A DNA stretch of 64,000 nucleotides from Pseudooceanicola sp. HF7 (lineage in GTDB: Bacteria; Pseudomonadota; Alphaproteobacteria; Rhodobacterales; Rhodobacteraceae), in contig NZ_JAATOW010000002.1 in NCBI RefSeq assembly GCF_011806405.1, forward strand, positions 1-64,000, written 5' to 3'. This document shows positions 1-64,000 of the stretch, one piece after another. Below the pieces are notes generated by a model. The model did not search any database. It was not told the DNA's origin and saw only the letters and a program-made list of their open reading frames with translations. Made by a program: the position numbers and the translations under genes. Position 1 is the first letter of the stretch, and the number at the start of each line of letters is the position of its first letter.

Positions 1-438
1 ATGACCACGGCGCTGCTGACCGTCGCCTTCGGGGCCTGGATGTTCCATCGGCTGACGCCGGGGATGCTGTCTGTCGCGCCGAACCTGGCCAATGGCTTCG
101 TGCAGGATGCGGCCATTGCGACCTTCCCGCTGGGATCGGGGCTGGGGGCGCTTTGGTACGGGGCCTTTCCGGTGGCGGCGACGGGCTGGCAGGTGGCGGT
201 GACGCTGGTCCTGCTGCTAGCGCTGGCTTCCGTGGTCACGGCCTTTGCCGGCATCCTGGCCGATCCCCTGCAGGCCCGCCTGGGGCTGCACAGGGCGCGG
301 CTGAACCGGCTGGTGGATGCGCTGGAGCGCGACCTTGGCGGGGCGACCCCCAGGCCCTTTGCCGCGCGCGAACATTTCTATGCGCGGCTGCTGGACCTGG
401 TGGACATCGGATCGGGCCTGTTCCGGCATTTTCGCTGA
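1..438 (+). CDS. C-terminal part of a DUF6635-like membrane protein
   Basis: The reading frame is open at the left edge, so this is probably the 3' end of a longer gene; the ATG at base 1 may be internal. The 145 visible residues contain one clear hydrophobic segment (about residues 60-85) and end in a polar, Arg-rich helix. The pattern (a hydrophobic hairpin, then GILADPLQARLG and a C-terminal AREHFYARLLDLVDIG-like stretch) resembles the uncharacterised DUF6635 family of Rhodobacteraceae, which I recognise only from memory. No enzymatic motif is visible. It converges on the helicase gene, and the two are separated by a terminator. Confidence 0.5.
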   Translation: MTTALLTVAFGAWMFHRLTPGMLSVAPNLANGFVQDAAIATFPLGSGLGALWYGAFPVAATGWQVAVTLVLLLALASVVTAFAGILADPLQARLGLHRARLNRLVDALERDLGGATPRPFAAREHFYARLLDLVDIGSGLFRHFR

Positions 439-454
439 AGCGGCTATCGCGTGC

Positions 455-489
455 AAAAAAGGACCCCGGGCCGGGTGGCGCGGGGTCTT
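455..489 (-). terminator. Rho-independent terminator of the helicase gene
   Basis: A stem of GACCCCG (462-468) with CGGGGTC (481-487) around a 12-base G+C-rich loop is followed, on the minus strand, by six T residues (A455-A460 on the plus strand). This is the right order for ending the minus-strand helicase transcript, whose stop codon is at 533. The plus-strand side has only a weak T-run, so it may terminate the plus-strand gene less well. Confidence 0.75.
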
Positions 490-532
490 CGTTTGTCAGC
501 TAGTCAAGGGGTGAGGCGCGCCTAGGCCGGGC

Positions 533-2758
533 TCAGCTCTTGCTGCGGCGGGGCGGAGCGTCGCCACCGGCGCGGGGCTTGCGCGGTGCGGCCTTTGCCT
601 TGCCCGGCGGGGTGAACCGCTTGGAGCTGTCGCGGGCGTCGTTCCCGGCAGCGGGCTTGCCCTTGGGCTTGCCGGCACCGGCGGGTTTGCCGCCCGGCTT
701 GCCAAAGGATTTGCCGGCCGGTTTCGCGCCCGGCTTGCCGGCAGGCTTGCCACCCGGTTTGCCGAAGGGCTTGCCGCCGGATTTCGGGCCGGACTTGTAG
801 CCATCCGACTTGGGCTTGTAGCCATCGGACTTGGATTTGTAGCCGTCGGACTTGGGCTTGTAGCCATCCGATTTCGGCTTGGACGCGGGCGCAGGCGCCT
901 TTGCCTTGACCGCCCCTTCGGTGGGCAGGCGTTCGGGGGCGGCCTCTTCGCGCGGGGCCTTGTGGCGGGGCTTGCGGTCTTCGCCGTAGTCCTTGCGCGG
1001 GCCGGACTGCTCGCGCGGCTTGTCGCCACCCAAAACACCCGGCTTGTCGCGGCTGGTGTCGCGGCCTGCTTCGTGGATGCCCGACTTGGGGCCGCCGGAG
1101 CGCGGGCCGGACTTGGGACCGGAGCCGCGCGGGCCACGGGGGCCGGAGCGATCGTCGCGCGGGCCGCGGCTGGGCGCGGGAAGGTTGGGCGGGCTGTCCA
1201 GCAGCGTGGCGGCGATGCCTTCTTCAAGGACGCCGTCCGCCCCCAGCGTCGACATGAAGCCGTCGATGCTGGGTTCGGAGAGTTCCACGAAGGTTTCGCC
1301 CTTTTGCACGCGGATCGCGCCGATGGCGGTCTTGTCGATGTTGCCGGCGCGGCAGAGCAGCGGCAGGATCCAGCGCGCCTCTGCCCGGTCGTCGTGACCG
1401 ACAGAGAGCGAGACCCAGCGGCTGGGGCCGAAATCGCGCGGCGCGCGGGGCGCGGCCTTGGTATCGGGCGCCTGAAGCTCTTCCGGGGCGGAATGGTTGG
1501 CCTGGTAGAGACGCAGGTAGGCCGCCGCGATGGCTTCGGGGCTGTGCAGCTCAAGCAGCTTGGCGGCAAAGGCGCTTTGTTCTTCGGTGGGGGCCTCGTT
1601 CCAGGCGGGATCGGAGAGCAGGCGCTCTTCGTCCTTGCGCAGGATATCCTCGACCGAGGGGGCCTCTGTCCATTCGGCGGTGATCTTGGCCCATTTCAGC
1701 AGGCGCTCTGCCTTCTTGACGGAACGCGGCGGGACGATCAGGGCAGAGATGCCCTTGCGCCCGGCGCGGCCCGTACGGCCAGAGCGGTGCAGCAGGCCTT
1801 CGGTGTTGCTGGGCAGATCGGCGTGGATCACCAGGTTCAGGTTGGGCAGGTCGATGCCGCGGGCTGCCACGTCGGTGGCGACGCAGACGCGGGCGCGGCC
1901 ATCGCGCATGGCTTGCAGCGCATGGGTCCGTTCGGTCTGGCTGAGCTCACCCGACAGGCTGACGGTCGCCAGGCCCCGGTTGGCCAGCCGCGCGGAGAGG
2001 TGGTTCACCTCTGCCCGGGTATTGGCGAAGACGATGGCGCTTTCCTGGTCATGGAAGCGCAGCAGGTTGAAGATCGCGTGTTCGCTGTCCGAGGCCGCGA
2101 CGCGCAGCGCCTGATAGGAGATGTCGGCGTGCTGGTCGTTCTTGCTGATGGTGCTGATGCGCTTGGCGTTGCGCTGGTATTTCTCTGCCAGGGTGGCGAT
2201 CATCGGCGGCACGGTGGCGGAGAAGAGCAGGGTGCGCTTTTCCTCGGGCGCTTCGCCCAGCATGAATTCCAGGTCTTCGCGGAAGCCCAGGTCAAGCATC
2301 TCATCGGCTTCGTCCAGGACAACGGCGCGGATTTCGCTGAGGTCGAGGGAGCCGCGTTCGATGTGGTCGCGCAGGCGGCCCGGCGTGCCGACGACGATAT
2401 GCGCGCCGCGGTCCAGCGCCCGGCGTTCCTGGCGCATGTCCATGCCACCCACGCAAGAGGTCACGATGGCGCGGGTGCGCGAATAGAGCCAGTCGAGCTC
2501 TCTCATGACCTGGAAGGCCAGTTCGCGGGTCGGCGCGACGACCAGCGCCAGGGGCGCGGCGGCGGGGCCGAACTGGGTGTCTTCGCCCAGCAGGGTGGGG
2601 GCGATGGCGATGCCGAAGCCCACCGTCTTGCCAGAGCCGGTCTGGGCGGAAACCAGCAGGTCAGACCCGGCCAGATCGGGTGCGCTCACGGCCTCCTGGA
2701 CGGGGGTGAGTGTGTCATATCCGCGCTCGGTAAGCGCTTCGGACAGGGGAGTGATCAT
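533..2758 (-). CDS. deaD: DEAD-box ATP-dependent RNA helicase with DbpA-type RNA-binding domain
   Basis: 741 residues starting at the ATG at 2758. The frame stays open upstream, but homology starts at MITPLSEAL. Helicase motifs in order: Q motif (GYDTLTPVQ, 13-21), motif I AQTGSGKT (38-45), Ia PTREL (76-80), TPGR (125-128), DEAD (149-152), SAT (180-182), and HRSGRTGRAG (324-333). A DbpA/CsdA-like RNA-binding domain lies at about 446-520. The last 220 residues are a low-complexity Lys/Gly/Pro tail with four heptads of the type KSDGYKP, then repeated GKPGGKPAG units. Expected role: ATP-driven RNA duplex unwinding in ribosome assembly or mRNA decay. It is monocistronic, with its own terminator. 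Confidence 0.92.
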   Translation of the reverse strand: MITPLSEALTERGYDTLTPVQEAVSAPDLAGSDLLVSAQTGSGKTVGFGIAIAPTLLGEDTQFGPAAAPLALVVAPTRELAFQVMRELDWLYSRTRAIVTSCVGGMDMRQERRALDRGAHIVVGTPGRLRDHIERGSLDLSEIRAVVLDEADEMLDLGFREDLEFMLGEAPEEKRTLLFSATVPPMIATLAEKYQRNAKRISTISKNDQHADISYQALRVAASDSEHAIFNLLRFHDQESAIVFANTRAEVNHLSARLANRGLATVSLSGELSQTERTHALQAMRDGRARVCVATDVAARGIDLPNLNLVIHADLPSNTEGLLHRSGRTGRAGRKGISALIVPPRSVKKAERLLKWAKITAEWTEAPSVEDILRKDEERLLSDPAWNEAPTEEQSAFAAKLLELHSPEAIAAAYLRLYQANHSAPEELQAPDTKAAPRAPRDFGPSRWVSLSVGHDDRAEARWILPLLCRAGNIDKTAIGAIRVQKGETFVELSEPSIDGFMSTLGADGVLEEGIAATLLDSPPNLPAPSRGPRDDRSGPRGPRGSGPKSGPRSGGPKSGIHEAGRDTSRDKPGVLGGDKPREQSGPRKDYGEDRKPRHKAPREEAAPERLPTEGAVKAKAPAPASKPKSDGYKPKSDGYKSKSDGYKPKSDGYKSGPKSGGKPFGKPGGKPAGKPGAKPAGKSFGKPGGKPAGAGKPKGKPAAGNDARDSSKRFTPPGKAKAAPRKPRAGGDAPPRRSKS

Positions 2759-3095
2759 AGCGGGGAAAGTTCCATGGAAAGCGGCGGGGACGCCGGAAGG
2801 GAAGGGCGTGAAAGGGACAGCCGTAGGGACGGGAGACCAGTGGTTGTACCGAAAGACGCGGGGGAAGTATATGGCGAAAGCGCAGCCGGCGCCGCTTTTC
2901 ACGCAGCGTAGCGGGGGTTTCTGCCGGTTTTGCGCCGCTGTCAACGCCCCATGGCGGTCTGGCGGGTGACGTAGCGGCCATTTGGATGCCGCGAGGCGCA
3001 GGCGGGGCATCGGATAAGTGCGGGCCCCCCGGCTGTCCGGGACAGGGCGGGGGCGCGTGGGGGTCCGGCGGGCTGTCCTGCTTCGGAAGGGCTGG
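2759..3095. other. Intergenic region upstream of the helicase gene
   Basis: 337 bases between the helicase start and the end of the glutamine synthetase-like gene. On the minus strand there is a TATACT hexamer (around 2867-2872) but no matching -35 box. Frames cross the region on both strands, but none has homology I recognise. I see no RNA gene or clear terminator. Confidence 0.4.
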
Positions 3096-4400
3096 TCAGA
3101 TGTCCAGCGTGTGTTCGCTTTCCCAGGCCGAGAGATGGGCGGCGTAATCGTTCCATTCATCGGTCTTGAGCTTGACGTAGGCGCTGGACAGACCCTCGCC
3201 CAGAGCATCGGTCAGGGCGCTGTCGGCCCGGAAGGCGCGGATGGCATCCAGCAGGTTCATCGGCAGTTTCGCGGCTTCCTTCGCCTTTTCCGGCTCCGCG
3301 TACATGTTGAAGTCCGAGCGCGGGCCGGGATCGGCCTTGGCGCGCAGGCCCGACAGGCCGGCCGCGATCACGGCGGCCTGCAGCAGGTAGGGGTTGGCCG
3401 CGCCGTCGGGCAGGCGCAGTTCGAACCGTCCGGGGCCGGGGACGCGCACCATGTGGGTGCGGTTGTTGCCAGTCCAGGTCACGGTATTGGGCGCCCAGGT
3501 CGCCCCGGAAAGCGTGCCGGCGGCGTTGAGGCGCTTGTAGCTGTTGACGGTGGGGTTGGTGATCGCGGTCATGCCGGTGGCATGGGTCATGATCCCGCCC
3601 AGGAAGTTGCGCCCGGCGGCGGAAAGCCCCAGCTCTGCGCTGTCATCGGCAAAGGCATTGGTGCCATCCGCGTTCCAGACAGAGACATGCACATGGCAGC
3701 CGTTGCCGGTGAGATCGGCCAAGGGCTTGGGCATGAAGGTGGCGCGCAGCCCGTGCTTTTCGGCCACGGATTTGACCATGAACTTGAAGAAGGAGTGCTT
3801 GTCGGCGGTGGCCAGGGCCTCGTCGAAGGCCCAGTTCATCTCGAACTGGCCATTCGCGTCCTCGTGGTCGTTCTGGTAGGGCTCCCAGCCCAGCTCCAGC
3901 ATGTAATCGCAGATCTCCGCGATCACATCGTAGCGCCGCATCACCGCCTGCTGGTCGTAGCAGGGCTTGGCGGCGGTGTCCTGGGGGTCAGAGATCGCGG
4001 TGCCGTCGGGCTGGAGCAGGAAGAACTCGGCCTCCACGCCGGTCTTGACGGTCAGGCCCATGTCGGCGGCCTGGGCGATCTGGCGGCGCAGCACGTTGCG
4101 GGGGGCCTGGTCCAGCTCTCCGGCGTCGGACATGACGCAATTGGCCGGGACCCAGGCGACATCGGGTTTCCAGGGCAGCTGGATGACGGAGGCCGGGTCG
4201 GGCACCGCCAGCATGTCGGCATCCGCGGGCGTCAGGTCCAGCCATGAGGCGAAGCCGGCAAAGCCCGCGCCATCCTCTGCCATCTGCGCGATAGCGGCGG
4301 CGGGCACCAGCTTGGCGCGCTGGCCACCGAAGAGGTCCGTGTAGGAGATCATGAAGTATTTCACGCCCTTGTCACGCGCGAAGGCAGCGAGGTCGGTCAT
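3096..4400 (-). CDS. glnT: Type III glutamine synthetase / gamma-glutamylmethylamide synthetase-like ligase
   Basis: 434 residues from the ATG at 4400, preceded by a good GGGAAAGGAA ribosome site. The glutamine synthetase fold is shown by the glutamate-binding core (NGQFEMNW), NGCHVHVSVW and the C-terminal PGPGRFELRLPDGAANPYL stretch. Family members amidate glutamate with ammonia (GlnT) or with methylamine (GmaS), using ATP. The three upstream genes encode a GlxBCD/MgsABC-like enzyme, the set that partners GmaS in the N-methylglutamate pathway of methylamine use. No mgdABCD (N-methylglutamate dehydrogenase) genes are in the window. Sequence alone does not let me choose between GlnT and GmaS. 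A repeat element separates it from the preceding gene. Confidence 0.85.
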   Translation of the reverse strand: MTDLAAFARDKGVKYFMISYTDLFGGQRAKLVPAAAIAQMAEDGAGFAGFASWLDLTPADADMLAVPDPASVIQLPWKPDVAWVPANCVMSDAGELDQAPRNVLRRQIAQAADMGLTVKTGVEAEFFLLQPDGTAISDPQDTAAKPCYDQQAVMRRYDVIAEICDYMLELGWEPYQNDHEDANGQFEMNWAFDEALATADKHSFFKFMVKSVAEKHGLRATFMPKPLADLTGNGCHVHVSVWNADGTNAFADDSAELGLSAAGRNFLGGIMTHATGMTAITNPTVNSYKRLNAAGTLSGATWAPNTVTWTGNNRTHMVRVPGPGRFELRLPDGAANPYLLQAAVIAAGLSGLRAKADPGPRSDFNMYAEPEKAKEAAKLPMNLLDAIRAFRADSALTDALGEGLSSAYVKLKTDEWNDYAAHLSAWESEHTLDI

Positions 4401-4517
4401 GGCAGTTCCTTTCCCTGTCGTGTCGCGGGGCTCTTGCGGCCCTCTTGAACGGTCGTCGGGCGGAGCCGCCCGGCGGGTTGTCATGCCCGGCCCGTGCCGG
4501 GTGGTCGTTGGTCGGGC

Positions 4518-4609
4518 GGTGGGTGTAACCCACCTTCGGTCCCCGTTGTGTCCGGTGGTGCGTGTGAACACGCACCCTACGCGGCGGGTAGGGTGCGTGA
4601 TTTCACGCA
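4518..4609. repeat. Composite palindromic intergenic repeat
   Basis: Four hairpins are packed into 92 bases between glxD and glnT. ggtgggt-gta-acccacc lies at 4518-4534. ggtgcgtgt-ga-acacgcacc lies at 4557-4576. acgcaccctac with its complement (11-base arms, 7-base loop) lies at 4570-4598. tgcgtga-tt-tcacgca lies at 4594-4609. The second and third overlap, so alternative folds are possible. The core resembles short dispersed REP/ERIC-like elements of alphaproteobacteria. It may protect or attenuate the glxBCD-glnT transcript. The arms are read directly from the sequence; the role is inferred. Confidence 0.7.
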
Positions 4610-4613
4610 TCTT

Positions 4614-5939
4614 TCAGAACCCCGGCTTGCCCGGCCACCAGTCTGTACCGGCAAGCGGTACCTTTGCCATGGCGGCGGCCTCCATCGTCAGCGCGCAGAG
4701 GTCTTCCGGCTCAAGATTGTGCACATGGCTCTTGCCGCAGGCGCGCGCGATGGTCTGTGCCTCAAGCGTCAGCACCGAAAGGTAGTTGCGCAACCGGCGT
4801 CCGGCCTCGATCGGGTCAAGGCGGGCCATCAGGTCCGGATCCTGGGTGGTGATGCCGGCGGGGTCGCGCCCTTCGTGCCAGTCGTCATAGGCCCCGGCGG
4901 TGGTGCCCAGCTGCTGATACTCGGCCTCCCATTTGGGATCGTTGTCGCCAAGGGCGATCAGTGCCGCCGTCCCGATGGAGACCGCATCCGCGCCAAGGGC
5001 CAGCGCCTTGGCCACATCCGCGCCGGTGCGGATGCCGCCGGAGACCACAAGCTGCACCTCACGGTGCAGGCCCAGGTCCTGAAGCGCCTGGACGGCGGGG
5101 CGGATGCAGGCCAGCGTGGGCAGGCCGACGTGTTCGATGAAGACATCCTGCGTGGCCGCCGTGCCGCCCTGCATGCCGTCCAGCACGATCACATCCGCGC
5201 CCGCCTTGGCCGCCAGCGCGGTATCGTAATAGGGCCGGGCGCCGCCGACCTTGATGTAGATGGGTTTCTCCCATCCCGTGATCTCGCGCAGCTCAAGGAT
5301 CTTGATCTCAAGGTCGTCGGGGCCGGTCCAGTCCGGGTGACGACAGGCCGAGCGCTGGTCGATCCCCTCGGGCAGGTTGCGCATGCCCGCGACACGCTCG
5401 GTGATCTTCTGGCCCAGCAGCATGCCGCCGCCGCCGGGTTTCGCGCCCTGGCCCACGACCACCTCGATGGCGTCCGCGCGGCGCAGGTCGCGTGGGTTCA
5501 TCCCGTAGCGTGAGGGCAGGTACTGATAGACCAGCTTTTCGGAATGCCCGCGCTCTTCTTCGGTCATGCCGCCATCGCCGGTGGTGGTGGAGGTGCCCGC
5601 CATGGTCGCGCCCCGGCCAAGCGCCTCTTTCGCCGGACCGGAGAGAGAGCCGAATGACATGCCCGCGATGGTGATCGGGATCTCAAGCTCAACCGGCTTT
5701 TTCGCGAAGCGCGTGCCCAGCGTCACGTTGGTCGCGCATTTCTCACGGTAGCCTTCCAGGGGATAGCGGCTGATCGAGGCGCCCAGGAACAGCAGGTCAT
5801 CGAAATGCGGCACGCGCCGTTTCGCGCCGCCGCCGCGGATGTCGTAGATGCCGGTGGCCGCCGCGCGCCGGATCTCTGACTGGGCCTCGGGCGAGAAGGT
5901 GGCGGAGTAGCGGGGCAGGGTGCGTGGGGTGCGGTCCAT
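4614..5939 (-). CDS. glxD: FMN-binding glutamate synthase family protein (GlxD / MgsC-like)
   Basis: 441 residues; the ATG at 5939 overlaps the stop of the upstream gene by one base (TGATG), indicating translational coupling. It matches the central FMN/synthase domain of glutamate synthase: a GMSFGSLSG motif near residue 110, a Gly-rich GQGAKPGGGG segment, DGMQGGTAAT, then VVSGGIRTGADVAKALALGAD, the typical phosphate-binding end of the FMN barrel. With the GXGXG and amidotransferase proteins it would rebuild a glutamate-synthase-like enzyme from three polypeptides. Its proven relatives are N-methylglutamate synthase subunits; GlxD-type proteins in rhizobia remain less defined. Confidence 0.88.
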   Translation of the reverse strand: MDRTPRTLPRYSATFSPEAQSEIRRAAATGIYDIRGGGAKRRVPHFDDLLFLGASISRYPLEGYREKCATNVTLGTRFAKKPVELEIPITIAGMSFGSLSGPAKEALGRGATMAGTSTTTGDGGMTEEERGHSEKLVYQYLPSRYGMNPRDLRRADAIEVVVGQGAKPGGGGMLLGQKITERVAGMRNLPEGIDQRSACRHPDWTGPDDLEIKILELREITGWEKPIYIKVGGARPYYDTALAAKAGADVIVLDGMQGGTAATQDVFIEHVGLPTLACIRPAVQALQDLGLHREVQLVVSGGIRTGADVAKALALGADAVSIGTAALIALGDNDPKWEAEYQQLGTTAGAYDDWHEGRDPAGITTQDPDLMARLDPIEAGRRLRNYLSVLTLEAQTIARACGKSHVHNLEPEDLCALTMEAAAMAKVPLAGTDWWPGKPGF

Positions 5940-6622
5940 CAGTAGTCTCCCGCGTGATCGACGTTGAAATGGTAGAGCTTGCGGGCAGAGCCGTAGCGGC
6001 GGAACTCTTCGGGTTTCGCATCGGCCCCGGCCCGGGCCAGCAGGTCCGTGAGCAGCGCGATATGCTCGGGCCGCATCTCTTTCTCTTCGCAATCCGCGCC
6101 AAGGCTTTTGACCGCGCCGCGCACGAAGAGCTTGGCCTCATAGAGGCTGTCGCCCAGGGCATCGCCCGCGTCCCCCAGCACCACCAGCGCGCCGGATTGC
6201 GCCATGAAGGCGGACATGTGGCCGACGTTGCCATGCACGACGATGTCGATCCCCTTCATGGAGATGCCGCAGCGGGAGGAGGCATTGCCCTTCACCACCA
6301 GCAGCCCGCCGTGCCCCGTGGCCCCGGCGTATTGGCTGGCGTCGCCGTCGATCACCACGGTGCCGGACATCATGTTTTCCGCCACGCCCGGCCCGGCAGA
6401 GCCTTCGACGTGCACGGTGGCCCCTTCGTTCATGCCGGCGCAGTAATAACCGGTGGAGCCCTTGACGGTGACCTCGATCGGGGTGGTCAGACCGGCGGCA
6501 ATGGCATGGCCGCCGCGCGGGTTCTCGATCACCCAATGGGTCTGGTTGGTGTCGGGGGCCTGCCCCTGAAGCTGCGCGTTCACCTCGCGCAGGGGCATGG
6601 TGGCCAGGTCGAGGGTCTGCAT
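5939..6622 (-). CDS. glxC: GXGXG-domain protein (GlxC / MgsB-like glutamate synthase subunit)
   Basis: 227 residues. The protein consists of repeating Gly-centred beta-helix turns (GSAGPGVAENMMSG, GDASQYAGATGHGG, GNVGHMSAFMAQSGALVVLG), as in the C-terminal domain of glutamate synthase large subunits. It is a structural and interdomain-channel subunit without its own catalytic residues. It lies between the amidotransferase and synthase genes, with a 3-base gap upstream and a 1-base overlap downstream. Confidence 0.88.
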   Translation of the reverse strand: MQTLDLATMPLREVNAQLQGQAPDTNQTHWVIENPRGGHAIAAGLTTPIEVTVKGSTGYYCAGMNEGATVHVEGSAGPGVAENMMSGTVVIDGDASQYAGATGHGGLLVVKGNASSRCGISMKGIDIVVHGNVGHMSAFMAQSGALVVLGDAGDALGDSLYEAKLFVRGAVKSLGADCEEKEMRPEHIALLTDLLARAGADAKPEEFRRYGSARKLYHFNVDHAGDY

Positions 6623-6625
6623 CGA

Positions 6626-7507
6626 TCAGCGCTCCCAGAAGTAGACGGTTGCGGGTTCGGGTTCCCAGACGCGGGCCTGGTCGATCCCCGGCAGGGTGGC
6701 CAGCGCGCGGTATTCGGAGCCGAAGGCGACGTAATCGTCGGTCTCGGCCATCATGGCGGGCTTGCAGGCGATGGGATCGCGGACCACGCCGAAGCCGTTC
6801 TTCGTGCCCACGACGAAGGTGAAGAAGCCATCGAGGTCGGCCAGCGTGCCCTTTAGCGCGCCGCCCAGGTCATCGCCTGCGGCCAGGCGCGAAGAGATGT
6901 AGCAGGCGGCGACCTCCGTGTCGTTCTGGGTCGCGGGAGGGAAGCCCTGCCGCGTCAGGGTGCGGCGCATGGCGTTGTGATTGGAGAGAGAGCCGTTGTG
7001 GACCAGGCATTGGTCCGGCCCGGTAGAGAAGGGATGCGCGCCCAGCGTGGTCACGGCGCTTTCCGTGGCCATGCGGGTGTGCCCGATGCCGTGGCTGCCC
7101 GACATGGCGCGGATGCCGAAGCGGTCGGCCACGTCGCGCGGCAGGCCGACCTCCTTGTAAATCTCCATGGAGGTGCCGGCGCCCATCAGGCGCAGTCCGC
7201 GGTCAGCCAGGACGGCGCGGGCCTGCCCTTCGTGCTCCTGGGGCAGGGTGAGCACCGCGTGGGTGGAGATCACGCGCATCTCGACAGGCGTGCCAAGGGC
7301 CTGGGAGAGGGCCGTGTCCAGCCCGTCGAAGGCGGCGGGGTCATCCGATTGCACGGTCAGCTTGAAGGCGTCTTCACCGCCGTAGACGGCGATCCCGGCG
7401 CTGTCAGGGCCGCGATCCGTCATGGTGATCAGCATCTCTGTCAGAAGCTGGCCAAGCTGCGGTTGCAGCGCGTCCCTTTTCAGAAACAAACCCACGATGC
7501 CACACAT
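6626..7507 (-). CDS. glxB: Class II glutamine amidotransferase (GlxB / MgsA-like)
   Basis: 293 residues starting MCGIVGLF, so Cys2 is the N-terminal nucleophile of the Ntn amidotransferase fold after Met removal. Other family features include GHTRMATES (about residues 142-150) and the LVHNGSLSNHN stretch, which forms the glutamine pocket. The ribosome site GGAGG lies 8 bases upstream. It should release ammonia, or in MgsA-like enzymes transfer an amide-derived group, for the GlxC/GlxD partners. It is the first gene of the glxBCD-glnT operon. Confidence 0.9.
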   Translation of the reverse strand: MCGIVGLFLKRDALQPQLGQLLTEMLITMTDRGPDSAGIAVYGGEDAFKLTVQSDDPAAFDGLDTALSQALGTPVEMRVISTHAVLTLPQEHEGQARAVLADRGLRLMGAGTSMEIYKEVGLPRDVADRFGIRAMSGSHGIGHTRMATESAVTTLGAHPFSTGPDQCLVHNGSLSNHNAMRRTLTRQGFPPATQNDTEVAACYISSRLAAGDDLGGALKGTLADLDGFFTFVVGTKNGFGVVRDPIACKPAMMAETDDYVAFGSEYRALATLPGIDQARVWEPEPATVYFWER

Positions 7508-7895
7508 TCCGAACCTCCGAATCTGGTGGAATTTCCGTTTTGCGGTAGCATGGCGTGTGTTTCCTTAAAAGAAAACTTGTTTCCTTTTGGTGAATCTTCG
7601 GCGGAGGTGCCCACCCCTTGGGCATTGCCCCCAGTCAAAGCTTTGCGGGGTGTTTTCCCGCGCCGCGGTTTCCGCGAAATCGGAGAGGATGGCGACCAGC
7701 GCCCCGCTGCTGGCCCAGCTCCTTTCCCAGGCGGGCGACCGCATGGAAGACGCGAAAGGGCTTTGTTTCGTCCATGCGCGTCATTCTTTTCCCGGCTGCA
7801 AAGGCAAATGCGAAAGCACTGCTGTTCCCGCAGGGCGGTGCGCGGACTATCTTGATCGGCAACCGATGCTTTCAGAGCCTGCAAGGAGACCCAAG
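7508..7895. promoter_or_regulatory. Divergent promoter region of glxB and the dioxygenase gene
   Basis: 388 bases separating two divergent operons. The glxB-proximal part is A+T-rich and holds a direct repeat TGTTTCCTT at 7558-7566 and 7578-7586, start-to-start 20 bases (about two helical turns), with an intervening run of A residues. This is a plausible regulator site 50-80 bases upstream of glxB. Nothing else in the region looks coding. Confidence 0.4.
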
Positions 7896-8828
7896 ATGAT
7901 CCGCCAGATCCAGGGCCTGCACCACGTCACGTCGATGGCCGCAGATGCCAATGAGAACAATGCCTTCTTCACCCACATCCTTGGCCTGCGCCGGGTGAAG
8001 AAGACCGTGAATTTCGACGCGCCGGAGGTCTATCACCTGTACTACGGGGACGAGGTCGGCACGCCCGGCTCCGTCATGACCTATTTTCCGTTTGGCGACA
8101 TGCCACGCGGCAAGCGCGGGATCGGAGAGGTCGGCGTGACGGAATTCGCCGTGCCCCCCGGTGCCTTGCACTACTGGGAGGAGCGCCTGGCCGCCGCCGG
8201 GGTCACCGGCATGGCGCGAGAGACCGCCTTCGGAGAGGCGCGCCTGTCCTTCGCAGGGCCGGACGGGGACGGTTTCGCGCTGGTCGAAACCGCGCCGCGC
8301 GGGCGCACCCCCTGGACCGGAGAGGACATTCCCGAAGAGGTCGGCATCCTGGGCTTCCACGGCGCCCGGTTCCGGCTGCGCGAGGCGGGCGCCACGGAAG
8401 AGCTGCTGGGCTTCATGGGCTACCAGAAGGCCGGGGAGGACAAGGGGCTGACCCGCTTCGTGATCGAAGGGGGCAATGCGGCCGACACCATCGATATCGA
8501 AGCCCTGCCGGGCAGTGCCGCGGCGCGCCAGGGGGCGGGATCGGTCCATCACATCGCCTTTGCCGTGGAAGATCGCGCCGCCCAGCTGGAGGTCCGCCAG
8601 GCACTGATGGACACGGGCTACCAGGTGACGCCGGTGATTGACCGGGATTACTTCTGGGCGATCTACTTCCGCACGCCGGGCGGGGTGCTGTTCGAGGTGG
8701 CGACCAATGAACCCGGTTTCGACCGGGACGAGGATACCGCCAACCTGGGGACCGCGCTGAAGCTGCCCACGCGCTATGAACAATACCGCAGCCAGATCGA
8801 GGACGTCCTGCCGGAGCTGGCAGGCTGA
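7896..8828 (+). CDS. mhqO: Ring-cleaving dioxygenase, glyoxalase superfamily (MhqO-like)
   Basis: 310 residues from the ATG at 7896, after an AAGGAGA ribosome site. Two vicinal-oxygen-chelate modules are visible. The N-terminal one starts QGLHHVTSMA (His about residue 8) and the second starts GSVHHIAFAV. A late RTPGGVLFEVAT segment supplies the third metal ligand (Glu), giving a His-His-Glu set. Relatives of MhqO/MhqA cleave hydroquinones and catecholic rings and are induced by quinone stress. The esterase gene follows after 11 bases, the MhqO-MhqD arrangement known from other bacteria. The substrate is not predictable here. Confidence 0.85.
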   Translation: MIRQIQGLHHVTSMAADANENNAFFTHILGLRRVKKTVNFDAPEVYHLYYGDEVGTPGSVMTYFPFGDMPRGKRGIGEVGVTEFAVPPGALHYWEERLAAAGVTGMARETAFGEARLSFAGPDGDGFALVETAPRGRTPWTGEDIPEEVGILGFHGARFRLREAGATEELLGFMGYQKAGEDKGLTRFVIEGGNAADTIDIEALPGSAAARQGAGSVHHIAFAVEDRAAQLEVRQALMDTGYQVTPVIDRDYFWAIYFRTPGGVLFEVATNEPGFDRDEDTANLGTALKLPTRYEQYRSQIEDVLPELAG

Positions 8829-8839
8829 AGGGGAACGAC

Positions 8840-9445
8840 ATGACCAAAGATGCCTATCACGCGCTCATCCAGCCGCCCGAGGCCGGTGCTCCGCTGGTCT
8901 TTGCCTTTCATGGCACGGGCGGGGATGAACACCAGTTCTTCGAGATCACGCGCCAGATCCTGCCGGGGGCGGGGGTGATCTCGGCCCGGGGGGATGTCTC
9001 TGAACAGGGGGCGCTGCGCTTCTTCCGCCGCACGGGCGAGGGGGTCTACGACATGGAGGACCTGTCCCGGCGGGTGGAGCGGATGGCGGGCTTCGTGGCG
9101 GCGCACAAGGCGGAGTATCCGCAGACGCCCGTCTATGGCTACGGCTATTCCAACGGGGCCAATATCCTGGCAGCCGTGGCGATGAAGCAGCCGGAGCTGT
9201 TCAACCGGATCGGCCTGTTGCATCCGCTGATCCCCTGGTCGCCCGCGCCGGTGGCCGGGCTGGCGGGACGCAGGGTGCTGGTGACCGCGGGGCGCCGTGA
9301 CCCGATCTGCCCTTGGCCGATGACGGAGGCGCTGGTGACCTGGCTGTGCGACCAGGGCGCGGAGGTCACGACGGAGGTGCATGCCGGGGGACATGAGCTG
9401 CAACAGGGCGAGCTGACCGCGCTGCGGGACTTGCTGGCGGCGTGA
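8840..9445 (+). CDS. mhqD: Alpha/beta hydrolase, phospholipase/carboxylesterase family (MhqD-like)
   Basis: 201 residues, no signal peptide. The oxyanion region is FAFHGTGGDEHQ (about residues 20-31), the nucleophile elbow GYSNG carries Ser about 98, an Asp lies in AGRRDPICP, and a His in HAGGHEL completes the triad. The size fits the compact cytosolic carboxylesterase family. Pairing with the ring-cleaving dioxygenase suggests a role in quinone or aromatic detoxification. Confidence 0.85.
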   Translation: MTKDAYHALIQPPEAGAPLVFAFHGTGGDEHQFFEITRQILPGAGVISARGDVSEQGALRFFRRTGEGVYDMEDLSRRVERMAGFVAAHKAEYPQTPVYGYGYSNGANILAAVAMKQPELFNRIGLLHPLIPWSPAPVAGLAGRRVLVTAGRRDPICPWPMTEALVTWLCDQGAEVTTEVHAGGHELQQGELTALRDLLAA

Positions 9446-9547
9446 GGGGAGCCCTTGGGCCGGGGCGTCACGGTCCGGTGCCTGCTGGAACGTGGCCTTC
9501 GGAAGGCGGGCGTTTCGCGACGGTTATTGACAGAGTGAGGCGACGAG

Positions 9548-9579
9548 CAGGGCGTGCATTAAATGCGCGCCCTGTTTTT
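9548..9579 (+). terminator. Strong Rho-independent terminator after the esterase gene
   Basis: A 12-base stem (9548-9559 with 9563-9574, one G-T pair), a three-base TAA loop and five T residues (9575-9579). It lies about 100 bases past the esterase stop and is correctly oriented for the plus strand. Confidence 0.85.
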
Positions 9580-9700
9580 GTGCGCTCGAAAAGCAGAATC
9601 CGCCAGGCCGCGCGATAATTCACGCGGCGTCTCCGAATTAATGCGGAGTCGCAGATTAATGTTATCTTTGGTGTCTGTCCCGTAATTCAAAAGGAACATA

Positions 9701-9718
9701 TTGAATTGATCAATTCAA
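9701..9718. promoter_or_regulatory. Perfect 18-base palindrome in A+T-rich gap
   Basis: TTGAATTGA joined directly to its reverse complement TCAATTCAA. It sits in the 316-base gap between the convergent esterase and cytochrome genes, about 44 bases past the cytochrome stop on the minus strand. The surrounding 150 bases are much more A+T-rich than the genome. It could be a protein-binding site or part of a weak terminator; the location is unusual for an operator. Apart from this and the terminator the gap holds nothing I recognise. Confidence 0.4.
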
Positions 9719-9761
9719 CCAATTGATTGCTCTCGAGAATACTCCAGAACGGGCGGTGGTG

Positions 9762-10949
9762 TCACCGCTGGATGCCAGTCTGGGTCACGTCCCGGCCCAT
9801 GGCGGTCAAGAGATCCTCAATCGAGTCATGGAGCAGCTCCAGCGCGTAGTGGGGGTTGTGCACGAAGATGGCCTTGTCCGAGGTCACGACCTTGTAGTTG
9901 TAGACGGCCTGGACCATGCGCGGCGTCCAGTTGGGATAGACCACGGGGCGTCCCTCCTTCTGATCGGCCAGCCCGTCGCCATTGGCATCGGCAAAGAAAT
10001 AGGGGCGGCTGTGCGCGTCGTAGACGGCGGCAAGCCCGGCCACCTGGGAGGCATAGTCAAGGATTGTGTCCATCAGCAGGCGGCTGTTGGCCTCGATATC
10101 CGCAGAGATGCCCTTGGCCAGGTCGCCGCTGCCATCGTAGCTGACGCGAGAGATACGGATATCAGCGGGCAGGCCGGTCTGGTGGCAGGTCAGGCAGGTG
10201 TCCTGCGCCACCTCAAGGCTGTGCGGGTTGTGGCAGGACAGGCAGCTATCCACAGGTTTTGCATGAAGAAAACGCCCAGAATAGCTCTTGTCCGGGTAGT
10301 GGAAGCCGAGGCCCCCGTAGCTGCCCAGGCTGCTGGCTGCGGCGATGGCGTAATGCGGCGTGATCGCGCCAAGCTCTGCATCCGGGGTGTCCAGGGGCTT
10401 GTCCGCAATCGCATCGGTGATCGTCTGGCCGGCGGCGCGGCCCTGGTGGCAGGTCACGCAGGCGGCCTCTGCGGAGGTGACGGGGTGCTCGACGCCGGAG
10501 GGCAGGGTGATCTGCGTCACGGCCCCCAGGCCGGGGTCATGGCAGGTTGCGCAATCCACCACACCCCCGGCCGGGATGGTCCCGTCGATGCTGCCCGGCG
10601 CGGTGCCATCAAGCCCGTGGAAGTCGCGAAACCCCGCGCCGGCATGGCAGGTCGCGCAGCGGGCGGGGATTTCCCCGTCGTCGTTCCAATGGCTGAAAGC
10701 CTCTGACGAGGCGTCGGAATGGCCTGAGCGGATCCACGCCGAAATGGCGCGCATATTCGGGATCTCGACCCGCTCGGGAGAGAAGGGACCACTGGGCGGC
10801 AGGACGTATGTGGGCAGGGTATCGGCGCTGTCAGCGCCCTCTTGCGCGGTGGCGGGCGCCGGCGTCATCGCGAATGCAAGCAGCGTCAAGGCAAGCCCCG
10901 CGGCTAATGCGGAAAGGGTGCATTTACGGAATCGGTCGCTGTCTTGCAT
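9762..10949 (-). CDS. Secreted pentaheme c-type cytochrome
   Basis: 395 residues from the ATG at 10949. The frame stays open upstream, but the signal peptide starts here: a basic RFRK then a hydrophobic stretch to about residue 32, with cleavage near ATAQ. Five CXXCH heme-attachment motifs are at residues 98-102, 133-137, 164-168, 236-240 and 252-256. The first 90 residues and the last 130 have no heme motif. It should act in the periplasm as an electron-transfer protein or multiheme reductase subunit. I cannot assign a substrate: neither the octaheme/NrfA signature nor a CXXCK site is present. It is divergent from the nqr operon across a short region with a long inverted repeat, which hints at shared control. 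Confidence 0.85.
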   Translation of the reverse strand: MQDSDRFRKCTLSALAAGLALTLLAFAMTPAPATAQEGADSADTLPTYVLPPSGPFSPERVEIPNMRAISAWIRSGHSDASSEAFSHWNDDGEIPARCATCHAGAGFRDFHGLDGTAPGSIDGTIPAGGVVDCATCHDPGLGAVTQITLPSGVEHPVTSAEAACVTCHQGRAAGQTITDAIADKPLDTPDAELGAITPHYAIAAASSLGSYGGLGFHYPDKSYSGRFLHAKPVDSCLSCHNPHSLEVAQDTCLTCHQTGLPADIRISRVSYDGSGDLAKGISADIEANSRLLMDTILDYASQVAGLAAVYDAHSRPYFFADANGDGLADQKEGRPVVYPNWTPRMVQAVYNYKVVTSDKAIFVHNPHYALELLHDSIEDLLTAMGRDVTQTGIQR

Positions 10950-10969
10950 CGGAATACCGCTTGATGAAT

Positions 10970-10998
10970 TGCAATGAGGAAGTAAGCTTATCATTGCA
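10970..10998. promoter_or_regulatory. Inverted repeat between the cytochrome and nqr genes
   Basis: Perfect 8-base arms TGCAATGA (10970-10977) and TCATTGCA (10991-10998) flank a 13-base spacer. It lies 21 bases upstream of the cytochrome ATG and about 100 bases upstream of nqrA. The spacing of the arm centres (21 bases) suits a dimeric regulator binding one DNA face. It does not match the FNR consensus well (only a TTGAT half at 10961-10965). Confidence 0.5.
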
Positions 10999-11094
10999 GT
11001 TGGTGGAATGGCTGACAATGTTATTCTGATTGTTATTGCCGGTGGCGAAACAGGCCGATGAAAATGGCGGCCCAAATTGGGGCGCCGCTGGCGG

Positions 11095-12408
11095 ATGGGG
11101 ATGCAGGTGCCGGGAGTGTGGACACAAGCTTGGGCAAGGGGCCTGTCGCGGGGGCTGGATGTGCCCGTGGCCAATGCGCCGGCCCCGGTGGAGCCCGCAG
11201 AGATCGAGACGCGGATCTCTGAAGAGGCCGCGCTGCTGGCCAGCGCAGAGGACGACCTGCGCATAGAGCCGCTGGTGGCGCGGGGCGACAGCGTGGCCCA
11301 GGGCGCGCCGCTGTTCCGGTTCCGCCGTCATCCCGAGGTCGCCATCACCGCCCCGATGGCAGGCATGGTGGCGCATCTGGACCTGGACCTGGGCCATCGG
11401 CTGCGCCGGATCGCGCTGTTTCACGACGACGGGGCAGGGCGCTATCGCCATGACCCGGGTGCCGCGGCGCAGGAGCCTGCGGCGCTGCGGCGCCTGTTGC
11501 AGGACAGCGGGCTCTGGCAGGCCTTCCGCTCGCGGCCTTTCGGGCGGTTTCCACTTCCCGCGGAAGTGCCCGCAGCGCTTTGCGTCATGGTGCTCGATAC
11601 CCGGCCCGGGGCGGCCGATCCGCGGCTTGCCATCGCGGGTGGCGAACGGGCCTTCGAGATCGGCGTGAGGGCGATTTCCCAACTGACAGAGGGGCCGGTC
11701 CTTATCTGCCAGGAGGCCGGGGCGGAGGTCATTGCCCGCAACATCCTGCCCCGCCGCGTGAAGATCCTGACCGTGCCCCGGATCCATCCGCAGGGGCTGG
11801 CCGGCGTCCAGGTGCATCGCCATTTCCCGGCACGCCCGGGCGCGCCGGTCTGGGATATCGGGGCAGAGGACGTGCTGGCCATCGGCGAACTGCTTGAGAC
11901 CGGCTACCTGCGACAGACGCGGCTGGTCTCTGTCAGCGGCGATGCCCTGCGGGAGGGGCGGTTGATCCGCACCCAGCCCTGGGCCGATCTGCGCGGGCTT
12001 TGCCGGGGCCTGCTGCGGCCCGGTCCGTCGGCGATCCTGTCGGGCTCTCTTCTGGAGGGGCAAGAGGCGCGCTGGCTGCGCCCGGGGGACCGGCAGGTCA
12101 CGGCCCGTGTGCGCAGGGAGCGCAAGGAGGGCGCGCATTGGTTCCGCTCCGCGCTCAGCCGTGCCTCGCGTCCGCTGCCGCTGATCCCGACCGCCGCGGC
12201 GGACCAAGCGCTTGGCGGGGGCGTTGCGGCCATGCCTTTGTTACGCGCGCTGTCTTCGGGGGATGCGGAGACGGCGATCCGGCTTGGGGTGCTTTCCCTG
12301 CTGCCCGAGGACCTGGCGCTGGCGGATTACGTGACCTGCGCGCAGCCCGCGCTATCGGCCCTGCTGGCCGGGCTGCTGGAGCGGATCGAGCAGGAGGAGG
12401 TCGCATGA
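11095..12408 (+). CDS. nqrA: Na+-translocating NADH:quinone reductase subunit A
   Basis: 437 residues from the ATG at 11095. A second ATG at 11101 and a TTG at 11077 are alternatives; family homology begins at the LSRGLDVPVANAP segment about 20 residues in. It aligns with the NqrA barrel-sandwich start (the usual KGLDLPIAGTP-like opening) and has near-normal family length. NqrA is the peripheral cytoplasmic subunit tied to the quinone site. First gene of an operon with nqrB overlapping by four bases (ATGA). Confidence 0.85.
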   Translation: MGMQVPGVWTQAWARGLSRGLDVPVANAPAPVEPAEIETRISEEAALLASAEDDLRIEPLVARGDSVAQGAPLFRFRRHPEVAITAPMAGMVAHLDLDLGHRLRRIALFHDDGAGRYRHDPGAAAQEPAALRRLLQDSGLWQAFRSRPFGRFPLPAEVPAALCVMVLDTRPGAADPRLAIAGGERAFEIGVRAISQLTEGPVLICQEAGAEVIARNILPRRVKILTVPRIHPQGLAGVQVHRHFPARPGAPVWDIGAEDVLAIGELLETGYLRQTRLVSVSGDALREGRLIRTQPWADLRGLCRGLLRPGPSAILSGSLLEGQEARWLRPGDRQVTARVRRERKEGAHWFRSALSRASRPLPLIPTAAADQALGGGVAAMPLLRALSSGDAETAIRLGVLSLLPEDLALADYVTCAQPALSALLAGLLERIEQEEVA

Positions 12409-13181
12409 GCCGCGGGATCTGGGACCGGGAGACCGTGGCCCTGGTGCTGCTGGGGGCGATCTTTCCCATCGCGGTGACCTGGCTTTCGGTGGCGGGCGCA
12501 GAGGGGCTTTGGCGGCTGGTCTTCTTCCTGGTCGTGGCCGGGATCTGGCACCTGGTCTGGATGCTGGCGCGCGCCCAGCCGCCCAGTTTCGCGGGCGTAC
12601 TGACGGCCCTGGCGCTGGCCCTGCTGGCCCCGCAGGAGCTGGGCCTGCCGGCGCTGGTGCTTTCCACCAGTTTCGGGGTCGTCATGGCAGAACTGGCCTT
12701 TGGCGGCTGGGGGCGCAACGTGCTGAACCCGGCGGTGGTGACGCTGGCTTTCATGGGCTTTGGCTATCCTGCCGCGCCCTGGCCGGAGCTGGCGGTGCAG
12801 ATCGGCTGGGCGGCGCTGCCCGCGGCGCTGATCGGCATGGTCTTCGGCGTGATGGCACCGGGCATCCTGCTGGGGGCCGCCCTGGCCTTCGGCGTGGCCT
12901 GGCTGGCTGGCGTGGATTTCACCGCCAGCTACGCCGCCATTGCCGTGGTGCTCGTGGTGCTGGTGGCCGAACCCGTGGCCAGTGCGGCGACCGCACCGGG
13001 GCGCTGGCTGAACGGGCTGCTTTACGGCGGTCTCGTGACGCTTTTCGTGGTGGCATGGGAGGGGGCCGCGCCGGTGCAACTGGCGGTCTCTGCCGCGCTT
13101 TTCACATCGCTTGCCGCGCCGCTCTTCGATGAGATCGCCATCGGCCTCTGGGTCCTGAAACGGAAGAAACGACATGGCTGA
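12405..13181 (+). CDS. nqrB: NqrB-like membrane subunit, short form without the FMN-threonine motif
   Basis: 258 residues, about 150 shorter than typical NqrB (about 410). Conserved parts are present: FGGWGRNVLNPA (99-110), corresponding to the GGTGRNFLNPA region, and EPVASAATAPGRWLNGLLYG (189-208), corresponding to the DPVSASFT-GKWAYG region. Two things are missing. One is the N-terminal cytoplasmic extension. The other is the segment that in other NqrB proteins carries the covalent FMN threonine (SGAT) and the GSIGE loop; it is replaced by about 20 hydrophobic residues after YPAAPWPEL. At least six hydrophobic segments remain. The frame is intact and overlaps both neighbours, so this looks like a genuine short variant rather than a pseudogene. 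Confidence 0.82.
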   Translation: MSRGIWDRETVALVLLGAIFPIAVTWLSVAGAEGLWRLVFFLVVAGIWHLVWMLARAQPPSFAGVLTALALALLAPQELGLPALVLSTSFGVVMAELAFGGWGRNVLNPAVVTLAFMGFGYPAAPWPELAVQIGWAALPAALIGMVFGVMAPGILLGAALAFGVAWLAGVDFTASYAAIAVVLVVLVAEPVASAATAPGRWLNGLLYGGLVTLFVVAWEGAAPVQLAVSAALFTSLAAPLFDEIAIGLWVLKRKKRHG

Positions 13182-13974
13182 CCTGAACCCGATCCATGCC
13201 TGGAAACGCCTGTTGGCGCTGCCCAACGACAGCCGCGCAAAGACGGTGGCCGTGGCCTTCCTGACGGCGGCGGTCTGCGCGGTCTTCGTCAGCGGGGCCA
13301 CGGTGATCCTGCGCCCGATCCAGGCCGCCAACCGCGCCGCCGAGGTGCAGCTGCGGCTGGAGTCCCTGCTTTCGGCCATCCCCGGCATGGCCGATCTTCT
13401 GGCGGCCAGTGACGCGGCAAGCCTGAGCACGTTGGTCATCGATCTGGACCGCGGACAGGCGGCGGAGGCGGTCACGCCCGAGAGCCTTGAGACCACCTTG
13501 CTTGATACCTCCAGCTGGACGCCGCTGAGCCCGGAACAGGACCTGGCCGGGATCGGCAGCCGCCCGGATTTCGCCCAGGTCTACATCCTGCGGGAAGAGG
13601 ACCGGGTGGCGCTGATGGTCCTGCCCATTGCCGGGGCGGGCTACAACGGCCCGATCGAGGCGATGATCGCGCTTGAAGGCGACATGGAAACCATCGCGGG
13701 CATCACGATCACCGACCAATCTGAGACACCGGGCCTGGGTGCGCGCATCACCGAGCCCGCCTGGCAGGCCGATTTCGCCGGTACCCGCTACCAGGATCCC
13801 AGCGGAGAGATGCGTTTTGCCGTGGCGCGGGGACCTGCGGGCGGTCCTTATGAGGTGGACGGGATCACCGGTGCCACCCGGACCGGCAATGCCATGACGC
13901 GCATGATCCGCTTCTGGCTGGGGCCCATGGGGTACGGTCCGCTGATCGACGCGGTCCAGCGGGGGGAGTTCTGA
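13174..13974 (+). CDS. nqrC: Na+-translocating NADH:quinone reductase subunit C
   Basis: 266 residues, overlapping nqrB by 8 bases. One N-terminal membrane anchor lies at about 24-45, followed by a periplasmic FMN-binding domain. The flavinylation motif DGITGATRTG is intact, placing the FMN-carrying threonine at about residue 235 (the ApbE target pattern D-x-x-S/T-G-A-T). Length is close to the usual 257. The flavin transferase ApbE is encoded downstream. Confidence 0.9.
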   Translation: MADLNPIHAWKRLLALPNDSRAKTVAVAFLTAAVCAVFVSGATVILRPIQAANRAAEVQLRLESLLSAIPGMADLLAASDAASLSTLVIDLDRGQAAEAVTPESLETTLLDTSSWTPLSPEQDLAGIGSRPDFAQVYILREEDRVALMVLPIAGAGYNGPIEAMIALEGDMETIAGITITDQSETPGLGARITEPAWQADFAGTRYQDPSGEMRFAVARGPAGGPYEVDGITGATRTGNAMTRMIRFWLGPMGYGPLIDAVQRGEF

Positions 13975-13977
13975 GCC

Positions 13978-14640
13978 ATGCTGGCCAGGGAAGGACTTCT
14001 TGCCACGCTGACCGGCCCGCTGCTGGAGCGCAACCCGGTGACGCTGCAGATCCTGGGCATCTGCTCGGCGCTGGCGGTGACCACCTCGCTCGACACGGCG
14101 CTGACGATGTCGGTGTCGCTGACCATCGTGCTGGTCCTGTCGGCGGCCATCGTCAGCCTGATCCGCCGCCATATCCCCGGCACGATCCGGCTGATCGTGC
14201 AGATCGTCATCGTGGCCTCCCTGGTCATCGTGATCGACCAGGTGCTGCAGGCCTATTTTTTCGACATCAGCCAGCGGCTTTCGGTTTTCGTGGGGCTGAT
14301 CACGACCAACTGCCTGGTGCTGGGCCGCACGGAAAGCTTCGCGCGGTCGAACCCGGTGTTGCCTTCCGTCGTCGATGCGCTTGGCAACGGGTTGGGCTAT
14401 TCGCTGGTGCTGATCGTGATCGCCGCCCTGCGGGAGCTGTTCGGGGCGGGCAAGCTGCTGGGCCACGTGGTGCTGCCGCTTGCGGAAGAGGGGGGCTGGT
14501 TCACGCCGCTGTCGCTTATGTTGCTGGCGCCTTCGGCCTTCTTCCTGCTGGGTGGGCTGGTCTGGGCCCTGCGCTCTGTCCTGCCCGAGCAGGCCGAGGC
14601 GCCCGAGGTCACGCCCCCCGAGCCGCAGGAGCCGCGCTGA
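13978..14640 (+). CDS. nqrD: Na+-translocating NADH:quinone reductase subunit D
   Basis: 220 residues, six hydrophobic segments. The two Cys residues of the intramembrane iron centre are in place: C29 in the LGICSALAVT segment and C112 in ITTNCLVLG. The C-terminal 15 residues are a Glu/Pro-rich tail not typical of the family. Its stop overlaps the nqrE start by one base. Confidence 0.92.
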   Translation: MLAREGLLATLTGPLLERNPVTLQILGICSALAVTTSLDTALTMSVSLTIVLVLSAAIVSLIRRHIPGTIRLIVQIVIVASLVIVIDQVLQAYFFDISQRLSVFVGLITTNCLVLGRTESFARSNPVLPSVVDALGNGLGYSLVLIVIAALRELFGAGKLLGHVVLPLAEEGGWFTPLSLMLLAPSAFFLLGGLVWALRSVLPEQAEAPEVTPPEPQEPR

Positions 14641-15251
14641 TGGGGGACCTGGGCCGCCTGTTCCTGAATGCCATGTTCGTGGAGAACATGCCGCTGAGCT
14701 TCTTCCTGGGGCTCTGCACCTTCCTGGCCCTGTCGCGGCGCCCGGCGACGGCCCTGGGCCTGGGGATCGCCATGATCGGGGTGATGGGGCTGACCGTGCC
14801 GCTCAACCAGCTGATCTACAGCCACGTTCTGGCCCCCGGGGCCTGGGGCTGGGCCGGGCGCCCGGACATCGACCTGTCCTACCTCAACCTGCTGGCCTTC
14901 ATCGGGCTGATCGCCGCCACCGTGCAGTTGCTGGAGATGGTGATCGAACGCTTCTTCCCCGCGATCCACGCGGCCTTCGGGGTTTTCCTGCCGCTGCTGA
15001 CCGTGCAATGCGCGATCCTTGGCGGCAGCCTGTTCATGGTTGAGCGCCGCTACGACCTGTCCGAAAGCCTGGTCTTCGGGCTGGGCAGCGGGGCCGGCTT
15101 CGCGCTTGCGGTCGTGATGCTGTCGGCCATCCGGTCGCGGCTGAGCTATGCGGATCTGCCGGACGGGCTGCGGGGGCTGGGCATCACCTTCATCCTCGCG
15201 GGCATGATGTCGCTGGGCTTTTCCTCTTTCGCGCAGATGGTGGCCCAATGA
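14640..15251 (+). CDS. nqrE: Na+-translocating NADH:quinone reductase subunit E
   Basis: 203 residues with six hydrophobic segments in the inverted topology relative to NqrD. Intramembrane Cys ligands are at C26 (FFLGLCTFLA) and C124 (LTVQCAILGG). The last four bases overlap nqrF (ATGA). Confidence 0.92.
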   Translation: MGDLGRLFLNAMFVENMPLSFFLGLCTFLALSRRPATALGLGIAMIGVMGLTVPLNQLIYSHVLAPGAWGWAGRPDIDLSYLNLLAFIGLIAATVQLLEMVIERFFPAIHAAFGVFLPLLTVQCAILGGSLFMVERRYDLSESLVFGLGSGAGFALAVVMLSAIRSRLSYADLPDGLRGLGITFILAGMMSLGFSSFAQMVAQ

Positions 15252-16474
15252 TCGAGATCCTCATCGGCTCTGTCGTGATCATCCTTCTGATCCTGCTTCT
15301 CACGGCGGCCCTGCTGGCGGCGCGCGCGCGCCTGGTGCCGAAGGGGGCGGCGCTGGTGCGCGTGAACGGCGGGCTTGAGATCGCCGCGCAGCGCGGAGAG
15401 ACCCTGCTGTCCGTCCTGCATGGCGCGGGCCTGGGCATTCCGGCGGGCTGCGGAGGCAATGGCACCTGTGGTCTGTGCCGGGTCCATGCCACGGGGGCAG
15501 GCGCCGGAGAGGCGCAGGCAACCGAAAAGGGCGTGCTGCTGGCCCGCGAACGCCGCGATCACCTGCGGCTGGCCTGCCAGGTGACGGTGCGCGGGCCGGT
15601 GGATGTGACCGTGCCAGAGGACCTGCTTTCGGTCGAGACGCTGTCCTGCCAGGTGATCTCCAACCGCATGCTCGCCCCGCTGATCCGGGAACTGGTGCTG
15701 CAACTGCCGGAGGGCCATGACTTCAGCTACCACGCGGGCAATTTCATGCAGATCACCGCGCCGGGCTACGCGCTGGATTTCGCGGATATTGAAGTGCCAA
15801 AGGCCTTTTCCCCGGTCTGGACCGACTCCGGCTGGCGCACGCTGACGGGCCATTCGCCCCGGCCCGTGACCCGCGCCTATTCCATTGCCAACCGTCCCGA
15901 GGATACGGAGGCGGGGCGCGTGGTCTTTAACATTCGCCTGGCCGTGCCGCCGCCGGGCCAGGAGGGCCGGATACCGCCCGGGGTGGTGTCGTCCCACATC
16001 TTTTCGCTGGGGGCTGGCGACAGGCTGGATATCTCCGGCCCGTACGGCGAGTTCCGCGCCCAGCCGACAGAGCGCGAGATGGTCTTCATCGGAGGCGGCG
16101 TCGGCATGGCCCCCCTGCGCGCCCTCATCCACGAGCAGGTGGCGGCAGGGGCCCCACGCCGGATGCGCTATTTCTACGGCGCGCGGTCGGCCATAGACCT
16201 GTTCTACGTGGACGAGTTCGATGCCATCGCCGCGGCCCACCCCGGCTTCACCTGGGAACCCGCGCTGTCCGATCCCGCGCCTGGAGATCGCTGGACCGGG
16301 GCCACCGGCTTTGTTCATGAGCGCGTTAGGGCCGTGATGAGCAAGCATCCCGTGCCGGAGGACTGCGAATACTACCTTTGCGGCCCGCCGATGATGATTT
16401 CCGCCGTGATCTCTACCCTGCTGTCCCTCGGGGTGGAGCGTCATTCCATCTTCAACGACGATTTCGGAGCCTGA
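15248..16474 (+). CDS. nqrF: Na+-translocating NADH:quinone reductase subunit F
   Basis: 408 residues, the NADH entry subunit. A membrane helix (5-25) is followed by a plant-type [2Fe-2S] domain with C68, C74, C77 and C110, then a ferredoxin-reductase module. FAD is bound near RAYSIAN, NADH near IGGGVGMAPLRA, and the domain ends in YYLCGPPMM. All expected redox residues are present, so electron input to the complex looks intact despite the short NqrB. Confidence 0.93.
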   Translation: MIEILIGSVVIILLILLLTAALLAARARLVPKGAALVRVNGGLEIAAQRGETLLSVLHGAGLGIPAGCGGNGTCGLCRVHATGAGAGEAQATEKGVLLARERRDHLRLACQVTVRGPVDVTVPEDLLSVETLSCQVISNRMLAPLIRELVLQLPEGHDFSYHAGNFMQITAPGYALDFADIEVPKAFSPVWTDSGWRTLTGHSPRPVTRAYSIANRPEDTEAGRVVFNIRLAVPPPGQEGRIPPGVVSSHIFSLGAGDRLDISGPYGEFRAQPTEREMVFIGGGVGMAPLRALIHEQVAAGAPRRMRYFYGARSAIDLFYVDEFDAIAAAHPGFTWEPALSDPAPGDRWTGATGFVHERVRAVMSKHPVPEDCEYYLCGPPMMISAVISTLLSLGVERHSIFNDDFGA

Positions 16475-16476
16475 CC

Positions 16477-17463
16477 ATGGATCACCCCGTTTCCCCCGAC
16501 AGGCGCCTGTTCCTTGCCCGCGCAAGTGCCGCGATGGGGCTGGCTCTGGCCGCGCCCGCAGTGCGGGCCGAGCCTTCGCCAGTTGTGACCCTGAGCGATC
16601 GGGCCTTTGCCACCGGATGGCGGATCGTGCTGCCCTCTGGCGTCGCGGTTGCGCCCTTGCGCGCACCGGTCCAGGCGCTTCTGGCAGAGGTTGACCGGCA
16701 GATGTCCCCCTGGCGGGCGGACAGCGAGGTTTGCGCGGTCAACAGGGCCCCTGCCGGCGCCATGGGCGTGGGGCCGGAGCTGGCGCGTGTGACGCAGGCT
16801 GCCCTGTCGATTTCGGCCGCAAGCGGTGGCGCCTTCGACCCCACGGTGGGGCCGGAGGTTGCCCGCTGGGGATTTGGCCCGATCGCGCAGGGAGCGGCCC
16901 CCGATTGGCAGGGGGTTTCCTGCGACGGCGCGCGCCTGGACAAGGCCCGCGACGGTCTGACCCTGGATCTGTGCGGCATCGCCAAGGGCCGGGCGCTGGA
17001 CCGTATATCGGACCTTCTGCTGGCACGGGGGCTTGGCGATCACCTGGTGGAAATCGGAGGGGAGCTGCGGGCCAGCGGCCTGCATCCGGCGGGGCGCCCC
17101 TGGCAGGTCGGGGTGGAAGATCCCCGGCCCGGGCGGGCGTCGCTGGTGGGTCAGGTGGCCCTGCGCGGGGCGATCGCCACATCGGGTATCAAGGACAACA
17201 GCTACCAGCTGGCCGGCAAGCGCTACAGCCATATCATCGACCCGGCCACGGGCCGGCCGGTGGGGGCGGGCACGCTCGCCTCCGTCTCTGTTCGGGCGGG
17301 CACGGGGATGGAGGCGGATGGCTGGGCCACGGCGCTGATGGCAGCGGGGGGCGTGGCGGGGCCGCAGCTGGCCCGTGCACACGGCCTCGACAGCCTGTTC
17401 CTGCGGGTTCAGGATGGTGTGGTCCGGGCCGAAACCACGGGCGCCTTCGCCCTGAGCCTGTGA
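16477..17463 (+). CDS. apbE: FAD:protein FMN transferase (ApbE family)
   Basis: 328 residues. The N-terminus has a twin-arginine-like signal (DRRLFLARAS at 8-17, hydrophobic to residue 29, AVRA cleavage), consistent with export to the periplasm. ApbE motifs include GIAKGRALD, an EIGGELRASG strand, TSGIKDN and the YSHIIDPATGRPV hexad. The enzyme attaches FMN to Thr in Dxx(S/T)GAT sites. In this operon only NqrC has such a site; NqrB lacks it. The start is 3 bases past the nqrF stop. Confidence 0.9.
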   Translation: MDHPVSPDRRLFLARASAAMGLALAAPAVRAEPSPVVTLSDRAFATGWRIVLPSGVAVAPLRAPVQALLAEVDRQMSPWRADSEVCAVNRAPAGAMGVGPELARVTQAALSISAASGGAFDPTVGPEVARWGFGPIAQGAAPDWQGVSCDGARLDKARDGLTLDLCGIAKGRALDRISDLLLARGLGDHLVEIGGELRASGLHPAGRPWQVGVEDPRPGRASLVGQVALRGAIATSGIKDNSYQLAGKRYSHIIDPATGRPVGAGTLASVSVRAGTGMEADGWATALMAAGGVAGPQLARAHGLDSLFLRVQDGVVRAETTGAFALSL

Positions 17464-17470
17464 GGATGCC

Positions 17471-17638
17471 ATGGAGATCCTGATCGCCGTCCTGATTGTC
17501 CTTCTGTCCTGCCTTGGGCTGGCCCTGGGGCTGATGCTGCGCGGCAAGCCGCTTCAGACCAGTTGCGAAGGCGTGGCCTGCATCGGTGGCGGCCAATGCG
17601 CCGTCTGCCCGCGCCGTGCCAGGGCAGAGGAGGCGTAG
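17471..17638 (+). CDS. nqrM: NqrM, Cys-rich Nqr maturation protein
   Basis: 55 residues starting at the ATG at 17471. One membrane helix lies at about 4-22, followed by four Cys residues in a CxxxxC and CxxC pattern (residues 32, 37, 43 and 46). This is the DUF539/NqrM layout; NqrM is needed for iron delivery to the Nqr membrane centre. Position directly after apbE is typical. Short, but supported by context and cysteines. Confidence 0.88.
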   Translation: MEILIAVLIVLLSCLGLALGLMLRGKPLQTSCEGVACIGGGQCAVCPRRARAEEA

Positions 17639-17639
17639 G

Positions 17640-18032
17640 ATGCGTGACGGGACCATCGCGGATTTCATGCGCCGGGATTTCCTGAGCGTCACACCGGCCA
17701 CCCCGATGCGCGAGGCCGTCGCCCGTCTGGTGGAAACGCAAAGCTCTGTCGCGCCGGTGGTGGATGACGAAGGGCATCTGCTGGGGATCCTGTCCCAGAA
17801 GGATTGCTTCGCCGCCGCGCTCAACTCGGCCTATTACCAGCGCTGGAGCGACAGCGTGGCGCGCTACATGAGCGAAAACGTGGAGGTCATGGACAAGGCC
17901 CTGGACATCGTCTCTGCCGCGGAGAGATTCCAGGCCATGCCCTATCGAGCCTTCCCGGTCCTGAGCGAGGGAATCCTGGTGGGGATGCTCAGCCGTTCGG
18001 ACCTGCTGAAGGCCTTCCTGGACCTCGGTTAG
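17640..18032 (+). CDS. Stand-alone CBS-domain-pair protein
   Basis: 130 residues starting one base after the nqrM stop, so likely co-translated with the nqr operon. Two CBS motifs are visible: APVVDDEGHLLGILSQKD (about 38-55) and FPVLSEGILVGMLSRSDLL (about 105-123). CBS pairs commonly bind adenine nucleotides and sense energy state. No attached effector domain is present. Placement suggests regulation of the NADH-driven pump, which is inference. Its stop codon overlaps that of the convergent LysR gene. Confidence 0.8.
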   Translation: MRDGTIADFMRRDFLSVTPATPMREAVARLVETQSSVAPVVDDEGHLLGILSQKDCFAAALNSAYYQRWSDSVARYMSENVEVMDKALDIVSAAERFQAMPYRAFPVLSEGILVGMLSRSDLLKAFLDLG

Positions 18033-18937
18033 ACGACCTCTGGCACCATGTCGCGCAGGACGCGGCGCAGCATCTCGCGGACGCGGTTGGTGGCGGCAGA
18101 GGGGCTGCGGTCGCGGGGGGTGATGATCCGCACCTCTCTTGTGATGTCGGGGGCGGTCAGGGCGCGGGCGATGATGCGCCGGCCACGCAGGGCGGCGAAG
18201 GCATAGGTGGGCAGGATGGCCACGCCCGCGCCGCTTTCCACCAGGGCAAGGGCGGTGAAGATCTGGTGCACTTCCAGTTCCGGGCGCAGGGGCAGGCCGG
18301 CGCTTTGAAACCCGATGGCGGTCAGCAGGCGGATATTGCTTTCGCGCGTCAGCGTGACGATGCGTTCGGGCTGAAGGGCGGACCAGGGCACCTCAGCCTC
18401 GTGGCGGAAGCGGTGATCGGGGGGGACGAAGACCATGAGCCTGTCGCGCAGCACGGTCTGGTGCTCCACGCCCTCCAGCTCTTGTGCGAAACTGCCCACG
18501 CCCATATCGCAGCGCCCCTCGCGGACGCCGGCGACGATCTGGTCGGTGCCGGTGTCCTCCATCTGGACGCGCAGGTCGGGATGGGCCTGCCGCACCTGCT
18601 GCAGAAGCTCCGGCAGGACCGTGGCGGCGATCAGGGGCGGAGCAGCGATGCGCACCTGGCCCAGGCGCAGGGCTTCAAGATCGCGCATCCGTTCGACGGC
18701 GCGGTCGATGCCCTCAAGCCCCGGCAGGGCGCTTTGCGCGAACTGGCGTCCCGCCTCTGTCAGGTCGACCCGGCGGGTGGTGCGATCGAAAAGCCGGGCG
18801 CCAAGGGCGCTTTCCAGGTCGCGGATCATGTGGCTGACCCCGGCCTGGCTTGCCCCCAGCCGCTCCGCCGCGCGGGAGAAATTGCCAAGCTGGACGACGG
18901 CGCGGAAACACTCGATCTGGCGCAGGCTGGGTTTCAT
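18029..18937 (-). CDS. LysR-family transcriptional regulator
   Basis: 302 residues from the ATG at 18937. An in-frame ATG at 18991 lies inside a palindrome and is less likely. The N-terminal winged helix (FRAVVQLGNFSRAAERLGASQAGVSHMIRDLE, split here for reference as the residues 10-41 region) and an effector domain with ESGAGVAILPTYA are typical. It is divergent from the molybdenum-hydroxylase/haaO/liv operon, with a T-N11-A palindrome between them, so it probably controls that operon in response to an aromatic or pathway intermediate. Confidence 0.88.
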   Translation of the reverse strand: MKPSLRQIECFRAVVQLGNFSRAAERLGASQAGVSHMIRDLESALGARLFDRTTRRVDLTEAGRQFAQSALPGLEGIDRAVERMRDLEALRLGQVRIAAPPLIAATVLPELLQQVRQAHPDLRVQMEDTGTDQIVAGVREGRCDMGVGSFAQELEGVEHQTVLRDRLMVFVPPDHRFRHEAEVPWSALQPERIVTLTRESNIRLLTAIGFQSAGLPLRPELEVHQIFTALALVESGAGVAILPTYAFAALRGRRIIARALTAPDITREVRIITPRDRSPSAATNRVREMLRRVLRDMVPEVV

Positions 18938-18984
18938 CACACACTCATGAGCTATTCCTAATGAATTTATGACGTCTGAGTGGG

Positions 18985-18998
18985 TTTTCATATGAAAA
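18985..18998. promoter_or_regulatory. LysR-type operator candidate
   Basis: TTTTCATATGAAAA, a perfect 14-base palindrome that contains two T-N11-A matches, lies midway between the divergent lysR and hydroxylase genes (47 bases from one start, 43 from the other). This is the usual location of the LysR recognition site. Confidence 0.6.
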
Positions 18999-19041
18999 TA
19001 TCTTTGGCCTGATCGCGGGGACAGCCAGAGAGGCCCGCTGC

Positions 19042-21248
19042 GTGTTCGAAGGTGAGAAGAAGGACTGGATCGGCGCGGCGATGACGCGCCGCGAGGACCC
19101 GCCGCTTTTGCGCGGCGAGGGGCGCTTCGTGGCCGATCATACGCCGCCGGAGTGCCTGTTCCTTGAGTTCTTCCGCGCGCCCCAAGCCAGCGGGCGCATC
19201 ACGGCGCTGGAACTGGACGCCGCGCGCGAAACAGATGGCGTGTTCGCGGTCTTTGCCGCAGCGGACCTGGGCCTGTCGGGGCACTCCGCGGTGAACATGC
19301 TGATCCCGGGCGCGCGGGCGAAATCCTTTGATGTGCTGGCGGGCGAACAGGTGACGGCCCTGGGTCAGCCGGTGGTGGCCGTTGTCGCACAAAGCCCGGC
19401 CCAGGCCATGGACGGGGCAGAGGCGGTGTGGCTGGACCTTGAGGCAGAAGAGACGCTGGACCGCTCCGATGTGCCCACGGCGCAGTACCGGACCGGGGAT
19501 GCGGGCAAGGCGCTTTCCAAATCGGCGCTGCGCTGTGCCGTGCGGGTCGATCATGCCCGCGTCGCCCCCTTCGCGCTTGAGCCGCGCGCGGCCCTCGCGG
19601 AATGGGACGGAGAGCTGCTGCGGGTCCACCTGTCCACCCAGACCCCGTTCCGCGCGAAAGAGGATCTGGCGCGGATCCTCGGGCTGGAACCGGACCAGGT
19701 GCAGGTCATCGCGCCGGACGTGGGCGGAGCCTTCGGTGGCAAGGCCTCCATCTATCCTGAAGAGGTCGCGGTGGCTTTCGCGGCCAAGGTGCTTGGGCGG
19801 CCGGTGAAATGGGTGGCCAGCCGGTCAGAGGAGCTTCAGGCCGCCACCCATGGGCGCGGGGCCGCGACCGGGGCAGAGATCGGCCTGGACGGGGAGGGCC
19901 AGATCACGGCGCTGCGTGCCGATCTGGATTTCCCGCTGGGGGCCTGGACGCCCTATTCGGCCTATGCCCCGGCGCGCAACGCGGCGCGGATCCTGCCGGG
20001 GCCCTACCGCGTGGGGTCGGTGGATATTCAGCTTACGACCCGGTTTGAAAACCGCGCGCCCATGGGCATCTATCGTGGGGCCGGGCGGCCAGAGGCGGTG
20101 ATGCTGATGGAGCGCCTGATCGACAAGGCCGCGCGCCTGGCCGGCGTGGACCCGCTGGAGCTGCGTCGCCGCAACATGCTGAACGCCGGCGATTTTCCCT
20201 ATCAAAGCCCGACCGGCGAACTGATGGACCTGAGCGATCTGCCGGCCTTGCTGGACCGGCTGGAGCAGGAAAGCGGCTACGTGGAGTTGCGCCAGCGCCA
20301 GCAGGCGCGCCGCGCCGCGGGCGAGGTCTGCGGCCTTGGGTTGGCCCTTTACCTGGAGCCTTGTGGGCAGGGCTGGGAGACGGCGCGGCTAAGCCTTCTG
20401 CCCGACGGCCGCTTCCAGGCAGAGACGGGCGCCTCCGCGCAGGGGCAGGGCAGAGAGACGGCCTTTGCCCAGATCGTTGCGCAAGAGCTGGGTGTCACCC
20501 CGGACCAGGTCGCGGTGGCCGAAGGCGATACGGCCCGCCTGAATAACGGGCTGGGCGCGCTGGCCAGTCGCAGCACGGCCATCGGCGGCACCGCGATGAT
20601 GCGTGCCTCTGCCGGACTGGCGGCTTTGGCGCGGGCACGTCTGGCAAGCGCCCGAGGCGTGGCAGAGACGGAGATCCTGCAGGTCGACGGCGGTTTTGCC
20701 TGGGGCAACCGGCTATATACATGGGCCGAGATCGCCAGCGAGGGCACTCTGGTCGCGGAAGAGACCTATACCGCCCCGCAGGAGGCCTGGGCCTCTGGCG
20801 CTGTGTTGGCCGAAGTGACCATCGACCGGGACACCGGGGTGACCCGCACCGACCGGATCACCTGGGTGGATGACGCGGGGCGGGTGCTGAACCCGATGCT
20901 GCTGGAAGGGCAGATGATGGGCGGGCTGGCGCAGGGGATGGGTCATGCCTTCATGGAACGCATTGCCTATGACGCGGATGATCAGCTTCTGACCGGCTCC
21001 CTGATGGATTACGCGCTGCCCCGCGCCACCGACATGCCCGGCGCCGTGCACTTCCACAGCGCGCCAACCCGGTCGGGCGCCAATGAGCTGGGTGCCAAGG
21101 GCGTAGGAGAGGCCGGTTGCATCGCCGTGCCCCCGGCGCTGGCCAATGCGGTTCAGGATGCGCTCAGCCCCTTCACCGAGGATGATTTAGACTTTCCTTT
21201 GACTTCCGAAAAGATCTGGCGCGCCATGCAGGCGACCGAGGAGACCCC

Positions 21249-21252
<4 letters not shown>
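19042..21252 (+). CDS. Molybdenum hydroxylase large subunit, CoxL/xanthine dehydrogenase family, orphan
   Basis: 736 residues, GTG start. It has the aldehyde-oxidase a/b-hammerhead start (GEGRFVADH, residues about 29-37) and the molybdopterin-binding half: VGGAFGGK near 230, IYRGAGRPEAV near 345 (the AYRGAGR form II position, not the AYXCSFR loop of true CO dehydrogenase), and GAKGVGEAG near 695 with the catalytic Glu. Such enzymes hydroxylate N-heteroaromatics or aldehydes with water. The FAD (CoxM) and [2Fe-2S] (CoxS) subunits are absent: the next gene overlaps directly and encodes an aldolase. Electron acceptor subunits must be elsewhere or dispensable. Confidence 0.85.
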
Positions 21253-22767
<1,515 letters not shown>

Positions 22768-22865
22768 TTTTTCCCGTTAAACGGATCGGTGCCGCTAGAT
22801 CATGGCGTTGCCGCAATAAACAAGACTGATACACCAACAGAAAACATCAACGACAGGGAGTTAAC

Positions 22866-24017
22866 ATGAAACTGCATTCCATTCCCCTCGCGCTCGCAAT
22901 GTGCAGCCTGGGCGGTGTCGCGCTGGCACAGGATCCGGTCAAGGTGGGGGTGATCACCACGCTCTCCGGTCCGGCTGGCTACCTGGGCGCGGATGTCCGG
23001 GACGGGCTGGCGCTGGCGATCGAGAAGACCGGCGCCCCGGTCGAGCTTGTCGTGACCGATGACGGCCGTGACCCGGCCCATGCGCGCCAGATCGCGGAAG
23101 ACTACGTTTACGGAGAAGACATCAAGATCGTCACCGGGATCATCTTCTCCAACATCGCCGGGGCCACCGTTCCCGACGTGGTGGACGAGGGCGCGATCTA
23201 CATCAGCCCCAATGCCGCGCCTTCCACCATGGCGGGCGAAGGCTGCAACGAGAACTATTTCGTCACCTCCTGGCAGAACGATTCCCTGCACGAAGCCTCT
23301 GGCCTGGCGGCCAATGAGCTGGGTTACGAGACCGCCTATATCCTTGCGCCCAACTACCAGGCGGGCAAGGACGCGCTGACCGGCTTCAAGCGCACCTTCA
23401 AGGGCGAGGTCGTGGGCGAAGGCTACACCCAGCTCGACCAGACCGACTATTCGACCGAGATGGCGCAGATCCGTGCGGCGGATCCGGACGTGGTTTTCCA
23501 GTTCCACCCCGGCGGCCTGGGCATCGCCTTTGCTAAGCAGTACCAGCAGGCCGGCCTGCTGGAGAGTACGCCCATGGTCATGTCCGAACCCAATGCGGAT
23601 GGCGTGATCCTGAAGGCGCTCGGCGAGGCGGTCGTGGGGCTTTATGCCACCGGTCACTGGTCCCCGGACCTGGACAATGCCGCCAACAAGGACTTCCAGG
23701 CGGCCTGGGATGAAAAATACGGCGACCGTCCGATCACCTACTATGGCACCCAGGGCTACGACACCGGTCTGCTGATCGCCTCCGCACTGGAAAAGGCGGG
23801 CGGGGTCGAGGATATCGACGCCTTCCGTGACGCCCTGCGCGAGGCCGATTTCGACTCCGTCCGGGGGGATTTCGCCTTTGGCAAGAACCAGCACCCGGTT
23901 CAGGACTGGTACCTGGTCAAGGTCGAGATGGGCGAAACCGGCGTGCCGACCACGGTCGTGCAGTCCAAGCTGGTCGAGGATTATGGCGACGTCTACGCGG
24001 ACCAGTGCGAGATGTGA
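22866..24017 (+). CDS. Liv-type ABC transporter substrate-binding protein
   Basis: 383 residues with a signal peptide ending near ALAQ (residue 21). The mature start VKVGVITTLSGPAGYLG is typical of branched-chain amino acid/amide/aromatic binding proteins (type I periplasmic fold). It heads a five-gene importer set after a 98-base gap. Given the neighbouring haaO and hydroxylase genes, an aromatic carboxylate or amino-aromatic ligand is more likely than leucine; this is inference. Confidence 0.88.
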   Translation: MKLHSIPLALAMCSLGGVALAQDPVKVGVITTLSGPAGYLGADVRDGLALAIEKTGAPVELVVTDDGRDPAHARQIAEDYVYGEDIKIVTGIIFSNIAGATVPDVVDEGAIYISPNAAPSTMAGEGCNENYFVTSWQNDSLHEASGLAANELGYETAYILAPNYQAGKDALTGFKRTFKGEVVGEGYTQLDQTDYSTEMAQIRAADPDVVFQFHPGGLGIAFAKQYQQAGLLESTPMVMSEPNADGVILKALGEAVVGLYATGHWSPDLDNAANKDFQAAWDEKYGDRPITYYGTQGYDTGLLIASALEKAGGVEDIDAFRDALREADFDSVRGDFAFGKNQHPVQDWYLVKVEMGETGVPTTVVQSKLVEDYGDVYADQCEM

Positions 24018-24023
24018 GCCGTC

Positions 24024-24080
24024 GGGGCGGCCCGGGTGCCGCCCCATTCCGACATGACCCGGCCCGATCCTTCGGGCCGG
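24024..24080 (+). promoter_or_regulatory. Two intergenic hairpins between the binding-protein and permease genes
   Basis: Hairpin 1 has 8-base arms GGGGCGGC/GCCGCCCC (24024-24031, 24038-24045). Hairpin 2 has 9-base arms CCGGCCCGA/TCGGGCCGG (24059-24067, 24072-24080). There is no T-run, so they are more likely 3'-end stabilisers or partial attenuators than a full terminator. Such structures commonly give the binding protein a higher mRNA level than the permeases. Confidence 0.6.
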
Positions 24081-24103
24081 TTGCGCATGAATTGTGATCC
24101 TCG

Positions 24104-25018
24104 ATGACCCTGATTTTCGAACAACTTCTCAATGGCCTGCTTTACGGGGTCATGCTGTTCCTGCTGGCTGCCGGGCTGACCCTGATCTTCGGGATCATGG
24201 GCGTGATCAACCTGGCCCATGGCTCTCTCTACATGGTGGGGGCTTTTGTGGGGACCTGGGTGGCCAATGAAAGCGGCCACTTCTGGCTGGGGCTGCTGGC
24301 GGCGCTGCCCGCGGCGATGATTGCCGGGTTCATCGTGGAGCTGGTGGTGATGCGAAGGCTCTATTCGCGCGACCACCTGGACCAGGTGCTGGCCACCTTC
24401 GCGCTGATCCTGATCTTCAACGAGACGACGACGATCATCTTCGGGCGCCAGCCGATCTTTTCCCAGCTGCCCGATGCCCTTGCCACCCCGATCGAGATCC
24501 TGCCCGGATTGCCGTATCCGCCCTACCGGTTGCTGATCATCCTGGCCGGGTTGCTGGCCGCGCTTGGCCTTTACCTGCTGATCAACAAGACCCGGATCGG
24601 CATGCTGGTGCGCGCCGGATCGACCAGCCGGGAGATGGTGCGCGCGCTTGGCGTGGATATCCGGCTGCTTTACACCGCCGTCTTCGGCCTTGGCGCGCTG
24701 CTGGCGGGGCTTGCGGGCTTCATGACCGGTCCGGTGCTGGCGGTGCAGGTTGGCATGGGTGAACAGATCCTGCTGGCGACCTTCGTGGTCGTGGTGATCG
24801 GCGGCGTCGGCTCCATCAAGGGGGCCTTCATCGCCGGGATCGTGCTGGGCGTCGTAGATACCTGCCTGCGCGCCTTCCTGCCGGGGATGCTGGCGACCTT
24901 CATGCCGGGTCCGGAGGCGCACAGCCTTGGCATCGGCATCGCCTCCATGGGGATCTACCTGCTGATGGCCATCGTGCTGCTGTTCCGGCCCAAGGGCCTG
25001 TTTCCGGTGGGGGGCTGA
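24104..25018 (+). CDS. livH: Liv-type ABC transporter permease (LivH family)
   Basis: 304 residues, about eight membrane segments. It starts TLIFEQLLNGLLYGVMLFLL and carries the GLTLIFGIMGVINLAHG signature of LivH permeases. It pairs with the next gene, 3 bases downstream. Confidence 0.9.
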   Translation: MTLIFEQLLNGLLYGVMLFLLAAGLTLIFGIMGVINLAHGSLYMVGAFVGTWVANESGHFWLGLLAALPAAMIAGFIVELVVMRRLYSRDHLDQVLATFALILIFNETTTIIFGRQPIFSQLPDALATPIEILPGLPYPPYRLLIILAGLLAALGLYLLINKTRIGMLVRAGSTSREMVRALGVDIRLLYTAVFGLGALLAGLAGFMTGPVLAVQVGMGEQILLATFVVVVIGGVGSIKGAFIAGIVLGVVDTCLRAFLPGMLATFMPGPEAHSLGIGIASMGIYLLMAIVLLFRPKGLFPVGG

Positions 25019-25021
25019 GCC

Positions 25022-26005
25022 ATGTCGCGCACAGTTTCCATTGCCCTGGGCCTGGCCCTGGTCATCCTGGTGCTGGCCCTGGTCCCGCCCATCTCCCAGG
25101 CGCTTGGCGAGCGGTCCTTTCCCAGCCTGGTGGCCCGGATCATGATCTATGCCATCGCCGTCGCCAGCCTGAACCTGATCCTGGGCTATGGCGGAATGGT
25201 GTCCTTCGGCCACGCGGCCTTCTTCGGGATCGGCAATTACGTGGTGGGCATCCTGTATTATCACCATGCCGAGGGCGTGCCGCTCTGGGGGATCATCCCC
25301 GGTACGGACCAGCTTCTGATAACCCTGCCAGCAGCGGTGATCGTGGCCGGGATCGCGGCGCTGGCCATCGGCGCCATGGCGCTGCGCACCGGGGGCGTGC
25401 AGTTCATCATGATCACGCTGGCCTTCGCGCAGATGCTCTATTTCTTCTTCGTCTCCCTGCAGCAATACGGCGGCGATGACGGGATGATCATCCGCAAGTC
25501 CAACCAGCTGTTCGGGCTGAACCTGCGGGACAAGATGGTGATGTACTACGTCATCCTTGTGATCATGGTGCTGTTCTTCGCCGCGCTCTGGCGGGTGGTG
25601 AATTCCTCTTTCGGGGCGGTGCTGGCGGGCATCCGGCAGAACGAGCGGCGGATGACCGCGCTTGGCATCTCCACCTATCGCTACAAGCTATACGGCTTCG
25701 TGCTGGCGGGGATGGGGGCAGGGCTGGCCGGCGGGCTGATGGCGGTCTTCCTGCGCTTTGCCTCGCCTGACACTTTGCACTGGACCGAAAGCGGAGAGCT
25801 GATGATCATGGTTCTCATGGGCGGGGTCGGGACCTTCTTCGGGCCGGTGCTGGGGGCGGCGGCCTACCTGTTCCTTCAGACCTACCTTTCCGCCTGGACG
25901 GAGCACTGGCAGCTTGTCTTCGGGCTGATCCTGCTGGTGGTCGTCCTTGGCACGCGCGGCGGCCTTTCGGGACTGCTGTCCCGCCTGACGCGAGGCCGGT
26001 CATGA
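25022..26005 (+). CDS. livM: Liv-type ABC transporter permease (LivM family)
   Basis: 327 residues with about nine or ten hydrophobic segments. The LNLILGYGGMVSFGHAAFFG motif of LivM is at about residues 50-69, and the EAA-like RQNERRMTALGI loop contacts the ATPase. The stop overlaps the livG start by four bases. Confidence 0.9.
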   Translation: MSRTVSIALGLALVILVLALVPPISQALGERSFPSLVARIMIYAIAVASLNLILGYGGMVSFGHAAFFGIGNYVVGILYYHHAEGVPLWGIIPGTDQLLITLPAAVIVAGIAALAIGAMALRTGGVQFIMITLAFAQMLYFFFVSLQQYGGDDGMIIRKSNQLFGLNLRDKMVMYYVILVIMVLFFAALWRVVNSSFGAVLAGIRQNERRMTALGISTYRYKLYGFVLAGMGAGLAGGLMAVFLRFASPDTLHWTESGELMIMVLMGGVGTFFGPVLGAAAYLFLQTYLSAWTEHWQLVFGLILLVVVLGTRGGLSGLLSRLTRGRS

Positions 26006-26760
26006 GCAGCACGATCCTGTTTGTCGAAGGGCTGGTAAAGCGGTTCTCTGGTCTGGTCGCCACGGATGACGTGACCCTTGATCTGCGCGACGGGCTGATC
26101 CATGCGCTGATCGGGCCCAATGGCGCGGGCAAGTCCACGCTGATCAACCAGCTTTGCGGTGAGCTCGCGCCAGATGCGGGCCACATCACTCTGATGGGGC
26201 GAGACATCACCCATATGGCCGCCGCCGACCGGGTGCCGCTGGGGGTGGGGCGGACCTTCCAGGTGCCCTCCCTGCTGGATGACTTCACGGTACGCGAGAA
26301 CATCGGCCTGGCCGTTCAGGCGCATGGCGGGGGCAACTTCCGGATCTGGGATCGGGTGGCCGTGCGCCGCGCGATCTGGGAACGCGCCGATGCCTTGCTG
26401 GCGGACTCGCGCCTGAAGGAGCGGCGCGAGGCGCCGGTGGCGGACCTGTCCCACGGCGAACGCAAGCAGCTTGAGCTGCTGATCGCCCTGGCGGGAGAGC
26501 CGAAGATCCTGTTGCTGGATGAGCCGATGGCGGGTCTGGGGCCGGTCGAGAGCCAGGAAATGGTGGCCTTCCTGCTGGGTCTGCGCGGCAAGGTCACGAT
26601 CCTGCTGGTGGAACATGACATGGACGCGGTCTTTGCCCTGGCCGACGTGATCTCGGTCCTGGTCTACGGGCGGATCATCCTGACCGGCACCCCGGATGAG
26701 ATCCGCGACAGCGCCGAGGTCAGGGAGGCCTACCTGGGTGGAGAGGAGGAGTCATGCTGA
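26002..26760 (+). CDS. livG: Liv-type ABC transporter ATPase (LivG family)
   Basis: 252 residues. Walker A GPNGAGKST (about 37-45), signature LSHGERKQLEL, and Walker B ILLLDEPMAGL. It works as a heterodimer with the LivF-type ATPase encoded next, whose start lies 7 bases before this stop. Confidence 0.92.
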   Translation: MSSTILFVEGLVKRFSGLVATDDVTLDLRDGLIHALIGPNGAGKSTLINQLCGELAPDAGHITLMGRDITHMAAADRVPLGVGRTFQVPSLLDDFTVRENIGLAVQAHGGGNFRIWDRVAVRRAIWERADALLADSRLKERREAPVADLSHGERKQLELLIALAGEPKILLLDEPMAGLGPVESQEMVAFLLGLRGKVTILLVEHDMDAVFALADVISVLVYGRIILTGTPDEIRDSAEVREAYLGGEEESC

Positions 26761-27455
26761 ACGTGGAGAACCTTCAAGCCGCCTATGGCAAGAGCCAGGT
26801 TTTGTTCGACATCTCCCTGCGGGTCGAGGAGGGCGAACTGGTATCGCTGATGGGGCGCAACGGGATGGGCAAGACCACCACCATCCGCACCATCATGGGA
26901 CTGTTGGGACCACGGGGCGGAAGCGTCTCCATCGCCGGCGAACCGGTGACGGGCATGGCGCCGGAACGGGTCGCGCGCCTGGGTGTCGGTCTGGTGCCGG
27001 AGGGCCGGCAGGTCTTTCCCACGCTGACGGTGCGCGAGAACCTGGTCGCCACCGCGGCCAACAGGCTCAAGCGCGGGGACCCCTGGACCCTGGATCGCAT
27101 CTACGCGCTGTTTCCGCGGATGAAGGAACGCGCCGGGCAGGCCGCCGGGACGCTTTCGGGCGGGGAACAGCAGATGCTGGCCATCGGGCGCGCCTTGATG
27201 ACCAATCCGCGCCTGCTGATCCTGGACGAGGCGACAGAGGGGCTGGCCCCCGTGATCCGCCAGGAGATCTGGGAGGTCGTGGCGCAGCTTCGCGCAGAGG
27301 GGCAATCGATCCTGCTGATCGACAAGAACCTAGCCGTGCTCAAGCGCCTCGCGGACCGGCACTACATCATCGAGAAGGGGCGCACGGTCTGGTCAGGCGA
27401 CGGCAGCGCGCTGGATCGCGACCACGACACCGTGCGCGGCTACGTCGGGATCTGA
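26754..27455 (+). CDS. livF: Liv-type ABC transporter ATPase (LivF family)
   Basis: 233 residues. Walker A GRNGMGKTT (about 34-42), signature LSGGEQQMLAIGRAL, and Walker B LILDEATEGLAP. The G-R-N-G-x-G-K-T form and the EATEGLAP motif separate LivF from LivG. Confidence 0.92.
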   Translation: MLNVENLQAAYGKSQVLFDISLRVEEGELVSLMGRNGMGKTTTIRTIMGLLGPRGGSVSIAGEPVTGMAPERVARLGVGLVPEGRQVFPTLTVRENLVATAANRLKRGDPWTLDRIYALFPRMKERAGQAAGTLSGGEQQMLAIGRALMTNPRLLILDEATEGLAPVIRQEIWEVVAQLRAEGQSILLIDKNLAVLKRLADRHYIIEKGRTVWSGDGSALDRDHDTVRGYVGI

Positions 27456-27466
27456 AGGAAAGTGGA

Positions 27467-28348
27467 ATGAACGATATCGACCTGGTGGCAGAGGGGCACT
27501 GGCCCGCGGAACGCCTTGACGCCGATTACCAGCCACGCGGCACGGTCAGCGCAGAGCGTTTCACGGCAGAGATGGCCGCCTATCGCGCGGTCTCCGACCA
27601 GATGCGCGGGCCTTGGGGGCGCCGGTTAGACGTGGTCTATGACACGGCCAGCGGCCAGAGGCTGGACCTGTTCGGCCCCGAACGGATGGAGGCCTGCCCG
27701 GTTTTCGTCTTCCTCCACGGCGGCTACTGGCGCGCGCTGTCCAAGCGGGACTCGGCGATGATGGCCGGGATGCTGGCCATGCAGGGGATTGCCACTGCGG
27801 TGGTGGAGTATGACCTGGCCCCCTCTGTCAGCCTGGCAGAGATCACCCGACAGGTGCGCGCCGCCGTGGCCTTTCTCTGGAAGGAAGGCGGCCAGCTTGG
27901 GCTGGACTCGCATCGCATCCATGTCGGGGGCAGTTCTGCTGGCGGGCACCTGGCCGGCATGGTGCTGGCGGGCGGCTGGCAGACAGAGCTGTGGCTGCCG
28001 GAGGACGTGGTGAAATCAGGCCTGCCGATCAGCGGGTTGTTCGACCTTTCGCCGATCAGGGCCTCTGCCCCGCAGGAGTGGCTGTCCCTGACAGAGGCGG
28101 ACGTGGCGGCGCTAAGCCCGCTGCGCCACCTGCCGCAAGCCGGTCCGACCCTGACCCTAGCCTGGGCAGAGACGGACCCGGCGGGGTTCAAGCGCCAATC
28201 CGCAGCCTTTGCCGCCGCCTGGCGGGCCACGGGCGCGCAGGTCAGCTGCCTGGAAGTGCCCGGCCGCAACCATTTCGACATCCTGATGGAGCTCTGCGAT
28301 GCCGATACGCCGCTTTCCCGGGCGCTGCTGGGCATGATCCGGGGCTGA
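27467..28348 (+). CDS. Alpha/beta hydrolase, kynurenine formamidase-like (HGGYW type)
   Basis: 293 residues from the ATG at 27467. The oxyanion motif HGGYW (about 84-88), nucleophile elbow GGSSAGG (about 150-156) and C-terminal His in GRNHFD match animal- and bacterial-type arylformamidases of the hormone-sensitive-lipase class. It ends the plus-strand operon that includes haaO, supporting a role in the same catabolic route, for example N-formyl or amide hydrolysis. The exact substrate is not proven. Confidence 0.8.
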   Translation: MNDIDLVAEGHWPAERLDADYQPRGTVSAERFTAEMAAYRAVSDQMRGPWGRRLDVVYDTASGQRLDLFGPERMEACPVFVFLHGGYWRALSKRDSAMMAGMLAMQGIATAVVEYDLAPSVSLAEITRQVRAAVAFLWKEGGQLGLDSHRIHVGGSSAGGHLAGMVLAGGWQTELWLPEDVVKSGLPISGLFDLSPIRASAPQEWLSLTEADVAALSPLRHLPQAGPTLTLAWAETDPAGFKRQSAAFAAAWRATGAQVSCLEVPGRNHFDILMELCDADTPLSRALLGMIRG

Positions 28349-28350
28349 CC

Positions 28351-28731
28351 TCAGCCCTTGATGCGGGCGACGCCCGTGACCTCGATCAGCATGCCGGGGC
28401 CGACAAGCCCGGCGACGATCAGGGTCGCGCGGTTGGGATAGGGCGGTTGGAAGTAGCTTTCGTAGACCTTGTCCACTGCGGCCATATGCGCCCCGTCGGT
28501 GATGTAGATGGTGAGCTGCAGGAAATCGTCCATCGTTCCGCCGGCCGCCTCGACCGTCTTTCGAAAGTTCTGGAAGGTCAGGTGGGCCTGTGCCTCCACA
28601 TCCTCTTGCAGGATGCCGCCTTCGGGGGTCACCGCCGCATGGGTCGTGTACAGCATGTCCCCGTCCATGATCGCCCAGGAAAAGGGCTGGCCCGGTGTCG
28701 GCAGGCCGATGTCGAGTGCCGTCTTCGTCAT
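28351..28731 (-). CDS. RidA/YjgF family protein (possible 2-aminomuconate deaminase-like)
   Basis: 126 residues. The RidA fold is shown by GGTMDDFLQLTIYITD, the PNRATLIVAGLVGPGMLIEVTGVA C-terminal strand pair and the Arg that binds the carboxylate. RidA hydrolyses enamine/imine intermediates; the 2-aminomuconate deaminases of 3-hydroxyanthranilate catabolism belong to the same superfamily, so proximity to haaO is suggestive. It overlaps the upstream hydrolase by four bases (ATGA). Confidence 0.83.
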   Translation of the reverse strand: MTKTALDIGLPTPGQPFSWAIMDGDMLYTTHAAVTPEGGILQEDVEAQAHLTFQNFRKTVEAAGGTMDDFLQLTIYITDGAHMAAVDKVYESYFQPPYPNRATLIVAGLVGPGMLIEVTGVARIKG

Positions 28732-29591
28732 TTGGTCAGTCTCCGCATGTCGTCGAAAATGTCGTACCAGGGGTGCTGCGCATCGCGCAGGGCCAGGTGC
28801 GTGCCGAAATGGTCCTGGTCCATTTCCAGGAAGCGCGCCGTGGTCGGGGCGCCCTCAAGGACCATCCGCGCCGCCCGGTTGGCGCGTTGCACCCTGTCGC
28901 TGTCCGCGCTGCCCCAGCTCAGGAAGAGGGGCAGGTCGTTGTCCGCCAGCCAGGAAAGCGGGCTGGCAACGCCGTCGTCTTCGGGGCGGGCCAGCACCTT
29001 TTCATAGACCATGGCCTCAAGTGAGCCGGGGGGCGGGGCCGGGTGGTGCAGGTCCAGGATGCCGCTGATGGGGGCGCAGGCCCGGATCGCGCCCTCCGGG
29101 ATGCCATGCGCCGCCCAAAGATCGGGGCGCAGGGCAGCAAGGGCAGCAAGGTGACCGCCCGCCGAATGCCCGGAGAGGAATACGCGATCGCTTGCGCAGC
29201 CCACGTCGGGCAGGTGCCTGATCACGGCAGAGACGCCATCCAGCACGTCCTCAAGCATCACGGGATAGCGGATGCCGGGGGCCAGGCGATAGCTGACCGC
29301 GGCCAGGGCACAGCCCCGCGCGGCCAGCGCCGGGGCCATGAAGCCGCACCATTCCTTGTAGCCGTTCGTCCAGCCACCGCCGTGCACGAAGATCAGCATG
29401 TCGCTGCCCGTGCCATTGGTGGGCGTGAACAGGTCGAAGCTTTGCCAGTCCTGGGGGCCGAAGGAGAGGTCGCGGTGTTCTTCGACAGCCTCCCAGGGCC
29501 CGCTTGAGGCTGCCAGGGCGGCCTCTGCATAGGCATTGGCGGCAGGCACCGGCAAAGGCGGCTGAGGCGCCAGGTTGAAACGCGTCGTCAT
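28728..29591 (-). CDS. Alpha/beta hydrolase, formamidase/esterase-like (HGGGW type)
   Basis: 287 residues, no signal peptide. Oxyanion motif HGGGW (about 70-74), nucleophile elbow GHSAGG (about 142-147), acidic residue in WGSADSD, and His in DQDHFGTH. A second formamidase-like enzyme in the same island, on the opposite strand and co-transcribed with RidA and apparently with the TRAP importer (16-base gap). The two hydrolases are clearly diverged from each other. Confidence 0.8.
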   Translation of the reverse strand: MTTRFNLAPQPPLPVPAANAYAEAALAASSGPWEAVEEHRDLSFGPQDWQSFDLFTPTNGTGSDMLIFVHGGGWTNGYKEWCGFMAPALAARGCALAAVSYRLAPGIRYPVMLEDVLDGVSAVIRHLPDVGCASDRVFLSGHSAGGHLAALAALRPDLWAAHGIPEGAIRACAPISGILDLHHPAPPPGSLEAMVYEKVLARPEDDGVASPLSWLADNDLPLFLSWGSADSDRVQRANRAARMVLEGAPTTARFLEMDQDHFGTHLALRDAQHPWYDIFDDMRRLTK

Positions 29592-29606
29592 GTCTTTCCT
29601 TTTGGC

Positions 29607-30896
29607 TCAGAAGCCGAAGAGCCGGGGTAGCCAGAGCACGGTTCCCGGAACGAATGTGATCACCAGAAGCACCAGCACAAGGATGCCGATGAAGACCCAG
29701 ATCTCTCCGATCACCTCGCGCAGGGGGACGTCACCCAGCTTGGAGAGGGTGAAGAGCAGCATCCCGAAGGGTGGGGTCACGAGGCCGATCATGATGTTGA
29801 CCGTCATCAGCACGCCGAAATGCACCGGGTCGATGCCCAGCAGGCGGACCGTGGGCAGCAGCATGGGCACGAAGACCAGGATCAGCGTCCCGGTATCGAC
29901 CAGGCAGCCAAGCAGCAGGAAGATCAGGTTGATGCTGAGCAGGAAGCCGATCTGCCCGAAGCCGGCGGCCTCGATCCAGGCGGCCAGATCGCGGTCCAGG
30001 CGTTCGGCTGTGATGGCGTAGTTCATGATGTAGGCGCCCGCGATCAGCAGCATGACCGAGGAGGAGGTGCGCATGCTTTCGGTGATCGCGGTCCAGAAGC
30101 TGTTCCAGCTGATCGCCCGGTAGACCACCACGCCCAGGAACAGGGCATAGGCGGCGGCGACCGCGGCCGCTTCCGTCGGGGTGAAGACGCCGGTCCAGAT
30201 CCCGCCCAGAAGCACGACGGGGATGGACATGGGGATCACCGCGCGACCCAGAAGCGGGCCCAGCTCCTTGCAGGGCAGGCGGGTGCCCTTCGGCAGGTTG
30301 CGGCGCTTGGCCATGAGGGCCAGGCCGATCATCAGCGCAAAGCCCAGCATGAGTCCCGGAACGATCCCGCCCAGGAACAGGGCCCCGACGGAGGCGCCGG
30401 AGTTCAGCGCGTAGAGGATCATCGGCACGGAGGGCGGGATGATTGGCGCGATGACGGCGGCGGCGGCGGTCAGCGCGGTGGCGAAACCGGCCCGGAAGCC
30501 GCCGATGTCCCGCATCATCTTCAGCGCGATCAGGTTTGGCCCCGCGGCATCGGCCAAAGCCGAACCGCTCATGGAGGAGAACAGCATGGAGGTCAGCACG
30601 GTGACGTGCCCCAGACCGCCCGGCAGCCAGCCGACAACCGCGTCAGCCGCTTTCCAGAGCCGTTCGGCGATGGAACCGGCCGTCATGATGTTGGCGGCCA
30701 GGATGAACATGGGCACGGCCAGCAGGACGTAGCTGCCGTAGAGCGAGTTCATCACCTGGTCGGTGACGATTCCGAGGTCCTGCCCGGTGACGGCAAGGTA
30801 GGCAAAGCCAGAGACCAGCATGGAGACGGCGATGGGCACCCGTGCCAGCGCCAGCAAGGCGAAGGCCAGGACGAGCGTTGTCAGGCCGATACTCAT
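29607..30896 (-). CDS. dctM: TRAP transporter large permease (DctM family)
   Basis: 429 residues from the ATG at 30896; the longer open frame beyond it runs through dctQ and is not coding. Twelve or so hydrophobic segments. The SGSALADAAGPNLIALKMM and PPSVPMILYALNSG regions are typical of DctM-like large permeases. It overlaps dctQ by four bases. Confidence 0.92.
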   Translation of the reverse strand: MSIGLTTLVLAFALLALARVPIAVSMLVSGFAYLAVTGQDLGIVTDQVMNSLYGSYVLLAVPMFILAANIMTAGSIAERLWKAADAVVGWLPGGLGHVTVLTSMLFSSMSGSALADAAGPNLIALKMMRDIGGFRAGFATALTAAAAVIAPIIPPSVPMILYALNSGASVGALFLGGIVPGLMLGFALMIGLALMAKRRNLPKGTRLPCKELGPLLGRAVIPMSIPVVLLGGIWTGVFTPTEAAAVAAAYALFLGVVVYRAISWNSFWTAITESMRTSSSVMLLIAGAYIMNYAITAERLDRDLAAWIEAAGFGQIGFLLSINLIFLLLGCLVDTGTLILVFVPMLLPTVRLLGIDPVHFGVLMTVNIMIGLVTPPFGMLLFTLSKLGDVPLREVIGEIWVFIGILVLVLLVITFVPGTVLWLPRLFGF

Positions 30897-31408
30897 TTCG
30901 CCACCCTGCCGGATCTGAAGATGACCGCCTGGCGCGCGGCCTCGATCACCAGCTTGACGCCCAGCCCGCCCTGAAGAACGGCGAAACAGGCATAGAGCTG
31001 GTTGAGAGGGATGCGCATGACGGTTGTCTTCTCCCGCCAGAGGAAGGCGATGTAATCGATGGTGAAGGGCAGGGCGGCCAGCAGGATCCCCCCGGCCACC
31101 AGTGAGCCAAGCCCGACCAGAAGCGCGGTGGCGCGCGGCGGCAGAAGGCTGGCCAGCAGGTCGAAGGCCACGTGTTCCTCCAGCCGCACGGCCAGCGAGG
31201 CGCCGATGGTGATGACCCAGAGGTAGATGACGATGGCCAGTTCCTCGCTCGTGTGGGAGGGATCGCGCAGCAGGTAACGGCAGACGACGGTCCAGATGAA
31301 GGCGCCGCTGACCGCGATGAAGCCAAGCGAGGTCAGGATTTCCGCCCCTCGCTGGAGCCAAACGCCGGCCCTTTCGAGCCGGCGCAGAAAGGTGCTCTGA
31401 GACGTCAT
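30893..31408 (-). CDS. dctQ: TRAP transporter small permease (DctQ family)
   Basis: 171 residues with four hydrophobic segments and the conserved SEELAIVIYLWVITIGAS region between helices 2 and 3. It partners DctM and DctP for secondary, sodium-driven uptake of an organic acid. Confidence 0.9.
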   Translation of the reverse strand: MTSQSTFLRRLERAGVWLQRGAEILTSLGFIAVSGAFIWTVVCRYLLRDPSHTSEELAIVIYLWVITIGASLAVRLEEHVAFDLLASLLPPRATALLVGLGSLVAGGILLAALPFTIDYIAFLWREKTTVMRIPLNQLYACFAVLQGGLGVKLVIEAARQAVIFRSGRVAK

Positions 31409-31415
31409 GGGAAGG

Positions 31416-32405
31416 TCAGTCGCCCATGGCCTGGTGCATCAGGTCCTGGTCCCATTCGGCAGCCAGGTCAGAGGCGCCGTAGACTTCGTCGGCCTTGGCG
31501 TGGAAGGGCGCCAGGTCGATGGCATCGACGCGCAGACCTTCCGATTTCAGGATATCAGCCACCTTGGCCTCATCCGCCAGGCGGGCGCTGTTGTTCTCTT
31601 CCGCGGCTTCCAGGGCGGCGCTTTGCACGATCTCCTGTTGCTCCGGGGTCATGTCGTCCCAGACCGGCTTGGCGATAGCGTAAAAGACCGGCTGCACCAG
31701 GTGAGAGGTCAGCACGACCTGTTTCGTCACCTCGTCGAATTTCGCGGCCTTGAGGATGGAGAGCGGGTTTTCCTGCCCGTCCACCGCGCCTGTCTGCAGC
31801 GCGACGTAGGTTTCAGACATCGCCATGGGGGTCGGAGAGACACCCAGGCTTTCGCCCAGAAGCAGCCATTCGGGGGATGCGGGCATGCGCACCTGAACGC
31901 CTGTCAGGTCCTCGGGGCCGGTCACGTCGATGGCGTCGCGCAGGTTCAGCTGGCGGGAGCCCAGGTAGGCGACCGACAGGATCTCGATCCCCATTTCCTC
32001 GGCCGTGGCGGCCTTCAGCGCGTCACCCACGGGACCGTTCATCGCGGCCATCATCTGGTCGTAATCAGCAAAGAGGAAAGCGCGGTTCAGGAAACCGAAG
32101 CTGGGCACCTGGGAAGAGACCTCGAAGGTGTTCATCGTCGACATTTCCAGGTTGCCGCGCTGCAGGGCCGGGACCTCTGCGCCCTGACGGATCAGCGAGG
32201 CGCCGGGGTAGACCTCCACCGTGACGCCGATATCGGCCTCCGCGACCTTGTCGGCGAAACTTTCCATGGATTTGGCCAGGAAGTCCGCGGCGGGTCCGGC
32301 GGTCGAGAAACGTAGGGTGACGTCATCGGCGAGGGCGGTGCTGGCCATCAGGGCCGCCGTACCAAGGGCGGCCAGGCGGGCCAGCAGGGGGGTAGCGCGT
32401 GTCAT
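31416..32405 (-). CDS. dctP: TRAP transporter substrate-binding protein (DctP family)
   Basis: 329 residues from the ATG at 32405, after an AAGGAG site. Signal peptide ends near ALAD (residue 26). The conserved Arg that salt-bridges the ligand carboxylate is in GVQVRMPASPEW, and the QENPLSILKAAKF segment is typical. The ligand is therefore probably a carboxylate. Divergent from the GntR regulator, with an operator-like repeat in between. Confidence 0.9.
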   Translation of the reverse strand: MTRATPLLARLAALGTAALMASTALADDVTLRFSTAGPAADFLAKSMESFADKVAEADIGVTVEVYPGASLIRQGAEVPALQRGNLEMSTMNTFEVSSQVPSFGFLNRAFLFADYDQMMAAMNGPVGDALKAATAEEMGIEILSVAYLGSRQLNLRDAIDVTGPEDLTGVQVRMPASPEWLLLGESLGVSPTPMAMSETYVALQTGAVDGQENPLSILKAAKFDEVTKQVVLTSHLVQPVFYAIAKPVWDDMTPEQQEIVQSAALEAAEENNSARLADEAKVADILKSEGLRVDAIDLAPFHAKADEVYGASDLAAEWDQDLMHQAMGD

Positions 32406-32515
32406 GGGGAACTCCTTGTTGGGGTCGTGGTTCACGGCCGGAAGCGGGGTTTGCCTCTCTGGATCCGGCCGACTGCGCTCAAGCTATGTGCGGCTTTGCC
32501 GTTCGGTCAACAGGA

Positions 32516-32543
32516 TTTTCCAAAATACGTGAGTTTTGGAAAA
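32516..32543. promoter_or_regulatory. Operator candidate for the GntR regulator
   Basis: Perfect 10-base arms TTTTCCAAAA (32516-32525) and TTTTGGAAAA (32534-32543), spacer 8 bases, in the divergent region between dctP and gntR (111 and 55 bases from the two starts). The half-site centres are 18 bases apart. The strong symmetry in a G+C-rich genome argues for a bound dimer. Confidence 0.6.
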
Positions 32544-32597
32544 TACGGGTTTATTGGAACGTTGACTTCCTGTGCAGGCTGGGGCCTATGTCACATA

Positions 32598-33302
32598 ATG
32601 AACACCGACACGCGCTCTGCGAAGAAACCCGCCGCCCGTACCGTGGCCGAAACCACCTATGGCGCCCTCAAGGAGGACGTGCTGACCGGTGTGATGCTGC
32701 CGGGGCAGTCGCTGCTGACGCGGGAACTGACAGAGCGTTACGGCTGCGGCATCAGCCCGCTGCGCGAAGCCCTGGCCCGCCTGGTGGCGGAGGGTCTGCT
32801 GGAGGCCGCCAGCCATCGCGGCGTACGCGTGCCCCTGCCGACGGTCGAGGACCTCAACGACATCTACCGCATTCGCATCGCGCTGGAACGCGAGGCACTT
32901 GTGCTGGCGATGAAGCACGGGGATGACCACTGGGAAGGGCAGATCCTGTCTGCGGCGCACCGCCTTGCCCATGCGCCCTTGCCTGAGGCGCCAGCCAGCG
33001 GGGCCGCCCTGCGTGATTGGGAAGCGCGCCACCGGGCCTTTCACACCAGCCTCATCGCGGCTGCGCCTGCGCCACGTCTGCTGCGGCTGATCGGCCAGAT
33101 GGTGGATCAGACCGAACGGTACCGGGCGTTGCGCCTGACGCAGTTCACGACGGACAACATCGCCGATTTCGTGGCCGAGCATAACGCGCTCCGCGACGCC
33201 GTGATCGCAAGGGACGTGGCGGCGCCGGATCTTCTGGCCGCGCATTTCGAAAGTAGCCGCCAGTTCGTGGCCGCCTTCCTGCAGGAGCGCCCGCAGGCCT
33301 GA
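32598..33302 (+). CDS. GntR-family regulator with FCD ligand domain
   Basis: 234 residues from the ATG at 32598. The N-terminal winged helix includes LTRELTERYGCGISPLREAL (about 41-60), and the C-terminal FCD helical domain includes WEARHRAFH and the EHNALRDAV metal-ligand region. It probably represses the divergent TRAP/hydrolase/RidA operon and responds to a carboxylic acid, as is usual for the FadR subfamily. Confidence 0.9.
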   Translation: MNTDTRSAKKPAARTVAETTYGALKEDVLTGVMLPGQSLLTRELTERYGCGISPLREALARLVAEGLLEAASHRGVRVPLPTVEDLNDIYRIRIALEREALVLAMKHGDDHWEGQILSAAHRLAHAPLPEAPASGAALRDWEARHRAFHTSLIAAAPAPRLLRLIGQMVDQTERYRALRLTQFTTDNIADFVAEHNALRDAVIARDVAAPDLLAAHFESSRQFVAAFLQERPQA

Positions 33303-33310
33303 TCCGCCTG

Positions 33311-34915
33311 TCAGGCGGCGGCGCGCGGCGCTGTCTGCAAGGTTTGCGCGATCTGGCGCACCAGCCAGAGCATGCGTTCGAACAGGGCGGTGGCGTAGAA
33401 GATCGCGGCTTCCTCATCCAGACCGGCACGCGCGCCTTCCTGGAAGGCCACGCGGATCTTCTCCATCATCTCGCCGCGATCTGACGTCAGGGACATCAGC
33501 ATCTCTGTCTCGAATGCATCGCCGCTGACCCAGGCGTCCTGGGCCGTGAGCAGGATCACACTGAGGGATTCCGTCAGCCTGTCGATCAGCTGCGCGCCGC
33601 GTCCCGTGAAGCCGGTCTTCCGGTGCAGGTCTATGAACTTGGCAACGCTTTCCTCCAGCGCATCCAGCTGTTCCTGGCGGCGTTCGAGGGTCAGCACCTC
33701 TTTCGTGGTCTCACGGTCCAGTTCCCGGTTCACGATCTCTGCGATGAAGGTGCTGATTTCCGGGCGCAGCCTTTGCATGCCCTCGTGCAGGGCGTCCGGA
33801 TCATCGTATTCGCCCCAGGTCTGGTCCGTGCGCACGCAGTCCAGAAGCTGGATGGTCAGGTTCAGCAGGCGAAGCTGTTCCCGCGCGGCCAGTTCCGTGG
33901 CGGTTTCCGGGACATCCAGCGCCTCGTCATGGATGTAGGCGGGGCGGGAGATATCCTCTGACTGGGTCGGCGGCTCGATCCGGTCCAGTACGCCTTCGAT
34001 CCAAGGTAGCAGGATCAGCGCGGCCAGCCAGCACAGCACCATGTTTGCCAGGAAGAGCAGGGCAACCCGTTGGGAGGGCGAGCTGGTGAGCGCCTCGAAG
34101 TGCTGCAGGATTGCCCCGTCGTTCAGCCCGGAATCGATCAGTAGCAGCCCCGCCATGCTGCATCCCGAGATCAGGTTGATGATGCCCTGGAAGACGATGA
34201 CCTGGCGCGGCGCGCCCTGCAGGGTGGAGGACAGGAACATGCCGGCCAGCGCCACGCCCGGGCCGCAACCGCAGATCAGCAGCATCGCCTGAAGCTCTGT
34301 GAAGATGCCGCTGGCCTGCAGCGTGATGGCGATTACCCCGATGGCCGAGGAGCTCTGGATGAACATCCGGCAGGCGGCGCCCAGCAGAAGCGCGGCCACG
34401 GCCCAGTCCTGAAGCAGGGCGGCCAGCGCGATAAAGCCGGGCATCTGGGGCAGGGGGGCGAAGCCCTGTTTCATCAGGTCCAGCCCGAAGAACAGCAACC
34501 CGATGGAGAAGAGCGCCCCGAAGACCGACGACAGGCGCACCGCGATCCTGAAGTTGATCGCCAGCCCGGTCAGCCCGATGATGTAGAGGATCGCCAGCCG
34601 CAGGTCGATCGCGGCCAGGAAGACCAGCACGGCGGTGCCGATGTTGGAGGCTGCGACCACCAGCAGCGCGCGCCGGACCGGGATCAGGCCGGTGGCGATC
34701 AGCCCCGAAAGGATGAAGGCCACGACCGAGGCGCTTTGCGAAATGGCCCCAGCCAGCACGCCGGTAAGCGTTCCCAGAACCGGGTTGCCGGTTGTTCGTG
34801 CCAGCATCTTGCGCAGGCGCCGGCCGCTCATGCGCTGGAGTTGCCCTTTCACGCCGGCGACGCCGGTGAAGAAGAGGCTCAGACCTGCAAGGAACAGGGC
34901 GAGAAGCTCGACCAT
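33311..34915 (-). CDS. Na/Pi cotransporter family protein with C-terminal PhoU-like domain
   Basis: 534 residues. Two inverted NptA-type repeats are seen, with the QSAS (AISQSASVVAF) and QSSS (FIQSSSAIGVI) motifs that bind phosphate in the sodium/phosphate symporter family. Membrane segments end at about residue 320. The remaining 200 residues are charged and helical, with a PhoU-like look. Likely sodium-coupled phosphate transport or phosphate homeostasis. A 19-base gap to the upstream receptor-like gene suggests one operon. Confidence 0.87.
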   Translation of the reverse strand: MVELLALFLAGLSLFFTGVAGVKGQLQRMSGRRLRKMLARTTGNPVLGTLTGVLAGAISQSASVVAFILSGLIATGLIPVRRALLVVAASNIGTAVLVFLAAIDLRLAILYIIGLTGLAINFRIAVRLSSVFGALFSIGLLFFGLDLMKQGFAPLPQMPGFIALAALLQDWAVAALLLGAACRMFIQSSSAIGVIAITLQASGIFTELQAMLLICGCGPGVALAGMFLSSTLQGAPRQVIVFQGIINLISGCSMAGLLLIDSGLNDGAILQHFEALTSSPSQRVALLFLANMVLCWLAALILLPWIEGVLDRIEPPTQSEDISRPAYIHDEALDVPETATELAAREQLRLLNLTIQLLDCVRTDQTWGEYDDPDALHEGMQRLRPEISTFIAEIVNRELDRETTKEVLTLERRQEQLDALEESVAKFIDLHRKTGFTGRGAQLIDRLTESLSVILLTAQDAWVSGDAFETEMLMSLTSDRGEMMEKIRVAFQEGARAGLDEEAAIFYATALFERMLWLVRQIAQTLQTAPRAAA

Positions 34916-34934
34916 GGAAAAGACCCGTTAATTC

Positions 34935-35597
34935 TTATGTGCGGCCGCGTTGACGCAGGCGCCAGACCAGCAGGATGACCATCAGCAGGACAAGGCCCGT
35001 CGCCAAGCTGGTGAAAAGCCGGGCACGTTCAAAATGCTCATCGAGGGCGGAGGTGATTTTTGCAACGCGCGCCTGTTCGACAGCCAGGATCTGATCGGCG
35101 GCGGTATCGATGCGCTGTGTCAGATCCTGGTCAATGCCTCGCACGGACCGATCGACCGCGAAACCGGAAGCCGGATTGTCGGGATCGAAACGCTCCATCG
35201 CGTCGGAATAGAGTTCGCCCAAGCGAGCGTGCTCTTCCAGGATCGCGGCAATTTCATCGTGCAGCCCGGGATCGAAGGTTGGAAATGCAAGAACCGCAGA
35301 GAGATCTTCCTGAACCAGATCAGCCTGTTGCCTGAAGCGGTTAATGTAGCTTTCGTAATCTTCGGCATTGTGTCCGCGCAGCAGGAAGTTCTTCCAATGC
35401 TGGACCTGGATCTTGAAATTGACCTGGGCGGAGCGCGCGTCATCCAGAAGCTCTGCACTTTGAACGGCCTGGTCCAGGGCCTTTTCGCTTTCGCTCTGCA
35501 TGTAGCTGGTGCTGAACAGACCGACGCCTGCCAGAAGCAGGACTGCGATGAAGAGCAGGCCCACGAAACGGGCGCTCGGCTGGGTTTCTCTGGGCAT
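34935..35597 (-). CDS. Receptor-like membrane protein: periplasmic helical bundle with no output domain
   Basis: 220 residues. A TM helix at about 10-30 and a second at 194-213 enclose about 160 residues of charged amphipathic helices that look like the four-helix-bundle ligand domain of chemoreceptors (4HB_MCP type). The protein ends with a short basic WRLRQRGRT tail: there is no HAMP, methyl-accepting, kinase or cyclase domain. The reading frame is clean, and the next gene starts 19 bases later, so this is not an obvious truncation. It may sense a ligand and act through a partner, possibly the co-transcribed Na/Pi transporter. Confidence 0.7.
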   Translation of the reverse strand: MPRETQPSARFVGLLFIAVLLLAGVGLFSTSYMQSESEKALDQAVQSAELLDDARSAQVNFKIQVQHWKNFLLRGHNAEDYESYINRFRQQADLVQEDLSAVLAFPTFDPGLHDEIAAILEEHARLGELYSDAMERFDPDNPASGFAVDRSVRGIDQDLTQRIDTAADQILAVEQARVAKITSALDEHFERARLFTSLATGLVLLMVILLVWRLRQRGRT

Positions 35598-35966
35598 GCG
35601 GGTCCAACTTGTATTTATGCATCATCGGTAAGGACAGCGGTCCCTCTATTCAAGAAACAATTCGGCGACAGGGGGGGTAAAGTTTCCCCTTGGGCATTCG
35701 CCCGGGTTTCGCCGCTTGGATGAATTATTCGAAGCGGCTGAAAATAATTGCAAAATCTCACGGCCAAATCATGCGCTTCCGGTCACTCAACTTGACGTGG
35801 CAGTCTATGTTGTGGAAGTTTCCTGCTCAGAAATGGTGTAGGATCGCCTCAGGCAGGCCGAATTGAGCGGCTGTCGTATTCCGTGCCCATTGGGGCTATT
35901 GCGGAATCACAGCGGCCAGAGCGATACGCGCCGGGGACAAGAATAGAATAATTCCTGTGGGGACCT
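35598..35966. promoter_or_regulatory. Divergent intergenic region before the partner-switching operon
   Basis: 369 bases of lower G+C than the neighbours. It holds a TTGACG hexamer (35792-35797) without a convincing -10 at standard spacing, a TAGAAT hexamer at 35944-35949 close to the STAS start, and a loose inverted repeat ATTCCG/CGGAAT (35878-35883, 35902-35907). The promoter of the nine-kilobase operon must be here, but I cannot fix its position. No gene is recognisable. Confidence 0.45.
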
Positions 35967-36314
35967 ATGAATATTACCGAGTACACGGATCGTGACGTTG
36001 CAGTGATGTCGATCAGCGGGCGGATCGATGGAACGACGTCAGCCGAAGCGGAAACCGCCATCCTGGCGCGGATCCCGTCGGTTCCCGCCCTGGTGCTGGA
36101 TCTTCAGCATGTCGATTATGTCAGCTCTGCCGGCCTTCGCGTCGTTCTCAAGGGGGCCAAGTCGGCCCGCTCGTCGGGCGCGCGTCTGGTGCTGGCGGGC
36201 CTGACGCCGCAGGTGCGGGAGGTCTTCGATATCAGCGGCTTCTCTTCCGTGCTCGAGATCCATGGGAGCACGCCGGAGGCGATCGCGGCCATCCTCAAGA
36301 CCGGCGGAAGCTGA
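35967..36314 (+). CDS. STAS-domain anti-sigma-factor antagonist (SpoIIAA/RsbV-like)
   Basis: 115 residues, a single STAS domain. The conserved phospho-acceptor serine lies in YVSSAGLRVVL, best fit S54 (the S-[SA]-G-L position). In partner switching, an HATPase kinase phosphorylates this serine and a PP2C phosphatase restores it; the unphosphorylated form binds the kinase. All three kinds of protein are encoded in this operon. Its stop overlaps the next start by one base (TGATG), so it is tightly coupled to the permease fusion. Confidence 0.88.
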   Translation: MNITEYTDRDVAVMSISGRIDGTTSAEAETAILARIPSVPALVLDLQHVDYVSSAGLRVVLKGAKSARSSGARLVLAGLTPQVREVFDISGFSSVLEIHGSTPEAIAAILKTGGS

Positions 36315-38110
36315 TGCCCGCGGCCGGAGGGGGGATGCGCCGGGCAGTCGACTGGCTGACCAGCGTTCCGATATCCGCACCCAAAGCACGTCCGGACGAC
36401 GTTCTTTACGGCACGGAAGACAGGCCTCCGGCAGGTGTGACGATGATCGCCGTGGTCCAGCAGGCCATGCTGATGCTGATGCTGCTGGTCTACGCCGTGA
36501 TCACCGGCGAACGGATGGGGCTTGATCCGGCAGGGGTCGTTCGCTTCACCAGCACATGTATTTTCGGCTTCGGCCTGTCCACGCTTCTGCAGGGGCTGCG
36601 CTCGCGCCTGACCCCGGGGATGCTGATGGTGGCCATTCCCAGCCCGGTGGCCTTCGGGACCTACATCGGGATCATCAGCGCCTGGGGGCCGTCGGCGGCC
36701 GTGGGCGCGGTCATCAGCGCCAATGTTATCATCCTGTTGATCACCCCGCAATTGCCCCGTCTGCGGGGATATTTCCCGCCAGAGGTGGCGGGCGTCGCGG
36801 TCTTCATGATCGGTGTGATGATCATTCCCGAGGGTATCCAGCGCAGCCTGTCGCCGGACGCGGCGGGGATCATCTCTGCCCCCTCCATGATCGCATCGGT
36901 CGTGACGCTGGCGGCGATCGTGCTCTGTTCGATCTGGGGCGGGGTGCGGCTGCGGGTCATGTCACTGATCGTGGGCTGCGGGATCGGCACGGTCATCGCC
37001 CTGTTGCTGGGCGCCTTCGATTTCTCCTCTCTCGACAACATCCCGGAGCTTGGCTTTTTCGCAACGCCCTTGCCCAGCCCGGCTGCGGCCTGGCCCACTT
37101 TCGTGCCGGCGGCGATCCTGGCCTATACTGTGATCGAGCTGGTGCACCTGATGGACCAGGTGGCCTCTGCGCTGACCATGGACAAGCTGTCGGACAAGAA
37201 CTGGGTGCGGGCGGACATGTCGATCACCGCGCGGTCCTCCATGGCCAATGCAATCGGCAACGTGGTCTGCGGCGCCCTTGGCACGCTGACCGGGGCGACC
37301 TCTACCGCGAACATCGGCCTGGCTCATGCCAGCGGGGTGATGTCGCGCTTCGTGGGGATCGGGACCGGTCTGCTGATGATGCTGCTCTCCTTCGTGCCCG
37401 TGGTGGCGCTGGTGATCGTCCTGACGCCGGGCCCCGTGGTGGGCGGCGTGCTGATCTACACCGCGGCCTTCATGATCATCGCCGGGATGGAGCTGGTGCT
37501 GTCGCGGATGATGAACTCCAAGCGGTCCTTCACCGTGGGCTTTTCCATCGTCATCGGCTTCACCGTCGTCACCCTGCCGGCGCTGGTGCAGAACCTGCCG
37601 GAATGGAGCCGGACGATTGCCGCGTCGGGCCTGACGGTTGCCGTGCTGACAGCCATCGTGCTGAACGCGCTGTTTCGCATCGGGACCAGCCGGACCGTCA
37701 CGCTGCAGTTCGAAGAGGGCACGCCCCGGGCCGTGCAGGCGGCAGAGCACCTGGAACACTGGGGTGCCGAATGGGGCGCGCGCCGCGAAGTAGTGATGCG
37801 CGGTGGCATGGCCGTGGGCGAGGCCCTGGAACTGCTGAACGATGGCGGTTTCATCAAGGGCGCCGTGGCGCTGACGACCCGCTTCGACGAGATCAACCTG
37901 CGCTGCACGATCACCTACGAGGGCGAAAAGCCCAGGCTTGAACAGACGGCTGCTCCGGACCTCGAGGCGCTTCTGAACGCAGAGGACGACGCCGCGCTTG
38001 ACGCTGGGTTGAGCGAGATGTCAACTAACCTCATCAGGCGCCTGGCCGACCGGGTCAGCGTTTCTTCCAAGGGAGGCAAGGCAAGCTTGCTTCTTGAGTT
38101 CAACCACTGA
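36314..38110 (+). CDS. NCS2-type permease fused to a degenerate HATPase-like domain
   Basis: 598 residues. Residues 42-455 form a UraA/xanthine-permease (NCS2, SLC23) membrane domain with 12 or more hydrophobic stretches, including the IELVHLMDQVAS segment and GATSTANIGLAHASGVMSRFV (about 327-347), the substrate-site helix of the family. Residues 458-598 are cytoplasmic. Their end (GLSEMSTNLIRRLADRVSV, then SSKGGKASLLLEF) parallels the G2-box end of the HATPase in the next gene (GGLGLHMVRRLSDRQDY). The N-box E-x-x-x-N and G1 D-x-G are poorly kept, so ATP binding is doubtful. It may bind the STAS protein. Permease identity is firm; the domain call is an inference from visual alignment. Confidence 0.78.
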   Translation: MPAAGGGMRRAVDWLTSVPISAPKARPDDVLYGTEDRPPAGVTMIAVVQQAMLMLMLLVYAVITGERMGLDPAGVVRFTSTCIFGFGLSTLLQGLRSRLTPGMLMVAIPSPVAFGTYIGIISAWGPSAAVGAVISANVIILLITPQLPRLRGYFPPEVAGVAVFMIGVMIIPEGIQRSLSPDAAGIISAPSMIASVVTLAAIVLCSIWGGVRLRVMSLIVGCGIGTVIALLLGAFDFSSLDNIPELGFFATPLPSPAAAWPTFVPAAILAYTVIELVHLMDQVASALTMDKLSDKNWVRADMSITARSSMANAIGNVVCGALGTLTGATSTANIGLAHASGVMSRFVGIGTGLLMMLLSFVPVVALVIVLTPGPVVGGVLIYTAAFMIIAGMELVLSRMMNSKRSFTVGFSIVIGFTVVTLPALVQNLPEWSRTIAASGLTVAVLTAIVLNALFRIGTSRTVTLQFEEGTPRAVQAAEHLEHWGAEWGARREVVMRGGMAVGEALELLNDGGFIKGAVALTTRFDEINLRCTITYEGEKPRLEQTAAPDLEALLNAEDDAALDAGLSEMSTNLIRRLADRVSVSSKGGKASLLLEFNH

Positions 38111-38159
38111 AGCGGGTTCGTGCCAGGCGCCGTCCAAGCGGTTGCCGGAAAGTTCTGTT

Positions 38160-39431
38160 ATGACGCAAGACCGGAACCATGACGCACCGCGCCGCTTTGA
38201 TCTGACCCTGCCGGCGCAGGCGGATCTGCTACCGCGCGTCAACGCGTGGCTTGAGGAAACGGGCCTGCCGGAAGAGGCCCCGCAAGCCATTGTCACCCGG
38301 ATCGAACTGGCTGTTGAGGAACTGTTCCTCAACCTGGCGCATCACGCCTATGCTGGGGCAGAGGGCGAAGCGCGGCTGGCCCTTCTGGAAAGCCCGGACG
38401 CCCTGACCCTGATCATCGAAGACGACGGGGACCCCTTCAACCCGCTTGATGCCGGGCCGGAACCGGACCTGGACATGGAGGTGGAGGACCGTGCCATCGG
38501 GGGGCTGGGCCTGCACATGGTGCGGCGCCTGTCGGACCGGCAGGACTACGAACGCGACGGCGGCACCAACCGCCTGACGCTGGTCTTTCGCACGGTCGAA
38601 CAGCCCGAGGGCGCGGAAGACGCCGCGCCCCAAGCCACCCAACAACCCGTTCCGACGCCAAAGCGCCGGCCCTCCGGTGGGCTGCATGCGCCGACGGCGC
38701 GGGAACGCAAGGGGGTCTTCTTTTCCTTCTTCCTGCGGATCCTGCTTCCGGTCGCGCTGATCATGACGGCCAGCCTGATCCTGGCCGCCGGGCTGAACGT
38801 GCTTCGCCTTGAACGCGCCTTCCAGGACGCCGCAGAGATCCGCTATGACTCCGTGGCCCGAGAGCTGAGCGACACCATCGAAAGCAGCTTCGGTGCCGGC
38901 CTGTCGCTGGAATCCAACCTGGCCGTACAGGTGGCCATCGACCGCAGCGCGCAGCTCTACGACGGGGCCATCCGCTTTTTCGTCACCGATCCAGAGGGCA
39001 CGGTGATCCACGCCAGCCAGGGGGCAGGGGATCCGCCCGCCGCCCTCACCGCGCCGGAGGGCGGAAGCGGGCTGTGGCATGCCTTGGCGCCGGATGACGT
39101 CATGACCGGACAGCCGCTGATAGTGCAGGGCAGGAGGATCGGCACGCTGGTTCTGGTCTTCCCCTCGCAGCGCCTTTTCGAAGTGACGGCCCAGTTGCGC
39201 CGCGACATCGCCTCTGCCGCGCCGCTGGTGGCGCTGATCTCTCTTCCGATCATCGCCCTGATCGCCCTGCTGGTGATGATCCCCTTCGACCGCCGTTTCC
39301 AGCACATGGCCGACGTGATGCATGACCTTGCCGACGGGATCGACCGGCCCGTGCCGCAAAGCGAAGGCCCGCTACTGCGTGCTGCTGCCTCGATCTCGGC
39401 CCGTTTGCGCGGAACGGAGCAGAAATCATGA
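38160..39431 (+). CDS. HATPase anti-sigma-kinase-like domain fused to a membrane sensor
   Basis: 423 residues from the ATG at 38160; an in-frame TTG at 38094 would overlap the previous gene and is less likely. Residues 12-145 are an RsbW/SpoIIAB-like ATPase with N-box ELAVEELFLN (49-58), G1 box EDDGDPFNP (87-95) and G2 box GGLGLHMVRRL (114-124). After a Pro-rich linker come TM1 (188-213), an extracytoplasmic ligand domain (214-350), TM2 (352-375) and a short HAMP-like tail. The kinase is at the N-terminus, ahead of the sensor, the reverse of ordinary sensor kinases. Likely substrate: the STAS protein encoded two genes upstream. Confidence 0.8.
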   Translation: MTQDRNHDAPRRFDLTLPAQADLLPRVNAWLEETGLPEEAPQAIVTRIELAVEELFLNLAHHAYAGAEGEARLALLESPDALTLIIEDDGDPFNPLDAGPEPDLDMEVEDRAIGGLGLHMVRRLSDRQDYERDGGTNRLTLVFRTVEQPEGAEDAAPQATQQPVPTPKRRPSGGLHAPTARERKGVFFSFFLRILLPVALIMTASLILAAGLNVLRLERAFQDAAEIRYDSVARELSDTIESSFGAGLSLESNLAVQVAIDRSAQLYDGAIRFFVTDPEGTVIHASQGAGDPPAALTAPEGGSGLWHALAPDDVMTGQPLIVQGRRIGTLVLVFPSQRLFEVTAQLRRDIASAAPLVALISLPIIALIALLVMIPFDRRFQHMADVMHDLADGIDRPVPQSEGPLLRAAASISARLRGTEQKS

Positions 39432-41521
39432 CCCGGCTTCTGGCCTGGCTGGCCGCCTCTGCCCTGGCCTCTGCGATCCTGGCGCCCTTCATGCTCTTCG
39501 GGGTCTATACCTTCGGCATCTACGAACAGGCCCTCTTGCCGCAATACGAGGAACGCGCCGAGGTCGTCGCCAGCGGGATCGAGCGCCGCCTGTCCCTGGG
39601 CCTGCGGCTGTTCGGGGACCTCGCCGCGCTGAGAGACGTCGACGACGTGCTGGTCAATGCCTCCCGAAACTCTCCGGAGACGGCCTTTATCGTCGTGACG
39701 GATGCCGCCGGGCAGGTGATCGCGCAGGACCCACGCGTCATTCCCGACCTGGAAGAGGTCATGGCGGGCGAGCAGGAAGAGGACCTGCCCGGGCTGCGCG
39801 CCTACCTCGAAGACAAGGTGGATGCCTTCTTCAATTCCTTCATCTCTTCGGACAAGATCGCCCGGGCCTCTCGCAGCTATATCGCTGAGAACTACCTGAT
39901 CACCCGCCTTCCCATCGGGGAAATGGAGGATCCGGCGGGCTACGTCTTCCTGGGCACGGACACGGACCAGCTGACCGCGCTGCGGCGCGACCTGACGGTA
40001 AACATGCTGATCGTCTTCGCGGCTGCCATGCTGCTTGGCTTTGAATGCCTGCTGCTGATCGCGGGGGTCAGCCTGTTGCGGCCCCTGACGGCCCTGCGCT
40101 ACCTGACGGAGCAACTGAGCGCCGGCGATCTGCGCCATACCGCCCGCGCATCGGGCCCCTTCGGTACGGCAGAGCTGATCCGCCAGACCAACCGCTTCAT
40201 CCGCAGTGCCATCACCCGGGCAGGGGGCACCCGCGCGCCCGAGGGACTGGACATGCCCGAAAGCGGTCATCCGACACTATGGCGTGCGCCGGTTGCCCAC
40301 CTGATCCGTCTGCCGCTGATCCTGTTCTTCCTAGCAGAGGCGATCCTGCGGCCCTCCCTGCCGCTGTTCCTGCAGGGCATCGTGCCGCTGCGTGGCGGTC
40401 CTCAGGATTTCCAGGTCGGTCTTGCCATGGCGGCCTTCCTGCTGGCCTCGCTGTTCGGGATCGTGCTGGGCGCGCGGTTCTGCAACCGCAGCCGGGTCAA
40501 GAGCGTCATCCTTATGGGGATCATCATCAGCGCCCTGGGCACCCTGGGCCATGTGCTGGTTGCCAATGTCTGGGAGGCCGTGCTGTTCCGTGGAATCGCG
40601 GGCCTGGGGTACGGCATCGTCTACGCGGCCGCCCAGGTCTATATCGTGGAGCATTCGGACAAGACCCGCCGCACGACCGGCTTCTCGCTTTTCTTCATCG
40701 CGGTGGTGGGGGCGGATATCGTGGGGCCGGCCATCGGCGGTATCCTGGCCGACCGGCTGGGCATGGACGCGGCCTTCCTGATGGCGACGACAGCACTGGC
40801 GCTGTCCTTCCTGACCACCTTCGGCATTCTGCCGTCCGAGAAACCGCTGCCCAAGCCGCCGCGCCCGGCCTTCAGGGAGCGTTTCGTGCCCACGATGGCG
40901 GTGCTGCGCAACCGTCGCTACATGGCGCTGATCTTCGGCATGGCGGTACCGGCGAAGCTGCTGCTGAATGGCGGGCTTTTCCTCTGCCTGCCGCTGGCCG
41001 TGGCCTCTGCCGGTGGTGGCGCCGCCGCCGCGGGCCAGCTGTTCATGATCTACGGGCTGGTGGTGCTGCTCAGCGCCTCCTGGATCGCGCGGGCGATCGA
41101 CAAGTGGCAGCTGGTGGCCCCCGTGGTCTGCATCGGTACGATCCTGTCGGCGCTATCGCTTGCCTTGCCGGAGCTGCTGGATGCCAGCTGGGCACTCATC
41201 CTCTGCGTGGCGCTCTTTGCCGCCGGGCAGGCCATGTCGGTGCCCTCGCAGATGTCCTTCCTGCTGCATCTCACGCCCCGTGAACAAGAGCGCTTCGGCG
41301 CCGCCACCGTCATCGGGCAGTATCGTTTCATGGAGCGGCTCGGCTCCCTCGCCGGGCCGCTGATCGGTGCCGCGCTCCTTGTCATCGTGTCGCCTACCCA
41401 GGCCCTGCTCATCCTCGGCCTTGCGGCCATGATGCTGGCCGGGGTGGCGAGCACCTATTTCCTGATCGTCGGCGAACGCGACGAAGAAGAGGCCATAGAT
41501 GAATTGCTTGTCCGCCCGTAA
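39428..41521 (+). CDS. Sensor-HAMP-MFS transporter fusion protein
   Basis: 697 residues, starting in the previous stop (ATGA). TM1 is at 5-27 and an extracytoplasmic domain at 28-190 (helical start, then a PAS/Cache-like FIVVTDAAGQVIAQDPRV strand pair at 87-103 and GYVFLGTD near 171). TM2 is at 191-215, followed by a HAMP-like LLRPLTALRYLTEQLSAGDL segment (216-235) and a 12-helix major facilitator transporter (about 290-690) with signature loops GARFCNRSRVK and GGILADRLGMD. A receptor front end joined to a transporter is very unusual. One continuous frame with even codon use argues against an assembly error. Confidence 0.8.
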   Translation: MTRLLAWLAASALASAILAPFMLFGVYTFGIYEQALLPQYEERAEVVASGIERRLSLGLRLFGDLAALRDVDDVLVNASRNSPETAFIVVTDAAGQVIAQDPRVIPDLEEVMAGEQEEDLPGLRAYLEDKVDAFFNSFISSDKIARASRSYIAENYLITRLPIGEMEDPAGYVFLGTDTDQLTALRRDLTVNMLIVFAAAMLLGFECLLLIAGVSLLRPLTALRYLTEQLSAGDLRHTARASGPFGTAELIRQTNRFIRSAITRAGGTRAPEGLDMPESGHPTLWRAPVAHLIRLPLILFFLAEAILRPSLPLFLQGIVPLRGGPQDFQVGLAMAAFLLASLFGIVLGARFCNRSRVKSVILMGIIISALGTLGHVLVANVWEAVLFRGIAGLGYGIVYAAAQVYIVEHSDKTRRTTGFSLFFIAVVGADIVGPAIGGILADRLGMDAAFLMATTALALSFLTTFGILPSEKPLPKPPRPAFRERFVPTMAVLRNRRYMALIFGMAVPAKLLLNGGLFLCLPLAVASAGGGAAAAGQLFMIYGLVVLLSASWIARAIDKWQLVAPVVCIGTILSALSLALPELLDASWALILCVALFAAGQAMSVPSQMSFLLHLTPREQERFGAATVIGQYRFMERLGSLAGPLIGAALLVIVSPTQALLILGLAAMMLAGVASTYFLIVGERDEEEAIDELLVRP

Positions 41522-42542
41522 GACCTTTCTGCGTTCCTGCACTGCCCTGCTGCTGGGGGCCGCGTCCCTGGTGGTGCAGGCGCCGGCTCAGGCACAGGAG
41601 GCGAAATCCATCTTCATGGTTCTCTGGCGTGGGGAAACGGAGGTGGAGCAGGGCTTTCGCGGCTACTTCGAAGAGCAGGGCCTGCCGGTGACCTACCAGA
41701 CCGTCTCTGTCGAGAGGGACGTGTCGAACATCCCCGAGATCTTGGAGCAGATCGAGGCCGCAGATCCAGACCTGGTCTATACCTGGGGCACGCCTGTCAC
41801 GCTGGCCATCGCCGGGCAGGATCCAAACCGGGCAGGCGGCGTGGAGTATCCCGCGCAGATCACCGACCGGCCCATCGTCTTTGCCATGGTGTCCCAGCCC
41901 GTCGACTCCGGCATCGTGGACGACACCCAGCTGAGCGCCCGCAACGTGACCGGCGTCAGCCATGTCGTTCCCATGGAAACGCAGGTTCAGGCGATGCAGG
42001 CCTATATGCCCGTCGACCGGATTGCGACTATCTACACGGATACAGAGCCGAACTCGATCCAGGCGGTGCAGGCGCTGAAATCCGTGGGCGAGGCTTACGG
42101 GCTGCGAGTGGATGCCTATACCGTGCCTCTGGATGCGCAGGGCCAGCCCGATCCGTCCTCCATCCCCGACCTGGTGGCAGAGGCCGCGGCGGCCGGCCCC
42201 CAGTTCCTGTACCTGGGCCCGGATTCCTTCCTTGGGGAATACGCCAGCGAGATTGCGGATGCTGCCAATGAGCTTGGCCTTGCAACCTTTGCCTCTACCG
42301 AACGGTCGCTTGCCTCTTCGGATGCGCTCTATGGTCTGGTCGCGCCCTATTACGACGTGGGCCGCTTCGCCGCGCAAAAGGCCGAAGCCATCCTGTTCGA
42401 GGGGGCTGATCCCGGCACGATCCCGGCGGAAACGCTGCCCAGCTTTTCCTATCGCGTCAGGCTGGACGTGGCGCAGCGGCTGGGCATCCTGCCCGCGCTT
42501 TCGCTGATGGATTACGCGGAAATCGTTGAGGGAACGCAGTAG
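41499..42542 (+). CDS. ABC-type substrate-binding protein (ABC_sub_bind family), orphan
   Basis: 347 residues, overlapping the MFS fusion by 23 bases. Signal peptide with cleavage near AQAQ (residue 33). The body resembles the TrpX/ABC_sub_bind periplasmic family (type I fold): IPEILEQIEAADPDLVYTWGTPV near 75-97 and FLYLGPDSFLGEYASEI. No ABC permease or ATPase is encoded beside it, so it may feed ligand information to the periplasmic domains of the neighbouring sensors rather than drive import. Confidence 0.8.
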   Translation: MNCLSARKTFLRSCTALLLGAASLVVQAPAQAQEAKSIFMVLWRGETEVEQGFRGYFEEQGLPVTYQTVSVERDVSNIPEILEQIEAADPDLVYTWGTPVTLAIAGQDPNRAGGVEYPAQITDRPIVFAMVSQPVDSGIVDDTQLSARNVTGVSHVVPMETQVQAMQAYMPVDRIATIYTDTEPNSIQAVQALKSVGEAYGLRVDAYTVPLDAQGQPDPSSIPDLVAEAAAAGPQFLYLGPDSFLGEYASEIADAANELGLATFASTERSLASSDALYGLVAPYYDVGRFAAQKAEAILFEGADPGTIPAETLPSFSYRVRLDVAQRLGILPALSLMDYAEIVEGTQ

Positions 42543-43229
42543 ATGTCACTTGAAGACGCCCTGCGTCAGCGTCTTAGCGCGACTTCCCTTCCCGAAGGCG
42601 GCCAGGTGACCCTGGCCGGTCCGGCGGAGTTCACCACGCTGGCTAACATCAACGCCGAAGCGGTCGCCTACACTGGCGAGGACATCTACGGCCGGCAGGA
42701 TGAGAGCTTCTTCGCCAGGATCCATGACGACGGCGCCGCGATCCTGTTGATCCATGAAAAGGGGCAGGCGGTGGGCTATTCCGTCGTCGGGCCTGCGGCC
42801 CGGATGACCGGGCTGTTCGCCGCGGAGACCGACAAGGGCCTGCTTTTCGGCACGGCTATGCGCGCTCAGGCGCGGGGAAGGGGCTGGCAGAGGTGCCTGA
42901 TCCGCCTGCGCAGTGCGGCGCTTTTTGATGCGGGCTTCAAGGCGGCGAAGGCCTTTGTCTCTCCCTGGAACCATGTCTCTCTTGGCAACCTGCTTGAGGA
43001 AGGCATGGCCGTGGTCAGCCACGATTTCAGTTACTACGGGCAGCACCGCTTCATTGTGGAAATGCCCGTCAACGGCTGGCCAGATAGCGCGCCTGGGGGC
43101 CAGAGCCTGACCTTGCCGCCCCAGGGTGCGATCGATGCGCATTGCGCGCTGCTGTCGCAGGGGTGGTCGGGACGGCAGGTGGATCGCATCTCTGCCACCC
43201 TGAGCTACTGCAGGTCCGCCACATGCTGA
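42543..43229 (+). CDS. GNAT-like acyltransferase domain protein
   Basis: 228 residues, starting immediately after the previous stop. The central part has the acetyl-CoA loop pattern QARGRGW (about 109-115), followed by a helix and the FVSPWNHVSLGNLLEEGM strand-helix typical of GNAT motif B. Catalytic residues are not evident. Its place between a binding protein and the phosphatase suggests it modifies a component or product of the same system. I do not recognise the subfamily. Confidence 0.65.
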   Translation: MSLEDALRQRLSATSLPEGGQVTLAGPAEFTTLANINAEAVAYTGEDIYGRQDESFFARIHDDGAAILLIHEKGQAVGYSVVGPAARMTGLFAAETDKGLLFGTAMRAQARGRGWQRCLIRLRSAALFDAGFKAAKAFVSPWNHVSLGNLLEEGMAVVSHDFSYYGQHRFIVEMPVNGWPDSAPGGQSLTLPPQGAIDAHCALLSQGWSGRQVDRISATLSYCRSATC

Positions 43230-44983
43230 AAACGGCGTCTCTTCGCGGTCGTATCGCCCTGATCACCGCCATTGCCTTGCTGATCGTGACGGCGATCATG
43301 CTGCTTTACGCGGAAGGCCGGGCGAAGCTTCTGCGCGAACGCTTCGCTGCCGACCAGCTGGCCAGCAACGCAGAGCTTCTGACCACCGTGATCGACCTGG
43401 ACGCGGCGCTTCTGCAGCGGATCGCGTCGGACCTTGCGCGTCAGCCCTCTGTCGATGCCTTGCTGGCCACCAGCGAAGAGGCCGCGATTGCGGAGATCCG
43501 TGACCTGGTGGCCGTGGCCGTGGATGCCACCGGGGCCCAGCTTGCCGTGACGGTGCTGGATCAGCGTGGCACGGTTGTCGCGCGTCTTGGCACGGCCCTG
43601 ATCGGGGAAGAGATGGAGAGTGACCGCGCCGCGAACGGGCTGAACATGACCCTGGAGGGCGACGTGCGCCTTGTCGCGGTGGAACCTGTCCGGCAGGGGA
43701 CGCGGGTGACTGGACGGATCATCGCCTCGCTCGATCTGCTAGATCGGACCGGGCGCTTCCTGAGCGGGGCAGAGGCGATCGGCATCAGCTCTCCCGGCGG
43801 GGTGCTTAGCATGAACCGCGCCGCCCCGGACCGACTGCGCGTGCTTTCGGAGAACTGCTGTACCGGAACCGCCACCAGCCTGTCCTTCCGGGACGATGGC
43901 GCGCGCTACGTGGCCGCCTTCATTCCCCTGCGCGACAACAGCGGGGCCTTGCTGGCCGATTTCGTCAGCCTGCGGGACGTGACCGCCTCAAGCCAGCGCC
44001 ACTTCACCTACGGGACCGTCGCGGCTGTCATGCTGCTGCTGGCCATCCTGCTGACGCTGGGAACGCTGATGCGGGTGTTGCGGGTCTCCTTCCGCCCTCT
44101 GGGCGCCGTGGTAAAGCTGCTCCAGCAGATGGAAAGCGGCTCCACCACGCTGACGATGAAGCCCATGCAGACCTCGGAAGAGATCCAGGCGCTGATCGAC
44201 ACGGTGGAGCGCGTGCGGGCCGGGCAAGAGGCACGGGACCGGCTGGTAAAGCTGGACAGCCAGCTGGCCGCCGCGCGCAACGTGCAGCAGTCGCTTGTCC
44301 CGTCGGAGTTCGACCTGACCCCGAAACTGTCGCTTTTCGGAGCGATGCAGCCGGCGGAAGAGGTTGGCGGCGATTTCTTCGACCTTTTCGAAATGCAGGA
44401 TGGCCGTATCGCGCTGCTGATCGCGGATGTCTCCGGCAAGGGGATCGGGCCTGCGCTCTTCGCGGCGCGCGCCTCCATGGTGCTCAGGGCCAATGCCAGC
44501 AAGTTCGATGACCTGTCCCGCATTGTTTCCGAAACCAACGATCAACTGTGCGAGCACAATACCGAAGACCTGTTCATCACGATGTTCTTCGCCGTGATCG
44601 ACCCGGAAACGGGGCAGGGCGAATGCGTGAACTGCGGCCACTGCCAGCCCTTCCTGATCCGCCCGGACAAAACGGCAGAGCATTTCACGCCCCCCAACAA
44701 CATCGTGCTGGGCGCCTTTGAGGGCTTCCCGTTTGAGCCCGCGAAGATCGCCATCGCGCCCGAGGATACCCTGCTGGTCTACAGCGACGGTTTCGACGAG
44801 GCCCAGACGGACAGCGGCGAACTGCTGGGGGACGAGCGTGCACGCCAGATGTCGGCGGCTTACGGGCAGACCGCACCGCAGGAACTGGTCGAGGGGCTGC
44901 AACGGGATATCGCGGCCTTCTCTGATGGCGCGCCGCAGGCGGATGACATTACCCTGCTGGCCGTGCGCCGGCGGATCGGGTGA
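43223..44983 (+). CDS. Membrane-bound SpoIIE/RsbU-type PP2C phosphatase with sensor and HAMP domains
   Basis: 586 residues from the ATG at 43223, overlapping the GNAT gene by 7 bases. TM1 is at 9-29, a large extracytoplasmic domain at 30-258 includes adjacent C212-C213, TM2 at 262-283, HAMP to about 340, a short coiled linker AARNVQQSLVP (350-360), and the PP2C domain at 365-586. Metal-binding motifs are intact: EVGGDFFDLF (380-389), ADVSGKG (401-407) and the terminal ADDITLLAVRR. It should dephosphorylate the STAS protein in response to a periplasmic signal, opposing the HATPase kinase. Confidence 0.9.
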   Translation: MLKTASLRGRIALITAIALLIVTAIMLLYAEGRAKLLRERFAADQLASNAELLTTVIDLDAALLQRIASDLARQPSVDALLATSEEAAIAEIRDLVAVAVDATGAQLAVTVLDQRGTVVARLGTALIGEEMESDRAANGLNMTLEGDVRLVAVEPVRQGTRVTGRIIASLDLLDRTGRFLSGAEAIGISSPGGVLSMNRAAPDRLRVLSENCCTGTATSLSFRDDGARYVAAFIPLRDNSGALLADFVSLRDVTASSQRHFTYGTVAAVMLLLAILLTLGTLMRVLRVSFRPLGAVVKLLQQMESGSTTLTMKPMQTSEEIQALIDTVERVRAGQEARDRLVKLDSQLAAARNVQQSLVPSEFDLTPKLSLFGAMQPAEEVGGDFFDLFEMQDGRIALLIADVSGKGIGPALFAARASMVLRANASKFDDLSRIVSETNDQLCEHNTEDLFITMFFAVIDPETGQGECVNCGHCQPFLIRPDKTAEHFTPPNNIVLGAFEGFPFEPAKIAIAPEDTLLVYSDGFDEAQTDSGELLGDERARQMSAAYGQTAPQELVEGLQRDIAAFSDGAPQADDITLLAVRRRIG

Positions 44984-45063
44984 GGGGCCGAAATCCCACG
45001 CCATAAATCCAATCTTAACCAGATTGTCCTGAGAGTGTTGGCAGACCTCGACAGGATCGGACC

Positions 45064-45315
45064 ATGCAAAGTGTCATAGAATTTCCATCGCCCGGTCGCC
45101 GCCCACAACGGGACACGGCAAGGCGGTCTGCCGGGCAGGGGCAGGTCATCGCGATGGCCCACGTGGATCTGGAGATGGTGCAGCAGATGGTCCGCTGCCT
45201 GCGTGAGACGGGCGATGACCGCAGCCTCGATCCCTTCAATCGTGCGCGGCCCTGGGAAAGGGGCGGTGGCCCTGTCCGCCGTGCCCTGCGGCTGAAACTG
45301 ACCCCGGGGGATTGA
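45064..45315 (+). CDS. Small basic hypothetical protein
   Basis: 83 residues, Arg-rich, no membrane segment and no motif I recognise. A helical middle part (HVDLEMVQQMVRCLRET) is the only likely structured region. It lies 80 bases after the phosphatase gene, with a weak ribosome site, so expression is uncertain. Confidence 0.45.
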   Translation: MQSVIEFPSPGRRPQRDTARRSAGQGQVIAMAHVDLEMVQQMVRCLRETGDDRSLDPFNRARPWERGGGPVRRALRLKLTPGD

Positions 45316-45407
45316 GTGGCTCTTTCCATGCGTGCATACTCGAATGACGTTCCGGCAGCCTGCGGCCTTGCCGTTTCCATACACGTCTTGCCTGACCGGA
45401 GGGGGCC

Positions 45408-45845
45408 TTGGCAGAGAGAGCGTCACGCGAGACCCAGTCATTCCCGGATGATGTCATGATCGTCGACGAGGATTATTCCTTGCAGGCCTGCCTGCCTGCG
45501 GATCCCTGGTTCTGGATCCGCCTGGACAAGCCCTGCGGGCCTGAGTTGCGCGTGACGGACCTAGTGACGGGGCAGATGTCCTTGCTTGAAACCGGGCTTG
45601 CGCTGCGCAAGCTGATGGAAAAAGCCGAACGCCCGGCCACTATCCTTGTGACGGACGTGCATCCTGCTTGGATCGCGGGCAGCCCCGCTTCGCTGATGGA
45701 GCTGGAGCGGCGCCTGGCCGATGCGCGTGACATCCTGTCCGTGGCGCTTGGTCTCCCCGCTGAGGATCTGAAGATGGAGCTGCGCCGGAAACGTGGCCGG
45801 TTCCAACTGCGCGCGACGGTTCCCGATCAACACAAGCTGCATTGA
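45408..45845 (+). CDS. Hypothetical protein, TTG start
   Basis: 145 residues. The TTG at 45408 follows a very strong GGAGGGGG site (45398-45405), which favours this start over the in-frame ATG at 45456. Acidic N-terminal half, then a helical ASLMELERRLADARDIL segment and a basic end. I see no family motif and no membrane segment. It converges on surf1. Confidence 0.5.
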   Translation: MAERASRETQSFPDDVMIVDEDYSLQACLPADPWFWIRLDKPCGPELRVTDLVTGQMSLLETGLALRKLMEKAERPATILVTDVHPAWIAGSPASLMELERRLADARDILSVALGLPAEDLKMELRRKRGRFQLRATVPDQHKLH

Positions 45846-45857
45846 GCGGGGGGCGGA

Positions 45858-46586
45858 TCAATCTTCGCGCCGCCCCTTGAGCTCCGTCCACAGGAAAAGC
45901 CCATAGCCCGCAAGGGTCAGCAGAGCGAGGCCATACCAGGTCAGCGCATAGCTGAGGTGGGCGTTCCTGAAGGTGATGACGGTCTGGCCGCCCAGGGGCC
46001 AGGCTTGCGGATCGGTCAGCTCTTCATCGACGAAGTAGGGGGCCGCTGGCGAGAGTCCCAGCGTCTTCGTGATCGAGCCGATGTCGCGGCGGTACCAGGT
46101 CCGGGTTTCCGGGCTGTTGTCGCGGGAAAAGAGCCAGCCTTCGTCTTCTGAAATGCGAAGCAGGCCGGTGATCTGCTGGGGACCTTCCAGCGCTGGACGG
46201 CTCGTGGGATCTTTCAGTGCTTCGGGCACCAGGCCCCGGTTCACCATGACGATCGTGCCATCGTCCCGCAGCAGCGGCGTCAGCACCCAGTAAGAGGGGC
46301 CAAGGTCGGAGGGCGTGTAGATCTGCACCTCTTGCGCGTTCAGGAAACGGCCCGACAGGGTCACGTGGCGGTACTCGTCACCTTCGCGCGTGATCCCAGG
46401 CCAGGCTGCGGGGCCGGGGGCAGGGACGGCGGGGGCCCCGACCCGTGCATCGACCCTTTCGATCAGGTCGGTCTTCCATTGCAGCCTGTGGACCTGCCAG
46501 GTGCCCAGGCTGAGAAACCCGGCAAGCAAGGCGATGCCAAGGATAGTGACGATGATCAGGCGGGGCCAGCGGAGCGAAGCATTCAT
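45858..46586 (-). CDS. SURF1 family cytochrome oxidase assembly protein
   Basis: 242 residues from the ATG at 46586, after an AGGAGG site. TM helices at about 10-30 (followed by LGTWQVHRLQWK, the SURF1 N-terminal signature) and at 212-232 (RNAHLSYALTWYGLA) flank a periplasmic domain. Assists heme-copper oxidase maturation; last gene of the cyo cluster. Confidence 0.92.
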   Translation of the reverse strand: MNASLRWPRLIIVTILGIALLAGFLSLGTWQVHRLQWKTDLIERVDARVGAPAVPAPGPAAWPGITREGDEYRHVTLSGRFLNAQEVQIYTPSDLGPSYWVLTPLLRDDGTIVMVNRGLVPEALKDPTSRPALEGPQQITGLLRISEDEGWLFSRDNSPETRTWYRRDIGSITKTLGLSPAAPYFVDEELTDPQAWPLGGQTVITFRNAHLSYALTWYGLALLTLAGYGLFLWTELKGRRED

Positions 46587-46637
46587 GTCTGCCTCCTGGT
46601 AGGACGGCTGCGTGAACCGCAGCCTGAAAAAGGAAAA

Positions 46638-46658
46638 GGGGCCGGCAGGACCGGCCCC
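46638..46658 (-). terminator. Hairpin with T-rich tail between cyoD and surf1
   Basis: GGGGCCGG/CCGGCCCC arms (46638-46645, 46651-46658), a five-base loop, and on the minus strand a following TTTTCCTTTTT stretch. It could end most cyoABCD transcripts while letting some continue into surf1. Confidence 0.65.
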
Positions 46659-46676
46659 CTTCAACTGTGTAAAGGA

Positions 46677-47066
46677 TCAGCTGTGGCTGCCAGGCTCCAC
46701 CGAGAGCTGCGGCGCATCTGGCATCTGCATCATCTCGCCGTCGTGGGGCATCGGCATCATGTTCTCGTTCATGTTGTGCATGACCCAGAGAGAACCGGCC
46801 AGGACGATCACGAGGATCACCACCGAAAGCCCGGTCGCCGCCAGGGTCCAGCCGCCTTCCGCTGTGCCGTTGACATGCAGGAAGAAGACCAGGTGCACGA
46901 TGATCTGAACCGCTGCCAGGCCCATGATGATCCCGATCAGCGTGTTCCTGGGCAGGTCGACATCGGCCATGACCAGGTAGAAGGGAATGATGGTCAGAAG
47001 GGCCGCCAGGGCGAAACCGATCATCAGCCGGCCCATGGTGCCGTGGGAATGTGTTGCGTCGCTCAT
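46677..47066 (-). CDS. cyoD: Cytochrome bo3 quinol oxidase subunit IV
   Basis: 129 residues with three TM helices and the family segment AAVQIIVHLVFFLHV. The C-terminus carries an extra Met-rich tail (NENMMPMPHDGEMMQMPD), longer than usual and possibly metal-interacting. The ATG at 47066 shares one base with the cyoC stop. Confidence 0.9.
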   Translation of the reverse strand: MSDATHSHGTMGRLMIGFALAALLTIIPFYLVMADVDLPRNTLIGIIMGLAAVQIIVHLVFFLHVNGTAEGGWTLAATGLSVVILVIVLAGSLWVMHNMNENMMPMPHDGEMMQMPDAPQLSVEPGSHS

Positions 47067-47689
47067 CAGACCAGCTCCACGAGATATACGAAGGAAAAGA
47101 CCCCGATCCAGATCAGGTCGAGGAAGTGCCAGAACATGCTGAGCGTCGACAGACGGCGCATGTTTTCCGTGCTCAGTCCGCGCTGGCGCAGTTGGACTGT
47201 CAGCGTGACCAGCCAGATGATGCCCGCCGTGACGTGCAGCCCGTGCGTGCCCACCAGCGTAAAGAAGGCCGACAGGAAGGCAGAGCGGTCCGGACCCGCG
47301 CCAAGGTGGATCAGGTGGCGGAACTCGTAGACCTCCATGCAGATGAAGGCGACCCCGAAGAGCCCGGTGATGACCAGCCAGGCCGTCGTGGCGTCCAGCT
47401 TGCCTTTCTCTGCCTGCAGCATGGCCAGTCCGAAAGTCACGGAAGAGATCAGCAGCAGCGCCGTCTCGACCGCGATGAAGGCCGGATCATAAAGGTCGAG
47501 CGGCCCCGGCCCCCCCGCGTAGCCTCCGCCGAGAACGGCGAAGGTTGCGAAGAGGCAGCCGAAGATGATGCAGTCGCTCATCAGGTAGATCCAGAAGCCG
47601 ATCGGCGTCGGGCTTTCGTGGTGGTGGGCATGGTCGTGCCCGCCGGTGGCCGCATGGGCGGCCGGGTGGTTCACATCTACGGAACTCAT
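47066..47689 (-). CDS. cyoC: Cytochrome bo3 quinol oxidase subunit III
   Basis: 207 residues, five TM helices. [18 protein letters not shown] and [15 protein letters not shown] are heme-copper oxidase subunit III signatures. A His-rich N-terminus (HHHESP) precedes the first helix. Overlaps cyoB by four bases. Confidence 0.93.
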
Positions 47690-49680
47690 GCCATGGCTCC
47701 CTTGTTTTCGGTGATCGCGACTTCCGATTCAGGGATGTAGTAATCGCGGTCGTAGTTGAAGGTATGGGCGATGGCGGTGGCGATGATCCCCAGGAAGCTG
47801 ACGATGGCCAGCCACCAGATGTACCAGACCATGGCGAAGCCAAAGACCAGGGCCGCGCCGGAAAGAACCACGCCCATGGCGGTGCTTCTTGGCATGTGGA
47901 TCGGGGCGTATTTGCCCGACCAGCGGAAGCCGGCCTCTTTCATGCGCCACCATTCGTCACGGCCCACCACGTTCAGCTCCTCCGGGAAGTTATACGGGGC
48001 GACGGGCGATTGGGTGGACCATTCAAGGGTGCGCCCATGCCAGGGATCGCCGTCCACGGCCAGTTTCTTGCGGTCGCGGATGGAGACGGCGAACATCACG
48101 AAGGTGCAGATGATGCCCAGCAGGATCAGCACGGCGCCGAAGGCCGCGACGATGAAGTAGATCTGCCAGCCCAGGTCCATGTAGCTGTTCAGGCGACGGG
48201 TGACCCCCATCAGACCAAGCGCGTAGAGCGGCATGAAGGCCAGGAAGAAGCCCACGAACCAGAACCAGAAGCTGCGCCGCCCCCAGGTGTCGTTCAGCCG
48301 GAACCCGAAGGCTTTCGGGAACCAGTAGCTCACGCCCGCCATGATCCCGAAGAGCACCCCGCCGATGATCACGTTGTGGAAGTGCGCGACAAGGAACAGC
48401 GTGTTGTGCAGCTGGAAGTCGACCGGCGGCACGGCCAGCAGGACGCCCGTCATGCCCCCGATGGTGAAGACGGTGATGAACCCGAGGGTCCAGAGCATCG
48501 GCGTCTCCATACGGACGCGGCCCTTGTAGAAGGTGAAGAGCCAGTTGAAGACCTTCACCCCCGTCGGCACGGCGATGATCATCGTGGTGATGCCGAAGAA
48601 GGCGTTCACGTCTGCGCCAGAGCCCATGGTGAAGAAGTGGTGTAGCCAGACCACGAAGGACAGGACCATGATGCAGGCGGTGGCCCAGACCATCGTCTTG
48701 TAGCCGAAGAGCGGCTTGCCAGAGAAGGTCGCGACGATCTCTGAGAAGATGCCGAAGCAGGGCAGGATCAGGATGTAGACCTCCGGGTGGCCCCAAATCC
48801 AGATCAGGTTCACGTACATCATGGCGTTGCCGCCGAAGTCGTTGGTGAAGAAGTGCATGCCCAGGTAGCGATCGAGCGTCAGCAGGGTCAGCGTGGCGGT
48901 CAGCACCGGGAAAGCGGCGACGATCAGCACGTTGGTGCAGAGCGTGGTCCAGGTGAAGATCGGCATTTTCATCAGCGTCATGCCCGGTGCGCGCATCTTG
49001 AAGATGGTGGCCAGCATGTTGATCCCCGAAAGGGTGGTCCCGACCCCCGCGATCTGCAGTGACCACAGGTAGTAATCCATCCCCGGCCCGGTTGAATAGG
49101 CAGACCCGGACAGCGGCGGGAAGGCCAGCCAGCCGGTGCGTGCGAATTCCCCGATGAAAAGCGAGACGTTCATCAGCAGCGCGCCAGAGACCGTCATCCA
49201 GAACGAGAAGTTGTTCAGGAAGGGGAAGGCCACGTCGCGCGCGCCGATCTGTAGTGGCATCACGAAGTTCATGAAGCCGGTGATGAAGGCCATGCCGACG
49301 AAGAAGATCATGATCACGCCATGGGCGGTGAAGACCTGATCGAAGTGGTGCGGCGGCAGGTAGCCCTCGGCCCCGCCGGCGGCCAGGGCCTGCTGGGCGC
49401 GCATCATCAGCGCGTCAGTGAAGCCGCGCACCAGCATGATGAAGCCCAGCACCATGTACATGACGCCGATTTTCTTGTGATCGACGGTGGTGACCCAGTT
49501 CTTCCAGAAGGGCACCCAGAGCCTGAAGTAGGTCATCAGTGCGATCAGCAGAAGGCCGCCAAGGGCGACGCCGGCGAAGGTGCCGACAAGGATCGGTTCG
49601 TGATAGGGGATCCAGCCAAGGTTCAGACGCCCGAAGAGGGGCGAGAATGTGTCGGCTGGCTGCAGGTGTTCAGTCGCCAT
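47686..49680 (-). CDS. cyoB: Cytochrome bo3 quinol oxidase subunit I
   Basis: 664 residues. Key residues are visible: [12 protein letters not shown] (the CuB His and cross-linked Tyr), the WLHHFFTMG His pair (CuB), and the HFHNVIIGG heme ligand pair in [15 protein letters not shown]. Catalyses ubiquinol oxidation and oxygen reduction with proton pumping. Confidence 0.96.
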
Positions 49681-49681
49681 G

Positions 49682-50758
49682 TTATGCGTTCTCCTGCTTC
49701 ACGTTGGTGCCGCAAAGCTGATCGGGATCGTTCCAGGGGTATTGCGACAGCTGATCGTGGTGGGGGGCGTATTCCGCGCCGCGCTTGGGCGGCAGCAGGT
49801 TCCCGAAACCATCGATCCGGCGCAGGTTGTCGTATTCGTAGGCCGGCGCATTGGGCAGGCCGGCAATCCCGCCGCCCCCCTGTTCGTCCTGCATCATCAT
49901 GTGATGCATGCAGACCTTGCCGTCCTCGACACAGAGGCCGACGATGCGGTCGAACAATCCGTCGCTCACGTTGCCGAAAAGCTCGACCGGCGCGTCGATG
50001 GTGGGTTTCTCAAGCTCAAGGTAGGCTTGGCGGCTCAGCGCCTTGCCGGCCTTGCGCGCATTTGCGACCCAGGCTTCAAAGCCGTCTTCATCCAGCGCGT
50101 TGGTGTCAAAGGTCATCTGGCTGAACCCGGGGCCCGAGTAATGGGCGGAGCGGCCCGCGAAGGTCCCCTGGTTGTCGGCGATGAGATGCAGCTTGGTCTC
50201 CATTCCGGCCATGGAATAGACCATGCCGCTGAGGGCAGGGATCGACAGCGTGTTCATCACGGTGGAAGAGGTCAGGCTGATCTCGATCGGGCGACCGGCG
50301 GGAATGGCCAGTTCGTTCACGGCTGCGACACCTTCATCGGGGTAGATGAACAGCCACTTCCAATCGAGCGAAACGGCCTGAACGCGCAGCGGTTCGCCCT
50401 CCACGTGGTCCAGGGGGCGATAGGGGTCCAGCCGGTGGGTATAGACCCAGGTGACGGAGCCAAGCACGAGGATGATCGCGATCGGTACGCCCCAGACCAG
50501 CAGTTCCAGCTTGGTGGAATGGCTGAATTCGGGATCGTAGTCCGATGTGTCATCCCGCCCGGCGCGGTACTTCCAGGGGAAGTAGACGCCCAGGAAGAGC
50601 ACCGGGATGATGACGATCAGCATCAGCAGGGTGGATATGATCAGCAGGTTGCGTTCCTGCACCGCGACCCATCCCTGTGGCGCGAGTATGTCGTACTTGC
50701 ATCCGGCCAGCGCCAAAAGGCTGGCCGTAAGCAAGGGGAGCTTGAGGATTTTGAGCAA
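49682..50758 (-). CDS. cyoA: Cytochrome bo3 quinol oxidase subunit II
   Basis: 358 residues beginning with TTG at 50758, after an AAGAGG ribosome site. Lipoprotein signal with lipobox LALAGC (Cys19), then two TM helices and a cupredoxin domain. The CuA Cys pair is missing, as expected for a quinol oxidase. The C-terminal 60 residues carry a [16 protein letters not shown] segment. First gene of cyoABCD-surf1. Confidence 0.93.
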
Positions 50759-51320
50759 TTTGAGCCTCTTGTTTTTATCCGGCCCGACCTGGGGGAGCAG
50801 GGGCGGCCCAGGGCTGAAACAGACCAGGGGCGCGACACGAAGGCCGAAATTCGAAATGGCGCCCTGCGACTAGGCGCGCCTTCCGAGAGAGGCGAGGCGT
50901 CAATCCGACGCGGGGCACGCCATCGCGCAGTTTGCGGCGACGTGCCGATAAGGCTCTGATTAGACTTCACGATCTTGAGAGGCGGCGGGGGATCGGAAGT
51001 CCGTAGTCGGGTCGCCATGCCGCGATGCAGCGCAAGGTATTTGAAAAGACAGTGAAATTCTCAGACGAATCAAGGACCGTCAGGGGCGCGTCAGAAAGCC
51101 GGCTTCTCTCTTTGCGGGAAGCGGGTTTTCTGGCTTCTTCCTAAAGGGCGTCACAGCTTTCCAGCAGCCATGCCGGGACCCGAAAGGAGGTATGCGCGGA
51201 ATACATGACTTTTCATGAGCACTGCAATGCTATGGGGAGAAGGCGGGGGTGGGCGCATCCGCTATGGTTGCGCCGCGGTTGGCGGTGCGGGAACCGGTGG
51301 ACCCGATTCCCGCATCTCCT
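50759..51320. promoter_or_regulatory. Intergenic region between cyoA and the DUF475 gene
   Basis: 562 bases; both adjoining genes are on the minus strand, so this holds the cyo promoter and the end of the DUF475 transcript. Just after the DUF475 stop is a hairpin with perfect 8-base arms TGCGGGAA/TTCCCGCA (51286-51293, 51307-51314) and no T-run. The cyo-proximal A+T-rich stretch around 51030-51080 is the likeliest promoter location. I found no convincing gene or RNA. Confidence 0.45.
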
Positions 51321-52412
51321 TCAGGTGGCCTTGGACCCGTAGAGCCGGTTCCATCGCAGAGAGGACCAGAGCGAAACGCCGATCAGCGTGGCGCCCCCCA
51401 ATCCGGTGATGACCTCCGGGATCTCTACCAGCGTCTGGACATACATGATGACCGAGAGCGCGATGATCGCGTAGAAGGCGCCGTGCTCCAGGAAACGGTA
51501 CTGGGTCAGGGTGCCCCTTTCGACCAGCATGATGGTCAGGGACCGCACGTACATCGCCCCGATGCCCAGCCCGATGGCGATGACAAAGAGGTTCTTGGAC
51601 AGGGCAAAGGCCCCGATGACACCATCGAAGGAAAAGCTGGCATCCAGGACCTCAAGGTAAAGGAAGGCGCCCAGCCCGCCCTTCGCCGCGGTGCTCAGCG
51701 CCTGGTCGGTGCTGTCCAGCGCCTGGCCGATGACCTCCACCAGGATGAAGGTCGCAAGGCCCCAAAGCGCGGCCCCCAGGAAGACCGTGCGCGCGGCTCC
51801 GTCCTGGAACTGGGCAAAGCAGAGGATCATCAGCAGGACGACCGCCACCTCGATGGAACGGATCGAGGCCACCCGCGCCAGGCGCCATTCCAGCCAAGGC
51901 AGCCAGTGCACTTCCTTCTCATGATCGAAGAAGAACTTCAGTCCGACCATCATCAGGAAGGTGGCACCGAAGGCGGCAATCGGCAGGTGGGCGTCATGCA
52001 TGATATGGGCATAGGCGTCCGGGTCGGAGGCCGCGAGGAAGAGCGCTTCCACCGGGCCGATCTTGGCCGCGATGACGACGATCAGAAGCGGAAAGATGAT
52101 CCGCATTCCGAAGACGGCGATGAGGATCCCCCAGGTCAGGAACCGGCGCTGCCAGACCGGGGACATGGTTTTCAGCTTGTTGGCGTTCACGATGGCGTTG
52201 TCGAAGGACAGGCTGATCTCAAGCACGGCGAGTACTGAGCAGATCATCAATGTGGTGAGCATCCCGGAGAGTGTTCCGGTGAATTCCCAGCCCAGCCAGG
52301 CGCCAAGGGCTAGGCCAAGGAAGGTGACGATGAACGACCAGCGGAAATAGCGCATGAGGCCGTGTTTGCAGTCAGGCTGCGAGACGTCCTTGCGAGACGA
52401 AGATGTATCCAT
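51321..52412 (-). CDS. DUF475 / TerC-related integral membrane protein
   Basis: 363 residues from the ATG at 52412. An in-frame ATG at 52355 (344 residues, MRYFRWSF) matches where homology seems to begin, so the true start may be there; neither has a strong ribosome site. About nine TM helices. The acidic intramembrane motifs EISLSFDNAIVNA and LEVLDASFSFDGVIGAFA are the paired TerC-like metal-binding signature. TerC relatives are linked to metal export (manganese) and tellurite resistance. Monocistronic. Confidence 0.85.
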   Translation of the reverse strand: MDTSSSRKDVSQPDCKHGLMRYFRWSFIVTFLGLALGAWLGWEFTGTLSGMLTTLMICSVLAVLEISLSFDNAIVNANKLKTMSPVWQRRFLTWGILIAVFGMRIIFPLLIVVIAAKIGPVEALFLAASDPDAYAHIMHDAHLPIAAFGATFLMMVGLKFFFDHEKEVHWLPWLEWRLARVASIRSIEVAVVLLMILCFAQFQDGAARTVFLGAALWGLATFILVEVIGQALDSTDQALSTAAKGGLGAFLYLEVLDASFSFDGVIGAFALSKNLFVIAIGLGIGAMYVRSLTIMLVERGTLTQYRFLEHGAFYAIIALSVIMYVQTLVEIPEVITGLGGATLIGVSLWSSLRWNRLYGSKAT

Positions 52413-52666
52413 ACGGGATTGGTCCAGGCGGCTGGATCAGGTCGCAGCTCCGACATCACGGAAGCGCCGCCACTTCCGCCAGAGGGGCCCGGTCGCTGCA
52501 CGGATTTCTGCATCCGATAGCGTCACTCTATGTGAGAAGCTCTGCCGGGTAAAGCTGTGTGAGAGCGGCCCTGGCCCTCACTTGTTGCAGTTCCGCGGCG
52601 GCGGGCCTAACCGTTGGACATTGTCCGACAGGCTTTCCGGGCCGATCATTTTCAGGAGAATTTCAG

Positions 52667-53542
52667 ATGTCCCTGCCTTTGACCCGCATTTCCAGCGACG
52701 CGCTTTCCGTCTCCATTTCCCCGCTCGGGGCAGAGCTGCAGAGCATCACCACCGCCGGCGGGCAGGAGCTTCTTTGGCATGGCGATGCCGCTTTCTGGTC
52801 CGGTCGGGCCCCGGTGCTTTTCCCCATCGTGGGGCGCGCTCCGCAGGACCGGATAGCGGTCAATGGCGTCGAGGCAGAGATGAAGCAGCATGGGTTCGCC
52901 CGGCGCAGCCTTTTCGCGCTGGAGTACAGCACCGACAGCCGCGCGCGCTTTGTCCTTGAGGACAGTGAGGACACCCGCGCCGTCTACCCCTTTCGCTTCC
53001 GCCTGGCCCTGACCTACGAGGTCGATGGCGCCTCTCTTTCCGTGACGGCCGAGGTCACGAACCTGGATGATAGCGAGATGCCCTTTGGCCTTGGCTTCCA
53101 TCCCGCCTTTGCCTGGCCGCTGCCGGGCGGCCAGGGCGCGCCGCATTTGGTCACCCTGCAGAACGGGGCAGAACCGGCGCTTGCACGGCTTAGGGATGGC
53201 TACCTGACGGAAGATCGCTATCCCTCTCCCTTCAGGGGCGGGGAGCTGACGGTGGAGCCTGCTCTATTTGACGAAGATGCGATGATCTTTCCGGAAGGGG
53301 CCGGGACGGAGCTGCTGTATAGCGCCCCTGGGACGGATGCCCCGGCCTTGCACTTCCGATTCGAGAACACGCCAAACCTTGGGATCTGGACGAAGCCGGG
53401 GGCTCCATTCCTGTGTATCGAGCCTTGGCACGGCATGGCTGCACGATTTTTAGGCGGACCGGAAATTTATGACCGTCCGGATTGCGTGACCCTGCTTCCA
53501 AGAGCCTCCGAGCGCTTTGCCTACAAGGTTAGCCTTCAGTAA
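52667..53542 (+). CDS. Aldose 1-epimerase (mutarotase) family protein
   Basis: 291 residues from the ATG at 52667, after an AGGAG site. Galactose-mutarotase fold: APVLFPIVGR (about 48-57), MKQHGFAR (72-79), LGFHPAFAWP with the catalytic-type His (about 143), and IWTKPGAPFLCIEPWHGMA with the Glu. Closer to the LacX/YeaD-type branch than to GalM. Sugar substrate unknown. The 254 bases before it, back to the DUF475 start, show no gene. Confidence 0.85.
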   Translation: MSLPLTRISSDALSVSISPLGAELQSITTAGGQELLWHGDAAFWSGRAPVLFPIVGRAPQDRIAVNGVEAEMKQHGFARRSLFALEYSTDSRARFVLEDSEDTRAVYPFRFRLALTYEVDGASLSVTAEVTNLDDSEMPFGLGFHPAFAWPLPGGQGAPHLVTLQNGAEPALARLRDGYLTEDRYPSPFRGGELTVEPALFDEDAMIFPEGAGTELLYSAPGTDAPALHFRFENTPNLGIWTKPGAPFLCIEPWHGMAARFLGGPEIYDRPDCVTLLPRASERFAYKVSLQ

Positions 53543-53786
53543 GTTATGTTGACCCAGCGGTAAGTTCACTAAATGGTCGGTTTTCGCCCATCAATGGCCG
53601 CTGTGCGTATATTTTAGGTTTGCATGAAGGGCGTTTTCTTGGCCCCGCGTTGCCTCTGGCGACCTCGCTGGCCCTTAAAATTACGTCTAAATGCAAGATA
53701 GAAAACACGCTTTTGTCGGTTTCGCTCCCTCCCGGTTGTAAGGGTTTGCCCTATACTCTCCCTGAGTGGGCTGTGGAGAGTGTCAA

Positions 53787-56573
53787 ATGTCGAGCGTGAT
53801 TTCCTTCAATTCTGTAGCTTCTGGTGAAGTCGTCACAGAGCGTCACTTTGGTTCGAACTACCTTGCGAACCGTCAGGATCATGCCGAAACGATCGAAACC
53901 GACGGCGGGTTCGGTGACGCGGCCGATTGGCTTGGGATCACGAACTACCGCTATCCGGGCGGCACCCTGGCGGAGAAATACTTCGATATCACGGACAAGC
54001 GCCACTTCGAGGTCGGCGCGACCGATGCCATCGATGTCGCCAATTTCGCAGATCCAAATGAAACCACGACCTTCACGCGCCTTGGCACGTTCCTGGACTT
54101 CGCAGCGGCCAATGACGCCGAGGTGACGGTGGTCATCCCCACGATCCGCTTCTTCGAAGCCTTCCAGGAGAATACGGCCACGGCCATGGCCGAGGTGGAG
54201 CAGATGGTGAAGGACTTTGTCCACAACGCCATGACCTACCCCAACGGGGGCGTGATCTCCGGCTTTGAGCTGGGCAATGAGTTCGCCTCCTGGATCGCAG
54301 GTCACAACGGTGATCTTCTGAGCCACGCCAGCGACTTTTCCGCCATCACCCGGAACCTGGCGGTTTGGGTGCAGGAAGAGCTGGACACGATGGACCTGGT
54401 GGATGAGCCCGAGATCATCGCGCAGACGGCCTTTTTCCGGCAGGGCTACCGGGGCAACAACCAGCTGGTCAGGAACCTGCTGGATGACTCCCTCGATGAA
54501 CAGTTCAGCCACCTGGAATCCGTCGAGGATTTTTACAATGCCATCGATGGGGTTTCGATCCACGCTTACCCGCATACGCCCTGGGAAGAGGAAACCTCTG
54601 ACGGGGTGATCGATATCCTGGATGATATCGGACTGGTCGACGACTGGGTCATGTTCATGGACGAATGGGCCGCTGAGAACGGCGCCGAAAGCAAGGATCT
54701 CGAGGTCTACGCGACCGAGTGGAACATCAAGAGCGCCGCTTTCAAGGAAGGCGACGTCACGGGATCGCAGGCCGGTATCGGCACTGTGGCGGCCTTCCAT
54801 AGGCTCGTGCGCGAAGGCGTGGATGAAATGCAGGTCTGGCCCGTCCTGCAGAACAAGCACTCCACCCTGGTCGACCAGGAGGAGGACGGCAGCCAGGCGG
54901 TGAGCTTCGGCGGCGCATCCTACGTGCTTCTGCGGGAGCTGGTCGAAGGCTACGAGGTGAACGAGGACCAGACCGCTTTCGATGTCGACGGCGACGGCAC
55001 CGATGATGTCTTCATCTACAATTTCGTCATGGGCGACGGCAACGTGGTGACCTTTGCCTCTTCCGCTTATGATGTGACCGTCACGCTGGACTACAAGGCC
55101 TTCGGCCTGGACGCGGATCCGACAGAGGCCCATATCGGCACCTTCCGTGCCTTTGAAAAGGATGGCGAAACGCCGATCTTCCAGGTCGAGAAGACGCAGA
55201 TCCTCTACGGCTCCAATACCTCCGTGACACTGGACATGGTCGCCTGGGAGATGACGGTCATCTCCGTGACCGAGGACATGAATGCCGTGACCCCTTCCGG
55301 CACGGGCGGATCGACCTTCACCTTCGCGACAGGGGACAGCTATTCCGACCGGCTGAACGCGGTGTTCAACAGCTATGTGGCCGATCACGCCAACATCATG
55401 GTCGGAGAGAACATCGGGACCGAGTTCCAGATCTATCCCACCTTCGCCTTCGATGCAGGCGGCGGGAACGACAAGGTCTATGGAACGGCCGGAAACGACA
55501 CCGTGCTGGGCGGCGGCGGCTCTGATAACATGACGCTCGCCAGTGGCGATGACCTGATCTACGGTGAGGTGGGCAATGACGCGATCTTTGGCGGTGCCGG
55601 TCGTGACAGCATCTCTGGCGGCGTGGGGCAGGATTACCTGGCCGGCGGTGCGGATGATGACGTGATCTTCGGCGGGGATGACTCCGACACGATCCACGGC
55701 GACGATGGCCATGACACCCTGTACGGGGGCCTGGGCAATGATTCCATCTACGGCGATGCCGGAAACGACGAGATCTATGGCGGCCGGGGGGAAAACTACC
55801 TGGATGGCGGCAACGATGATGACACGATCACGGGCCATGACCTGAAGGACACGATCATTGGCGGCAACGGGTTTGACTCGCTCTATGGGGAAGCCGGCAA
55901 CGACCTGATTTACGGGATGGAGAAAGCCGACAACCTCTATGGGGGGGCGGGCAATGACGAACTCTATGGCGGCCGGGGGCTGGACCGCATCTTTGGCGGC
56001 GAAGGGGATGACGTCGCCTATGGCGATGAGCATCGCGACGGGATCTCTGGCGGTGCAGGCAATGACCTGATCTATGGCGGCGATGACGATGACCGCCTGC
56101 TCGGAGATGAAGGCAACGACACCATCCATGGTGATGCCCATCGCGATCGGATCTTTGGCGGTGCGGACAATGACCTGATCTATGGCGGCGACGACAATGA
56201 CTGGCTGATCGGAAATGAAGGCCACGACACAATCAATGGTGACGCGGGTGATGATACAATCAAAGGTCACTCAGGCTTTGATGTGATCAACGGTGGCGCC
56301 GGCAACGATTCAATGACCGGGGATTTCAACGCCGATACCTTCATCTTCACCGATGGTTTCGGAAAGGATGAGATTACCGATTTCGAAGCCACCAATGACT
56401 TTGAGCGGATCGACCTGTCCGGTGTCAGCTCGATCACCAGCTTTGCGGATCTTCAGAAGAACCACATGGCGCAGGTCGGCAACGATGTCCTGATCTGGGA
56501 TGGAAACGGCAATGAGATCAACCTGTTGAACGTCGACATCAAGGACCTGGACAGCATTGATTTCATTCTGTGA
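53787..56573 (+). CDS. Secreted RTX protein with glycoside-hydrolase-like N-terminal domain
   Basis: 928 residues from the ATG at 53787, no Sec signal. Residues 1-500 look like a clan-A glycosidase barrel: RYPGGT (55-60), GFELGNEFASW with an acid/base candidate E165 after Asn, VSIHAYPHTP (256-265), and VYATEWNIKS with nucleophile candidate E311. Residues about 555-850 are roughly 15 nonapeptide-rich GGxGxDxxx calcium-binding repeats, followed by a C-terminal secretion region. This fits a type I-exported polysaccharide enzyme that folds on calcium outside the cell. No hlyB/hlyD/tolC genes are beside it. The opposite strand is open over 2.5 kb only because of the repeats. Confidence 0.85.
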   Translation: MSSVISFNSVASGEVVTERHFGSNYLANRQDHAETIETDGGFGDAADWLGITNYRYPGGTLAEKYFDITDKRHFEVGATDAIDVANFADPNETTTFTRLGTFLDFAAANDAEVTVVIPTIRFFEAFQENTATAMAEVEQMVKDFVHNAMTYPNGGVISGFELGNEFASWIAGHNGDLLSHASDFSAITRNLAVWVQEELDTMDLVDEPEIIAQTAFFRQGYRGNNQLVRNLLDDSLDEQFSHLESVEDFYNAIDGVSIHAYPHTPWEEETSDGVIDILDDIGLVDDWVMFMDEWAAENGAESKDLEVYATEWNIKSAAFKEGDVTGSQAGIGTVAAFHRLVREGVDEMQVWPVLQNKHSTLVDQEEDGSQAVSFGGASYVLLRELVEGYEVNEDQTAFDVDGDGTDDVFIYNFVMGDGNVVTFASSAYDVTVTLDYKAFGLDADPTEAHIGTFRAFEKDGETPIFQVEKTQILYGSNTSVTLDMVAWEMTVISVTEDMNAVTPSGTGGSTFTFATGDSYSDRLNAVFNSYVADHANIMVGENIGTEFQIYPTFAFDAGGGNDKVYGTAGNDTVLGGGGSDNMTLASGDDLIYGEVGNDAIFGGAGRDSISGGVGQDYLAGGADDDVIFGGDDSDTIHGDDGHDTLYGGLGNDSIYGDAGNDEIYGGRGENYLDGGNDDDTITGHDLKDTIIGGNGFDSLYGEAGNDLIYGMEKADNLYGGAGNDELYGGRGLDRIFGGEGDDVAYGDEHRDGISGGAGNDLIYGGDDDDRLLGDEGNDTIHGDAHRDRIFGGADNDLIYGGDDNDWLIGNEGHDTINGDAGDDTIKGHSGFDVINGGAGNDSMTGDFNADTFIFTDGFGKDEITDFEATNDFERIDLSGVSSITSFADLQKNHMAQVGNDVLIWDGNGNEINLLNVDIKDLDSIDFIL

Positions 56574-56578
56574 GCGCG

Positions 56579-56670
56579 CTCTGGGTGTCGCTAAAGGCGA
56601 AACCCAGAGAGCCCGGCACAGCAGGTCTAACCAGGGCGGCGGGTAGCCCGGGCCACGTCGTGGTTCGGGC
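56579..56670. terminator. Two hairpins between convergent genes
   Basis: First: CTCTGGGT/ACCCAGAG (56579-56586, 56602-56609), extended inward by TCGC/GCGA, starting 5 bases after the RTX stop. Second: 11-base arms 56646-56656 and 56660-56670 with two G-T pairs, 1 base beyond the AtzH-like stop on the minus strand. No long T-runs, but the placement suits transcription ends for both genes. Confidence 0.55.
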
Positions 56671-56671
56671 G

Positions 56672-57049
56672 TCAGCTTTGCAGGCTGACGTGGGCAGAGA
56701 CGATGCGCCAGCCTTCGGGAAACTTCTTCCAGACCTGAGTTTGCGCTCCGCGCTTGCCCGCCCCGCCCCGCCGGTATTCGCAGGTGGCAACGCCGGTGTC
56801 TGGACCAAGGGCCGTGACGCGCACTTCAAACAGCGTCCGCGCGATATCCGTCACGTCCCGGCCCCGGCGAAAGGCCCGGATCCGGTCGTGCCCGTACAGC
56901 CCGCCGTCGGGGCCAAGGCGGACCGCACGCTGATCTTCCCAGAAAAAGGCGGATAGGGCGGAGACGTCGTTTTCCGAAAGCGCCTCTTCATAGGCGGCGA
57001 ACTCGGCGCGGATCTCTGCCTCTACGCTGGCGCTGTCGAAATCACTCAT
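56672..57049 (-). CDS. AtzH-like / SnoaL-type NTF2-fold protein
   Basis: 125 residues from the ATG at 57049, after a GGAGGGA site. NTF2-like cone: FAAYEEALSENDVSALSAFFWEDQRAVRLG, then YGHDRIRAFRRGR and VWKKFPEGWRIVSAHVS at the end (about 105-121). AtzH-like (DUF3225) proteins accompany amidases and are small, often structural helpers. No amidase partner is adjacent. Confidence 0.8.
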   Translation of the reverse strand: MSDFDSASVEAEIRAEFAAYEEALSENDVSALSAFFWEDQRAVRLGPDGGLYGHDRIRAFRRGRDVTDIARTLFEVRVTALGPDTGVATCEYRRGGAGKRGAQTQVWKKFPEGWRIVSAHVSLQS

Positions 57050-57273
57050 CTCATCCCTCCTTGCCGGGCGTGTTCTGGCCGGGCTGATCCGGATAGGAAC
57101 GCCATTCATGGGGGAAGTTCAACTCAAAGCAGGGCGGGGTAACGTGAAAATCGATACGCCGCGCGGGGCGGTCTGGGCGGGGGCTTCAAGTAAGCCCTGG
57201 GGCCCCAAGTGATTTCACCTTGAACCTAGGCGCGGCTCCGTCCAGCTTCGCAGGACAAGCGCGGGGGAGTGAC

Positions 57274-57648
57274 ATGAGCGAAGATGACCCTAGGGTGCGC
57301 ATCCGGATCCTGTTCGGCCCGGAGCGCATGATGGGGCCGGGCAAGGCGGAGCTGCTGGAGCGGATCGCCCGCACGGGCTCCATCGCTGGGGCCGGGCGAG
57401 AGATGGGCATGAGCTACAAACGCGCCTGGCAGCTTGTCGAGGTCATGAACGCCATGTTCGCCGCCCCCCTAGTTCTGAGTTCACGGGGTGGCGCGAAGGG
57501 CGGCGGCGCCCAGGTGACAGAGACCGGACAGAAGGTGCTGAGCGCCTATCGCGGCTTGGAAGAGGCCGCCCGGCACGCCGGAGAGGCGCATGTCGCAGCG
57601 CTGCAGGACCTGCTGGCAGAGGCTGGCGATATTCCCGAAGGAAAATAG
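57274..57648 (+). CDS. modE: ModE-like molybdate-responsive regulator, DNA-binding domain only
   Basis: 124 residues from the ATG at 57274. It holds the ModE winged helix (ELLERIARTGSIAGAGREMGM then SYKRAWQLVE, split at residue 48) but ends before the C-terminal Mop (TOBE) domains that bind molybdate in E. coli ModE. Short ModE-like regulators of this sort are common in alphaproteobacteria. It is 62 bases upstream of modA on the same strand, and an inverted repeat lies in that gap. Confidence 0.82.
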   Translation: MSEDDPRVRIRILFGPERMMGPGKAELLERIARTGSIAGAGREMGMSYKRAWQLVEVMNAMFAAPLVLSSRGGAKGGGAQVTETGQKVLSAYRGLEEAARHAGEAHVAALQDLLAEAGDIPEGK

Positions 57649-57674
57649 CGCTTGCCTTTCTGTGGGCGCGGCGC

Positions 57675-57698
57675 CGATATTTCCCATCAACCATATCG
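57675..57698. promoter_or_regulatory. Candidate ModE binding site upstream of modA
   Basis: CGATAT-N12-ATATCG inverted repeat, centred 24 bases before the modA ATG, overlapping the likely ribosome-site region. It resembles the A/T-rich, CG-ended symmetrical Mo-boxes bound by ModE. Binding here would block modABC expression when molybdate is plentiful. Confidence 0.55.
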
Positions 57699-57710
57699 CC
57701 CGGAGATGCC

Positions 57711-58472
57711 ATGAAAACCGCGACCCGTCTTGTCCTTCTGCTTGGTCTGACGCTGGGACCAAGGATTGCCCAGGCGGATGAACTTTTGGTTTACGCAGCG
57801 GCCAGCCTGAAAAACGCGATGGCAGAGGTGGCAGAGCGCTACGAGGCAGAGACGGGCAACAGCCTGACCGTTTCCTATGCCGGAAGCTCCGCCCTTGCGC
57901 GCCAGATCGAACAGGGCGCGCCGGCGGATATCTATATCTCTGCCAACCCGGGCTGGATGGACGTGCTTGAGGACAAGGGGCTGCTGGATCGGGGCAGCCG
58001 TATTGACCTTCTGGGCAATGCGCTGGTCCTTGTTGGGCAGGGTGCGCCGGTGGACATCACGCCGGCGCTTGACCTTGCCGGCCGGCTTGGTCCGGATGGG
58101 CATCTTGCCATGGCGCTGGTCAAGGCCGTGCCGGCGGGGATCTACGGCAAGGCCGCGCTGGAAAGCCTTGGGCTGTGGGACCAGGTCGCAGGCCAGGTGG
58201 CGCAGGCCGATAATGTGCGCGCGGCGCTGGCGCTGGTCACTGCCGGGGCGGCGCCGATGGGGGTGGTCTATGCCACCGATGCCGTGGCGGCCGAGCGGGT
58301 GGAGGTGCTGGGCACCTTCCCCGAAGACAGCCATCCGCCGATCATCTATCCCGCCGCCAGCCTGACCGGCAGTGACAGCGCGCTGAAGGACGGCTTCCTG
58401 GCTTACCTGAAGGGGCCGGCGGCCTCTGCCGCCTTCCGCGACCAGGGCTTTACCGTGCTGGCAGAGCAGTAG
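57711..58472 (+). CDS. modA: Molybdate ABC transporter substrate-binding protein
   Basis: 253 residues with signal peptide ending near AQAD (residue 22). Oxyanion-site motifs: VYAAASLKNAM (Ser binding, about 27-37), YAGSSALARQIEQGAPADIYISA (about 53-75), and GVVYATDAVAAE. Two bases before modB. Confidence 0.93.
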   Translation: MKTATRLVLLLGLTLGPRIAQADELLVYAAASLKNAMAEVAERYEAETGNSLTVSYAGSSALARQIEQGAPADIYISANPGWMDVLEDKGLLDRGSRIDLLGNALVLVGQGAPVDITPALDLAGRLGPDGHLAMALVKAVPAGIYGKAALESLGLWDQVAGQVAQADNVRAALALVTAGAAPMGVVYATDAVAAERVEVLGTFPEDSHPPIIYPAASLTGSDSALKDGFLAYLKGPAASAAFRDQGFTVLAEQ

Positions 58473-58473
58473 G

Positions 58474-59160
58474 ATGCTGGGGCCGGAGGAATGGCAGGCC
58501 GTTGCGCTGTCTCTCAAGGTGGCGGTCTGGGCGACGCTGGTCAGCCTGCCCTTCGGGGTGCTGACCGCCTATGCGCTGGCCCGCTGGAGTTTTCCGGGGC
58601 GCCAGCTGTTGAACGGGCTGGTGCATCTGCCCCTTGTGCTGCCGCCGGTGGTGACCGGCTACCTGCTGTTGCTGACCATGGGACCCGAGGGGCCGATCGG
58701 CGGGCCGCTGAGACAGATCGGCGTGGTCTTCGCCTTTCGCTGGACCGGCGCGGCGCTGGCGGCGGGGATCATGGGATTCCCCTTGATGGTCAGGGCGATA
58801 CGCCTGTCGATCGAGGCCGTCGACCCCCGCCTGGAACAGGCCGGCGCGACCCTGGGGGCGGGGCGTCTTTGGGTGCTGCTGACCGTGACGCTGCCGCTGG
58901 CGCTGCCCGGCATCGTCGCTGGCGCCATCCTGGCCTTTGCCAAGGCGATGGGAGAGTTCGGCGCCACGATCACCTTCGTCTCCAACATCCCCGGGCGCAC
59001 GCAGACGCTGCCTTCGGCCATCTATGCCTTCCTGCAGGTGCCGGGGGGCGAAAGCGCGGCGGCGCGGCTTGTCGCGATCTCCATCGTCATCGCCATGGGG
59101 GCCTTGCTGCTGTCTGAGGTCCTGGGCCGGCGCATCGCTAGGAGGGTGGCGGGCGCATGA
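58474..59160 (+). CDS. modB: Molybdate ABC transporter permease
   Basis: 228 residues, five or six TM helices, and the EAA loop EQAGATLGAGRLWVLLTVTLPLALPGI. Overlaps modC by four bases (ATGA). Confidence 0.93.
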   Translation: MLGPEEWQAVALSLKVAVWATLVSLPFGVLTAYALARWSFPGRQLLNGLVHLPLVLPPVVTGYLLLLTMGPEGPIGGPLRQIGVVFAFRWTGAALAAGIMGFPLMVRAIRLSIEAVDPRLEQAGATLGAGRLWVLLTVTLPLALPGIVAGAILAFAKAMGEFGATITFVSNIPGRTQTLPSAIYAFLQVPGGESAAARLVAISIVIAMGALLLSEVLGRRIARRVAGA

Positions 59161-60239
59161 GCCTTTCGGTCGATATCAGCCACGATTTCGGGGCCTTCCG
59201 CCTTGAGGCGGCCTTTGAAGCCCCGCCCGGCGTCACGGTGCTGTTTGGCCGCTCCGGCTCCGGCAAGACCAGCGTGATCAATGCGGTGGCCGGGCTGTTG
59301 CCCGTGGACCGGGGGCGCGTGGCGCTTGGGGAGCGGGTGCTGATGGACAGCGCGGCGGGCGTCGCGCTGCCGGGGCATCGGCGCAGGCTGGGCTATATCT
59401 TCCAGGAGGGGCGGCTGTTTCCGCATCTCTCCGTCCGCCAGAACCTGGACTATGGCCGCTGGTTTGCCCGCCGGCGTGGCGGCGCGGTCGAAGTGGCGCG
59501 GGTGATCGAGATGCTGGGTATCGGCCCGCTGCTGGAACGCCGCCCGGCCGCGCTTTCGGGCGGGGAAAAGCAGCGTGTCGCCATCGGCCGGGCGCTTCTG
59601 TCCGCGCCTGAGCTGATCCTGGCGGATGAGCCGCTTGCCGCCTTGGACGAGGCGCGCAAAGCCGAAATCCTGCCGTGTTTCGAGAGGTTGCGGGACGAAG
59701 CGCAGGTGCCCATCCTTTACGTCAGCCATTCCGTGCAGGAGGTCGCGCGCCTGGCCACCACGGTGATCGCCATGGAGGACGGGCGCGTCACCCGCGCCGG
59801 GCCCGCGGCCGAGGTCTTTGCCGATCCGGCCTTCACCCCCACCGGCGTGCGCGACGCGGGCGCGCTGATCGAGGGGCGCATCCTTGCCCATCACGAGGAC
59901 GGCCTGACAGAGATCGCGGCCGGAAGTGCCCGTTTCCATCTGCCCCGCACCTCTGGCGCGCCGGGGCAGGCAGTGCGGCTGCGGATCGCCGCGCAGGACG
60001 TGATGCTGGCCACGGAGGCTCCGCGTGGGCTGTCGGCGCTGAACATCCTGCCGGGCAGGATCACTTCCATCCACCTCGGGACCGGGCCGGGGGTGCTGGT
60101 GTCGCTTGAGACCCCCGCCGGAGCGATGCTGGCGCGGATCACCCGGCGTTCTCTCAAGGCGATGGATCTGCGGGAGGGGGCGAGCTGTCACCTGGTGGTG
60201 AAAAGCGTGGCCTTCGCGCCGCAGGACGCGGGGCGTTGA
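59157..60239 (+). CDS. modC: Molybdate ABC transporter ATPase
   Basis: 360 residues. Walker A GRSGSGKT (31-38), signature LSGGEKQR (about 133-140), Walker B LILADEPLAALD, and a C-terminal TOBE/Mop domain from about 290, which may sense molybdate directly and compensate for the short ModE. Confidence 0.94.
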   Translation: MSLSVDISHDFGAFRLEAAFEAPPGVTVLFGRSGSGKTSVINAVAGLLPVDRGRVALGERVLMDSAAGVALPGHRRRLGYIFQEGRLFPHLSVRQNLDYGRWFARRRGGAVEVARVIEMLGIGPLLERRPAALSGGEKQRVAIGRALLSAPELILADEPLAALDEARKAEILPCFERLRDEAQVPILYVSHSVQEVARLATTVIAMEDGRVTRAGPAAEVFADPAFTPTGVRDAGALIEGRILAHHEDGLTEIAAGSARFHLPRTSGAPGQAVRLRIAAQDVMLATEAPRGLSALNILPGRITSIHLGTGPGVLVSLETPAGAMLARITRRSLKAMDLREGASCHLVVKSVAFAPQDAGR

Positions 60240-60312
60240 TCTGCAAGCCCCCGGAATGGGTGGGGTTTCTGCGATGTCATGCCGGTGTCGGGCCTCACGC
60301 CGGCATGGTGGA

Positions 60313-60343
60313 AAGGGCCCCCGGCGCTGTGCCGGAGGCCCTT
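60313..60343. terminator. Hairpin between modC and the convergent dehydrogenase gene
   Basis: 13-base arms (60313-60325 with 60331-60343) with one mismatch and a five-base loop, placed between two converging genes. Only short T-runs follow on either strand, so it is probably a moderate bidirectional terminator. Confidence 0.6.
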
Positions 60344-60347
60344 GGGA

Positions 60348-61586
60348 TCATTCGTTCCAGGCCTTGTCGGTGCCGTTGAATTCCACCCGCGTGGGCAGGC
60401 CGATCCGGTCGAGGATCGTGAAGAAGGGCTTGGGATCAAGCTCTTCCACGTTCTTCATGGTCTGCGCATCCCATTCGCCGGAGGCAACGAGCAGGGCCGC
60501 GGCCACGGGCGGGACGCCTGCGGTGTAGGAAATGCCTTGGGATCCGACCTCTTCATAGGCTTCCTTGTGATCGGCGACGTTGTAGACGAAGACCTCGACC
60601 TCTTCGCCGTCCTTCACGCCTTTCACCAGGTCCCCGATGCAGGTCTTGCCGGTGTAGCCGGGCGCAAGCGAGGCGGGATCGGGCAGCACGGCCTTGACGA
60701 CCTTCAGCGGCACCACTTCCAGCCCTTCGGCGGTCTTCACCGGCTGTTCAGAGAGAAGTCCCAGTGATTTCAAGACGGTAAAGACGTTGATGTAGTGTTC
60801 ACCAAAGCCCATCCAGAAGCGCACGTCGGCCTTGGGATAGTTAGCCGCCAGGCTATGTACTTCGTCGTGACCGGATTGATAGGCGCGCTGCGTGCCAACG
60901 ACGGGAAGCTCCCAGTCCTTGCCAGAGGCGAACATCGTGGTTTCCTTCCACTGCTGGTCTTCCCAGTAGTAGACCACGCCGGTGAATTCGCGGAAGTTGA
61001 TCTCCGGATCGAAGTTGGTGGCGAAGTACTTGCCGTGGCTGCCGGCGTTGATGTCGACGATGTCGATCGATTTGACCTCGTCCATGTATTCGTCGATGGC
61101 GAACCGCGCGAAGGCATTGACGACGCCCGGATCGAAGCCGGCGCCCAGGATGGCCGTGACACCCTTTTCGGCACAGAGATCGCGTTTCTTCCACTCGTAG
61201 TTGGCGTACCAGGGCGGGGTTTCGCAGATCTTGTCCGGCTCTTCGTGGATCGCCGTGTCGATATAGGCCGCGCCCGTCTCGATACAGGCATCTAGCACAT
61301 ACATGTTGATGAATGCTGAACCGACGTTGATGACGATCTCTGCGCCGGTCTCGCGGATCAGCGCGACGGTCGCGGCGGTATCCTTGGCATCCAGTTCATG
61401 GGCCAGGAACGTGCCGTCGACCTTCATCGCGCCCTTTGCATGGACGCTCTCGATGATCGCGTCACACTTGGACTTGGTGCGGCTCGCGATATGAAGATCG
61501 CCAAGAATATCGTTGTTCTGCGCGCATTTATGCGCCACGACCTGGGCGACGCCACCGGCGCCGATGATGAGGACGGTACGTTTCAT
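60348..61586 (-). CDS. Carboxynorspermidine dehydrogenase (saccharopine dehydrogenase family)
   Basis: 412 residues. NAD(P)-binding start VLIIGAGGVAQVVAHK (5-20), IASRTKSKC, and ILGAGFDPGVVNAFARFA typical of the CANSDH/LYS1-like family. Condenses aspartate semialdehyde with a diamine to carboxy(nor)spermidine, using NADPH. The decarboxylase gene lies 33 bases upstream in the same direction, completing the alternative spermidine pathway. Confidence 0.92.
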   Translation of the reverse strand: MKRTVLIIGAGGVAQVVAHKCAQNNDILGDLHIASRTKSKCDAIIESVHAKGAMKVDGTFLAHELDAKDTAATVALIRETGAEIVINVGSAFINMYVLDACIETGAAYIDTAIHEEPDKICETPPWYANYEWKKRDLCAEKGVTAILGAGFDPGVVNAFARFAIDEYMDEVKSIDIVDINAGSHGKYFATNFDPEINFREFTGVVYYWEDQQWKETTMFASGKDWELPVVGTQRAYQSGHDEVHSLAANYPKADVRFWMGFGEHYINVFTVLKSLGLLSEQPVKTAEGLEVVPLKVVKAVLPDPASLAPGYTGKTCIGDLVKGVKDGEEVEVFVYNVADHKEAYEEVGSQGISYTAGVPPVAAALLVASGEWDAQTMKNVEELDPKPFFTILDRIGLPTRVEFNGTDKAWNE

Positions 61587-61619
61587 CTTCTCGGGTTTCC
61601 CCCTTATTGCCAGAAAGTT

Positions 61620-62714
61620 CTACGACAGGGCCGATGCGAAATCGGCATAGTCGAAATCACGGACAAGACGCTCTGTCCCGTCCATTTCGCGGATGGCGAT
61701 GGCCGGCATCTTGACGCCGTTGAACCAGTTCTTCTTCACCATCGTATAGCCTGCGGCGTCCTGGATCGAGAGCCGGTCGCCGGGTTTCAGGGCCTCGGGG
61801 AAGCGGAATTCCCCGAAAATGTCGCCTGCAAGGCAGGATTTTCCGCAGATCATCCAGTCCTGGTCGCCGCTTTCCTCCATCTTCGCGCTTTCGCGGTAGA
61901 TCAGCAGATCCAGCATGTGCGCCTCGATCGAGCTGTCGACGATGGCCAGGTTCTTGCCGTTGAAAAGCGTATCCAGAACAGAGACTTCCAGCGTGGTGGA
62001 GCCGGTGATCGCGGCTTCGCCCGGTTCCAGGTAGACCTGCACGCCGTTGTCATCCGCAAAGCGGCGCAGGCGTTCGGCCAGGCGGTGCAGCGGGTAGCCT
62101 TCGCCGGTGAAGTGAATGCCGCCCCCAAGAGAGATCCAGTCCATGCGGCGGATCAGGTGGCCGAAGCGTTGCTCGATCACGCCCAGCATGGTGTCGAAGC
62201 GGTCGAAATCGCCGTTCTCGCAGTTGTTGTGGAACATGAAGCCAGAGATCATGTCGATCACCGGTTCGATGTCCTCGGGCGCGTGTTCGCCCAGGCGCGA
62301 GAAGGGGCGCGCCGGATCGGCCAGGTCGAAATCAGAGGTGGAGACACCGGGATTGACCCGCAGGCCACGGGTGTGGTTGCGGCTAACCTCTTCAAAACGT
62401 TGAAGTTGTGCGGCGGTGTTGAAGATCACCTTGTCGGACGAGGCCAGCACCTCCTCGATCTCGTGATCGGCCCAGGCCACGGAATAGGCATGGGTTTCGC
62501 CGGGGAACTTCTCATGCCCCAGCTTGACCTCGTACAGCGAGGAAGAGGTGGTGCCATCCATGTAGTCGGACATGAAGTCAAAGACCGACCAGGTGGCGAA
62601 ACATTTCAATGCCAGCAAGCACTTGGCCCCGGAATGCTCCCGCAGCCAGGCGATCTTTTCCATGTTCGGAAGCAGCCGGGATTTGTCGATCAGGTAGTAG
62701 GGTGTCTGCAACAT
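61620..62714 (-). CDS. nspC: Carboxynorspermidine/carboxyspermidine decarboxylase
   Basis: 364 residues from the ATG at 62714, chosen because AGAAGG lies 8 bases upstream and homology starts at MLQTPYYL. An ATG at 62747 (375 residues) lacks a ribosome site. PLP type III barrel: CLLALKCFA with the PLP Lys (about 38), HNNCENGDF, SLGGGIHF near 200, and the second-domain ICGKSCLAGD with the active-site Cys. Removes the carboxyl group to yield norspermidine or spermidine. Confidence 0.92.
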   Translation of the reverse strand: MLQTPYYLIDKSRLLPNMEKIAWLREHSGAKCLLALKCFATWSVFDFMSDYMDGTTSSSLYEVKLGHEKFPGETHAYSVAWADHEIEEVLASSDKVIFNTAAQLQRFEEVSRNHTRGLRVNPGVSTSDFDLADPARPFSRLGEHAPEDIEPVIDMISGFMFHNNCENGDFDRFDTMLGVIEQRFGHLIRRMDWISLGGGIHFTGEGYPLHRLAERLRRFADDNGVQVYLEPGEAAITGSTTLEVSVLDTLFNGKNLAIVDSSIEAHMLDLLIYRESAKMEESGDQDWMICGKSCLAGDIFGEFRFPEALKPGDRLSIQDAAGYTMVKKNWFNGVKMPAIAIREMDGTERLVRDFDYADFASALS

Positions 62715-62837
62715 CGTGGAAGCCTTCTGGCGGGGGGCCTGCGTCATCGGTTGGGGCGCGTATAGGGCCCGTGGGGCGTCCGGGCAAGACTTGGGGTTCC
62801 CCGGTCGAAGGGCAAGGGAAAAGGCCCGAAAACCCGT

Positions 62838-62892
62838 GTCTGTACCGCGTCGGTATTACGTCTGTATCATGTCGGTATTACGTCGGTGCGCG
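62838..62892. repeat. Five 11-base tandem repeats upstream of nspC
   Basis: Units at 62838-62848, 62849-62859, 62860-62870, 62871-62881 and 62882-62892. Units 2 and 4 are identical (GTCGGTATTAC); 1, 3 and 5 vary around GTC(T/G)GTA. The 11-base period is about one helical turn, so bound proteins would line up on one DNA face. It lies 120-180 bases upstream of the nspC start. Confidence 0.7.
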
Positions 62893-62927
62893 GCGCACGC
62901 TGCGTTAGGCCCGTCGTAAGCGCTGGC

Positions 62928-62944
62928 CGGGGGCGCAGCCCCCG
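62928..62944. repeat. Short G+C hairpin
   Basis: CGGGGGC-GCA-GCCCCCG, directly after the nspC upstream region and before the racemase gene's 3' end. The surrounding sequence resembles short dispersed G+C-rich intergenic elements common in this bacterial group. Could also slow transcription leaving the racemase gene. Confidence 0.5.
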
Positions 62945-62997
62945 ACGCTTCGAGGGGGCTCGATGCCCGCTCGGAGCGTTCCTCCGGTCAAAGCGCT

Positions 62998-63729
62998 TCA
63001 GGCGGGCAGGCGGCCCAGCCGTCCGGGGATCACGCCCTCCAGCCCGGCCAGCCGGTGCAGGTGCCAGGCCAGCACCTGGTTGGAGGACAGCACCGGCAGA
63101 TCAAGCTCTGCCTCCAGGTCCGCGATCAGGTCCAGGGTGCGCAGGTTGGTGCAGGACAGGAAGACGCCGCTCGCGCCGCCCTGCGCCACGAGGCTGCGCG
63201 CGGCATCGCGGATCGACTGCGGTGCGATGCGCGCCACCATGGCTTCGCGGGATTCCTCGAAAGAGCCGAAGGCGGCGGTCGCGATGCCGGCCTCTGCCAG
63301 CACCTCTCTCAGCCGGGCAGAGACCGGGGCGATATAGGGTGACAGCAGCGCCAGCCGGGTCACGCCAAGGGCGCGGCAGGCGGCGATCAGGGCAGAGACG
63401 GGTTCCGTCACCGCCGTCGCCCGGGTGCCAAGGCGCAGGCGGCGGGCCACCTCTGCCGGGCCGATCTGTGCGCTGGCAGAGGTGCAGCCATAGGCCAGGG
63501 CATCGAACTGCGCGCCATGGGGCAGCAGGGCGGCGGCCCCGGTCAGGTGGTCGCCCATCTCTGCGATACTGTCCTGGGTGATATCGGTGCCCGATGGGAT
63601 GCGAGAGGCCAGCAGCTGCACGCCCGGCGCCAGCAGGCGGCGAAAATCCGTTTCGATGGTTTCATCCGCCTGCAGGACGATCAGCCCCAGCCGGGGCGTT
63701 TCGGGCAGGCGGTCATAGGCGAACTTCAT
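62998..63729 (-). CDS. Asp/Glu racemase / maleate isomerase family protein (EutA-like)
   Basis: 243 residues from the ATG at 63729, inside the stop of the upstream peptidase gene (ATGA). The two catalytic Cys positions of the superfamily are present: YGCTSASAQIG (about residue 81) and LSCTNLRT (about 194). Similar proteins act as maleate isomerase, arylmalonate decarboxylase or the EutA protein of ectoine use. The M24 peptidase partner supports the ectoine-type reading but does not prove it. Confidence 0.8.
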   Translation of the reverse strand: MKFAYDRLPETPRLGLIVLQADETIETDFRRLLAPGVQLLASRIPSGTDITQDSIAEMGDHLTGAAALLPHGAQFDALAYGCTSASAQIGPAEVARRLRLGTRATAVTEPVSALIAACRALGVTRLALLSPYIAPVSARLREVLAEAGIATAAFGSFEESREAMVARIAPQSIRDAARSLVAQGGASGVFLSCTNLRTLDLIADLEAELDLPVLSSNQVLAWHLHRLAGLEGVIPGRLGRLPA

Positions 63730-64000
63730 GCGCCCAGCACCGGGATCTCCGGAGCAGCGGGCGGAGAGAGCCATTGCGGCGCGCCTTCGGTGATCAGGAT
63801 GTTTTCCTCGTGCACCAGCAGCGCGCCGGAGGGCAGGGGGAGCACCGGTTCCAGCGTCAGCACCATGCCTGGGCTGAGCGGCGTTTCCTCCCATGCGACC
63901 AGAGAGGGGCCCTCGGTCAGCTCCATCCCGAGCCCGTGGCCCAGGCGGCCGGGCGCGCCCTGTCCAGGCGTCAGCACGCGGGACATGGCGCGGTAGAGGT
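63726..64000 (-). CDS. M24 family metallopeptidase, C-terminal part (DoeA/EutD-like)
   Basis: The frame is open through the right edge, so only the last 91 or so residues are seen. GHGLGMELTEGPSL (metal His), LTLEPVLPLP (metal Glu) and VHEENILITEGAPQWLS (last metal Glu) are the pita-bread M24 signature shared by Xaa-Pro peptidases, creatinase and ectoine hydrolase. Overlap with a EutA-like gene favours ectoine hydrolase, by inference. Confidence 0.82.
   Translation of the reverse strand, partial: LYRAMSRVLTPGQGAPGRLGHGLGMELTEGPSLVAWEETPLSPGMVLTLEPVLPLPSGALLVHEENILITEGAPQWLSPPAAPEIPVLGA

Follow-up and report, generated by a model that had tools for sequence, protein, structure and literature searches.

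Introduction

Most known partner switches control transcription. In the Rsb and SpoIIA systems (RsbV-RsbW-RsbU and SpoIIAA-AB-E), a STAS protein with a conserved serine is combined with an RsbW-type kinase and a PP2C phosphatase. A partner switch with a non-sigma output is SiaABCD of Pseudomonas aeruginosa, which comprises a sensor PP2C, a kinase and a STAS-like protein and acts with the diguanylate cyclase SiaD and no transporter (PMC7647112). Within the Rhodobacterales, partner switching is represented by RbaVWY of Rhodobacter capsulatus, in which RbaY has a REC domain and a cognate sigma factor was not found (PMC3999984). The targets of some STAS proteins, among them SypA (PMC8256260) and RbaV (PMC3999984), are reported as unidentified. 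STAS domains also occur in transporters: SLC26/SulP proteins carry theirs in cis, and their cytoplasmic C-terminal domain matters for transport (PMC6497670), while a study of ABC transporter regulation places a free STAS protein, MlaB, within the MlaFEDB complex (PMC7367683).

Here we analyzed a 64,000-nt stretch of DNA from Pseudooceanicola sp. HF7 (contig NZ_JAATOW010000002.1, positions 1 to 64,000; hereafter the window), in which an operon of seven genes joins a switch of the Rsb/SpoIIA type to transporters. In contrast to Rsb/SpoIIA, the operon genes include no sigma factor (unlinked ones being possible), the kinase is anchored in the membrane, genes for transporters and a binding protein accompany the switch, and the permease bears a second RsbW domain that is dead. 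This NCS2 permease shares with SLC26/SulP a related 7+7 TM fold and a cytoplasmic C-terminal domain, whereas its tail has an RsbW-like fold and the STAS protein is separate. A free STAS protein is also the point of likeness to MlaFEDB, which is an ABC transporter whereas the window encodes a secondary carrier; we know of no kinase/phosphatase pair for MlaFEDB. Unlike RbaY, the window PP2C protein has membrane segments and gave no Pfam match to a REC domain. The place of the sigma factor as co-encoded partner is taken here by transporters, in a form of partner switching that is new, real and conserved. Among the matches listed from the open-licence PMC literature, we found no report in which a partner switch acts on a transporter of the NCS2 or MFS type.

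Results

A complete partner switch encoded with transporters

The seven plus-strand reading frames lie at the coordinates given in a preliminary description of the region, with the tight junctions it had noted (Table 1), and all were retained as genes by their third-codon-position GC score. Overlaps join STAS to NCS2 (1 nt), kinase to MFS (4 nt), MFS to binding protein (23 nt) and GNAT-like to PP2C (7 nt), the binding protein and GNAT-like genes abut (0 nt), and a gap of 49 nt separates NCS2 from the kinase. This gap assumes the kinase start at ATG 38160; an alternative TTG at 38094 would be an overlapping start. Pfam cut-offs were exceeded by six of the seven proteins (STAS, Xan_ur_permease, HATPase_c_2, MFS_1, ABC_sub_bind and SpoIIE). 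From its position, the intergenic region upstream presumably holds the operon promoter; a scan for promoters and terminators gave no usable signal, its promoter result being no better than with shuffles. The divergent 2-TM protein matched neither Pfam above cut-off nor NCBIfam, and tblastn gave no relative of it in loci L034-L080.

Table 1. Positions of the operon genes and flanking features in the window
Feature	Position	Strand	Evidence
Homologue of Na/Pi cotransporters; divergent and possibly associated neighbour	33311..34915	-	PF02690 106 bits
2-TM protein, divergent neighbour, possible associate	34935..35597	-	TM 11-29, 194-212
369-bp intergenic region between divergent units	35598..35966	.	
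STAS protein, RsbV/SpoIIAA-like antagonist, motif DYVSSAGLR	35967..36314	+	PF01740 63 bits (cut-off 22.6), TIGR00377 71 bits
NCS2 (SLC23) permease with C-terminal RsbW-like tail, P0002	36314..38110	+	PF00860 Xan_ur_permease 113 bits (cut-off 27)
Pseudokinase tail of the NCS2 permease; fold of an anti-sigma factor, ATP motifs lost	37664..38107	+	
RsbW-type serine kinase domain, then two TM segments and extracytoplasmic region, P0003	38160..39431	+	HATPase_c_2 PF13581 79 bits (cut-off 27.4)
Membrane sensor segment fused to MFS transporter, P0004	39428..41521	+	MFS_1 120 bits (cut-off 33.4)
Orphan periplasmic binding protein (PBP), ABC_sub_bind, P0005	41499..42542	+	PF04392 84 bits (cut-off 25.9)
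GNAT-like protein	42543..43229	+	own PF00583 match below cut-off, E 0.15
Membrane sensor and SpoIIE-type PP2C phosphatase, P0007	43223..44983	+	PF07228 162 bits (cut-off 25)

The full kinase, antagonist and phosphatase set proposed in that description is present, with all three families above cut-off and their motifs intact. Three general marks of partner switching can be read from the sequences: a STAS protein with Ser at the acceptor position, a kinase of the HATPase_c_2 family whose N, G1 and G2 boxes are intact, and a SpoIIE-type PP2C with its Asp residues. After L034, L035, L036 and L038 had been dropped as duplicates, the aligned STAS column held Ser in 32/32 copies compared and the PP2C motif residues were Asp in 33/33. 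When P0003 (kinase domain at 38160-38609, TM segments 194-212 and 356-374) was searched against PDB sequences at E up to 0.001, RsbW (6m36/6m37) was the sole match. P0007 has TM segments at 11-29 and 265-283. Neither a sigma factor nor a DNA-binding protein was found among the seven operon genes with Pfam and NCBIfam, bearing out the lack of a sigma factor noted earlier; further STAS and RsbW-like genes lie on other contigs of the HF7 genome.

The protein previously described as sensor-HAMP-MFS is an MFS protein, but its HAMP label is weakly supported: Pfam matched no HAMP domain in P0003, P0004 or P0007, and one relative of the MFS protein (L080) reached 23.1 bits against a cut-off of 25. An AF2 model of P0004 (pTM 0.73) resembles VMAT2/NorA/MdfA in its MFS part and is weak in its sensor part, where blocks fall to pLDDT 38, and we make no claim for the sensor fold. 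In three relatives (L050, L056 and L061), a single reading frame of 1124-1144 aa encodes the kinase, two sensor segments and the MFS part. The free kinase of L061 also lacks the G1 Asp, so the division into dead fused and live free copies has an exception.

P0005 scored 80 bits against the TrpX model, far below that model's cut-off. A nucleobase, an amino acid (by the TrpX-like binding protein) and ammonium were considered as ligands, on grounds too thin to name one. For ammonium, these are Amt- and GlnE-like genes, named by eye, beside several loci in metagenome-assembled genomes (MAGs). The GNAT-like assignment fell short for the window protein itself and is supported through its relatives, with 7 of 18 aligned members (the window protein and 17 relatives) matching PF00583 with E values no higher than 0.01, the best being 1.1e-6; the window protein is not among these seven, and the family consensus motif is RGxGWQ.

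The conserved core excludes the NCS2 permease

We searched 198 genomes of the family (Rhodobacteraceae) with the kinase and obtained ten regions (L034-L043). Three genomes carry the block without NCS2 (L034-L036) and L038 has a rearranged form; the remaining regions (L037 and L039-L043) are other loci with partner-switching genes and gave no MFS or PBP match. A profile of the binding protein (A1) then returned 33 loci, for which domain maps were drawn. Because four of these (L045, L049, L056 and L069) are on the same contigs as the query seeds L035, L034, L036 and L038, counts are also given for the 29 loci without them. The order STAS-kinase-MFS-PBP-(GNAT)-PP2C was found in 14/33 loci (11/29), all three switch genes in 19/33 (15/29) and at least two in 24/33 (20/29), many of these loci being near-identical MAGs and not independent. 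The 14 ordered loci are themselves MAGs, many of them close kin, from Rhodobacteraceae or genera that we take to belong there, plus one "alpha proteobacterium". The ordered block, together with the switch-gene counts, shows that the core is real and conserved.

NCS2 was present in 1/33 PBP loci (1/29) and was missing even from the closest relative, L044, whose binding protein is 78% identical; across 19/33 loci (L044-L061 and L076) PBP copies are 53-78% identical. We therefore rejected the seven genes as one conserved unit, as the NCS2 gene is outside the conserved block. Of the predicted co-occurrence of seven families in the same order, the order of the genes other than NCS2 recurs in further genomes and is not a matter of chance, and the NCS2 part fails, this gene being absent from 28/29 loci. 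In most relatives among the 33 mapped PBP loci, the genes lie together. Other alphaproteobacteria (L062-L064) and betaproteobacteria (L066, L068, L070 and L072) carry them in rearranged form. MFS and PBP genes occur without a switch gene in 6/33 loci (L046, L065, L067, L071, L073 and L074) with flanks of ~3 to 10 kb per side, L067 encoding a Ser/Thr kinase in place of the switch genes; two more such loci are short contigs (L055 and L075), and L060 has PP2C as its sole switch gene. Two observations concern the surroundings of these loci. ECF-sigma-like and ChrR-like genes, identified by eye, lie 0.3 kb behind the PP2C gene of L036 on the opposite strand, and NHLM-type exporter, VgrG and type III plasmid neighbours in a few lineages raise a possible link to secretion.

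A dead anti-sigma tail and an altered transport site

The permease tail scored 14.9 bits against Pfam HATPase_c_2, below the cut-off of 27.4, and is nevertheless an RsbW-family domain by profile and structure comparison, matching STAS-binding anti-sigma factors better than the other Bergerat-fold chains compared. The HATPase-like fold noted earlier is thus upheld, but a kinase role is not: the N-box Asn and the G1 Asp were each kept in 0/21 tailed copies. With these ATP motifs lost, an active second kinase is ruled out and the tail, a pseudokinase, is a candidate docking site. Searched against PDB sequences, the tail profile returned just two flagellin matches (E about 1), and a contig scan with P0002 gave 35 pattern matches, 0 of them confirmed.

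PDB matches of P0002 were uric acid-xanthine permease and uracil permease. The nucleobase site of NCS2/SLC23 proteins includes a TM8 Glu and the motif [Q/E/P]-N-x-G. At these positions the window permease has Asp and A-N-I-G by MAFFT, the alignment used here; phmmer aligned the TM8 position differently (His or Asp, by reading). The full motif was found in 0/28 tailed copies, the first residue departing from Q/E/P in 27/28; the exception, L117, has Pro followed by Ser for Asn. A conventional NCS2 gene (281 bits) lies elsewhere in the HF7 genome and reads Q-N-V-G where the window copy has Ala for Gln, and we rejected the idea that the window protein is simply the cell's purine permease. By its sequence, it belongs to a divergent NCS2 subfamily.

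Tailed NCS2 permeases and their neighbours

Among 385 genomes of the class, we found 21 tailed NCS2 genes in 14 genomes besides HF7; adding the window, L068, L090 and plasmid records L086-L088 brought the set to 28. For seven of these 28, a STAS gene is no more than 5 kb away; they come from six genomes scattered over the tree (the window, Comamonas L068, Thiodictyon L087, G287, G735 and G668), the window and L068 copies having been found via the switch genes themselves. These span alpha-, beta- and gammaproteobacteria in differing arrangements. L119 (G668) encodes on one strand DctP, a hybrid histidine kinase, REC (by eye), REC-PP2C, an RsbW-like kinase, STAS and a tailed NCS2; neither the MFS nor the PBP profile matched there. 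In L090 (G287), one strand encodes tailed NCS2, STAS and kinase, and the opposite strand a Na/Pi cotransporter, a hybrid kinase and PP2C (its REC part by eye). The cotransporter relative adjoins the tailed NCS2 in L090, and a shortened remnant is found in L087. In Azospirillum thermophilum a sigma/ChrR pair lies 1.2 kb from a tailed NCS2, with STAS absent.

In the class sample, 3/21 tailed genes (in two places) were near STAS versus ~0.3 expected by our own arithmetic, which applies the STAS-match density of the HF7 genome to the other genomes; the association is suggestive, not strong, in this small sample. For 21/28 tailed copies, the stretch read within 5 kb held no STAS, kinase or PP2C gene (L117 meets a contig end on one side), so the tail may have another partner. 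Judged from these comparisons, the NCS2 gene is part of another association, one that recurs on its own.

Discussion

We propose that the operon encodes a membrane-anchored partner-switching module coupled to transporters, in which the permease or MFS protein is the output or co-sensor in place of a sigma factor, a reading to which we give an even chance. Its observed basis is the gene set, the intact motifs, the conserved order, the kinase-MFS fusions, the tail fold with its motif loss, and the repeated finding of tailed NCS2 next to STAS. The signal would be a ligand that the orphan binding protein presents to the membrane sensors of the kinase, the phosphatase and the MFS protein. Kinase and phosphatase would set the phosphorylation of one STAS Ser, and unphosphorylated STAS may leave the kinase to dock on the dead RsbW-like tail, so that the NCS2 permease would replace the sigma factor as switch output or co-sensor, with an effect on transport. 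The MFS protein, which some relatives encode as a fusion with the kinase, would probably also be an output or co-sensor. SiaABCD and MlaB are precedents for outputs other than a sigma factor (PMC7647112, PMC7367683). Of the transporter-coupled reading first offered for this locus, the switch set, the transporters conserved with it and the RsbW-type tail have stood, but the NCS2 gene belongs to a separate association, the tail is not a kinase and HAMP is weakly supported.

The transporters could instead be inputs, with MFS and NCS2 as transceptors that tune the kinase and phosphatase while the transcriptional target of STAS or of the kinase, be it a sigma factor or another protein, is encoded elsewhere. 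The kinase-MFS fusions, which put the kinase on a transporter, speak for this, as does the lack of the full nucleobase motif in all 28 tailed NCS2 copies, as a receptor might show; so does the Rba work, which found no cognate sigma factor and, in discussing RbaV, suggests a target yet to be identified (PMC3999984). However, a sigma factor or DNA-binding protein is absent from the seven genes, and a dead anti-sigma tail, rather than an active kinase, is left unexplained, and we regard this account as rather unlikely. Still less probable, in our judgment, is a tail with no relation to STAS, present in one subfamily of NCS2 as an old domain for structure or dimerization and placed in the operon through incidental co-transcription. 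The many tailed copies without a linked switch gene and the lack of NCS2 in L044 are what such a history would leave, but STAS adjacency in six genomes of three proteobacterial classes, in varied arrangements, and the closeness of the tail to STAS-binding anti-sigma factors argue against it.

Returning to the transporter-coupled module, a dead copy of the switch kinase as permease tail suggests that the switch acts on transport itself. More specifically, though less likely than not, the permease may be an in-trans counterpart of SLC26: an SLC23-fold protein whose dead anti-sigma dock would capture STAS only when unphosphorylated, letting the kinase/phosphatase pair gate a transporter without a sigma factor, with the RsbW-like domain fused to the sensor-MFS as a parallel solution. 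Nothing else in the operon is as surprising, or as open to test, as the dead tail. A permease with such a domain, encoded next to a STAS protein, kinase and phosphatase of its own, offers a concrete and testable candidate for a non-transcriptional target, and, if this is true, two uses of STAS, as anti-sigma antagonist and as SLC26 transporter domain, would be linked in one system.

Neighbourhood of the operon and of related modules

Transporter genes lie on the opposite strand beside the operon in the window, and relatives of these genes recur at loci of other genomes. A relative of the window Na/Pi cotransporter (L090:10538-12130, in genome G287) adjoins a tailed NCS2 permease gene, STAS and kinase, and a shortened remnant adjoins a tailed NCS2 gene on a Thiodictyon plasmid record (L087:9219-9764). 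Clustering placed DctM and DctP homologues (clusters C11 and C14) near the conserved MFS-PBP-switch module in L048, L051 and L076, and a DctM homologue near it in L044.

Transporter genes of the window flanking the operon
Feature	Position	Strand
TRAP transporter DctM and DctP genes	29607-32435	-
Divergent stretch beside the operon that includes the Na/Pi cotransporter homologue	33311-35597	-

At L067 the place 3' of MFS and PBP is taken not by partner-switching genes but by a Ser/Thr kinase of the Hanks type that carries dCache and HAMP domains (10999-13452), and clustering identified its homologue at L071:11020-13476. On a Vibrio plasmid (L078:11050-16290) a VgrG-like gene comes next after those for the sensor-MFS protein and the PBP; on Nitratidesulfovibrio pDVUL01 (L079:7979-14959) the sensor-MFS and PBP genes adjoin a gene annotated as a type III secretion chaperone.

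The genome of the window itself carries a second RsbW-like kinase gene and a second STAS gene, both at contig ends (contigs C16:67421-67807 and C72:13-306), which may represent a single split pair resembling that of the Rba system of Rhodobacter capsulatus.

Upstream of the module, we noted a gene resembling glutamine synthetase adenylyltransferase (GlnE-like; L047, L049, L056, L058 and L061) or an ammonium transporter (Amt-like; L048, L051, L052, L054 and L076), with names given by eye and then extended to further MAG loci through clusters C6 and C7. The presence of these genes beside the module in many MAG loci hints at a nitrogen connection.

ABC exporter and HlyD genes adjoin the module at L062:13482-20441 (Pfam) and L069:13394-20298 (assigned via clustering), and small peptides judged by eye to be GG-leader-like accompany such genes in a group comprising L062, L069 and L038:3-1775. 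An annotated NHLP leader peptide is also encoded close to the switch genes in Thiodictyon (L087:7634-7954). The proximity of exporter genes and leader-like peptides to the module suggests a possible link with RiPP export.
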